Part shown: piece after piece, positions 1 to 38,877 of the stretch
Layout of the letters: every line of letters begins with the position of its first letter
How positions within the stretch are numbered: the first letter of the stretch is position 1
Source of the DNA: an uncultured Paracoccaceae bacterium
Lineage (GTDB): Bacteria > Pseudomonadota > Alphaproteobacteria > Rhodobacterales > Rhodobacteraceae
Assembly: GCA_947311485.1 (NCBI GenBank)
Contig: CAMZLM010000111.1
Location: forward strand, 1 to 38,877
DNA length: 38,877 nt
Reading direction: 5' to 3'
Translations under genes and position numbers: made by a program
The notes under the pieces: model-generated
The model's input: the letters and a program-made list of their open reading frames with translations, nothing else
What the model was told of the DNA's origin: nothing
Databases searched by the model: none

Positions 1-30
1 GTAGAGCCGGGTTCCACGTTGCACGCAATC

Positions 31-831
31 ATGGAAAACAAGCCGGACACACCACAGGAAGAGCTGGAAGAAATCGTTCTGAACCAGGATCAGGAACGGA
101 TGCTTGATGAATTGCGCACCCGTAAATTGAATAAGCGCAAGGTATCCTGGGAAACAGCGGTGGCCCCTTATCAGGATGTGCAGCGGTTCTCGGCGCGGTT
201 GCTGGGGCAGTTGGTTCGGGCGGATGTCACAGAGGCCCTGATCGCGGCGCTGGATGAAGATATCGACGATGAAACCCGCGAAAGCATTCTGTTTTCATTG
301 GCAGATCACGGCAAAGCCGATGGTGAATTGCCGGCGACCCTGCGCGATGACATGCTGGCGCTTTTGGCGGATGAAGCGTCTGAAATCCGCGTGTTGGCCA
401 CACGGGTTCTGGGCTGTTTACCGGGGGATGACATTGTTGCAGAGCTGGAATTGCTGCTGGAACATGACGATCAACTGGTTCGTGTGGAGGCAATTCAATC
501 GCTGGAACGTCGCGGTGTGATGACCGACGCGCTCAAGGAAATGTTGTGGGATAAATACATGGGGGCCGGCATTGCTGCCGCCCGTGCCATGGCACGCCTG
601 ATGGGGCCTCGGGCCGTTGATCCGCTGGTGAATTTTGCGGTGCACCACGACGGAACCTATCGCAGCGAGATCGGGAAATTGCTGGCGGAATATGCGCCGG
701 ACCGCGGCATGGAACGCCTGCTGGTTTTGCTGAACGATGAACAGAACCGCGCACATTGGCTGGTGGCGATGGATGCCTTGGCCGAAATTTTTGCACATGC
801 ACCCCGGCAAGAAACCCGGATGGTTGCCTGA
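31..831 (+). CDS. HEAT-repeat protein, 5' end uncertain
   Basis: Soluble, acidic, alpha-helical protein of about 266 residues. It contains several degenerate HEAT-like helical pairs, for example around 'LVRVEAIQSLERRG' and 'GPRAVDPLVNFAV', which normally make a protein-binding scaffold. No catalytic motif, signal peptide or membrane segment is visible. I placed the start at the ATG at 31. A TTG at 19 is also in frame, and the frame stays open to base 1, so the true start may lie outside the window. It stops 26 bases before the cupredoxin-like gene on the same strand and is probably the first visible gene of the maturation operon running to 6855. Its job there is unknown; HEAT proteins in such operons are usually assembly or chaperone partners. 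The HEAT call is fairly safe, but no function is assigned. Confidence 0.75.
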   Translation: MENKPDTPQEELEEIVLNQDQERMLDELRTRKLNKRKVSWETAVAPYQDVQRFSARLLGQLVRADVTEALIAALDEDIDDETRESILFSLADHGKADGELPATLRDDMLALLADEASEIRVLATRVLGCLPGDDIVAELELLLEHDDQLVRVEAIQSLERRGVMTDALKEMLWDKYMGAGIAAARAMARLMGPRAVDPLVNFAVHHDGTYRSEIGKLLAEYAPDRGMERLLVLLNDEQNRAHWLVAMDALAEIFAHAPRQETRMVA

Positions 832-857
832 TTTTCACCCTGAAGAGGACTAAACCT

Positions 858-1598
858 ATGAAGAAAATGCTTACAAAATCCGCACTGACCCTGGCGATGG
901 TCGGCTTGGCCACAATGGCCGGTGCCAAAGGATACAAGGCCGTAGATGTTGCCAATGGCGGCAGCTTTGTCGGAACGGTTGCCGCAGGTGATGCCAAGGC
1001 AGACACCCGCACCTATACCATTTCCAAGGATCCCGAAATTTGTGGCGAAGGTTCGCGCGAGGTTCCTTTTGTGGAACTGAATGAAAACGGCACCCTGAAA
1101 AATGCCGTGGTGTTCCTGAGCAATATCAAAGAGGGCAAAGCCATGCCCGAGGAATTGAAAAAGCTGACGCTGACCCAGGAAAAATGCGAATTTGCGCCGG
1201 CTTTGGGTGTGATGGCCAACAAGGGCGAATTGACAGCGGTAAATTCGGATCACACGCTGCATAACATCCACACCTATGAACAGATCGGCAAGGCGCGCCG
1301 CACCGTGATGAATGTGTCCCAGCCAAATGCGGGCGACACCGTGACCAAAAAGGTCAAGCTGCGCAAAGGCAACGGCATGAAAGTCGAATGTGATGCGCAT
1401 GATTTCATGCATTCCTTCGTTTACGTTGCGAAAAACCCGTATTTCTCGGTCGTTGATGAAACAGGAAACTTTGCGATCTCCGACATCCCTGCGGGCACCT
1501 ACAAGGTAATGATGTGGCATGGTTTTCTGGGCGAAAAGAAAATTGGTGAAATCACCGTTGATGCTGGTGGCGAAGTCAAGATGGACCTGTCCTACTAA
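858..1598 (+). CDS. exported cupredoxin-like ('methylamine utilization'-type) protein
   Basis: Protein of 246 residues with a Sec signal peptide (MKK, hydrophobic stretch, cleavage probably near AGA-KG, residue 21-22), so it acts in the periplasm. A histidine-rich segment (DHTLHNIH) is followed by 'VECDAHDFMHSF'. The C-x2-H-x2-M spacing, with an upstream His, fits the type-1 copper ligands of cupredoxin-fold proteins often annotated as methylamine-utilization or plastocyanin-like. The C-terminal part (ISDIPAGTYKVMMWH) looks like a carboxypeptidase-regulatory-like beta sandwich. The ATG at 858 is chosen because it gives the signal peptide and follows 'gaagagg'; an upstream in-frame start would bury the signal. 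Copper binding and electron transfer are inferences. No methylamine dehydrogenase genes are nearby, so the usual family name should not be read as a function. Confidence 0.8.
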   Translation: MKKMLTKSALTLAMVGLATMAGAKGYKAVDVANGGSFVGTVAAGDAKADTRTYTISKDPEICGEGSREVPFVELNENGTLKNAVVFLSNIKEGKAMPEELKKLTLTQEKCEFAPALGVMANKGELTAVNSDHTLHNIHTYEQIGKARRTVMNVSQPNAGDTVTKKVKLRKGNGMKVECDAHDFMHSFVYVAKNPYFSVVDETGNFAISDIPAGTYKVMMWHGFLGEKKIGEITVDAGGEVKMDLSY

Positions 1599-1618
1599 TC
1601 GAAATGGAGCCTCGGCCA

Positions 1619-1726
1619 ATGCAGGAGAAACGTAAAATCAACACGTTTGATGTTTTTGTTCTGGCCGGGGCCTTGGTCAATGTGGCGGTGGTGACATTAC
1701 TGTTGGGGTACTGGCTATTACACTGA
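1619..1726 (+). CDS. 35-residue single-pass membrane protein
   Basis: A short reading frame beginning ATG-CAG-GAG-AAA and ending TGA at 1724-1726. It encodes a basic N-terminus (MQEKRK), a polar turn (INTFD) and one strongly hydrophobic helix (about residues 12-34), ending in LLH. A 'ggag' ribosome-binding site sits 9 bases upstream (1606-1609). An in-frame ATG at 1604 would add five residues. The gene fills the gap between the cupredoxin-like gene (20 bases upstream) and the SUMF1-like gene, whose coding frame abuts or overlaps its stop. The topology resembles small helper subunits of membrane redox complexes. I do not recognise the family. Position, RBS and composition support it being real. 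Confidence 0.6.
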   Translation: MQEKRKINTFDVFVLAGALVNVAVVTLLLGYWLLH

Positions 1727-1737
1727 AAACAACCATA

Positions 1738-2559
1738 TTGGCGGCGCTTGTCGTCGCGGTATCGGGGGTCGGGGCCTATGCGGTTTTGTCCCCTGCCGGC
1801 CCTGAAGGCATGGCGTTTGTGCCCGCTGGCAAGGCCACGCTTGGCTATGTGTATTTCACCGGATTGTATGGCCCGATGCCCTATGATGTCGCGGCATTCT
1901 GGATGGATAAAACCGAGGTCACAAATGCCGCCTATCAGGCGTTTGTTGTGGCAACCGGCCATGCACCGGCGGCCTTTGCCGATGATCCCGAATTCAACCA
2001 GCCGGATCAACCGGTAACCGGTGTCACCCATAGCGATGCACTGGCGTATTGCGCGTGGGTGGGTAAGCGCCTGCCTACGGAAATCGAATGGGAAAAGGCC
2101 GCGCGTGGCACCGATGGGCGGATCTATCCGTGGGGGAACGAAGAAGAACTGAGCCGTGCCTATATCGTCGGTGAAGCACCCATAAGTATTGCAGGTTACG
2201 AGAGCGACATAAGCCCTTATGGCCTGCACGGAATGGCGGGGAATGTGTCGGAATGGGTGGCCGACACACGCACCGCCCGCGCGGGGGTGTGTCGAGATAA
2301 CACGACCACCCCCCGCGCTGCGACGCCGGAAATGTTGAAATTGTTGCAGGAACTGACCGCAGCCAACGGCGGCGTTGTCCCGGCATTATGTTCTTCGCCG
2401 GCTTCTATTGATGAAAGCATCCCGGGCGAGCCTTGCGCCTATATCAAAGGCAACAACTGGAATGGCCGGCCCCATATGACGGTCGCCAGCAATCGCATGT
2501 GGGATTACACGAATTCGATCGCCGAATTTGTCGGTTTCCGCTGCGCCAAAGACAGCTAG
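1738..2559 (+). CDS. SUMF1/formylglycine-generating-enzyme-fold protein, NirV-like, membrane anchored or exported
   Basis: Protein of about 273 residues with an N-terminal hydrophobic signal/anchor, then a full SUMF1 (FGE-sulfatase) domain. Visible motifs are 'GMAFVPAGKATLG', 'FWMDKTEVTNAAYQAFV', 'PVTGVTHSDALAYCAWVGKRLPTEIEWEKAARG', cited here in part, 'YPWGNE', 'GLHGMAGNVSEW' and the terminal 'VGFRC'. NirV, encoded beside copper nitrite reductase in some denitrifiers, belongs to this fold, as do EgtB- and PvdO-type enzymes. The start is unclear. The first conventional codon is TTG at 1738, but a CTG at 1723, overlapping the TGA of the preceding small gene, would give MKTTILAALVVAVSGVGAYA, a much better signal peptide. 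No sulfatase is in the window, so the substrate is unknown. A role in maturing an exported metalloprotein of this operon is an inference. Confidence 0.8.
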   Translation: MAALVVAVSGVGAYAVLSPAGPEGMAFVPAGKATLGYVYFTGLYGPMPYDVAAFWMDKTEVTNAAYQAFVVATGHAPAAFADDPEFNQPDQPVTGVTHSDALAYCAWVGKRLPTEIEWEKAARGTDGRIYPWGNEEELSRAYIVGEAPISIAGYESDISPYGLHGMAGNVSEWVADTRTARAGVCRDNTTTPRAATPEMLKLLQELTAANGGVVPALCSSPASIDESIPGEPCAYIKGNNWNGRPHMTVASNRMWDYTNSIAEFVGFRCAKDS

Positions 2560-2568
2560 GGGAAAACG

Positions 2569-4209
2569 ATGGTTGTAAATCTTGCAATTGATGAAGGCAT
2601 GGAAAATACGGCAGGTACTGCGCCTGTTGCGTTGAAACGTATTCTGGTGGCGCTGGATCAATCGGACTATGCCAATAACGCCATGAAACAGGCTACCCGT
2701 CTGTGTGACGGGCAGATCACCGGTATTCACGCCTATGCGGCACGCCTGCACGACCGGCGTTTCAAACAAATGGAAGGCGGCCTGCCCGAACGCTATCAAC
2801 GCGAGAGCGAAATGGAGCATCAGCGCGAGGTGCACGAGGATTTGATCGGCATGGGGCTTGGCCTGATTTCCGACAGCTATCACGATGCGGCCGAAGCCGT
2901 CGCCAAAAAGGCGGATGTGCCGTTTCAACGTCTGTCGCCCGAGGGCAAGAATTACGCCTGTCTGCTCGAGGAGATGCGCAAGCGTGACCATGACGTGTTG
3001 TTCATTGGTGCGCTGGGACTGGGGGCGGTGGCCGGTTCCACCATCGGCACGGTGTGCGAACGGGTGGTGCGGCGTGCGGATATGGATGTTTTCGTGGCCA
3101 AGGATCGCCGCCTGAATATTGGCGATGGCCCGCTTGTGGTGGGGATGGACGGCTCGCCGAAATCATTTGGTGCCCTGCTGACCGCGATTGATATTGGCAA
3201 GCGGCTGAATGTGCCGGTGCATGTGGTGGCGGCCTATGATCCGTTTTACCACTATGTGGCGTTCAACAAAATCTCGACCGTGCTGGACGAAGAGGCGGGC
3301 AAGGTGTTCCGTTTCAAGGAACAAGAGGAATTACACGAGGAACTGATTGATGATGGCATCGCCAAAATCTATCAGGCGCATTTGAATGTGGCGCAAACTG
3401 TGGCCAAGGATGCCGATGTGGATGTCGTCTGCGAACTGGTCGCGGGCAAGCCTTATCAGGCGATCAGGAAGTATACCGAAAAGGTCGGCGCGTCGCTGTT
3501 GCTGCTGGGGAAAACCGGTGTGCATGCGGATGAGGGGCTGGATATTGGCGGTAATACGGAAAACCTGCTGCGGATGGTTTCTTGTCATGTGTGGATCGGT
3601 CAGGTGGAACATTTCCCGCCTTCCGATGTGGTGGCTGAGGAAACCATCATGTGGTCGGACGAGGCCAGCGAAATGATCAACCGCGCGCCTGAATTCGTGC
3701 GCGGGATTGCTCGCACAGGTGTGATCCGCGAGGCCCAGAAACAGGGCCATACTTTTATCACCACGCGGTTTGTGGAAACCGTGATGTCGAAAATGATGCC
3801 CGGTGGCGGTAATCCGGCCGATGCGGTTCAACAGAGTTTCGAACGGCTGGATTGGGCCGATGACGCACGCGCGATGCTGGATCGTATCGCCGATGAATCG
3901 GTGCGGGAAAACATCGGATTGCGGGCAGAAAAATCCGCGCGGCGGGATGCGGCCAGTGTGGTGACATGTGACCACGTGGAGCCCTTCATGGCCGAAGCCG
4001 CGCTGGAACCGGCGAAACGGGATGATCTGGTCTGGCGCGCCGCCACTTTGGCACGGCTGCAACGGGTGCCGGAGGCCTTTCGTGATCAAGTGAAAACCAG
4101 CATCGAAAATTTTGCCCGCGAAAAAGGCCTGTCGGAAATCGGGGCCGAAATCGAGGAAGAGGCCTTTGCCATGGCGCGCATGGCGATGTGTCCGGTCGAC
4201 GGGAAATAG
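2569..4209 (+). CDS. tandem universal stress protein with three PCP_red-like repeats
   Basis: Cytoplasmic protein of 546 residues. Two UspA domains (about 20-185 and 188-335) are recognisable from the starts 'RILVALDQSDYANNA' and 'PLVVGMDGSPKSFGA' and from G-rich nucleotide-loop regions near their ends ('GALGLGAVAGSTIGT', 'GKTGVHADEGLDIGG'). The last 190 residues contain three similar units beginning near W362, W429 and W489. Each follows the PCP_red pattern (W-x2-x-A ... P-x-F/V-R ... A-x3-G). This domain is best known from the C-terminus of BchB/ChlB, the dark protochlorophyllide reductase. The start ATG follows 'ggggaa'. The gene lies 9 bases after the SUMF1-like gene and 1 base before the radical SAM gene, which has its own PCP_red tail. 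This suggests that the two proteins act on the same redox or tetrapyrrole target; that is an inference. Confidence 0.82.
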   Translation: MVVNLAIDEGMENTAGTAPVALKRILVALDQSDYANNAMKQATRLCDGQITGIHAYAARLHDRRFKQMEGGLPERYQRESEMEHQREVHEDLIGMGLGLISDSYHDAAEAVAKKADVPFQRLSPEGKNYACLLEEMRKRDHDVLFIGALGLGAVAGSTIGTVCERVVRRADMDVFVAKDRRLNIGDGPLVVGMDGSPKSFGALLTAIDIGKRLNVPVHVVAAYDPFYHYVAFNKISTVLDEEAGKVFRFKEQEELHEELIDDGIAKIYQAHLNVAQTVAKDADVDVVCELVAGKPYQAIRKYTEKVGASLLLLGKTGVHADEGLDIGGNTENLLRMVSCHVWIGQVEHFPPSDVVAEETIMWSDEASEMINRAPEFVRGIARTGVIREAQKQGHTFITTRFVETVMSKMMPGGGNPADAVQQSFERLDWADDARAMLDRIADESVRENIGLRAEKSARRDAASVVTCDHVEPFMAEAALEPAKRDDLVWRAATLARLQRVPEAFRDQVKTSIENFAREKGLSEIGAEIEEEAFAMARMAMCPVDGK

Positions 4210-4210
4210 C

Positions 4211-5476
4211 ATGGCCGAAGCCCCCTATCTGATTGCCTTGAACCTGACCGAACGATGCAACCTTGCCTGTGCGCATTGTTATCTGGATGCCAAGGTTCTG
4301 AAGGAAGGGGCGGTTGACGAGCTGCAAACCGGTGATCTGAAGCGGGTGCTGGATGAAATCGCAGAGGTCGGTCCAGAGGCCATGGTGGTTCTGACCGGTG
4401 GCGAACCGATGCTGCGCCGCGATTTGCCGGAGCTGGCCCGCCACGCCAGCGGGCTGGGATTAATGGTGGTGGTGGGGACCAACGGCATGTTGCTGCGGGC
4501 GGATCGTCTGGCCGAATTGCAACAGGCCGGTGTGGCCGGCGTAGGCATTTCTGTAGATTCACTAAACCCGAAAACCCATGATGATTTTCGGGGAAAAAAG
4601 GGGGCTTGGGCGAAAACCATGCAGGGGATTGATGCTTGCAAGGATGCAGGCATGCCATTCCAGATCCATTTTTCCGCCACCGATGAAACTGCCGATGAAA
4701 TTGATAACATGGTCGGTTTTGCCCGTGATGCGGGGGCCATGGTGTTGAATGTGTTTTTTATGGTCTGCACCGGACGCGGAGAGAAATACTCCGGCATTTC
4801 CGCCGAAAAATACGACCACGTTTTGCGCCGTGTGGCGAAGGCGGCCAAAGAGGAAAAACATTTGATGGTGCGGGCCAAATGCGCGCCGCATTTCAAACGG
4901 ATCGCGATAGAAATGGACCCCGAATGGCCGATCACGGCGGCGCATGGTTATGATGCGGGGGGGTGCATTGCAGCCACGCATTACGCACGGATTACACCGA
5001 ACGGGGATGTGACGCCTTGCCCGTTTATGGAAAATTCTTGTGGTTCGGTGCGGGATCAATCCTTTGCCGATATTTGGGAAAATGCGCCGGTCCTGAAGTC
5101 TCTGCGCGCGCCACGGCTGGAGGGGCGCTGCGGGGCGTGCGAATTTCAAAAACTCTGCGGGGGGTGTCGCGCGCGGCCTTTGGCATTGAATGGCAATATG
5201 ATGGGGGAGGACAGCCTATGCACCTATCAACCACAAGGCGGGGCGGTAATTATGCCGATGGTTCCGACCGGAACATCCCTGCAATGGACCGATGACGCGC
5301 AATCCCATCTGGCGCGGGTGCCGGGGTTTGTGCGCCGCATGGTGCGCCGCCGCGCCGAGGATTATGTCCGCGGCGAAGGGCGCAATGAAGTGACCAAAGC
5401 AGACCTGACCTTGTTGGCCAAACGCCGGTTTGGCGACGCGGGACCGCCGGCTTTTGTCAAGAAGTGGCACAAATGA
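4211..5476 (+). CDS. radical SAM/SPASM protein with C-terminal PCP_red domain (AhbD/NirJ-like)
   Basis: Protein of 421 residues. The radical-SAM [4Fe-4S] motif CNLACAHC gives C16, C20 and C23; the S-adenosylmethionine-binding 'GGEPM' follows. A cysteine-rich SPASM region (about 255-350, with 'CPFMENSCG', 'CGACEFQKLCGGC' and a further C) should hold auxiliary clusters. From W359 onward the sequence ('PGFVRRMVRRRAEDYV ... NEVTKADL') is a clear PCP_red domain. Sequence style and architecture place it near AhbD/NirJ enzymes, which modify porphyrin side chains in heme or heme d1 synthesis, but peptide-modifying relatives also exist. The ATG at 4211 is chosen because it starts right before the conserved domain, one base after the previous stop. 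The stop overlaps the start of the FAD oxidase gene (ATGA). A tetrapyrrole substrate fits the PPO-like neighbour but is not shown. Confidence 0.85.
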   Translation: MAEAPYLIALNLTERCNLACAHCYLDAKVLKEGAVDELQTGDLKRVLDEIAEVGPEAMVVLTGGEPMLRRDLPELARHASGLGLMVVVGTNGMLLRADRLAELQQAGVAGVGISVDSLNPKTHDDFRGKKGAWAKTMQGIDACKDAGMPFQIHFSATDETADEIDNMVGFARDAGAMVLNVFFMVCTGRGEKYSGISAEKYDHVLRRVAKAAKEEKHLMVRAKCAPHFKRIAIEMDPEWPITAAHGYDAGGCIAATHYARITPNGDVTPCPFMENSCGSVRDQSFADIWENAPVLKSLRAPRLEGRCGACEFQKLCGGCRARPLALNGNMMGEDSLCTYQPQGGAVIMPMVPTGTSLQWTDDAQSHLARVPGFVRRMVRRRAEDYVRGEGRNEVTKADLTLLAKRRFGDAGPPAFVKKWHK

Positions 5477-6855
5477 TGTTGGATGTGATCGTCATTGGTG
5501 GCGGGGTTTCAGGGTTGGCTACGGCGCATAACCTGATGCGACAGGGGCTGGATGTGCAGCTGCTGGAGCGGCAGGTGCGCACCGGCGGCAACGCGATTTC
5601 GCAGAGGTTTCAGGGGTTTCTGATGGAACACGGCCCCACCACGTTTAATGCGTCGGTTCCGGCCGCAATTCAGCATTTGTCCGATCTGGATTTACTGGCG
5701 GATGCCTGTGATCTGGGGGTGGGGGTCAAGCGGCGCTATTTGCTGGATGGCGATAAACTCAGCGGAATTTCCACGCATCCTTTGGGGTTTTTCCGGTCTG
5801 ATTACCTGTCCTTGCGCGGACGGGTTTCAATGCTGCTGGAAGGACTGCGCCCGCGCAAAAAAGACGGGGCAGAGGAAACCATCCACGCGTTTGCCAGCCG
5901 CCGTTTTGGGCGCGAGTTTGCCGACAAAATTATTGATCCGATGGCGGCGGGGCTGTTCATGGGGGATTCACATAAGCTGTCAATTAGCGGTGCCTTTGGC
6001 AAGCTGGCAGAAATGGAGCAAGAATTCGGATCAATCACACGCGGGGTTCTGGCGGCGAAGCGGGGCAGCGAACCCGGGCGGCATCTGTATTCGTGGTCTG
6101 GTGGTATGGCAACGGTACCGTCCGGTTTGGCAATGGCGCTGGGCAGTCGGGTTTTGACAGGGGTGACGGTTCTGGGGCTGCAAAAAACCGCACAAGGGTT
6201 CGTTGTTAAAACCACGCAGGGCAATCGGCAGGCCCGCGCGGTTGTGATAGCCGCGCAACCGCATGTGGCGGCGGGATTGCTGGAAAATATTGATCCCGTC
6301 GGGACGGCAGGTTTACGGGAAATCATGGCCCCGTCAATTAATGTGGTGTTTTTGGGTTATCGCCGCGATCAGGTGGCACATCCTCTGGACGGGTTGGGTT
6401 TTCTGACCACCAGAACGGAAAACCGGATTATTTCCGGGGTGCAGTTCGGATCCACCATGTACGAAGGGCGCGCACCGGATGGCCATGTGGCGATTTCAGC
6501 CTATGCCGGTGGTATGCGCAACCCTGATTTGCATAAGCTATCGGATGTGGACCTGACTGCGCAGGTGCAACAGGAGGTATCGCAAACTCTGGGTATAACC
6601 GGCGCGCCGGTTGTCACCCGCTTGCGTCGTTGGCCGTTGGGTTTGCCGCAATATTCACTGGGGCATATCCAACGCCGTGCTGTTCTGGCGGCGACGCCGG
6701 TGCGTGTTGAAGGGTTGTTTTTGGCGGGGAACTATCTGGACGGGGTTTCCATGGCGAACTGTCTGGATTGCGCCGGTCGTGTCGGAGCCGAGGCCGCGGC
6801 ATTTCTGGCGAACACACCTTCGATCGGCCAGTCAGGCATCCAGCGCACGGCGTAG
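5473..6855 (+). CDS. FAD-dependent protoporphyrinogen-oxidase-like enzyme (HemG/HemY type)
   Basis: Amine-oxidase-fold flavoprotein of 460 residues. The N-terminal dinucleotide-binding motif 'VIGGGVSGLATAHNL', the acidic 'LLERQ' and 'RTGGN' are followed by 'EHGPTTF', typical of oxygen-dependent protoporphyrinogen oxidases. The C-terminal FAD signature 'VEGLFLAGNYLDGVSMANCLDCA' is strong (cited in part: 'LFLAGNYLDGVS'). The reaction in the family is six-electron oxidation of protoporphyrinogen IX or coproporphyrinogen III. Whether this copy serves general heme synthesis or a specialised pathway with the adjacent radical SAM protein cannot be decided here. The start overlaps the upstream stop; a GTG at 5464 is an alternative. 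The last 24 bases overlap, tail to tail, the kinase gene on the other strand. Confidence 0.83.
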   Translation: MMLDVIVIGGGVSGLATAHNLMRQGLDVQLLERQVRTGGNAISQRFQGFLMEHGPTTFNASVPAAIQHLSDLDLLADACDLGVGVKRRYLLDGDKLSGISTHPLGFFRSDYLSLRGRVSMLLEGLRPRKKDGAEETIHAFASRRFGREFADKIIDPMAAGLFMGDSHKLSISGAFGKLAEMEQEFGSITRGVLAAKRGSEPGRHLYSWSGGMATVPSGLAMALGSRVLTGVTVLGLQKTAQGFVVKTTQGNRQARAVVIAAQPHVAAGLLENIDPVGTAGLREIMAPSINVVFLGYRRDQVAHPLDGLGFLTTRTENRIISGVQFGSTMYEGRAPDGHVAISAYAGGMRNPDLHKLSDVDLTAQVQQEVSQTLGITGAPVVTRLRRWPLGLPQYSLGHIQRRAVLAATPVRVEGLFLAGNYLDGVSMANCLDCAGRVGAEAAAFLANTPSIGQSGIQRTA

Positions 6856-9069
6856 AGCCGTGGCAAGGCCCATCAGGTTCACAGGTTTTTTTGTACGGAT
6901 GACCGGGCCAAAACCTTTGGGAAAATTCTTGGACATATGGTGGCTCGATAACAACATTGCCGGCAATTCCGGGCGGATTTCCCGCAAGCGCTGGATTAAG
7001 GTATCGCCGTTCATTTCCGGCATCATCAGGTCGCTGACCACCATGTCAAAACTGTCGGGTGCGGTGCGAAAAGCGTGCAATGCCAAGGCGGGATTGGAAA
7101 AGGCTTCGACCCGATACCCGAGCCGCGCCATCATGCGGCGCACGGTATAGAGCAGGTCTTCTTCGTCATCGACCAGCAAAATGTGTTCGTGCCCGTGTGG
7201 TGGCGTTGTGGCCATCGGGGCCTGTTTGTTGATGGTTTCAAAACGGGGAAACAGAAGGGTAAAGCAGGTGCCGGTTGAACGGGAGCTTTGCAGGGTGACA
7301 TCCCCGTGAACCTCGTTTACCCAATTGCGGACAATGGCAAGGCCGAGCCCTGTACCCTTGCCAGCCGGTTTAGTGGAAAAAAACGGATCAAACACCTTTT
7401 GCTGAATGTCTTTGGGAATGCCGGGGCCATTATCGTCGACCTGTATTCGTAGAGTGCCAAGTGCATCGTTTGACAGGTTGGGCAGGCCGGCGGCATCATT
7501 CGGGGGCAGGCAATCCAGCGTAATCGTGACCGTGCCGCCTTTGTCGCCCATGGCCTCGATTGCGTTGTGGCACAGGTTCATGATGATCTGGTAAAAGGCC
7601 GTTGGATCAATTTCTGTCGCCACATCCCTCGCATTGGAATTGAACACGACCTTGGCCTTGGCGGTTGTGGACACATGGATCAATTCCAGCGCCTCGCGGA
7701 TTGCGCCATTCAATTCAAGACGTGTGGCATTGCGGGGTTGCTGGCGGGCAAAAGACAGCAATTGTTGAATCAACACCCGCGCCCGCCGTGATGCAATTTC
7801 GATTTGTTCAAGTGAAGTCAGCACATCATCCGGTGCATCGAAATCCTCGGCATCCAGCCGGATTAATTCGGTGTTGCCGATAATTGTCATCAGGATATTG
7901 TTGAAATCATGGGCAACTGAACCGGCCAGAATTCCCACAGCCTCCATTTTTTGCACCTGTGCAATTTGTTCGTCTACGCGGCGTTTTTCGGTGATATCTT
8001 CGCCCATGCCGATGTAATTGATGATTTGCCCTTGTTCATCGAACAAGGGCAGCAAGCTGGTTGTGGCCCAATAATGGCTGCCGTCCTTGCGCAGGTTTTT
8101 GAACACACCGGACCATGGGTGCCCCTGGGCCAGACGTTGCCATATTTCGCGATAGTCATCCCGTGTTGTGTGCCCCGATTTCAGGATATTCGGTGTTTTC
8201 CCGATCAGTTCATGTTCCTGATATCCGGTCAGTTCCAGCAGCTTTTGATTTACAAACTCTATTTTTCCTTCGGTATCCGTTATCAAAATAGAGGCGGGGC
8301 TTTGCTGCACCACCCAGGCCAGTTTTCGTTCTTCTTCCTCAGCGATTTTGCGGGCTTTCAACTCGCTTAATTCGGCTTCGTTGCTGCGAAAAGCGCTGGT
8401 TACAAGGCGATAAATCAGAACGGCAATCACCCCGACCAGCACCGTCAATAACGCCATGACCCACACAAGGGACCGTACCAGCGCATCGCCGTCAGACAGA
8501 GCAGCCACGATGGTGTTCAGTTTATTTTGCCGTTGTTCGATCCAGTGGCGCTCCAGTCCGGCAAGTGCTGCAATGCCGGCTGAATCATCTACCCTGACTT
8601 TGGCGTCTACTTCTGCCGGGTTTTTCCCGGCGACAATATCGCGTTTGATCTGGTCGACCTTGGCGGCGTATTCCTCGACTGTGGCGCGGATGTCGAGCAG
8701 GGCCTTTTCCTCTATCGCATCCGGATTTGCCCCAAGGTAGGATTCAATCGCGTTCAAAACATAACTGGTCTGGACGCGCAGGGCCTTTTCATAAATCGGA
8801 TCCTGCCGCAGCACATAGTTTTTAAAGTTGTGGATCATCCCCCCATACCCCAGAAATCCGCGAATTTCGGATATCCAGATCCCGCGCGGATCGGCAGTTT
8901 GAGAATACTCCTGCCAGCCGGTTTTGATGTTACGGAACCGTGTCGCGGTTTGGGTGCTGATGGTCAGCATCGCTGCCAGAATAATTACCAGCACAACAGC
9001 CCCGATCAGGGCCACAGGCACCATTTTTCGCCAGCGCATTTGGGGCGTTTGTTCTGCTGATTTTTGCAT
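6832..9069 (-). CDS. membrane PAS-domain hybrid histidine kinase
   Basis: Protein of 745 residues. Transmembrane helices lie at about 16-38 and 208-230 and bracket a periplasmic helical sensor region of about 170 residues. A PAS domain follows (about 265-385, with 'ILITDTEGKIEFVNQKLLE' and PAC-like 'NYIGMGEDITEKRRVDE'). The H-box 'GSVAHDFNNILMTIIGN' has phospho-acceptor H387. The ATPase domain has N ('MNLCHNAIEAM'), G1 ('DNGPGIP') and G2 ('GKGTGLGLAIV') boxes. A C-terminal receiver contains 'LLVDDEEDLL' and 'VVSDLMMPE' with D680. It is a one-protein relay of the NtrB-like hybrid class. The start ATG at 9069 follows 'aaaggtaac'. It is transcribed away from the OmpR-type regulator at 9218, its probable partner. 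The signal sensed is unknown. Confidence 0.9.
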   Translation of the reverse strand: MQKSAEQTPQMRWRKMVPVALIGAVVLVIILAAMLTISTQTATRFRNIKTGWQEYSQTADPRGIWISEIRGFLGYGGMIHNFKNYVLRQDPIYEKALRVQTSYVLNAIESYLGANPDAIEEKALLDIRATVEEYAAKVDQIKRDIVAGKNPAEVDAKVRVDDSAGIAALAGLERHWIEQRQNKLNTIVAALSDGDALVRSLVWVMALLTVLVGVIAVLIYRLVTSAFRSNEAELSELKARKIAEEEERKLAWVVQQSPASILITDTEGKIEFVNQKLLELTGYQEHELIGKTPNILKSGHTTRDDYREIWQRLAQGHPWSGVFKNLRKDGSHYWATTSLLPLFDEQGQIINYIGMGEDITEKRRVDEQIAQVQKMEAVGILAGSVAHDFNNILMTIIGNTELIRLDAEDFDAPDDVLTSLEQIEIASRRARVLIQQLLSFARQQPRNATRLELNGAIREALELIHVSTTAKAKVVFNSNARDVATEIDPTAFYQIIMNLCHNAIEAMGDKGGTVTITLDCLPPNDAAGLPNLSNDALGTLRIQVDDNGPGIPKDIQQKVFDPFFSTKPAGKGTGLGLAIVRNWVNEVHGDVTLQSSRSTGTCFTLLFPRFETINKQAPMATTPPHGHEHILLVDDEEDLLYTVRRMMARLGYRVEAFSNPALALHAFRTAPDSFDMVVSDLMMPEMNGDTLIQRLREIRPELPAMLLSSHHMSKNFPKGFGPVIRTKKPVNLMGLATALRRALDA

Positions 9070-9217
9070 TTAATGTTACCTTTGTAACCAGATTGGTGTA
9101 TCTCTTACCTATCTGGAAAGAGTCTCGCACATTTTTGTGCCAAACTCCAGTTTCTGGATGTAAAAATCGGAAGAAACACAATCTATCCTATTGATTCCAA
9201 CGAGAGAAAACAAAACC
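9070..9217. promoter_or_regulatory. divergent kinase/regulator spacer with clustered inverted repeats
   Basis: This 148-base spacer must hold the promoters of both divergent genes. It contains GTTAC-cttt-GTAAC (9075-9088, overlapping the kinase ribosome-binding site), CCAGAT and ATCTGG as arms 17 bases apart (9088-9116), GCACA-tttt-TGTGC (9127-9140) and TCCAG-ttt-CTGGA (9146-9158). Such a cluster is unusual in this compact DNA and could be autoregulatory binding sites or leader hairpins. No promoter hexamers are convincing. The repeats are read directly; their role is inferred. Confidence 0.45.
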
Positions 9218-9934
9218 TTGGAAAAAGAACGGATCCTTGTTGTTGATGATGACCCACAGATCACCTCTTTTCTGAAGCGGTATCTTGGAAAGCAGGGATT
9301 TGATGTGCTGTGTGCTTCCGATGCGGTGGAAATGCAGACACTTTTGGCGCGGCACAAAATCGATCTTTGCATACTGGATATCGGGTTGCCGGGGAAGAAC
9401 GGCTTGGAAATCACCCGCGATATTCGCCATGAATCCAGTCTGCCGATTTTGGTTTTATCGGGCAATGATGAACCGCTGGATCGGGTGATGGGGCTGGAAT
9501 TCGGGGCCGACGATTACATGGTCAAACCCTATGAGCCGCGTGAATTGCTGGCGCGGGTCCGGTCGATCCTGCGGCGTTGCAAAGCGGAGATTTCCACAGA
9601 CGATAACAGCCACCCTTTGTATGTGTTTGGCAACTGGCAAGTGAATTACGCGGAACGGTCGTTGCGGCGGGGGGACACGGGGGAAACCGTGCCGTTGACC
9701 ACCACGGAATTTGAATTGCTGTATCAGTTTGTGTCCAGCCCCGGCACCGTATTCACTCGCAATCAATTACTGGATTCCGCTCGGGGCAGAGAGAGCTTCT
9801 CCGGTGATCGGGCGATTGACGTGCATATTATGCGCTTGCGCAGCAAGCTGGCGGTGGATGAGCCGGAGCAGGGCTATATCAAAACCATTCACGGGATCGG
9901 GTATAGTTTTGTCGCCAAAGTGACCAAACAGTAA
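9218..9934 (+). CDS. OmpR/PhoB-family response regulator
   Basis: DNA-binding regulator of 238 residues from the chosen start. The receiver domain begins 'RILVVDDDPQITSFLKRYL' (cited in part: 'ILVVDDDPQ'). The phospho-acceptor is D54 in 'CILDIGLPG', and the conserved Lys lies in 'MVKPYEPRELLARV'. The C-terminal winged helix shows 'LTTTEFELLYQF', 'TRNQLLDSARG' and 'RAIDVHIMRLRSKL'. TTG at 9218 is chosen because 'gagaga' lies about 10 bases upstream and the domain starts immediately; TTG at 9191 would add nine residues. It is divergent from the hybrid kinase, its likely phosphodonor. Targets are unknown, but the spacer repeats make autoregulation plausible. Confidence 0.88.
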   Translation: MEKERILVVDDDPQITSFLKRYLGKQGFDVLCASDAVEMQTLLARHKIDLCILDIGLPGKNGLEITRDIRHESSLPILVLSGNDEPLDRVMGLEFGADDYMVKPYEPRELLARVRSILRRCKAEISTDDNSHPLYVFGNWQVNYAERSLRRGDTGETVPLTTTEFELLYQFVSSPGTVFTRNQLLDSARGRESFSGDRAIDVHIMRLRSKLAVDEPEQGYIKTIHGIGYSFVAKVTKQ

Positions 9935-9988
9935 CCTGCGACGAAACGGGGCTTGCAACGGACTGGCCGGATCGCGCAAACTGCGCCG

Positions 9989-10912
9989 ATGAAACATATA
10001 CGCACAATGCTGTGGCTGCTGATTGCCACCCTCGCTGGTCCGGTTGTGGCCGAAACGGAACTGACGGTACAGCCGGTAGCAGATGATGTTTATGCTATCG
10101 TCGGCGACCTGACCCAGCGTAGCCCGGAAAACCTTGGCAATAACGCGACTTTCGGGTTGGTTGTGACACCAAAAGGCGGGGTGCTGATTGATGCCGGCGG
10201 CAGTTACGCCGGTGCCAAGGTTCTGCACGAAGCAATAAAATCCGTGACTGACCAACCAGTGAAATTTGTGATTAACTCCGGTGGGCAGGATCATCGCTGG
10301 ATGGGCAATGGCTATTGGAAAGAACAGGGTGCAACGGTGATTGCGTCGCAGGATGCGGTGGATGATCAACATGAACGCGGGTCGATGCAATTGACGTTTT
10401 TGTCGAATCTGGTGGGCGATGATCTGATGGCGACTACGGATCCGGCCTATGCGGATGTGGTTTTTGATAGTGAGTACACTCTGGCTCTAGGTGGTACCAC
10501 GTTGTTGATTCGGCATTTGAACGGGGCGCATACACCGGGAAACAGTTTTATCTGGCATGCGGATTCAGGTGCCATGTTCACGGGGGATATGGTGTATCTG
10601 GAGCGGATTCTGGGGGTTAATACGGTGTCCGACACGCAGGCGTGGCTAGAAACATTTGATGCCATGGCGGCCTATCACCCCGAACATATCGTGCCCGGTC
10701 ATGGCCATGCGGCGGATCTGGCAGCGGCGAAACGGGATACCTATGACTATCTGGTGAACCTGCGGGAAAAGGTCGCCGCCTATATGGAGGCAGGCGGCGA
10801 TATGAATGGGGCGGCAGCCGTGGATCAATCCGCCTTTGCCTATTTGCAGAATTTCGAGGGTCTGGCTAAACGCAACGCTTTGGCCGCCTATAGCCAGATG
10901 GAATGGGAATAG
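9989..10912 (+). CDS. exported MBL-fold protein with altered metal-binding motif
   Basis: Protein of 307 residues with a Sec signal peptide (MKHIRT then a hydrophobic run, cleavage near VVA-ET), hence periplasmic. The metallo-beta-lactamase fold is clear from 'GVLIDAGGSY', 'GAHTPGNSFIWH', 'MFTGDMVYLERILGV' and 'IVPGHGHAADL'. At the place of the usual HxHxDH zinc motif it has S97-G98-G99-Q100-D101-H102, so two of the canonical His ligands are absent while D101 and H102 remain. Periplasmic MBL proteins near quinoprotein or sulfur-oxidation genes (SoxH or 'quinoprotein relay' type) can look like this, but no such genes are nearby. It may bind one metal ion or act non-hydrolytically. The start ATG is chosen for the signal peptide. 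The stop overlaps the next gene. Confidence 0.8.
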   Translation: MKHIRTMLWLLIATLAGPVVAETELTVQPVADDVYAIVGDLTQRSPENLGNNATFGLVVTPKGGVLIDAGGSYAGAKVLHEAIKSVTDQPVKFVINSGGQDHRWMGNGYWKEQGATVIASQDAVDDQHERGSMQLTFLSNLVGDDLMATTDPAYADVVFDSEYTLALGGTTLLIRHLNGAHTPGNSFIWHADSGAMFTGDMVYLERILGVNTVSDTQAWLETFDAMAAYHPEHIVPGHGHAADLAAAKRDTYDYLVNLREKVAAYMEAGGDMNGAAAVDQSAFAYLQNFEGLAKRNALAAYSQMEWE

Positions 10913-11172
10913 ACCCTTTGGACCCCACTAATATCATCGGTTTTGCCGCTGCGGTTCTGGGTACGATTTGCTGGCTTCCCCAGACACTAAAGGCATGGAA
11001 AAGCCGTGAAACCAAAGACTTGTCGCTTGGAACCAATGTGGCAATTCTGGTGACAATGGCGCTGTGGCTGGTCTATGGAATGATGCTCGGATCCGTGCCG
11101 TTGGTGGTGTCCAACATCATTTCGATTGTTCTGGTTGGATCAATCGTGCTGGCCAAACTGCGGTTCGGATAG
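10903..11172 (+). CDS. SemiSWEET (PQ-loop/MtN3) small sugar transporter
   Basis: Inner-membrane protein of 89 residues with three predicted helices and the SemiSWEET signature: 'GFAAAVLGTICWLPQTLKAWKSRETKDLSL' region with the PQ motif (W-L-P-Q-T) in helix 1, 'NVAILVTMALWLVYGMMLG' for helix 2 and 'VVSNIISIVLVGSIVLAKL' for helix 3. Members work as homodimers that carry mono- or disaccharides down a gradient. Length and motif order match the family fully. The ATG overlaps the last bases of the MBL-fold gene, so the two are co-transcribed and probably translationally coupled. The gene ends 3 bases from the convergent U32 gene. The substrate cannot be predicted. Confidence 0.9.
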   Translation: MGIDPLDPTNIIGFAAAVLGTICWLPQTLKAWKSRETKDLSLGTNVAILVTMALWLVYGMMLGSVPLVVSNIISIVLVGSIVLAKLRFG

Positions 11173-11175
11173 TGG

Positions 11176-12828
11176 TTATTCCGCCGGTAATTTGAACTCT
11201 GTTGCCTCCGCACGACTGAGCTGTTCACCCTGTTTGCGTTTTTCCAGAACCTCGCGGGCGCGGGCGTATTGCGGGTCTTCCCAGAACATCAAACAGCCGT
11301 TGCAGCCCTTGCCACAACAACCGGCGGTCCCAACGCGGTTGGTTTTGTGACGGCGTTCTTCGGCCCCGTCACCGATGGCCTCAATCACCGCGTCGCGGCG
11401 TTTTTCATAGGCTTTGGGATTGTCCTTGCCGGTGATTTCCAACCCCTGAGTCAGCTTATCCAGCCGAATCCGTGCCCATTGGTCCTCTGACAGGGCGCGT
11501 TCTTTGCGCATGACGCTGAATTCCGGAAAACGCGCGCGGATATCGGCGGGGTCTTCGTGGTCGAACAGGGCAAAAGGAATGCGGATGGTGGTCTGGCTGC
11601 CGCCATGGATCACGTCCTTGCGTTCGCCGTTTTTGGCGACCTCGAAATCGTAGAGCCGCAGCAGAACCGGTTCGCGTGTAACGGGAGAAATGAATTCCAG
11701 AACCTCGCCGGCCTCCAGCTTGTTTTTCACATCTACTAGCAGGGCGTCTTCGGTTACTTTGCTTACGACACCGGCATATTCCCACTGGGCAATGGCGGCG
11801 GTGTGTTCATAGTTGTGGGCGTGGTTTGTCAGACGTCCATCGTGAAACGCCAGCGTATAGCCGCGATTTCCCACGGATTCCAGCTCGCGCATATAGGGCA
11901 GTGGATTCCAGTTTTCCGGATCGTCATAATAGTCATCAATCGCCATGCGATAGGCGCGCGCCACCACCGCGCAATAATATTCGGATTTGCCACGGCCCTC
12001 GACCTTGAGGCTATCGACGCCGATGCGCAGATATTCGTTCAGCTTGGGCATGATACACAGGTCTTTGGAGTTCAGGATATAGGATCCACGTGCGTCTTCC
12101 TCGATCGGCAAAAGGTCACCGGGACGGCAGCCTTCTTCCAGTAAGAATTCAAACATATCAGCGTTTTCGTCGGTGATAGTCAAGTCCTGCACCGTGCCGT
12201 CCTTGAGCCGCAAATGGAATTTGTAATTCCAGCGGCAAGAGTTGGCGCAATTGCCCTGATTTGCCCCGCGTTCGGCCATGAAATTCGACAGCAGGCAACG
12301 GCCCGAATAGGTCATGCACATGGCCCCGTGGACAAAGGCTTCCAATTTGATGTCGGGGCATTCCTCGCGGATTTCGGCCAGTTCGTTGAACGATACCTCG
12401 CGGGCCAGAACCACCAGTTCCGCGCCCTGTTTTTCCCAGAACTTCACCGACAACCAGCTGCTGACGTTGCTTTGAGTGGAAATGTGCAAAGGCAGTTCCG
12501 GTGCCCGTTCGCGCACATATTCAAACACGCCGGGGTCGGCGATGATCAAGCCATCGGGTTTCACCTTGCGTACGGTGTCGATATATTCATCGAGCTTGGG
12601 AATGTCCTTGTTGTGGGAAAACAGGTTCAACGTCAGGTAGGCGCGTTTCCCGTGGGCATGACAAAATTCCACGCCTTCGATGACTTCTTCCAGCGAGAAT
12701 TGGGACTTGGTGCGCAGGGATAGATCCGGCGTGCCGAGGTAAACCGCGTCGGCCCCGTACAGGATCGCCACCTTGAGTTTGCGCAGATTGCCCGCAGGCA
12801 TAAGAAGTTCGGAACGTCGCTGTGTCAT
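11176..12828 (-). CDS. U32-family protein, TrhP/RlhA-like RNA hydroxylase
   Basis: Protein of 550 residues. The start 'MTQRRSELLMPAGN' and following 'GADAVYLG' are typical of the U32 family. Members once called collagenase-like peptidases include TrhP, which makes 5-hydroxyuridine at tRNA position 34 using prephenate, and RlhA for 23S rRNA. The cluster-binding region is intact: 'HGAMCMTYSGRCLLSNF' followed by 'GNCANSCRW'. The C-terminal part has an additional Cys-rich segment 'AGCCGKGCNGCLMFW', beyond the shorter family members. ATG at 12828 is chosen over an in-frame upstream start because the conserved domain begins right there. It is convergent with the SemiSWEET gene and read in the same direction as the DUF1612 gene upstream. 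The exact RNA target is not decidable from sequence alone. Confidence 0.85.
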   Translation of the reverse strand: MTQRRSELLMPAGNLRKLKVAILYGADAVYLGTPDLSLRTKSQFSLEEVIEGVEFCHAHGKRAYLTLNLFSHNKDIPKLDEYIDTVRKVKPDGLIIADPGVFEYVRERAPELPLHISTQSNVSSWLSVKFWEKQGAELVVLAREVSFNELAEIREECPDIKLEAFVHGAMCMTYSGRCLLSNFMAERGANQGNCANSCRWNYKFHLRLKDGTVQDLTITDENADMFEFLLEEGCRPGDLLPIEEDARGSYILNSKDLCIMPKLNEYLRIGVDSLKVEGRGKSEYYCAVVARAYRMAIDDYYDDPENWNPLPYMRELESVGNRGYTLAFHDGRLTNHAHNYEHTAAIAQWEYAGVVSKVTEDALLVDVKNKLEAGEVLEFISPVTREPVLLRLYDFEVAKNGERKDVIHGGSQTTIRIPFALFDHEDPADIRARFPEFSVMRKERALSEDQWARIRLDKLTQGLEITGKDNPKAYEKRRDAVIEAIGDGAEERRHKTNRVGTAGCCGKGCNGCLMFWEDPQYARAREVLEKRKQGEQLSRAEATEFKLPAE

Positions 12829-12895
12829 TGGCCGGGCCACAATAAGGGGAGGGAAGGGTTCTAATACACCGCTTGTCCGGTTTTGCAAAGGGGCG

Positions 12896-13957
12896 CTAGA
12901 TTTTCGCGGTCCAGAAACGATACCGGCTTTTGCCGGTGACCTCGCGCAGAAGGCCGCGTTCGGTGAAGAGGGTCAGGTTTCTATGGGCCGAAACCTTGGA
13001 TACGCCAATCATACGGGTGATTTGGTCCGTGGAAACCAAAGGGGCTTGCAACACTGCCTTGATTAGGGCCGGAGGTGTTTTCCCTGATAAATCGCGGGTG
13101 GCGCGGGTTGCCTGTGCCTGCCATTCCTCCAGCCGGTCCAGATGCAGCAAACAGCGCAAGGCTCCGTTTTCCACGGCATCAAACCAGTTTTGCAAGCGCT
13201 GGTGTTCGCTGTTGCCCTGCGCAAAAATGTATTTGTCCCCAAGCCCCACCGGCAGGAACGTGAGCTTTCCCCGATGCCCTGCCGTGCCAATGCCCGAAAT
13301 AGCGGCCATCGGTTCCAACACGCCCCCCGGATCGGAAACTCCAAGAGCGCGCCAGCTAAAAAAACCGATGGCGGCACGGGTGAGCGGATGGGCGGCTGCG
13401 GCCTGATGTTGCAGGTCGAACCAGCGAGTTTCGATTTTGCCAAACTCCGACCCCACGGGGCGTTTGCCGATGTCCTCCAGACCGTCCAGCGGGGTTTCGT
13501 GGCGACCCAAAAAATGCGCCAACCCTGTGGTGAAGGGCTGGCTGGATAACATGCGCCGGATTGCCCAATCCGCCTGTGATAAATATTGGGCGTCTTGCAC
13601 CGTTGAAAGCCGTAAAAACCGATACAGTGCCAATTTCTCCGGATCGATCCAGTTACCCTGTGCCCAGAGCTGTTCAGCGACCTCTTGCAAGGCCAGCCGT
13701 TCCACCAGTCCGCTGTTTGGCCCCCGCAAACGTTCATCCAGACGCGCGATTGTTGCGGCGGCACGGGCCAGTTCGCGGCCCAGACCGGATTCTGCCTTGA
13801 GCCAATGACCAACGTCAAAAACGGGTTTGGCCTCTGCCATTGGCCAAGGCGGATCCGTAGGGGCCGAATCCTCGGGGGGGGCAGGCAAAAACCACAGGTC
13901 TTTGTCCGGGTCTGAATCGTTAGGTGGCAAGGATGAAGGCATGGTTTCGTCCAACAT
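12896..13957 (-). CDS. DUF1612 / helix-turn-helix protein (RHE_PE00001-like)
   Basis: Protein of about 353 residues. It has a disordered acidic and proline-rich N-terminus (residues 1-45), then a conserved helical DUF1612 region ('WIDPEKLALYRFLRL', 'ADWAIRRML'). The C-terminal winged-helix segment 'STDQITRMIGVSKVSAHRNLTLFTERGLL' (cited in part: 'RMIGVSKVSAHRNLTL') should bind DNA. This family is common in Rhizobiales and Rhodobacterales, often on plasmids or accessory DNA, and is of unknown function. ATG at 13957 is preferred over a TTG at 14017; ATG at 13942 is also possible, and no ribosome-binding site is decisive. It is divergent from the large exported protein at 14066, which it could regulate. 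That idea rests only on the arrangement. Confidence 0.72.
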   Translation of the reverse strand: MLDETMPSSLPPNDSDPDKDLWFLPAPPEDSAPTDPPWPMAEAKPVFDVGHWLKAESGLGRELARAAATIARLDERLRGPNSGLVERLALQEVAEQLWAQGNWIDPEKLALYRFLRLSTVQDAQYLSQADWAIRRMLSSQPFTTGLAHFLGRHETPLDGLEDIGKRPVGSEFGKIETRWFDLQHQAAAAHPLTRAAIGFFSWRALGVSDPGGVLEPMAAISGIGTAGHRGKLTFLPVGLGDKYIFAQGNSEHQRLQNWFDAVENGALRCLLHLDRLEEWQAQATRATRDLSGKTPPALIKAVLQAPLVSTDQITRMIGVSKVSAHRNLTLFTERGLLREVTGKSRYRFWTAKI

Positions 13958-14065
13958 GGAAACGGGTTTACACAATATAGAAGCATAACTGCTGAAACGG
14001 AAAGGGAATGAAAGCAAATGTAAAAAGCTTTTGATTTGTGGGGAACTGCCCCATATTCATATCCT
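13958..14065. promoter_or_regulatory. divergent spacer with two short palindromes
   Basis: The 108 bases between the DUF1612 gene and the exported RTX-like protein are AT-rich. They contain the 10-base palindrome AAAAGCTTTT (14023-14032) and the hairpin TGGGG-aactg-CCCCA (14039-14053), which ends 12 bases before the ATG at 14066. No strong ribosome-binding site precedes that ATG. Promoters for both genes must lie here, but no hexamer pair stands out. Confidence 0.35.
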
Positions 14066-16927
14066 ATGACCCGTATTTTTTTCCGTATTCTTGTTATTGC
14101 CAGTGCACTGGTTGTGATGATTCTCCCCGCGCAGGCGCGCGATGTTCGCAGCTATTTTTTTGGTAATAGCCTCGTAAACCATCAGAGCGATACGCCGCAA
14201 ACCTCTGTGCTTTATTGGCTGACGGAATTGACCAGCGCCAGCAAACATACCTTTGCGGCGAGTGGTCAGTACGGTTTTTTGCGCAATTTCGCAGATGATT
14301 TGCCCCCCTTGGCCAGCTGGGGGTTAGGACAAACAACGCCGGCATGGGAACCGGAACAAGGGTCATTTTCGGACAGCGACATTCAGGCAGTGGTTCTGAC
14401 GCCGGCCAATTTTATCCAATATCAATCTGCAAACAGACCTTATGACGGGGACAACCCGACCAACACATCGCCGCTGCAGGCCAGCCTGACCAATATTGAC
14501 TGGGTGGCAGCACAGTTGAGCGGGGAGACGTTTTATATTTACGAAGGTTGGGCGGACATGAGCAGCTATGCGCGCAGTCAGTTGCCCAAGCCGCGACAGC
14601 TGGCCCGATATCATGCGTTTAATCAGGGGGCGTATCACAAATGGTACACGGATTATTTGTCGGCGTTGAAATCGGCGCGGCCTGATCTGGATATTCGTTT
14701 AATGCCGGTGGCCAAGAAACTGTCAGAACTTTTCACCAAAACACCGCTGAAAGATATTCCGGTCGAGGCGCTCTATGTGGATAATGCGCCGCATGGCACG
14801 GCGACGTTGTATTTTTTGGCGAGCCTTGTGGTGTATCAGAATCTGTACGGGGAAAAACCGCCGCTGGATTTCGTGGTCCCCGAAACAGTGCATCCGTTGG
14901 TACAGGCGAATTATTCGCAGATACGGGAATTCATCGCCAGCGGCGAATTCGTGGCAGCCAAGCCGCCTGCGCCGGTGCGGGTGCCGTCTTTGGCGATGGG
15001 GTTGAACGGGATTGCCGATTGGTCCACGCAGCAGCCGTTTATTGACGTGATGAAAACCGCACGGCCATGGATCGGACATGTGTCCGGTCAATGGGGTGGT
15101 TGGGGTGCGGCTGATCTGCGTGAAGGCGGGTTTCTGGATGAAAACGGCTGGCCGTTGCGTATTCCCGAGGCATTGAGCAGTATTGAGACCCTGATCCTGA
15201 CCGAACAACCCGCGCGGGCTGTTTCCACCGCCGGACGCTATCGGTTGACGTACGAAGGACGCGGACGGATCGAGATAACAGGTCTGGTTCAAGACGTACG
15301 CCGCCGGCCGGGGGAAATCTGGTTCACCTTCACCCCGGGTGAAGGTCTTGTCGGTATCGATATCCGGCGTACTGATCCCAAAGGGACCGGCGATTACATC
15401 CGCGACATTGTGGTGGTCAAAGAAGAAAATATTCCGTTGTATGAAGTGGGAGAGCTGTTTAACCCGCGCTGGATCAACCGGATTCGGGATTTACGCTCTG
15501 TGCGGTTTATGGATTGGATGTTTACCAACGGTTCGACAATTCGCACTTGGGCAGGCCGTCCAAAGCCAGCGACCTATACCTATGGTGAAATCGGCGTGCC
15601 GGTTGAAATCATGGTGGCGTTGGCCAATGAAATCGGGGCCGATCCGTGGTTTAACATGCCACATTTGGCGGATGAACAGTATAACCGTCGGTTTGCGCAG
15701 TATGTTCTGGAGCATCTGAACCCCGGGCTAAAGGCCTATGTGGAATACTCCAATGAGCTGTGGAATTTTACCTTCTCGCAAACCCAGTGGGCGTTACAGC
15801 AGGCCGAAAAACGGTGGGGGGCTGCGGCTGGTGGCGATGCCTGGTTACAGTTTGCTGCGCTGAAAACCGCAAAGGCGATGGATATTTGGCGGGACGTATA
15901 CGGTGCCGACACCAAGGCCCGTTTGGTGCGGGTGGTGGCGACACATACTGATTGGCCCGGTCTGGAAGAGTCTATTTTACAAGCGCCACTGGTGGTGGCC
16001 GAGGGAAAACCAGCACCGGTTGACAGCTTTGATGCCTATGCGGTTTCGGGGTATTTCGGGTTTGATCTGGGAACGGATGATTTGGCACCAACGGTGTTGA
16101 ACTGGATCAGGCAAGGCCGAATAAATGCGAAACAGCAGGGGCGCAAGGATGGCCTGACAGGCGCGAAGCTGGCCACATTTATCAAGCGGCAGGAGTATAA
16201 TTTCGCCAGCCGAAAAGCCGCCGAAAACATTCGCAAAGGATCGTTGAAACATTTGCTCACAGAAGCATGGCCCTATCAGGCCGGTGTGGCCCGGGATAAC
16301 GGCTTGCAGTTAGTCATGTATGAGGGTGGCACCCATGTGGCGGGGGTTGGTGAATGGGCCTCCAATGAAACGCTGGGTGCCTTTTTTGAACATTTCAATT
16401 ACACGAAACAGGTGGCTGGACTGTATCAGGAATTGCTTGCCGAATGGAAAAGTATCGGCGGCACCTTGTTCAATGCATTTGTGGATGTTGCGCCGGCTTC
16501 CAAATGGGGCAGCTGGGGTGCTCTGCGGCATCTGGACGATGCCAACCCGCGCTGGAATGCGTTGATGGCGTTTAATCGAAAAAATCCGGCTTGGTGGTCT
16601 GATCGACCGGAACGGATTTTCGCGGATGGTATTTTTCTGCAAGGTGGCAAAAAAGGCGAAACCCTGACCGGCACTCCGAAACAGGATATTTTGCTGGGTC
16701 GTGCCGGAAATGACATCCTGATCAGCGCCGGTGGCAGTGACAAGATTCATGGAGGCAAGGGCAATGACTGGGCGCAATTACCGCGCAAGCGGGCAGATTA
16801 TCGGTTTGAACGGAATGGTGATATTTTGCGCGCCATCGCAGGGCAGGAGGTGGTGAACCTTTATAGCATTGAAGCCGTGTCTTTTGCGGACAATCCGTTG
16901 GTGCAGGTTCCGGTTTCAGAGCTGTAG
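14066..16927 (+). CDS. large exported protein with SGNH-like and glycosidase-like regions and terminal RTX-type repeats
   Basis: Protein of 953 residues. It begins with a Sec signal peptide (MTRIFFRILVIASALVVMIL, cleavage near AQA-RD). The N-terminal region ('VRSYFFGNSLVNH', later 'VDNAPHGTATLYFLASLVVY') resembles SGNH-type lipases/esterases with GNS in place of GDS. A long central region contains 'AYVEYSNELWNF', a motif seen in large secreted glycan-active proteins. Near the C-terminus, 'DILLGRAGNDIL', 'SAGGSDKI' and 'HGGKGNDWA' form about three imperfect calcium-binding nonapeptides. It is probably periplasmic or extracellular and handles carbohydrate; no catalytic residues can be fixed. 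Combining a Sec signal with RTX repeats is odd, since RTX proteins usually leave by type I secretion. It sits at the left end of the glycan locus. Confidence 0.7.
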   Translation: MTRIFFRILVIASALVVMILPAQARDVRSYFFGNSLVNHQSDTPQTSVLYWLTELTSASKHTFAASGQYGFLRNFADDLPPLASWGLGQTTPAWEPEQGSFSDSDIQAVVLTPANFIQYQSANRPYDGDNPTNTSPLQASLTNIDWVAAQLSGETFYIYEGWADMSSYARSQLPKPRQLARYHAFNQGAYHKWYTDYLSALKSARPDLDIRLMPVAKKLSELFTKTPLKDIPVEALYVDNAPHGTATLYFLASLVVYQNLYGEKPPLDFVVPETVHPLVQANYSQIREFIASGEFVAAKPPAPVRVPSLAMGLNGIADWSTQQPFIDVMKTARPWIGHVSGQWGGWGAADLREGGFLDENGWPLRIPEALSSIETLILTEQPARAVSTAGRYRLTYEGRGRIEITGLVQDVRRRPGEIWFTFTPGEGLVGIDIRRTDPKGTGDYIRDIVVVKEENIPLYEVGELFNPRWINRIRDLRSVRFMDWMFTNGSTIRTWAGRPKPATYTYGEIGVPVEIMVALANEIGADPWFNMPHLADEQYNRRFAQYVLEHLNPGLKAYVEYSNELWNFTFSQTQWALQQAEKRWGAAAGGDAWLQFAALKTAKAMDIWRDVYGADTKARLVRVVATHTDWPGLEESILQAPLVVAEGKPAPVDSFDAYAVSGYFGFDLGTDDLAPTVLNWIRQGRINAKQQGRKDGLTGAKLATFIKRQEYNFASRKAAENIRKGSLKHLLTEAWPYQAGVARDNGLQLVMYEGGTHVAGVGEWASNETLGAFFEHFNYTKQVAGLYQELLAEWKSIGGTLFNAFVDVAPASKWGSWGALRHLDDANPRWNALMAFNRKNPAWWSDRPERIFADGIFLQGGKKGETLTGTPKQDILLGRAGNDILISAGGSDKIHGGKGNDWAQLPRKRADYRFERNGDILRAIAGQEVVNLYSIEAVSFADNPLVQVPVSEL

Positions 16928-16935
16928 CGGCAAGG

Positions 16936-18144
16936 CTATTCGGTCCTGATGCGGCTTTCGTGTGCCAAAAGCTCGGCCCCCAAAGATGCGCGAAAATGGT
17001 GTTCAATACGTTTCCGACCCTTACGGCTCAGGTCTTTCGCCAAGGCGGGGTTCGCCGCAATATCAGCAATTTTTTCCGCCAGTTTTTCGGGGTTCTGCGG
17101 GGGAACAAGCACACCGCTGCTGTTGTTTTCGATCAATTCCGGTACGCCGCCCGCATCGGTGCCAATGGTAGGGATGCCACAGGCCATGGCCTCCATATAG
17201 GCGACGCCAAGGGGTTCGGCCCAGCTGGCCAACACAAAAATATGCGCCGCTCGGAGTTTGTCGAGCACCGCATCCGCATCAATCGCCCCGAGCAGGTGGA
17301 CACAATCTTGTAGGCCCAGTTCGGTGATCCGTGCCTCCAGTATTTGCCGATATCCATGGCCGCCTGTATCGTCTTCGCCTGCGATTTCCAGTTGAACATT
17401 CAGCCCTTGTTTGGTTAGCAATGCAACGGCCTGCATTAAATCCTGATGTCCTTTGACCGGGTTGAGCCGCCCGCAAGAAAATAGGTGCAAAGGTTCCTGC
17501 GGTGTGGGCGGCTGATAGGGCTGCAAAGGGCAAAACCGGTCTGTGTCAACGCCCATTGGCTGTACAAAAACCCGTTCCGGCAGGTCGGGGCCAAGGGTTT
17601 CGCGCATTTCAGCCAGCAGTTTTTGTGTGATGATCGTGGCATAGCGGGCATGGCGCCATTTATAGGGCTGTCCGACCCCGTAATCCTGCAAAGGACCATG
17701 TAATGTGATCGAATAGGACAAGCCGCCCATATGGTTTGCCAAGGCGCAAACCAGGGCCGCACGGCCACAGGAATGGGCATGGATATGCGAAATTTCGCGC
17801 GCGCGCGCTTCGCGCAGCAAATGGCGTGCGGCACCGGTGCAGATCAGGATATCCTTGGCCATTTCCATGCCACCGGACCGAATTTCAGCCAGCAATTCCC
17901 GATAGGGCAGGCGCAACAGACCGGCCATAAAATCACCCAAACGGGGCCGCCCAAGGTAAAGCGTGCGGGCGATGGCGTCTTGGCTCCATTGGTGCGAAAT
18001 CAGACCGGTAGGCGGCAGGCGTGTAGAAATCACCTGAACCTCTACCCCGCGTTTTTCCAGTTCTTGCAGTTCCCGCCAAAAGAAAATATGCGTCTGGCCG
18101 GGGAATTGTGGGACAAGATAGCCGATTTTTAGCTTTTCATTCAC
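16936..18144 (-). CDS. GT4-family glycosyltransferase
   Basis: Protein of 402 residues with a GT-B fold of the GT4 type. 'IGYLVPQFPGQTHIFFWRE' begins the acceptor domain. The C-terminal donor domain shows 'FSCGRLNPVKGHQDLMQAV' (cited in part: 'GRLNPVKGHQDL'), 'VLASWAEPLGVAYMEAMACGIP' (E-x7-E retaining signature) and 'GGVPELIENNSSGVLVPP'. It resembles the exopolysaccharide WcaL/AmsK-type transferases. GTG at 18144 is chosen: 'gggaag' precedes it and the fold starts directly, whereas the in-frame TTG at 18210 would give an unconserved 22-residue extension overlapping the opposite gene. It is divergent from the GT2 gene at 18210 and probably adds one sugar to the surface glycan repeat. Confidence 0.85.
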   Translation of the reverse strand: MNEKLKIGYLVPQFPGQTHIFFWRELQELEKRGVEVQVISTRLPPTGLISHQWSQDAIARTLYLGRPRLGDFMAGLLRLPYRELLAEIRSGGMEMAKDILICTGAARHLLREARAREISHIHAHSCGRAALVCALANHMGGLSYSITLHGPLQDYGVGQPYKWRHARYATIITQKLLAEMRETLGPDLPERVFVQPMGVDTDRFCPLQPYQPPTPQEPLHLFSCGRLNPVKGHQDLMQAVALLTKQGLNVQLEIAGEDDTGGHGYRQILEARITELGLQDCVHLLGAIDADAVLDKLRAAHIFVLASWAEPLGVAYMEAMACGIPTIGTDAGGVPELIENNSSGVLVPPQNPEKLAEKIADIAANPALAKDLSRKGRKRIEHHFRASLGAELLAHESRIRTE

Positions 18145-18209
18145 TGGAGACTTCCCATTATAGGCGCGGGCGGTTGTTTTTGCCTGTGTAATAGGGATTT
18201 CGTACCGCA
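18145..18209. promoter_or_regulatory. short divergent promoter spacer
   Basis: A 65-base gap between divergent glycosyltransferase starts. 'gggaag' (complement strand) serves the GTG at 18144, and 'aggga' lies about 12 bases before the ATG at 18210. Promoters for the leftward GT4 gene and possibly for the rightward GT2-flippase pair must sit here or within the coding ends. No clear hexamers are seen. Confidence 0.3.
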
Positions 18210-19043
18210 ATGTTTAGTGTTTTGATACCGGCAAATAACGAGTCTGATCAGATAGGCACCTGTTTGCAAGCAATTTTAGCGTCGGATTTGGTGTCTGGGA
18301 CGGACATTCCAGAAATTATTGTGATGGCAAACGGATGCAGTGACCGGACCGTGGCGATTGCGCAAGAGGCCGAAACGCTGGCTTGGGAAAAGGGTTGGCG
18401 ATTGACGGTTCTTGATCTGCCAGAGGGAAACAAGCTGCGGGCGTTGAATGCGGGGGACGGGGTCGCGCAGTTTGGCACGCGTATTTATCTGGACGCCGAT
18501 GTTGTGGTGTCGCCGCAGGTGATACCCCTGTTGCACAAGGTGTTGGCCGTGGATGCACCGCGTTATGCCAGCGGAACCTTGGTGGTTGCGCCCTGTCGTA
18601 CCTGGATTAGTCGCGCCTATCGCCGGATTTATTTGCGGGTGCCGTTTATTACCCGTGGCGTGCCGGGTTGTGGGTTGTTTGCCGTGAATGCGACGGGGCG
18701 GGCGCGATGGGGGGCATTTCCCGATATTATTTCCGACGATACCTTTGTGCGTTTGCAGTTTACACCGGATGAACGGGTGGCTGTGTCGGCACCCTATGAA
18801 TGGCCGATTGTCGAAGGGTTTACCAATCTGGTCAAGGTTCGCGCCCGGCAGGATCGCGGCGTTCAGGAGATCGCCGCCAAGTATCCGGCGCTGTTGCAAA
18901 ATGATGACAAGCCGGCATTCGGTAAATGGCGTGCTCTGAAAATGGCGATTTCCGATCCTGTCGGTTTTGCTGTCTATGCCGGTGTGGCCTTGGCCAGCCG
19001 TCGTAAACATTTGCAAAACCAAACATGGAGTAGAGGGCGTTGA
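18210..19043 (+). CDS. GT2-family glycosyltransferase
   Basis: Protein of 277 residues with a GT-A fold. 'SVLIPANNESDQIGTCLQAIL' (cited in part: 'SVLIPANNES') is the nucleotide-sugar-binding start, and 'IIVMANGCSDRTVAIA' follows. The DxD-type metal site is 'IYLDADVVVS', and 'DIISDDTFVRLQF' provides the catalytic-region acid. No transmembrane helix is obvious except a weak hydrophobic stretch near the C-terminus (VGFAVYAGVALAS). The start ATG lies opposite the divergent GT4 gene. The stop overlaps the TTG start of the flippase gene (TTGA), so the two are translationally coupled. It should add a sugar to the lipid-linked repeat unit before flipping; donor and linkage are unknown. Confidence 0.85.
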   Translation: MFSVLIPANNESDQIGTCLQAILASDLVSGTDIPEIIVMANGCSDRTVAIAQEAETLAWEKGWRLTVLDLPEGNKLRALNAGDGVAQFGTRIYLDADVVVSPQVIPLLHKVLAVDAPRYASGTLVVAPCRTWISRAYRRIYLRVPFITRGVPGCGLFAVNATGRARWGAFPDIISDDTFVRLQFTPDERVAVSAPYEWPIVEGFTNLVKVRARQDRGVQEIAAKYPALLQNDDKPAFGKWRALKMAISDPVGFAVYAGVALASRRKHLQNQTWSRGR

Positions 19044-20392
19044 GCCGGATCAAGAGAATTTTAACCAGCGATGATCTGGGCGCACGGGCGATGCGGTCTT
19101 CGATGTGGACGGTGCTTGGCTATGGCCTGTCACAGGTGCTACGCCTGTTGTCGAACCTGATTTTGACGCGACTTCTTTACCCCGAAGCCTTTGGCATGAT
19201 GGCGCTGGTGATGGTGTTCATGCAGGGCTTGGCGATGTTCTCCGATGTGGGGGTTGGTCCCTCGATCATGCAGAGCAAACGCGGCGATGACCCGGATTTT
19301 CTGAACACGGCCTGGACCATTCAGGTAATGCGCGGGGTCGGTCTGTGGATTGCATCCTGTCTGATCGCCTATCCCATGTCGCTGTTTTATAATGAACCGC
19401 AATTGTTGCAATTGATCCCTGTTGCAGGGGTTGCGCTTTTGATTGCGGGGTTTAATCCAACACGGCTGGAAACGGCGCACCGACATTTGATGTTGGGGCG
19501 GGTAAGTTTGATTGATATCGCCACGCAGGCGATCGGTATTCTTGCTGCGATCGGATTTGCCTTGTTGACCAAATCCGTCTGGGCCTTTGTCTTGTCCAGT
19601 TTGGTGAGCGTGATTGTACAATTGTTTTTGAGTGATTATTTTTTGATCGGAGTGCGTAACCGGTTCCGCTGGGAGCCAACCGCCGTGCAGGAGTTGGTGC
19701 ATTTCGGCAAATGGATTTTCCTCAGCACGGTTGCCGGATTTTTGTTTTCTCAGGGGGACAAGGTTATTCTGGGTAAATTCATGTCGATTGAATTGCTGGG
19801 TATTTATAATATCGGCTATTTTCTGGCCAGTTTTCCGCTCGCGCTGAGCACAAATGTGATCCATAAAATTCTGATTCCGCTGTATCGGGAACGTCCACCC
19901 GCCGAATCACCGGAGAATTATCACAAAATGCGCATGGTGCGTTTTGGCGTGACGGCCAGCATTTTTGCAATGCTGATGGTTTTCGCCTTTGGGGGGATTC
20001 CGTTGGTTAACCTCCTGTATGACTCGCGCTATGTGGATGCGGGGACCATTGTTGTTGTGACGGCAGTGGTGCAAATCCCGTGGGTAATTGTTTTAACCTA
20101 TGATCAGGCGGCCTTGGCCTCGGGTGATTCTCGCCGGTTTTTTGTGTTGGCGGCGACCAAGGCTGTCGCCATGATTGGGTGTTTGATTGTAGGGGTGTCG
20201 AAAGGCGGCTTGTTGGGCGCATTGATCAGTCAGGGCATAGCAATTGTATTCGTGTATCCGGTGGTTGTATGGTTGGCACGGCGGCAATCGGCGTGGGATC
20301 CGTTGCATGATTTTGTTTTTGTTGTCTTCGGGACAATCGTCGGGGTCTTGGCAATTTGGGTCAATTTGGACGCAATATTGGCGTTGAAATAA
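19040..20392 (+). CDS. Wzx-type oligosaccharide flippase (MOP superfamily)
   Basis: Polytopic inner-membrane protein of 450 residues with about 12 hydrophobic segments. The N-terminal signature 'SMWTVLGYGLSQVLRLLSNLILTRLL' (cited in part: 'LSQVLRLLSNLILTRLL') followed by 'PEAFGMMALVMVF' and 'DVGVGPSIMQ' is typical of the polysaccharide-synthesis/MOP flippases. These move undecaprenyl-linked oligosaccharides across the membrane. The TTG start overlaps the upstream GT2 stop. It is followed by a 152-base AT-rich gap and then the PKS gene. Together with the Wzz-like gene at 33351 it indicates a Wzx/Wzy-dependent pathway. No Wzy polymerase is seen in the window. Confidence 0.88.
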   Translation: MSRIKRILTSDDLGARAMRSSMWTVLGYGLSQVLRLLSNLILTRLLYPEAFGMMALVMVFMQGLAMFSDVGVGPSIMQSKRGDDPDFLNTAWTIQVMRGVGLWIASCLIAYPMSLFYNEPQLLQLIPVAGVALLIAGFNPTRLETAHRHLMLGRVSLIDIATQAIGILAAIGFALLTKSVWAFVLSSLVSVIVQLFLSDYFLIGVRNRFRWEPTAVQELVHFGKWIFLSTVAGFLFSQGDKVILGKFMSIELLGIYNIGYFLASFPLALSTNVIHKILIPLYRERPPAESPENYHKMRMVRFGVTASIFAMLMVFAFGGIPLVNLLYDSRYVDAGTIVVVTAVVQIPWVIVLTYDQAALASGDSRRFFVLAATKAVAMIGCLIVGVSKGGLLGALISQGIAIVFVYPVVVWLARRQSAWDPLHDFVFVVFGTIVGVLAIWVNLDAILALK

Positions 20393-20544
20393 CCGGGCGT
20401 GTCTTGAGGAGCACATTAGGTTTTACATTTTACAATAACTTTGCCTTATTTTGGCCAGTAATTATTGGTTAATTTCTTGCGAATTCCCGTGTGTGTGCAG
20501 ATTTGGCGCGGTGATGTGTTCCAGAGTACGAGTGATGTTTTGTT
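20393..20544. promoter_or_regulatory. AT-rich leader of the PKS-NRPS-Wzz operon
   Basis: This 152-base gap is the longest non-coding stretch in the glycan locus and clearly richer in A+T than its flanks. It contains the tandem heptamer TTTTACA-TTTTACA (20421-20434) and an imperfect palindrome around AATTATTGGTTAATT (20459-20473). These are reasonable binding sites for a promoter of the downstream series, but I cannot name -35/-10 boxes with confidence. The ribosome-binding site before the PKS ATG at 20545 is weak. Confidence 0.4.
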
Positions 20545-23500
20545 ATGACGAATGATACAGTTAACGTAGATATTGGTGAAAATGATGTGGCTATCGTTGG
20601 GATGGCGGTACATGTTCCCGGTGCGCATACGATATCCGAGTATTGGCAAAATCTGCGTCATGGCATCGAAAGCATCACACGCCTGACCCCTGATGAATTA
20701 CAGGCGGCGGGTGAAGACCCCGGTAAAATGCTGCACAAGAATTACGTACCTGCAGCGGCCCTTTTGGATGGTTACAAAAACTTTGATGCGGATTTCTTTG
20801 GGTTTAGCCCCAAAGAAGCGGCGATCATGGACCCCCAGCACCGTAAATTCCTTGAGGAATCCTGGAATGCGTTGGAAAATGCCGGCCATCCGCCGGAGAA
20901 TTTTGACGGGCGGATCGGGGTGTATGCGGGCTGTGGCATGGGCAGCTATTTCTATTTCAACATTTGTTCCAATCCGGATCTTGTTGCGGATACCGGCATG
21001 TTTTTGTTGCGCCATACCGGCAATGACAAGGATTTTATGGCCACTCGCGTTAGCCATATTTTTGACCTTAAGGGGCCAAGCATCAATCTACAAACCGCCT
21101 GCTCCACTTCGCTTGTGGCAACGCATTTTGCCTGTCAAGCCCTGTTGACCGGCGAATGTGATATGGCGTTGGCGGGTGGCTCCACCATCGAATTGCCGCA
21201 GGGTCGTGGCTATATTTTCGAAGACGGGGAAATCTTGTCGCCGGATGGCCATTGCCATGCGTTTGACCATCGCGCCCAAGGGACGGTTTTTGGCAGTGGT
21301 GCAGGGGTGCTGGTCTTGCGCCGCTTGGCCGATGCGATTGCGGATGGTGACCATATCTGGAGCATCATCAAAGGCAGTGCCATCAACAATGACGGTGCTG
21401 CCAAGGCAGGCTACCTCGCACCCAGTGTTGATGGTCAGGCCGCCGCTATTGCCGAGGCGCAAATGATTGCCGGCGTGTCTGCCGACAGCATCGGGTATGT
21501 GGAATGCCACGGCACCGGCACCTACCTTGGCGATCCGATCGAGGTTGCCGCCCTGAGCGAAGCCTTTGGTCAGACAGCCGATAAAACCGGTTTTTGCCGG
21601 ATCGGCTCTGTGAAAACCAATATTGGCCATCTGGATACGGCGGCGGGGGCCGCCAGCCTGATCAAAACCGCGCTGAGCCTCCATCACAAGGAAATTCCGC
21701 CAAGTCTGGGTTTTGAAAAGCCCAATCCGGCGATTGATTTCGACAATAGCCCGTTTCAGGTGAATGCGGGTTTGCACGATTGGGTCAGTGACCGGCCCCG
21801 TCTTGCCGGTGTGAACTCGTTGGGGGTGGGTGGCACCAACGCGCATGTTGTGCTGCAAGAGGCCCCCATCCGCGGGCCATCGGACCCTTCGGATTGGCCG
21901 TTCCATTTGCTGACGGTTTCTGGGCGCACGAAAGCGGCGCTGGATGCGAATGCTGCTGCACTGGCTGTTCATTTGCGTACGCATCCGGAACAGCCATTGG
22001 CCGACGTGGCTTTTACCTTGAAACAAGGGCGTCGCGGTTTTGAATATCGGCGTGTTCTGGTTGCAGAAACCCATGCAGAAGCAGCCGACCTGTTGGAAGG
22101 CGACAACCTGCGCCGCGTGTTTACCCACACGGCGCTGGGCAAATCGCCCGAAGTGGTTTTCATGTTCCCCGGTGGCGGTGCGCAATATGTGGGCATGGCG
22201 CGTGATTTATATGAAACCGAGCCGGTTTTTCAGGAATGGATGGATCGCGGGCTGGATGTTTTGCAGCCAAAACTAACCTACGACATTCGCGCGCTGTGGT
22301 TGCCGGAGGATGACGGTACGCAGGCGGCGGAGCTGTTGAAAAAACCGTCTGTGCAGTTGCCGTTGATTATGATTGCCGAATATGCGCTGGCGCAGCTGTG
22401 GATGTCCTGGGGGGTGCAACCTGCTGTGTTGGTGGGGCATTCCATGGGTGAAAATACGGCGGCTTGTCTGGCCGGTGTGATCGGGTTTGAGGATTGTATC
22501 GGTCTTGTGCATCTGCGTGGGCAACTGTTTGATACCGTGCCGGCGGGGGGGATGTTGTCTATTCCGCAGGATGTGGAAACCATTCGTGAATACCTTGGGG
22601 AAACTCTTGATCTGGCCAGTGTAAATGCGCCGGAATTGTCTGTAGTGTCTGGGCCGGATGCCGATCTGGACGCCTTGCAAACCCGTTTGCAGGTGCAGGG
22701 GATCGAATGCCAGCGGATTGCCATCGATATTGCTGCCCATAGCCGTATGCTGGAACCGATCCTGCAACAGTTCGGTGACTATCTGCGGGGAATTTCCCTG
22801 TCGGCCCCGAAAATCTCGTTTCTGTCAAACCGTACGGGGGATCTTATTACCGACGCGCAGGCAACGGACCCTGAATACTGGGTCAGCCATTTGCGCAACA
22901 CCATTCAGTTTGCCGATTGCATGACCACGCTGTCCCGCAAAAAGGATCGTGTTTACCTGGAGGTCGGCCCCGGAAAGGCATTGTCGTCGCTCAGCCGGAT
23001 GCATCCGGAAATCAACGGCCAGCAAGTGTTGGCGAGCCTGCGTCATCCGGATGAAACCATTGCTGATGATATGTATTTTCTCGGCTTGCTTGGGCGACTC
23101 TGGGCGCTGGGCGTGGACATTGATTGGGCGCAAATCTGGGGCGAGGCCAAACGCCAGCGGGTTGTGTTGCCGAACTATGCTTTCCAGCGGGCGGAATATT
23201 TCATTGAACCGGGCAAAGGGGCTGTGGCTGCGGTTTCGAGCTTTCTGTCACGCACCGAAAACCCCGCCGATTGGGGGTATCGCCCGATATGGCGGCCACG
23301 GCTGGCCGATTGTGTGCTGGATGTAGCGCAAGAACTGGATCAGACGCCGCCGGAAACATGGCTGTTGCTGATGGATGAAATCGGTGTGGGGGCGCGTCTG
23401 GCCGATGCACTGCGCAAGGCCGGCCACGAGGTGATCGAACTGCGCACGGGTGATGCCTTTGCCCGCGAGGATGACACCCATTACGTTATTGCGCCGGAAC

Positions 23501-26500
23501 GGGGCCGTGAAGGCTTTGATCAACTATTTCAAGCGCTGCTGATCCATGGCACAGTGCCGAACAGGATTGTGAACCTGTGGCTGCTGACGGCGGATGAAAG
23601 TCACCGCCCGGGCAGCAGTTTTTTTCATCGCAATCAGGAACAGGGTTTTTACACGCAATTGTTTTTGGCACAGGCCATTGCCGAAGAAAACCTGCCAACG
23701 CCGTTGCATATGACGGTGCTGACCTCGGGCGCGATGCAATTGCGTGATGAAGGTTTGCCCTATCCGGAAAAGGCAACTGTCACGGGTCCGTGTCGGGTGA
23801 TTCCGCGTGAAATCCCGGGGGTGAGCTGTGCTGTGCTGGATGTGGATATCATTGCACGGTTTAAAAATGCAAAATCCCGTCAACGAGAGGCGGCGCTGGA
23901 TAAACTGGCGTTGCAAATCCTTGAGGATTTGTTTGCGCCGGCGCAAAACACAACGGCGGCGCTGCGGGCGGACAAGCGTTTTGAACAGGAATTCGGCCCG
24001 CTGGCTCTGCCGGATCAAACCAGCGTGCCGGTTTATAAATCTGGGGGCACTTACCTGATTACCGGCGGATTTGGCGGAATCGGGTTGACGTTGGCGGAAC
24101 AAATGATCCGCACCGCGAATGCAAATGTTGTGTTGCTGGCGCGTACGCCGTTGCCGGATCGGGCGGATTGGCCGAAATATTTACGCAGTCATGGGCCAAA
24201 GGATGTAACCGCCGCCCGTATTCGGGCCGTGCAGGAACTGGAGAGTTTTGGCGGGACGGTTTGTGTTGCGGTTGCCGATGTGTGCAACCTGCAGGAAATG
24301 ACGGAAACGATTGCCAAAATTCAGGAAAAGCTTGGCCCGATCAACGGGGTTGTCCATGCGGCGGGTGTTGTCGATGATGCGCCATTGCTGGCCAAAAACC
24401 CAAGCACGATCGAGGATGTTTTTGCCCCCAAAATTCACGGAACACAAATTCTGCACCAACTGTTTGCGGATGGTGTGCTTGACTGGCTGGTATTGTTTTC
24501 CTCGACGTCTACGGTGATAGCTCCGGCGGGGCAGGTGGACTATGTGGCGGCAAATGAATATCTGAACGCCTATGCCGCCAGCCGCAAGGCAGATAAAACC
24601 CGGGTTTTGGCAATTAACTGGGGCATTTGGAACGAAGTGGGCATGGCCGCACAGGCGCTGGCCGCGCGGGTCGGGAATGTGGAACCTGCACCGGTTGAAA
24701 AAACCGATCAGCCGCTCTTGGATGAAGCCAGTTTTGATGCACAGGGTAACCGGATTTTTTCGACCCGCTTCAGCCTTGGCAAGCATTGGGTTTTTGACGA
24801 ACATCGCACCTTGTCTGGCGCGGCGCTGCTACCGGGAACCGGCTATCTTGAACTGGCCGCCGAGGCCCTGCGTGCCCATGGCGAAGAGGGGGCCTTTGAA
24901 ATCCATGATTTGCTGTTTTTACGCCCTTTGCAGGTGGAAGAGCCAGCCCCGCGCGATATGCGTCTGACATTGGCGCGGTCCGGTGTGGGGTATTCCATGG
25001 AATTGCGCAGTGATTGTGTGCTGGACGGGCGCAAGGGTTGGCAATTGAATGCCCAGGCAAACCTGTCGCTGGTTCCATTGGCGGATGTTGCCCCGATCAA
25101 CCCGCAGGAAATTTTTGCCCGTTGCGGGGCTGAACAGGTTGCACCTGTCGGGGGGAGCCTGAAATCGCCACAGGAAAACCATTTGCGATTTGGCCCGCGT
25201 TGGCGTGTGTTGCAACGCATGGCCTATGGTCAAGGCGAAGGCATTGCCGAATTGGCCCTGCCGGAACAGGCGGGTTTGGATATTGAAAGCGGGTATCTCC
25301 TGCATCCGGCATTGCTCGATCTGGCGACCGGTTGGGCGATGGAATTGATTGCTGGCTATCAACCGACCCATTTGTGGGTGCCGGTGTCTTATGGGCGGGT
25401 ACGGGTGTATCAACCGTTGCCTGCACGGGTTTATAGCTGGGTTCGCAATGCTGCGGAAAACACGGCGGACGCACCATTTGCGCGGTTTGATATCACCCTT
25501 TGCGATGAAAACGGGGTGGTTTGTTTGCAGATTTCGGATTTTGCGATCAAGCGGCTGGAGGCCGGCTTTGCAACGCCGCGCCTGAACACGCATGAGGTCC
25601 GGTTCGACGATGAAACCACAAACGAGCCAGCCCCGCTGTCGCCAGCGGAACAGTGGTTGCAGCATAATTTGTCACAAGGGATTACACCGTCTGAAGGGGC
25701 CGCTGCCTTTATTGCCGCTTTTGGCACGCGGCAATCGCAAGTGATTGTTTCCTCTTTGCCGTTGCCGGCCCTTGTTGCGCAAAATGACAAGGCGGCGATG
25801 GAACAACAGGCCAGTGGGCAAAAATTTGAACGCCCCGAACTTGATTCCGACTTTGCTGAACCGGGCAATGATATCGAACGGACGTTGGCCGGTTTCTGGC
25901 AGGATTTGTTGGGTGTTGAACGGGTCGGTATCAACGACAGCTTTTTTGATCTGGGTGGACATTCCCTGATTGCGGTGCGGTTGTTTGCGATGATCAAGAA
26001 AGCCTATCAAGTGGATTTCCCGATTTCAATCCTGTTCGAGGCCCCGACAATTGCCAAATGCGCAAACCTGATCGGCGCGAAAGTTGGCTTTGGCACAGAA
26101 ACAGAAACACCAAGTGAAACACCTGACCAACCGACACAACGCTTTACCCATTTGGTTGCTATGCATGCAGGTGAAGGCGGTACGCAAACACCGTTTTTCC
26201 TTGTAGCGGGGATGTTTGGCAATGTGCTGAACCTGCGCCATCTAGGGCATTTGATCGGGGCGGACCGGCCTTTTTACGGGTTGCAGGCGCGCGGGCTTTA
26301 TGGCGACGAGGCCCCGCACACGGATATGAAACAAACAGCCGCCGATTATATTGCGGAAATGCGGATGGTGCAGCCCCATGGCCCGTATTTGATTGGCGGA
26401 TTTTCCGGCGGGGGAATCACGGCGTATGAAATTGCCCGACAGCTTGAAGATGCCGGTGAAAAAGTTTCCTTGCTGGTGATGCTGGATACGCCGTTACCAC

Positions 26501-26985
26501 AGCGTCGCCCGCTGACGCGGCGTGATCGGTGGATGATCCAATGGCTCGAATTGAAGAAAAAGGGCATGGGGTATCTGGGGCAATGGATTGCCAACCGGAT
26601 CAAGTGGGAAATCGCCAAACGCCGCCCGAGCGAGGCCGCCGCCAAGCAACAACACCAATTCCACGACACCGAAATCGAGGCCGCATTTTTGCAATCTGTG
26701 GCCGGGTATTCCTTGCAACGCTGGGATGGCCCGCTTGTGTTGTTCCGGCCACCGTTACAGGGGCATTGGCAGGTGTCTGCAGATCAATGGATCGACAGCC
26801 AGCGCGCCTATGTCTTCCCCGACAATGACTGGGGTCAATGGGCAAATCAATTGCAGGTATTCGAGGTTCCCGGGGATCATGATTCTATGGTTCTGGAACC
26901 CAATGTACGGGTGCTGGCCGCAAAAATAAAATCCTGTATCGAAGCGGTAGAAGACCCCGTTTCATACGGTCAGGCAGCGGAGTAG
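20545..26985 (+). CDS. type I modular polyketide synthase, KS-AT-KR-DH-ACP-TE
   Basis: Protein of 2146 residues, one module. KS (about 13-440): C186 in 'TACSTSL', H322 in 'ECHGTGT', H362 in 'NIGHLD'. AT (about 535-835): S633 in 'GHSMGE', H732 in 'AAHSRM'; this last motif is neither the standard malonyl nor methylmalonyl form. KR with its structural half (about 885-1375): 'TGGFGGIG' from T1173, S1320, Y1333 and N1337. DH (about 1395-1670): H1420 and D1592. ACP: S1807 in 'DLGGHSL'. TE (about 1865-2130): S1954 in 'GFSGG' and H2112 in 'GDHDSM'. There is no ER. KR precedes DH, unlike the common DH-ER-KR order. The module could extend an acyl chain once, reduce and dehydrate it, and release it. There is no loading domain, so it needs a partner, probably the NRPS two genes downstream. 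A GT2 gene starts 4 bases after its stop. Confidence 0.92.
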   Translation: MTNDTVNVDIGENDVAIVGMAVHVPGAHTISEYWQNLRHGIESITRLTPDELQAAGEDPGKMLHKNYVPAAALLDGYKNFDADFFGFSPKEAAIMDPQHRKFLEESWNALENAGHPPENFDGRIGVYAGCGMGSYFYFNICSNPDLVADTGMFLLRHTGNDKDFMATRVSHIFDLKGPSINLQTACSTSLVATHFACQALLTGECDMALAGGSTIELPQGRGYIFEDGEILSPDGHCHAFDHRAQGTVFGSGAGVLVLRRLADAIADGDHIWSIIKGSAINNDGAAKAGYLAPSVDGQAAAIAEAQMIAGVSADSIGYVECHGTGTYLGDPIEVAALSEAFGQTADKTGFCRIGSVKTNIGHLDTAAGAASLIKTALSLHHKEIPPSLGFEKPNPAIDFDNSPFQVNAGLHDWVSDRPRLAGVNSLGVGGTNAHVVLQEAPIRGPSDPSDWPFHLLTVSGRTKAALDANAAALAVHLRTHPEQPLADVAFTLKQGRRGFEYRRVLVAETHAEAADLLEGDNLRRVFTHTALGKSPEVVFMFPGGGAQYVGMARDLYETEPVFQEWMDRGLDVLQPKLTYDIRALWLPEDDGTQAAELLKKPSVQLPLIMIAEYALAQLWMSWGVQPAVLVGHSMGENTAACLAGVIGFEDCIGLVHLRGQLFDTVPAGGMLSIPQDVETIREYLGETLDLASVNAPELSVVSGPDADLDALQTRLQVQGIECQRIAIDIAAHSRMLEPILQQFGDYLRGISLSAPKISFLSNRTGDLITDAQATDPEYWVSHLRNTIQFADCMTTLSRKKDRVYLEVGPGKALSSLSRMHPEINGQQVLASLRHPDETIADDMYFLGLLGRLWALGVDIDWAQIWGEAKRQRVVLPNYAFQRAEYFIEPGKGAVAAVSSFLSRTENPADWGYRPIWRPRLADCVLDVAQELDQTPPETWLLLMDEIGVGARLADALRKAGHEVIELRTGDAFAREDDTHYVIAPERGREGFDQLFQALLIHGTVPNRIVNLWLLTADESHRPGSSFFHRNQEQGFYTQLFLAQAIAEENLPTPLHMTVLTSGAMQLRDEGLPYPEKATVTGPCRVIPREIPGVSCAVLDVDIIARFKNAKSRQREAALDKLALQILEDLFAPAQNTTAALRADKRFEQEFGPLALPDQTSVPVYKSGGTYLITGGFGGIGLTLAEQMIRTANANVVLLARTPLPDRADWPKYLRSHGPKDVTAARIRAVQELESFGGTVCVAVADVCNLQEMTETIAKIQEKLGPINGVVHAAGVVDDAPLLAKNPSTIEDVFAPKIHGTQILHQLFADGVLDWLVLFSSTSTVIAPAGQVDYVAANEYLNAYAASRKADKTRVLAINWGIWNEVGMAAQALAARVGNVEPAPVEKTDQPLLDEASFDAQGNRIFSTRFSLGKHWVFDEHRTLSGAALLPGTGYLELAAEALRAHGEEGAFEIHDLLFLRPLQVEEPAPRDMRLTLARSGVGYSMELRSDCVLDGRKGWQLNAQANLSLVPLADVAPINPQEIFARCGAEQVAPVGGSLKSPQENHLRFGPRWRVLQRMAYGQGEGIAELALPEQAGLDIESGYLLHPALLDLATGWAMELIAGYQPTHLWVPVSYGRVRVYQPLPARVYSWVRNAAENTADAPFARFDITLCDENGVVCLQISDFAIKRLEAGFATPRLNTHEVRFDDETTNEPAPLSPAEQWLQHNLSQGITPSEGAAAFIAAFGTRQSQVIVSSLPLPALVAQNDKAAMEQQASGQKFERPELDSDFAEPGNDIERTLAGFWQDLLGVERVGINDSFFDLGGHSLIAVRLFAMIKKAYQVDFPISILFEAPTIAKCANLIGAKVGFGTETETPSETPDQPTQRFTHLVAMHAGEGGTQTPFFLVAGMFGNVLNLRHLGHLIGADRPFYGLQARGLYGDEAPHTDMKQTAADYIAEMRMVQPHGPYLIGGFSGGGITAYEIARQLEDAGEKVSLLVMLDTPLPQRRPLTRRDRWMIQWLELKKKGMGYLGQWIANRIKWEIAKRRPSEAAAKQQHQFHDTEIEAAFLQSVAGYSLQRWDGPLVLFRPPLQGHWQVSADQWIDSQRAYVFPDNDWGQWANQLQVFEVPGDHDSMVLEPNVRVLAAKIKSCIEAVEDPVSYGQAAE

Positions 26986-26989
26986 AGAC

Positions 26990-28009
26990 ATGAAAAAACC
27001 GACTTTGCTTACTGTTATCCTGAATTACAAAACTGCTAACATGACCTTGGAATCCCTTGCCGCTGCATTGATGTCCACACAAGGGATTAACGGGGAAATA
27101 ATCATTGTCGACAATGATTCCCAAGACGGCTCTTTTGAAAAGCTGACCAAGGCCGTGCAAGAAAAAGGCTGGTCTGCCAACGGGCGGGTGCGGGTGTTGC
27201 AATCCGGGCGAAATGGGGGGTTCGGGGCCGGAAACAATGTCGGGATCAAGGCCGGATTATCCAACGGTGACAGGCCGGATTACGTTTATATTCTGAATTC
27301 GGATGCTTTTCCCAATCGGGATACCGTTTCGGAATTGTTGAACTATCTGGAGACACACCCCAAGGTCGGATTCGCCGGTAGTTATATTCATGGTCAGGAC
27401 GGCGAGCCGCATTTAACCGCGTTTCGGTTTCCGTCCGTTGCCGGTGAATTTGAGGGCGCGATCAAGTTTGGCCCGATAAGTCGCCTGTTGAAAAACAGCA
27501 TCGTACCGCTGCCTTTGCCAAAGGAAACCTGTCAGGTTGATTGGCTGGCGGGGGCCAGCCTGATGATGCGGCAGGCGGTGCTTGACCAGATCGGGCTGTT
27601 TGACGAACGGTTTTTTCTGTATTTTGAGGAAACCGACCTATGCCGGCGTGCTTTACAGGCCGGTTGGCCCACCGTTTATGTGCGCTCAAGCGAGGTTGCG
27701 CATATCGGATCGGTGTCTACCGGCATGCGGAATTGGGAACGAATGCCACAATACTGGTTTGATTCCCGCCGGCATTATTTTGTTAAAAACCATGGCCCGT
27801 TTTACGCCAAGCTGGCAACAGCGGCGCATTTACTGGGCGGGGCGTTTTGTTATTTGCGGCACGCAGTACAAGGTAAAACACCCCAAGGCCCAAAGCGGTT
27901 TTTACGGGATCTCGCCCGACATAGCCTTACTCAGGATCGCCACCCATTGCGTTATCAAAACCACCCGGTATCAAAGAAAACCTGCTTTGCAGGTCAGGAG
28001 AAAAAATGA
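26990..28009 (+). CDS. GT2-family glycosyltransferase (rhamnosyltransferase-like) between PKS and NRPS genes
   Basis: Protein of 339 residues. 'LTVILNYKTANMTLESL' (cited in part), 'IIIVDNDSQDGSFEKL', the donor-binding 'GRNGGFGAGNNVGIKA' and 'ILNSDAFPN' give a GT-A core of the WbbL/rhamnosyltransferase type. 'WLAGASLMMRQAVLDQIG', 'FDERFFLYFEETDLCRRA' (ED-type catalytic region) and 'HIGSVST' complete it. The C-terminal 40 residues are basic. It lies 4 bases after the PKS stop, and its own stop overlaps the NRPS start (ATGA), so it is bound into the PKS-NRPS transcript. It could glycosylate the PKS/NRPS product or simply build the glycan. This physical placement is the best evidence linking the two chemistries. 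Donor sugar unknown. Confidence 0.87.
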   Translation: MKKPTLLTVILNYKTANMTLESLAAALMSTQGINGEIIIVDNDSQDGSFEKLTKAVQEKGWSANGRVRVLQSGRNGGFGAGNNVGIKAGLSNGDRPDYVYILNSDAFPNRDTVSELLNYLETHPKVGFAGSYIHGQDGEPHLTAFRFPSVAGEFEGAIKFGPISRLLKNSIVPLPLPKETCQVDWLAGASLMMRQAVLDQIGLFDERFFLYFEETDLCRRALQAGWPTVYVRSSEVAHIGSVSTGMRNWERMPQYWFDSRRHYFVKNHGPFYAKLATAAHLLGGAFCYLRHAVQGKTPQGPKRFLRDLARHSLTQDRHPLRYQNHPVSKKTCFAGQEKK

Positions 28010-31000
28010 AAAACCCGATTGCTAATATATATCCCTGTGTTGTGATGGGTAATGAATCCTTGCTCATTCAATGTTCCGAAATCCTGCTGGCACGCGGGCA
28101 TGATATTCAGGCAGTTGTGTCGCGCAATACCGATATTATTCAATGGGCGACCTCGAAAAACCTACCGGTGATTGCGCCGGGGGCAGGTTTGGCCGAAGGC
28201 CTGAAAAACGTGCATTTTGATTGGCTGTTTTCCATTGCCAATCTGGATATTATTCCGCAATCGGTTTTGGATCAGGCCGCACAGGGGGCGGTGAATTTCC
28301 ATGACGGCCCATTGCCTGCCTATGCCGGATTGAACACGCCGGTCTGGGCGATTATCAATCAGGAGAAACGGTACGGAATTACATGGCATGTGATTACGAA
28401 TGGTGTCGACAAGGGCGATATTGTCGAACAACGTTTGTTTGATGTGTCGGTAACGGATACGGCCTTTACCCTTAACACAAAATGTTTCGGGGCCGCGATT
28501 GATAGCTTTGCACCCATGTTGGACAAGCTTGATGTCGGCCCGTCTGCTTTTGTGAAGCAGGATCTGAGCTTGCGGCGGTATTTTGCAAAAAATGACAGGC
28601 CTGCAGCGGCGGGGCGGCTGGATTTCAACCGTCCGGCAGAAGAACTGGTTGCGCTGGTGCATGGTCTGGATCACAGCGGCTATTGGAATCCGCTGTCTTG
28701 TGCAAAAATTCAGGCAGGAAATGCCGTGCTGCTGGTCGGGGATGCAGAGACCGTGGCCGTTGGCAATGCAGATGCGAAACCGGGGTTGGTGGAACGTGTT
28801 TCAGATACGGAAATAACTGTGGCCACCGGATTTGGGTCGATTGTTTTGCGGGGGGTGCGGGATCAAAATGGTATGCCTGTTGCGCCTGATGATGTGGTGC
28901 AACAGGGCGATGTCCTTTTGTCGCCAAGCCCGGCAGAGATAGAAGAATTAAATCGCCAAACGACGATGTTGGTAAAAAACGAACCGTTTTGGCGTCAGAA
29001 GCTGGCGACGTTCCGGCCTGCAATTTTACCTATGGCGCAGGGACCGGAGCGGGATCAAAAACCGAAATCTGTGGCTGTAAACGGGGAAAACGCTGTGCAC
29101 ACCTGGCGCGGGGTGGTGTCGCTCTGGGCTGAAAAGCTCTCGGAAACGGGGGGTGTTTCGATTGCGTATCGGGATCAATCACAGGGGGCGGATATTTCGC
29201 CAGCCTATCACGCGGATTGGTTGCCGGTTGAATATGATCGCAATGCCAAAACCTGCGGCGATGCTTTGGCGCAACAGGAGGACATGTGCGCAACACTTCT
29301 TGCCAAAGGTCCCTATGCGCGGGATTTGATTGCGCGGGATCCGGCGATTGATCAATTCCGGATGCCGGATATCGGCGTTGATGTGGGGGGGGATGCCGGT
29401 TTATTGCCGGGGACAGTGGTGACGCTGGCGATTTCCGCAAATGGCGCGGCCATGCTGTGGTATGATGCGAACCGGATTGATGCGGATACGGCCAATCGGC
29501 TCGCGGCGCAACTGACCGATCTGGCCTCCAGAATGGCGCGCGGCGAATTGGCTGGGCAGAGCTTTGCCGATGTGTCCATTTTGCCTGAAACCGAACTGGA
29601 TCAGGTTCTGGTTGGGTGGAACCGCACTCAGAAAGACTATGAAAATATCTGTATCCATCAGCTGTTTGAACAGCAGGCTGCCAAAATACCCACGGCTGAA
29701 GCATTGGTTTTCGAAGGCCAATCCCTGACCTATCAGGATCTGAATGTCCGTGCCAATCAGGTTGCGCATGTGTTGCGCGATAACGGTGTGATACCCGGCG
29801 TCGCGGTCGGCCTGTTTACCGAGCGGTCGCTTGATATGATGGTGGGGGCCTTGGCAATTCACAAGGCCGGCGGGGCCTATGTGCCACTGGATCCGGACTA
29901 TCCGGCAGACCGGATTGCGCATGTTATCAGTGATAGCCAGGCCCCTGTTATTCTGTGTCAGGCCCATCTGGCTGATCGGCTGCCGACCCATTCCGCGGCT
30001 GTGGTGCAAGTTGATGCGGATCCCCGAATTTCGGCAGCCCCGACAACCAATCCGGACAGTGATGTTTCGCCAGAGGATTTGGCCTATCTGATTTACACCT
30101 CCGGCTCTACTGGATTACCCAAAGGCGTGATGGTTGAACATCGCAACGTGGCGAATTTCTTTGCCGGAATGGATGAACGGATCAATCACAATCCCCCCGG
30201 TGTCTGGTTGGCGGTGACCAGCCTGTCGTTTGATATTTCGGTGCTGGAGCTGTTCTATACCCTAGCGCGGGGCTTCAAGGTGGTTTTGGCCTCTAACGAA
30301 AGCAAAATAACGCCTTCTGCCGGCGGGATAACGATTTCGGATCAGAAAATGGATTTCAGCCTGTTTTTCTGGGGCAATGATGACGGTGTTGGCCGAGATA
30401 AATACAAGCTGTTGCTGGAGGGCGCGAAATACGCGGATCAGCACGGGTTTTGTGCGGTTTGGACGCCGGAACGGCATTTTCATGCCTTTGGCGGGCCGTA
30501 TCCCAACCCGTCTGTGACCGGAGCGGCCGTTGCGGCTGTGACCCGTAACCTTGCCGTGCGTTCGGGCAGTTGCGTTGCGCCATTGCACCACACGGCCCGC
30601 ATTGCCGAAGACTGGGCCGTGATTGATAACTTGACCAACGGGCGGGCCGGTTTGGGAATTGCAGCGGGCTGGCAGCCGGACGATTTTGTTTTGCGGCCGG
30701 AAAACACGCCGCCAAACAACAAGCCGGCAATGTTCAAAGCGATCGAGGATTTGCGCGCTTTGTGGCGCGGTGAAACGGTGGATTTTCCGACCAAAGACGG
30801 CACGCCTTTTGCCGTGACCACCTTGCCACGTCCTGTGTCCAAAGAACTCCCGATCTGGGTGACGATTGCGGGCAACCCCGATACCTGGCGTGAAGCAGGT
30901 GAAATCGGGGCCAATGTGCTGACCCACCTTTTGGGGCAAACCATTGATGTCGTGGCGGACCGGATCAAGATTTACCATGCTGCTCTGCGCAATGCGGGCC

Positions 31001-32643
31001 ATGATCCGGCAGATTTTACCGTGACCATGATGTTGCACAGCTATGTTGCCGACGATCGGGATCATGCCCGTGAAATTGCGCGTGGGCCGATGAAATCCTA
31101 TATGGGGGCGGCAGCCGGGCTGATCCGTCAATGTGCGTGGGAATTTCCGGCATTCAAGCGTCCCGAAGGCGTGAAAAACGCATTTGAACTTGATTTGGCA
31201 ACACTGGGGGAGGACGAGGTCGACGGTATCCTAGAATACGCCTTTGAGCGCTATTTTGAAACCGCCGGTTTGTTTGGCTCCAAGGCAGATTGCTTGCAGC
31301 GTGTAGAACAGCTCAAGGCCATCGGGGTGAGCGAAATTGCCTGCCTGATTGATTATGGCATTCCGGTTGAAACGGTTCTGGAAGGGCTGGTGCCCTTGGC
31401 CGAGGTGTTGGCGATTGCCAATCAGCCAACCCAAATCGCGGCGGATGATTTTTCAATTGCGGCACAAATTCAACGTCACAAGGTAACCCACCTGCAGTGC
31501 ACGCCCAGCATGGCACGCATGTTGATTAACGAACCGGAAACGCACCGTGCATTTGGCCGATTGCAACACGTGTTGATTGGCGGGGAACCCCTGCCCGGGG
31601 AGCTGGTTAAAACGCTGTCCGGCATTACCACGGCATCGATTGAAAACATGTACGGGCCAACGGAAACCACGATTTGGTCTTCAACCGAAACGGCAAATAC
31701 TGCCGAAGGCCTGGTCAATATCGGGACGCCTATCGCCAATACACAGCTCTATGTGCTGGATTCCGAATTTAAGCCGGTCCCGATCGGTGTGCCCGGTGAA
31801 CTGTACATCGGCGGTGACGGTGTGGCACGGGGTTATTGGCAACGGGCGGATTTGACGGCGGAACGGTTTTTAATCAACCCCTTCAGGACGGGTGGACGCA
31901 TGTATCGCACAGGTGATCTGGTGTGTCGTCGCGCAGATGGTAGAATCGATTTTCTGGGTCGCGTCGATAACCAGATCAAATTGCGGGGGCACCGCATTGA
32001 ACTGGGTGAAATTGAAACAACGCTGGAAGGGGTCGATGGCCTGCAACAAGCCGTAGTTGTTGCCCGTGAAATAAGCGCCGGTGACACCCGTTTGGTAGCC
32101 TATTTCGTGGCGGACCAGGCAATTCAGGATGCCGATTTACGCATGCGTTTGGCGGCCTGTTTGCCGGGTTATATGGTGCCATCGCATTTTGTACAGTTGG
32201 ACAGCTTTCCGCTGACACCCAATCAAAAGGTCGACCGAAATGCCTTGCCGGCACCTATGCTTGCCGCGCAGAGCAAGGCGGAAGTAACCTCAAAACCGAT
32301 GGCGCAAAATTCTGTCGAAGAAAAAATCGCGCAGGTTTGGACGCGGGTGCTTGGGGTGCATAACATTGGGTCGGATGATAATTTCTTTGATCTGGGCGGG
32401 CATTCCTTGCTTGCCGTGCAGGCGCATCGTGAAATCAAGGCGGATTTAGGCATCAGCAAGCTGAGCATCACCGACATTTTCCGGTTCCCTGTTCTTTCGG
32501 CATTGGCGGCACGGCTTAGTGACCAAACCGACACCTCTGTTGCAAAAAAACCGGCAATGGATGTGGCCCATCAAGCGCAGCAGCGTAGCGACGCAATGTC
32601 CAAACGACGCGCCATGCGCGCGCGGCGTGGGGGTAACGGATGA
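28006..32643 (+). CDS. NRPS: formyltransferase - partial condensation - adenylation split by luciferase-like monooxygenase - PCP
   Basis: Protein of 1545 residues. Residues 1-300 are a Met-tRNA-formyltransferase-like domain with N97, H99 and D135 in the expected catalytic spacing ('NFHDGPLP', 'GVDKGDI'). Residues 318-540 resemble only the C-terminal half of a condensation domain; no HHxxxDG is present. The A domain starts near 546: A3 'YTSGSTGLPKG', A4 'SFDIS' with D743. It is interrupted at about 780-1140 by an FMN-type luciferase-like monooxygenase of the MupA/Atu3671 kind ('ERHFHAFGG', 'GRAGLGIAAGW'). It then resumes with A5 'NMYGPTET', A6-A9 and A10 'NQKVDR' (K1408). The PCP serine is S1467. 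My alignment of specificity positions gives D-I-L-H-L-G-M-I-W, close to the glycine pattern DILQLGLIW. No thioesterase; the C-terminus is very basic. The product is presumably passed to the PKS. Confidence 0.9.
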   Translation: MKNPIANIYPCVVMGNESLLIQCSEILLARGHDIQAVVSRNTDIIQWATSKNLPVIAPGAGLAEGLKNVHFDWLFSIANLDIIPQSVLDQAAQGAVNFHDGPLPAYAGLNTPVWAIINQEKRYGITWHVITNGVDKGDIVEQRLFDVSVTDTAFTLNTKCFGAAIDSFAPMLDKLDVGPSAFVKQDLSLRRYFAKNDRPAAAGRLDFNRPAEELVALVHGLDHSGYWNPLSCAKIQAGNAVLLVGDAETVAVGNADAKPGLVERVSDTEITVATGFGSIVLRGVRDQNGMPVAPDDVVQQGDVLLSPSPAEIEELNRQTTMLVKNEPFWRQKLATFRPAILPMAQGPERDQKPKSVAVNGENAVHTWRGVVSLWAEKLSETGGVSIAYRDQSQGADISPAYHADWLPVEYDRNAKTCGDALAQQEDMCATLLAKGPYARDLIARDPAIDQFRMPDIGVDVGGDAGLLPGTVVTLAISANGAAMLWYDANRIDADTANRLAAQLTDLASRMARGELAGQSFADVSILPETELDQVLVGWNRTQKDYENICIHQLFEQQAAKIPTAEALVFEGQSLTYQDLNVRANQVAHVLRDNGVIPGVAVGLFTERSLDMMVGALAIHKAGGAYVPLDPDYPADRIAHVISDSQAPVILCQAHLADRLPTHSAAVVQVDADPRISAAPTTNPDSDVSPEDLAYLIYTSGSTGLPKGVMVEHRNVANFFAGMDERINHNPPGVWLAVTSLSFDISVLELFYTLARGFKVVLASNESKITPSAGGITISDQKMDFSLFFWGNDDGVGRDKYKLLLEGAKYADQHGFCAVWTPERHFHAFGGPYPNPSVTGAAVAAVTRNLAVRSGSCVAPLHHTARIAEDWAVIDNLTNGRAGLGIAAGWQPDDFVLRPENTPPNNKPAMFKAIEDLRALWRGETVDFPTKDGTPFAVTTLPRPVSKELPIWVTIAGNPDTWREAGEIGANVLTHLLGQTIDVVADRIKIYHAALRNAGHDPADFTVTMMLHSYVADDRDHAREIARGPMKSYMGAAAGLIRQCAWEFPAFKRPEGVKNAFELDLATLGEDEVDGILEYAFERYFETAGLFGSKADCLQRVEQLKAIGVSEIACLIDYGIPVETVLEGLVPLAEVLAIANQPTQIAADDFSIAAQIQRHKVTHLQCTPSMARMLINEPETHRAFGRLQHVLIGGEPLPGELVKTLSGITTASIENMYGPTETTIWSSTETANTAEGLVNIGTPIANTQLYVLDSEFKPVPIGVPGELYIGGDGVARGYWQRADLTAERFLINPFRTGGRMYRTGDLVCRRADGRIDFLGRVDNQIKLRGHRIELGEIETTLEGVDGLQQAVVVAREISAGDTRLVAYFVADQAIQDADLRMRLAACLPGYMVPSHFVQLDSFPLTPNQKVDRNALPAPMLAAQSKAEVTSKPMAQNSVEEKIAQVWTRVLGVHNIGSDDNFFDLGGHSLLAVQAHREIKADLGISKLSITDIFRFPVLSALAARLSDQTDTSVAKKPAMDVAHQAQQRSDAMSKRRAMRARRGGNG

Positions 32644-33347
32644 TACATTCGGCCCCTGATATTAGGGCTGCAGAACTGGCACAAATGGCACGAAAAATAT
32701 TGCCTGCCACTGTGTCTGTTGCAACGGGTGATCCGCGAATGGCGGGGGGGGAATTGCATCCGCTGGAACAAGGATACGCCGTCAAAATGAGCCGGAAACG
32801 GCGGGTTGAATTTATGGTTGGGCGCGGTGTTGCACGACGGGCCATGGCTCCGTTCGGTTACGCGACCGCCCCGATTCTTGTGGCACCGGATCGCGCGCCT
32901 GTTTGGCCGGAAAATGTTGTTGGCAGTCTCTCTCATTCCACAACAGCCTGCATTGCGCTGGTGGCTTCGGCGCGGAATTTTGTATCGCTTGGCGTGGATC
33001 TGGAGGAGGATCTTCCCCTTGATGCGGAATTGATTCCGGAGGTGTGCCAAGATGTCGAAATCAGGTGGTTGTCAGATCATCCACCGGTTCGGCGTGCACG
33101 GTTGGCGCGTCTGGTTTTTAGCGCCAAGGAAACGGCCTACAAAGCCCAATATCCGCTAACAGGGGAACTGTTCGGGTTTGATCGGTTTTCGGTTTCTTTT
33201 GACTTTGCAAAAGGATTGTTTGCCGCCAGATTTAACGGTGCAATGCGCGGATTTACGGATAATCAATGTCTGAACGGGTGTTTTCAGATCGGGAATGGAT
33301 TAATTCTGACAGCTATGACACTGACTTCCAGCGACTGGAAAGGATAG
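32640..33347 (+). CDS. 4'-phosphopantetheinyl transferase (Sfp/EntD type)
   Basis: Protein of 235 residues. It transfers phosphopantetheine from coenzyme A to the carrier-protein serines, here presumably S1807 of the PKS and S1467 of the NRPS. Diagnostic motifs are 'VGSLSHS' (G95-S100), the metal-binding 'GVDLEE' (D120, E122) and 'FSAKETAYK' (K163, E164), all in correct order and spacing for the EntD-like branch. The ATG overlaps the NRPS stop (ATGA), and the stop lies 3 bases before the Wzz gene. A dedicated activating enzyme inside the operon supports the assembly line being functional. Confidence 0.92.
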   Translation: MIHSAPDIRAAELAQMARKILPATVSVATGDPRMAGGELHPLEQGYAVKMSRKRRVEFMVGRGVARRAMAPFGYATAPILVAPDRAPVWPENVVGSLSHSTTACIALVASARNFVSLGVDLEEDLPLDAELIPEVCQDVEIRWLSDHPPVRRARLARLVFSAKETAYKAQYPLTGELFGFDRFSVSFDFAKGLFAARFNGAMRGFTDNQCLNGCFQIGNGLILTAMTLTSSDWKG

Positions 33348-33350
33348 AAT

Positions 33351-34628
33351 ATGGACCTTGTCCAAACAATAAACGAGACTGTGAATATGCTGTTGCGCCG
33401 GATCCCCGTGTGGGGACCGATTGCGGTGTTGGGGGTCGTGGCATCTATCTTTTATGCGTTTTCTTTGCCGCGTTTGTATGAAACCACTGCGGTGATCCAA
33501 ATTGGCAACTCAAAGCTGTCGGATCAGGTAGGTTCTCAAAATGCGGGGGCATCGCTGTCACAGTATTTGCGTAAAATCGAACAGCGGATCATGGCCCGGG
33601 ATAATCTACTGGAAATCATCGCAAAGCATAAATTATTTCAGGACGGCCCTTCGATGTCACCCAGCGATCAGGTGTTGGCGTTGCGACAGGCGACGCGGAT
33701 CGAGCAACTTACCGATCCGGGGCAAGCATGGCGTCCGGATGCGGCACCTTCGGCGTTGACCATAACTGTGCGAATGGGGGATCCGGAACTGGCGGCGGTG
33801 ATTGCAAATGATTTTGTCAATCGTGTGTTGGTGCAAAACCGGTCTGAACGGCAACAACTGGCCAACCGTGCATTGCGGTTTTTTGAGAGCGAAGAGAAGC
33901 GCATCGGGGCAGAAATTGATCAGCTGGATGCTGAAATTGCGTCGTTCAAGCGCAAGAATGCAGCATCTTTACCGTCTGCTTTGTCCACACAACAAGAGAA
34001 ACTTGTTGCGTTGGAAGCGGCGCTTTTGGAAGTGGAGCAGCAGATTGTCGAGCTGAATAATTCCAAAGAAAAATTACGCAAGGATGATTTGGCCAAACAG
34101 CTTTTGCTAGCAGAAGACCAGCGTCAGTTGATTGAAGGCCGTCGCCGGGAAATTCAGAATGCATTGGATAATGCTCCGAAAGTGGAGAAAGACTTTAATC
34201 TGTTGCAACGAAAACTGACCCAGCTTGAAGATCAATTTTCGGTCATAAGTAAAAACAGAGCCGAGGCTGAAATTAGCCAAATTTTGGAAACAGGTCAACA
34301 ATCCGGGCTGCTGTCGGTGTTGGAAACGGCCCTTGTACCGGAACACCCTGTTTCCCCGAATCGCAAAAAAATTGTGGTCATAGGCGGAATTGTCAGCCTG
34401 TTGGTGGCTGGTGGTCTGGTGTTGCTGTTGGAATTGCTGAATCCGGTGATCCGAACTTCTGCACAATTGGAACGTCAGCTAAAGATAATGCCGGTGGTCG
34501 CCATTCCAGTTGTTAAAACCCCGCGGGATTCGTTTCTTCGACGGCTGCGGTTGGCCGTATTGGCAACTACTGATGCCTTGGGAGTTCGGCAATTTTCGCA
34601 ATTTGTAAAAAGTCGAATTAGGTCTTGA
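33351..34628 (+). CDS. Wzz-type polysaccharide chain-length/co-polymerase protein
   Basis: Inner-membrane protein of 425 residues. A first helix lies at about 20-40 ('VWGPIAVLGVVASIFYAFSLP' region), followed by a large periplasmic part with a long coiled coil (about 165-315). A second helix at about 339-363 is preceded by the proline-rich 'PEHPVSPNRK', a hallmark of PCP/Wzz proteins. The cytoplasmic tail (about 60 residues) has no Walker motifs, so unlike Wzc it carries no kinase. The separate CpsD-like gene on the opposite strand (34732-35592) probably supplies that function. It controls chain length or export of the glycan. It is the last gene of the series beginning at 20545, 3 bases after the PPTase gene, and converges with the kinase gene across a 103-base gap. 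Confidence 0.88.
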   Translation: MDLVQTINETVNMLLRRIPVWGPIAVLGVVASIFYAFSLPRLYETTAVIQIGNSKLSDQVGSQNAGASLSQYLRKIEQRIMARDNLLEIIAKHKLFQDGPSMSPSDQVLALRQATRIEQLTDPGQAWRPDAAPSALTITVRMGDPELAAVIANDFVNRVLVQNRSERQQLANRALRFFESEEKRIGAEIDQLDAEIASFKRKNAASLPSALSTQQEKLVALEAALLEVEQQIVELNNSKEKLRKDDLAKQLLLAEDQRQLIEGRRREIQNALDNAPKVEKDFNLLQRKLTQLEDQFSVISKNRAEAEISQILETGQQSGLLSVLETALVPEHPVSPNRKKIVVIGGIVSLLVAGGLVLLLELLNPVIRTSAQLERQLKIMPVVAIPVVKTPRDSFLRRLRLAVLATTDALGVRQFSQFVKSRIRS

Positions 34629-34731
34629 ACCCGTAATCGAAGGAAATTGAGGCACATACGCGCCGCGCTTCCGGAGTGCTACGCGCGATGGGCACAACCG
34701 GTAGCGTCATAAGATAAAAGGATGGGGCGAT
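34629..34731. other. convergent intergenic gap, no confident terminator
   Basis: The 103 bases between the converging Wzz and CpsD-like genes contain CGCGC and GCGCG arms about 18 bases apart (near 34660-34685), without a T-run. This could be a bidirectional transcription stop of a non-canonical kind. Nothing else is seen here. Confidence 0.2.
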
Positions 34732-35592
34732 TTAAAACAAACGACTGGAAATACTTTCATCCTGATTGAGAATAACCCCAAGCAAAGGCACTTGTTCGCC
34801 AAGCAGTTTTTCTGTTTTGCGGATGTCAGTGGCCTTTGTTTTACCGCCACCGACGACCAACAGAACACCGTCCACTTGTGGCAAAAAGGAAAGAACATCA
34901 TCGTATTTCAAAACGGCAGGCAAGTCGTATAAAATTACATCCGGTTCCAGCTCATGCCCCATAATTGTCAGGGTGTCGTGGGTGGAATTGCGCTGTAACA
35001 GTTCTGATGCATCGGTTTCCGGTTTGCTGTTCAGGCCAACCATCAGGTTTTTTCCGATCTTACAGAAAAATTCATGTTCGCGTAGCTGCCCGTCCAAAAA
35101 ATGGCGCATCCGGTTGCGTGCGGGGACGCCCAAAGTCGTGGCCATGCCGGGGTTTCGCAGGTCGATATCCATCAATACCGTGCGGGTGTTGTCGCGGCGT
35201 GCAAGGCTCAGGGCCAAATTGATCGCGACAAATGTTTTACCGCATCCCTCTGTCGGAGAGGTGATCGCCACGCGTTTCCAGCCTTTTTCCTTGAGCGTGT
35301 GCATCAATTTGGTGCGCAACAGGTCAAATGCTGTTTGAGCCGGGTGGTTTTGATCGCCGTTCAAAACCCGGTTTTGGAGCAAATGCTCCGGATTGAGCTT
35401 AACCGCTTCATAGGCATCCCAAGGATCATGAGACACAATCATTGGCAGGTTTTTATAGGAAAACGGGGACGGCCCCCGACTGCGTTGCTTTCGCGGCGGT
35501 GGCAGATCGGCCATTTTAGTAAGCCGGTCGCTCCAGTCAGATGTGTTGTCCTCGGTCATGGCCTCAATGGTATCCATAGTTTCTCTATTCAT
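34732..35592 (-). CDS. CpsD/CapB-like bacterial tyrosine-kinase ATPase without a tyrosine tail
   Basis: Cytoplasmic P-loop ATPase of about 286 residues. The first 70 residues are polar and proline-rich. Walker A lies near residues 112-120 ('SPTEGCGKT'), Walker A' in 'VLMDIDLRNPGM' and Walker B in 'DVILYDLPAVL', the BY-kinase/CpsD pattern. These kinases work with a Wzz-type membrane partner to control polysaccharide polymerisation and export. The C-terminus ends 'DESISSRLF' with no tyrosine cluster, so it may not autophosphorylate in the usual way. Start: ATG at 35592 or 35577 (the latter has 'agaga' upstream). A TTG at 35661 would overlap the upstream fusion gene. It is transcribed toward the Wzz gene and follows the fusion gene after 28 bases. 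MinD/ParA relatives are less likely given the neighbours. Confidence 0.82.
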   Translation of the reverse strand: MNRETMDTIEAMTEDNTSDWSDRLTKMADLPPPRKQRSRGPSPFSYKNLPMIVSHDPWDAYEAVKLNPEHLLQNRVLNGDQNHPAQTAFDLLRTKLMHTLKEKGWKRVAITSPTEGCGKTFVAINLALSLARRDNTRTVLMDIDLRNPGMATTLGVPARNRMRHFLDGQLREHEFFCKIGKNLMVGLNSKPETDASELLQRNSTHDTLTIMGHELEPDVILYDLPAVLKYDDVLSFLPQVDGVLLVVGGGKTKATDIRKTEKLLGEQVPLLGVILNQDESISSRLF

Positions 35593-35620
35593 AAACAGGA
35601 AAGATTTGTTGTAATTATGG

Positions 35621-37696
35621 CTAGAAGCCGAACAGGCCAGCTTTGGTAATGGCCTGTTCAATGAAATAGTGCCGGTCTCTGGTTGGATGCCAGTCCAGAA
35701 CCTGTTTGGCGTGGTCTATCCTGAATGGTGTATAATGGGCGCGGGATTTCCAGTCGCGCAAGGAAGGGCGAATGACACCTTGCCGGCGCAGCGCGTGTTT
35801 TTTCAACACGGATTTGACCCCGTCCGCCAGATACATGGCGTGCAAGTTGCCGGAGCGGATCTGGATTTTTGCCCCAAGGGTTTCGTGGATCGCATCAAAA
35901 TAATCGCGGGCGGTCATCATCGGTTCGCCCACAAGGTTAAAGGACTGGCCGACAGCCGTTTCCACATCCAGCATTTTGATCAACCCGTCGCAGACATCCT
36001 CGATCAGGACAAAGGGCAGGATGTTATTTCCTTGGCCCCAGATGCGCACGGTTCCGGCACCTTGCCAACGGCCAATGCCCCAGTGTTGCAGTGGCCCGCC
36101 GGCACCGACCACAATGCCGGGTCGGGCAATTACCAGCGGCAGGCCGTCCTTGCGGTGCATATCCATCAGACGTTTTTCACATTCGGCCTTGGATCGGGCA
36201 TAGAGGTTTCGGTCGCTCATGTCGGCGTCAAATTCGGTAGCGTCGGTGATTTCCCCATTCGGACCGGACATATCGAAAGAGGCAATCGTACCGGTATAGA
36301 TCAGCCGTTTCACGCCGCTATCCAGCGCGGCTTGTGCAATGGTTTCGCGTACGCCCACATCGTTTTGCAGGCAGGCCTCCCATGTGGTATCCACGGATTT
36401 CGCCAGATCGTAAACCGCGTCGATCCCCTGCATGGCGGCCCGCAGGCCTTCGGGATCTTTGAGCGAGGTGGAGAACAGCTCCACGTGATCGGAAATATCG
36501 GCAAAAGGGCCGGATTTTCCCCGGCTGAGCACCCGCACATCGCGGCCGCTGTTTACCAGCGCGCGGGTCAGGTGGCGACCGATAAAACCGGTACCGCCGA
36601 TGACAAGAACGCTCGGTTCCGGTGTGCGGCGGGCAGGTTTGGCCGGGGTGGTATCGCGGCCCTGATCCGGCATCATCTGAATGCTGCGCTCGATTGCCTG
36701 CATCACATTTTCTGCGGCGGCTGCCGAATATTTCGGGTCAATGTCCAGCCCGTTTGCCAGCGCGTGATAGAAGTTTTCCACCGTGCGGGCAAAACTGACG
36801 CCATAGGCGGAATTGCGGTTGAGTGAGGCTACATGGCGGGCAAAATTGACCGATCCCTCGCGCAGATGCGCCCAAGCTTGTGACAGTTGGTAGACCAGCG
36901 GGTTCAACACGATATCGGCGGCATAGTTCAGCCGTGCAATACCGGAGGACCCGCGTAGCGTGATGCTGCGGTCATCCATGGTTTCCGCCAGTGTCAGGGT
37001 GAAATTCAGATCGGTGTCACCGGCACGCGCCAGAATGCGAAAGCTCTGGTGACGGGTGCCACCACCGGACAGTTCGACCGGTTTCCCCATATCCAGATGC
37101 AGGATTTCCACCGGCCCGAACAGATCGATCGCAAAGGCGAACAGATGCGGAGACAATTCCAGCAGCAGGTTTTTGGGTTCTTGCAACATCCACAGGCCAA
37201 AAGGGCCGGAGCGCAGCGGGGCGAGCGGGAAATTCCAGTTGAAATCGGCGGAGGCGACCTTGCCCAATCCGCCTGCATCAAATGTGGATTTCAGCCGGTC
37301 ATAGGCGGGCAGGCCAAGGAAGTTGTGGCCAACGCCGACGTGTTTACCCGATTCCTGTGCGGCGGCGGTAATCGCCTTGGTTTCTTCCAGAGACAGGGCA
37401 AAGGGTTTTTCAACAAAGCAATGCAGCCCGCCTTGTAAACACTGGATCGCCAGATCCTTGTGCAGATGCGGCGGGGTCAGGATATGCACGGCGTCACAGA
37501 TGCCGGCGGCAATCATTTCATCAAGCGAGGTATACACGGCAGCCCCGTAAACGGCTGCCAATTCACCGGCGGCACCTGCGGACACATCACAAACGGCAGC
37601 TACACGGGCATCTGTGCTGGCCTTGATGGCATCCCCGTGCCAGCGGGCAATATAGCCGGCCCCGACAAGGCCGACACGGATGGGTTTACCTGACAT
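35621..37696 (-). CDS. fusion of Gfo/Idh/MocA oxidoreductase and NAD-dependent epimerase/dehydratase
   Basis: Protein of 691 residues made of two enzymes that are usually separate. Residues 1-340 are a Gfo/Idh/MocA oxidoreductase: NAD site 'VGLVGAGYIA' (G12, G14) and 'EKPFALS' (E96-K97-P98). After a proline-rich linker (about 345-360), residues 362-691 form an extended-SDR epimerase/dehydratase: 'VIGGTGFIGRHL' (G367), 'YTGTIASF' and catalytic Y499-x3-K503 in 'YARSKAE'. Together they could perform successive oxidation/reduction and epimerisation or reduction of a nucleotide sugar, giving an unusual monosaccharide. Both halves look intact with no frame disruption. ATG at 37696; the spacer upstream carries a direct repeat. 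The CpsD-like gene lies downstream and the GT2 gene upstream, on the same strand. Substrate unknown. Confidence 0.86.
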   Translation of the reverse strand: MSGKPIRVGLVGAGYIARWHGDAIKASTDARVAAVCDVSAGAAGELAAVYGAAVYTSLDEMIAAGICDAVHILTPPHLHKDLAIQCLQGGLHCFVEKPFALSLEETKAITAAAQESGKHVGVGHNFLGLPAYDRLKSTFDAGGLGKVASADFNWNFPLAPLRSGPFGLWMLQEPKNLLLELSPHLFAFAIDLFGPVEILHLDMGKPVELSGGGTRHQSFRILARAGDTDLNFTLTLAETMDDRSITLRGSSGIARLNYAADIVLNPLVYQLSQAWAHLREGSVNFARHVASLNRNSAYGVSFARTVENFYHALANGLDIDPKYSAAAAENVMQAIERSIQMMPDQGRDTTPAKPARRTPEPSVLVIGGTGFIGRHLTRALVNSGRDVRVLSRGKSGPFADISDHVELFSTSLKDPEGLRAAMQGIDAVYDLAKSVDTTWEACLQNDVGVRETIAQAALDSGVKRLIYTGTIASFDMSGPNGEITDATEFDADMSDRNLYARSKAECEKRLMDMHRKDGLPLVIARPGIVVGAGGPLQHWGIGRWQGAGTVRIWGQGNNILPFVLIEDVCDGLIKMLDVETAVGQSFNLVGEPMMTARDYFDAIHETLGAKIQIRSGNLHAMYLADGVKSVLKKHALRRQGVIRPSLRDWKSRAHYTPFRIDHAKQVLDWHPTRDRHYFIEQAITKAGLFGF

Positions 37697-37731
37697 TTAC
37701 ACACTCACTTATTACGCAAAATTACGCGATC
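37697..37731 (-). promoter_or_regulatory. AT-rich spacer with ATTACGC direct repeat
   Basis: The 35 bases between the GT2 and fusion genes contain two copies of ATTACGC at 37711-37717 and 37721-37727, exactly 10 bases apart, so they lie on the same face of the helix. They may be a binding site for a regulator of the fusion and kinase genes. The repeat is direct observation; the role is a guess. Confidence 0.3.
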
Positions 37732-38697
37732 TTATTTATATTCTATTATGTTTATTTTATGACCCCGCAGACGGCGCCACCAAAAGGTCACCATTCCCTG
37801 AAAATTCGGGACCTTGGACAAGGTAATCAGCACCGCATGGCGCAAGGCTTCGGTTTTGGGCAGGCCTTCGCGGTGCAAGCCCTGTGCGGTACGGATGTAG
37901 TTTACAGCATAGATCGCCATCACGGCCAGCGGCACCCACAGGGAAACCAGTGCCCCCGCCAGGGCAAGGAACGGCAACAGGCCGCCGTAAAACAGCACCC
38001 GCTTGCGTTCGCGGGTGAAATAGTCGGGGTGCAGAAACCCCACTTGTGCGAAACCATGGCCGGAGCGGACCGCGCGGCTCCACCATTGGGAAAAACGGGT
38101 CATGGCGGCATCGTGGCGGGTCATGGGCAGGGGCAGGCGGCGCATTTTCCAGCCGGCCTTGCGGATGCGTACGCAGAATTCGTCATCCTCGGCGGCGATC
38201 ACTGTGGGGTTAAAACCGCCGACTTGATCAAAGGCCGCACTGCGCACCATCATATCGCCACCACAGGTCAGAATATCGCCGGCAGGCCGGTGCCATTCAA
38301 AATCGCACAGGGCATTATAGATGCTGGTTTCGCGGTGAATTTCAGCACGCCAACCGGTGACAATGCCAAGGGTTGCATCGCGGGCAAGTTCCTGTTCGGC
38401 AGCGTTGAGCCAGCCTTCTTGCAAGGTGCAATCCCCGTCCACGAATTGTACGAGTTCCGGCAGATCACCGGCTTTGAGCGCAGCAAATCCTGCGCTGCGG
38501 GCGCGGGCGGCGGTAAAGGGTTTGGCGGGGTCCAATTCCACCACCTCGGCCCCGATAGCACGGGCGGCGGCAACGCTGTTATCGGTAGACCCGCTGTCCA
38601 CATAGACAATCCGCTTTACCATGCCCTGCATGGATTCCAGACAGGCCAGCAGACGTGCGCCTTCGTTGCGCCCGATGATGACAGCCCCTGTTTTCAT
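37732..38697 (-). CDS. GT2-family glycosyltransferase, membrane associated
   Basis: Protein of 321 residues. 'AVIIGRNEGARLLACLESM' (cited in part), 'IVYVDSGSTDNSVAAA', DxD-type 'FVDGDCTLQEGWL' and 'AAEDDEFCVRIRKAGW' give a GT-A domain of the GT2 family. Near the C-terminus two hydrophobic segments (about 240-275: 'LPFLALAGALVSLWVPLAVMAIYAVNYI', cited in part) suggest membrane attachment. The ATG overlaps the stop of the GT4 gene to its right (ATGA). It should act on lipid-linked glycan. The stop is 35 bases from the fusion gene, which it precedes on the same strand. Confidence 0.86.
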   Translation of the reverse strand: MKTGAVIIGRNEGARLLACLESMQGMVKRIVYVDSGSTDNSVAAARAIGAEVVELDPAKPFTAARARSAGFAALKAGDLPELVQFVDGDCTLQEGWLNAAEQELARDATLGIVTGWRAEIHRETSIYNALCDFEWHRPAGDILTCGGDMMVRSAAFDQVGGFNPTVIAAEDDEFCVRIRKAGWKMRRLPLPMTRHDAAMTRFSQWWSRAVRSGHGFAQVGFLHPDYFTRERKRVLFYGGLLPFLALAGALVSLWVPLAVMAIYAVNYIRTAQGLHREGLPKTEALRHAVLITLSKVPNFQGMVTFWWRRLRGHKINIIEYK

Positions 38698-38877
38698 GGG
38701 CGTTTATCCGGTTGTGGGGCGTTATTGGCATAGGCCCTGAACAGATGCGCGAGCCAGCCGGCCTCGTTGTCAACGGTATAGTCCGCAATAATTTTGGTGC
38801 GTCCGGCCAGCCCCATTTTTGCACGGTGGGGGGCGTCTGACAGTAAAGAGCCAATCACCCGTGCCAATGCATCCACA
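38694..38877 (-). CDS. C-terminal end of a glycosyltransferase (probably GT4), cut by the window edge
   Basis: Only the last 60 residues are in the window, and the frame is open through the right edge. 'VDALARVIGSLLSDAPHRAKMGLAGRTKI' (cited in part) and 'DYTVDNEAGWLAHLFRAY' match the helical C-terminal end of GT4 transferases, where a short run of 'L-x-D-x-x-x-R-x-x-x-G' precedes the last helix. The stop overlaps the GT2 start, so the two genes are coupled. The catalytic parts lie outside the window, so the family call is provisional. Confidence 0.6.
   Translation of the reverse strand, partial: VDALARVIGSLLSDAPHRAKMGLAGRTKIIADYTVDNEAGWLAHLFRAYANNAPQPDKRP

Follow-up and report, generated by a model that had tools for sequence, protein, structure and literature searches.

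An orphan PKS-NRPS cluster inside surface-polysaccharide genes of a Paracoccaceae bacterium, with a probable role in decorating or capping its sugar coat

Module 1 of LgrA loads valine and, to our knowledge, contains no luciferase-like monooxygenase (LLM), while RkpA-type PKSs have an ER domain; we know of no thioesterase (TE) and no NRPS partner in the latter. According to the accessible text of the sources cited here, RkpA and WcbR are mono-modular PKSs located in rhizobial and Burkholderia capsule clusters (PMC3908369; PMC4245539). In solanimycin, myxothiazol and melithiazol, alpha-carbon hydroxylation is carried out by monooxygenases (MOX) in Gly modules (PMC10204066), and DILQLGMIWK is the code given for Gly A domains with MOX (PMC12283262); the PuwE monooxygenase does not lie in a glycine A domain as far as the accessible part of PMC4219810 goes. 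A four-gene NRPS/PKS/glycosyltransferase/PPTase cluster was reported in 2015 from 28 of 57 roseobacter genomes, citing Martens et al. (PMC4337385). Roughly half of the genomes then surveyed thus carried it, and it was classed as an orphan of the "secondary metabolite" type.

We analyzed a stretch of 38,877 nucleotides, here called the window, from an uncultured Paracoccaceae bacterium. Five genes follow one another on the forward strand between 20545 and 34628 with gaps of +4, −4, −4 and +3 bases: a type I PKS (20545–26985, 2146 aa), a family 2 glycosyltransferase (GT2b; 26990–28009, PF00535), an NRPS (28006–32643, 1545 aa), an Sfp-type phosphopantetheinyl transferase (PPTase; 32640–33347, PF17837 and PF01648) and a Wzz/polysaccharide co-polymerase (33351–34628, PF02706 just below cut-off, TIGR03007-like). 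This layout and the five gene families had been proposed in the initial annotation, and both were borne out, the families by Pfam and NCBIfam. The flippase and the further glycosyltransferases that it had placed at the flanks are present as well, namely Wzx (19040–20392, forward, PF13440), GT4 (16936–18210, reverse, PF00534), GT2a (18210–19043, forward, PF00535) and GT2c (37732–38697, reverse, PF00535). The genome contains two PF01648 matches, the PPTase described here and one on another contig (C8). Between 16900 and 35700, 14 promoter-like sites were counted versus 14.2 in shuffled sequence, and 39 terminator-like sites versus 27.0 expected (sd 5.8).

Conservation was assessed in the named loci, which are the best 80 of 587 confirmed relatives and hence the nearest ones, not a random sample. 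The PKS-GT2-NRPS arrangement is far beyond chance, since the three genes are adjacent and codirectional in 76 of these 80 loci; the exceptions are two loci without such a pairing (L134, L148) and two in which the PKS reading frame stops 1.6–1.8 kb early (L072, L103). PPTase and Wzz both lie on one strand in 28 of the best 80 of 587 and are adjacent (−150 to 300 bases) in just 21, with gaps of mostly 70–240 bases. Tight coupling to Wzz, initially taken for a general feature, is therefore local; Wzz was rejected as a general part of the core, and the strictly coupled unit consists of four genes, PKS-GT2-NRPS-PPTase.

The PKS is composed of KS (20581–21714; PF00109 and PF02801, residues 13–390), AT (22156–22971; PF00698, residues 538–809), KR, located ahead of DH (24046–24636; PF08659, residues 1168–1364), DH (24712–25563; PF21089 and PF14765, residues 1390–1673), ACP (25882–26070; PF00550, residues 1780–1842) and TE (26266–26982; PF00975 from residue 1908), all on the forward strand. 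The catalytic residues of all six domains, including GHSMGE of AT, His and Asp of DH, and Ser, Asp and His of TE, are invariant in 77 of 77 aligned sequences, the window among them. No ER domain was matched in the PKS using Pfam and, consequently, the PKS alone would not yield a saturated chain.

The NRPS, encoded on the same strand, starts with a formyltransferase (F) domain of two subdomains (28006–28905; PF00551 and PF02911), whose triad N97, H99 and D135 is intact in 87 of 87 NRPS rows (window, best 80 of 587 loci and 6 plasmid loci); by these features, F is predicted to be a complete formyltransferase. An AlphaFold2 (AF2) model of residues 1–540 (pLDDT 90) gave ArnA and Met-tRNA formyltransferase as best PDB folds for F. 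Further, F keeps the C-terminal subdomain and is closer in sequence to sugar N-formyltransferases than to the F domain of LgrA, so that glycine may not be its substrate. The following linker (residues 301–545, 28906–29640) has neither a PF00668 match nor an HHxxxD motif. PF00668 found no condensation domain in the NRPS protein or in its own genome (96.7% complete), HHxxxD occurs in 0 of the 87 rows (window, best 80 of 587 loci, 6 plasmid loci), and judged by a condensation domain with HHxxxDG the protein is not a canonical elongating NRPS. A thioesterase was not matched in the NRPS by Pfam either. The A domain is divided into a first part with A1–A4 (29665–30306; PF00501, residues 554–767) and a second part (31426–32229), and is followed by a PCP (32320–32517; PF00550, residues 1439–1504). 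The insert, positioned between A4 and A5 according to motifs read by eye, is an LLM, i.e., a luciferase-like flavin monooxygenase of the MupA/Atu3671 type (30355–31407; TIGR04020 in NCBIfam, 463.5 bits versus a cut-off of 244.45). The second part carries DILQLGMIWK, assigned to glycine by sequence code and published match, and DILQ-x-GM-I/V-WK is found in all 87 rows (window, best 80 of 587 loci, 6 plasmid loci); thus, the A domain carries a glycine code and would activate glycine. Overall, the PKS, the NRPS and the PPTase appear intact in their domains and motifs. At the C-terminus of the NRPS, a basic tail with an RR-x-MR type motif is seen in 81 of 86 rows (loci from the best 80 of 587), with a mean net charge of +4.7 (85 sequences >1450 aa; loci from the best 80 of 587). 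A mild acidic character (mean excess 2.3, n = 64) marks the N-termini of the PKSs; the two features are no more than suggestive of docking.

The surroundings of the core are rich in glycan-type genes. A 963-aa protein (14036–16927, forward) combines an RTX C-terminus (PF00353) with an SGNH/DUF4886-like N-terminus and a TIM-barrel glycosidase-like middle, the latter two assigned by weak fold matches (AF2 model with pLDDT 74; best folds DUF4886 and GH10/GH5, E 2e-4 and weaker). Downstream, a CpsD-type tyrosine kinase (34732–35661; TIGR03018 and TIGR01007, under cut-off) and a fused Gfo/Idh/MocA oxidoreductase and SDR epimerase of the nucleotide-sugar type (35621–37696; PF01408 and PF01370) are encoded on the reverse strand. 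Flippase, co-polymerase, kinase and glycosyltransferases of a Wzx/Wzy-type locus are all present, with Wzz (Pfam 24.3 bits versus a cut-off of 25.5; TIGR03007 107.3 versus 278.85 bits) and the kinase below curated cut-offs. Neither a Wzy polymerase nor a Wza exporter was matched by Pfam among the window proteins scanned; Wzy-like homologs are found in 42 of the best 80 of 587 loci, Wzy_C itself scoring under cut-off, and a Wza-type protein lies near the locus of one relative (G573). A stand-alone SGNH/DUF4886-like gene was matched, below the Pfam cut-off, in 35 of the best 80 of 587 loci, and in 31 of those 35 the match starts no more than 300 bases from the end of the NRPS or PPTase gene. This gene may be the counterpart of the N-terminal domain of the RTX protein, although the two do not match significantly in sequence (best E 0.16). 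A fused form of this N-terminal domain was seen in only 4 of the best 80 of 587 loci, where many fetched flanks end inside the RTX gene.

Two side readings were rejected. XrtD or VPLPA-CTERM genes occur in the vicinity of some loci; for an exosortase link, TIGR04152 gave no match in the own genome, and of 12 relatives above its cut-off only G004 has the NRPS ortholog as well. For a siderophore, no such gene is found among the neighbors annotated in the window and in a subset of the relatives' loci. LLM-NRPSs serve fabrubactin-type clusters. The flavin monooxygenase named for fabrubactin in the accessible text of PMC12971057 is FbnE.

Co-occurrence was examined in 101 genomes (the own genome and 100 relatives), of which 18 have the NRPS and 83 do not. 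The flippase of the window (E ≤ 1e-80) and the RTX protein (E ≤ 1e-60) were each detected in 17/18 NRPS-positive genomes versus 0/83 others, and the fused Gfo/Idh/MocA-SDR protein (E ≤ 1e-150) in 11/18 versus 0/83. Judged by these sequence matches, the PKS goes together with the NRPS, and both follow the Wzx flippase in their occurrence. The Fisher value for flippase and NRPS, 2e-18, ignores phylogeny, and most of the co-occurrence can be explained by physical linkage and shared descent. In G004, the NRPS is accompanied not by the flippase of the window but by one 29% identical to it; G055 lacks the RTX protein, and in G058 RTX protein and NRPS are on separate contigs. Four of the 18 NRPS-positive genomes are partial or split (G025, G029, G060, G041). 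A split NRPS in G054 (best E 7.9e-135), which has no match to flippase or RTX protein of the window, was left out; counting it gives 17/19 for the flippase.

Among the best 80 of 587 loci, 77 have further glycan-type genes nearby, some recognized by weak matches: 68 have another gene of the window's glycan types (including some weak GT4, Wzz or kinase matches), and 9 of the remaining 12 have other glycosyl- or sugar transferases. In L076, L105 and L143, the latter two being short contigs, no glycosyl- or sugar transferase besides GT2b was found. The pairing recurs in Hyphomicrobiales, in Hydrogenophaga (Comamonadaceae) and in one Deinococcus capsule locus. On the NRPS tree, built from 40 of 102 NRPS rows, glycan context is clustered (2 changes versus a shuffled mean of 8.2). 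A separate flank tally covered 71 of 112 listed flanking proteins. The tie to surface glycans put forward in the initial annotation is thus supported. Wide occurrence of the pair in genomes that lack glycan genes had been named there as the result that would speak against it; this is not the case in the close family, but a distant branch of the same pair (Aliiroseovarius, G402, G720) lies among non-glycan genes and does count against a glycan role.

Since the cluster sits inside surface-polymer genes and travels with the exporter of the polymer, it is likely to decorate or cap the sugar coat, although long listed as an orphan of the antibiotic type. We propose with moderate confidence that genes 20545–33347 encode a two-protein assembly line dedicated to the surface polysaccharide, whose product would be an acyl, non-sugar substituent on the glycan. 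The assembly line looks as if it starts from glycine. After the PPTase has armed both carriers, the A domain would load glycine, F would formylate its amine, and the LLM would hydroxylate the alpha carbon, the product possibly splitting to a glyoxylyl thioester. The oxidized or formylated glycine unit could then be taken as starter by the KS of the PKS, which would add one extender unit; reduction by KR and DH would then leave an unsaturated C4 acyl. This order, NRPS before PKS, is proposed because F is the first domain of the NRPS and TE the last of the PKS, and because F/A-LLM-PCP precedes the PKS in two gene orders: a Deinococcus capsule locus with separate F, A-LLM-PCP and KS-AT-KR-DH-ACP-C in consecutive genes, and Aliiroseovarius with F-A-LLM-PCP ahead of KS-AT-KR-DH-ACP-C-A-PCP-TE. 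TE may release the acyl onto a sugar acceptor, either the surface glycan or a precursor, with GT2b acting on the acylated sugar or next to it. Wzx would export the unit, Wzz and kinase would set chain length, and the secreted SGNH/glycosidase-like RTX protein might trim or remodel the product. More tentatively, and with clearly less confidence than in the general role, the pair, conserved across Rhodobacterales, Hyphomicrobiales, Comamonadaceae and a Deinococcus, could build glycan substituents of a new class, in which a C4 acyl with a formamido or aldehyde group, derived from oxidized glycine and a malonyl unit, is added before export.

An unlikely alternative is that the glycan is carried by a lipid or acyl group made by the pair as its primer or anchor, with the PKS working iteratively by analogy to RkpA/WcbR. 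Such PKSs sit in capsule gene clusters (PMC3908369, PMC4245539, accessible text), iteration of KS-AT-KR-DH-ACP in the absence of ER could give a polyene, and the PKS has a glycosyltransferase as its neighbor in 76 of the best 80 of 587 loci. On the other hand, a PKS without an ER match would not make a saturated chain alone, a glycine-loading NRPS with LLM is unexpected for a plain lipid carrier, and several loci also hold ordinary undecaprenyl-type sugar transferases. About as improbable is an ordinary secondary-metabolite cluster, whose small diffusible and perhaps glycosylated product would share nothing but an island with the polysaccharide genes. A glycosylated, flippase-exported small molecule would indeed lead to the same gene neighborhood; related LLM-NRPSs occur in Streptomyces, Burkholderia and Nostoc clusters that resemble ordinary secondary metabolism, and the Aliiroseovarius-type pair has non-glycan neighbors. 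Against this, flippase and RTX protein each track the NRPS (17/18 versus 0/83), glycan neighbors recur across separate gene arrangements and orders, and among the operon genes the Pfam scan revealed neither an exporter dedicated to a metabolite nor a resistance gene or regulator.

Still less probable, in our estimate, is that F formylates an amino sugar of the glycan while A-LLM-PCP separately makes an oxidized glycine unit. The closest sequences and folds of F are indeed sugar N-formyltransferases and Met-tRNA formyltransferases, the C-terminal subdomain is kept, and in Deinococcus F is a separate protein. However, F is fused ahead of A as in LgrA, with the triad in 87/87 rows (loci from the best 80 of 587), and the Aliiroseovarius-type pair retains F without glycan neighbors.

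If the glycan-substituent reading is true, the assembly line serves the cell surface and not the secretion of a free metabolite, and the coat possibly gains reactive groups for adhesion. Placement in surface-glycan synthesis gives the cluster a testable function, could explain the lack of an assigned free product, and would shift this PKS-NRPS class out of antibiotic mining and into the biology of the cell envelope and of attachment to marine surfaces.

Compared with known systems, the four gene types of the core are identical to those of the roseobacter orphan cluster in the accessible text of PMC4337385, and the core four-gene set occurs in Leisingera, Phaeobacter, Sulfitobacter and Ruegeria loci (best 80 of 587). 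The two are almost certainly the same, and the roseobacter cluster probably equals Inhi_1972 and Inhi_1974 in PMC4062626. The layout, initially regarded as undescribed, was therefore already known for the core; new are the anatomy of the four genes and the tie to glycans. In its accessible parts, PMC4337385 treats the cluster as secondary metabolism, without domain anatomy, glycine code or glycan link, and beyond its roseobacters we find the cluster in Paracoccaceae, Hyphomicrobiales and Comamonadaceae. A full-text search of literature accessible without subscription found no tie of the cluster to glycans, and the accessible text of PMC3806328, PMC3141670 and PMC4148975 contained nothing relevant to it. 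Like RkpA/WcbR, the PKS is a one-module type I enzyme inside a capsular/EPS-type polysaccharide cluster; it differs in having KR before DH, a TE with intact triad and no ER match, and in being paired with a formyltransferase-bearing glycine NRPS. Glycine code and embedded flavin monooxygenase are shared with the Gly modules of myxothiazol, melithiazol and solanimycin, but those are elongation or termination modules and the NRPS here is a starter module; its insert lies between A4 and A5, in contrast to A8 and A9 in the accessible text of PMC12283262. LgrA is the best PDB match of the whole NRPS protein, and both start with F-A-PCP, the F triad directly ahead of A and PCP. Unlike LgrA, the NRPS described here has an F domain that keeps its C-terminal subdomain and is nearer to sugar formyltransferases, and an A domain with an LLM.

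Five genes on the + strand at 20545-34628 were assigned by domain and profile matches, in the order PKS (20545-26985), GT2 (26990-28009), NRPS (28006-32643), Sfp-type PPTase (32640-33347) and Wzz-like protein (33351-34628). The tight single-strand arrangement claimed in the initial annotation was confirmed from gene calls, with intergenic gaps of +4, -4, -4 and +3. Profile matches place a GT2, a Wzx flippase (19040-20392, +), a GT4 and a 963-aa RTX protein (14036-16927, +) upstream, and a CpsD-type kinase, a fused MocA-SDR enzyme (35621-37696, -) and a further GT2 downstream on the opposite strand. The window is one entire contig (38,877 bases) of a 3.07 Mb host genome (222 contigs, completeness 96.7%). 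Farther upstream, the genes at 1738-6855 resemble a locus for haem or a redox cofactor with no relation to the glycan: PCP_red domains occur twice in a Usp protein and also in a radical SAM-SPASM protein, alongside an FGE-type protein and an amine-oxidase/protoporphyrinogen-oxidase-like one.

The NRPS consists of a formyltransferase (F) domain, a linker, an A domain split by a MupA/Atu3671-type flavin monooxygenase (TIGR04020, 463.5 bits; cut-off 244.45) and a PCP. Residues 1-540 were modelled with AlphaFold (pLDDT 90), and the predicted F part matches ArnA and Met-tRNA formyltransferases. We aligned 87 NRPS sequences (window, 80 named-genome loci and 6 plasmid loci, distant Aliiroseovarius and Methylobacterium among them); all have an intact N/H/D triad in the F domain and the A-domain code DILQ-x-GM-I/V-WK, which reads DILQLGMIWK in the window. 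None of the 87 has an HHxxxD motif between F and A, no condensation domain was matched in the window protein by Pfam profile search, and PF00668 found no match across the 96.7% complete host genome. For the A domain's second half, the two top PDB matches are modules of LgrA, with module 2, which we take to be the glycine module, scoring higher (200 bits) than the other (174 bits). In PMC12283262, four glycine A domains with such a monooxygenase have exactly DILQLGMIWK, and according to PMC10204066, domains of this type hydroxylate the glycine alpha carbon, cleavage then ensuing in two cases.

The PKS has the order KS-AT-KR-DH-ACP-TE, and none of the catalytic residues examined varies across an alignment of 77 sequences (from the window, 71 named loci and 5 plasmid loci). 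Since F opens the NRPS and TE closes the PKS, the domain sequences imply that the NRPS would act before the PKS. Two arrangements agree with this order: on a Deinococcus actinosclerus plasmid, a separate formyltransferase, A-LLM-PCP (LLM, the inserted monooxygenase) and KS-AT-KR-DH-ACP-C are consecutive, adjoined by capsule genes, and in Aliiroseovarius sp. M344 (L155:15992-29731) F-A-LLM-PCP is followed by KS-AT-KR-DH-ACP-C-A-PCP-TE. The latter pair, a non-glycan relative, lies between nos genes and a gene for an XrtD exosortase. Products may be longer at some glycan loci, because in Hydrogenophaga and Paracoccus sp. Arc7-R13 a further NRPS is encoded close to the PKS-NRPS pair (L124:18901-24846; L194:1-3846), that of Hydrogenophaga being AMP-ligase-PCP-C-A-PCP-TE and that of Paracoccus known from annotation.

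Among 101 genomes (own plus 100 relatives), 18 have an NRPS ortholog at E = 0, 4 of them partial or split, and the same 18 have the PKS. Two relatives (G054, contig C309; G041, contig C3) have a split or interrupted NRPS, and in G041 the PKS is split as well, which may reflect decay or assembly error. Wider draws gave NRPS matches (E ≤ 1e-150, own genome included) in 7/385 genomes of the class and 16/398 of the phylum. Relatives found by sequence are chiefly Rhodobacterales. A scan of named genomes confirmed at least 587 relatives, and the best 80 of these, kept as named loci, comprise 77 Rhodobacterales and 3 Hydrogenophaga. PKS, GT2 and NRPS are adjacent in 76 of these best 80, and in 72 the PPTase lies next to the NRPS. 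Shinella, Aminobacter and two further genomes (G573, G681) keep PKS and NRPS side by side but divergently oriented. On a 40-row NRPS tree the close family is a single 28-row clade (SH-aLRT 100) in which Hydrogenophaga nests within Rhodobacterales, and this nesting suggests that the family moved by horizontal transfer.

The flanks of the best 80 of at least 587 loci were searched for homologs of the window's other glycan genes. At least one was present in 68 loci, partly resting on weak GT4, Wzz or kinase matches, and Wzx or Wzz occurred in 57. Homologs of Wzy-like membrane proteins, with Wzy_C under its cut-off, were present in 42 of the 80. Nine of the remaining 12 have WecB/TagA/CpsF-type, sugar or other glycosyltransferases, one (L076) has an acyltransferase only, and the flanks of two on short contigs (L105, L143) contain no such glycosyl- or sugar transferase. 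EPS-type loci were seen around the pair on annotated plasmids. A small SGNH/DUF4886-like protein, matched in 35 of the 80, is encoded by a gene overlapping the PPTase or NRPS gene end (L151:23321-24259; L175:22599-23495) and may be an esterase or acyltransferase working on the product. Separately, 71 flanking proteins included 4 NuoF-like and 2 FdhD-like ones, a set like that of formate dehydrogenase clusters, and the NRPS close by has a formyltransferase domain; their placement beside L086, L096, L137 and L143 was guessed from the sizes of the genes, and L137 lies outside the scanned set.

Across the 101 genomes, the window flippase was found in 17 of the 18 with the NRPS (weakest match 1.7e-131) versus 0/83 others (E ≤ 1e-80; Fisher's p = 2e-18, a value taking no account of descent or linkage). 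The RTX protein shows the same distribution, 17/18 versus 0/83 (E ≤ 1e-60), and in one genome (G058) lies on a different contig from the NRPS, itself more than 330 kb from either end of its own contig; the fused MocA-SDR occurs in 11/18 versus 0/83. The assembly line is not glycan-tied in every branch, as Aliiroseovarius, G402 and G720 have a related pair whose neighbours are nos, TPP-enzyme, GST, MFS or TRAP genes. More distant LLM-NRPSs have surroundings that look like ordinary secondary metabolism. On the tree, G746 and G708 are labeled non-glycan solely since 20 kb showed no window glycan homolog, and M. bullatum is labeled glycan mainly through nearness to G343.

We conclude that these genes encode an assembly line that is conserved and linked to glycans, and whose product chemistry we infer. 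The initial annotation had regarded the layout as undescribed, which was not borne out: PMC4337385 reports a four-gene cluster of NRPS, PKS, glycosyltransferase and PPTase with an uncharacterised product in 28/57 roseobacter genomes, and PMC4062626 lists Inhi_1972 (PKS) and Inhi_1974 (NRPS), whose numbering leaves one gene in between. Both are taken to be the window's cluster, equated by description and gene numbers. A full-text literature search found no tie of this cluster to a glycan. The gene layout itself is not new; within the literature searched, the assignment to surface-glycan synthesis and the reach beyond roseobacters appear to be. The nearest functional precedent is that of the RkpA/WcbR PKSs, which lie in capsule clusters (PMC3908369, PMC4245539).
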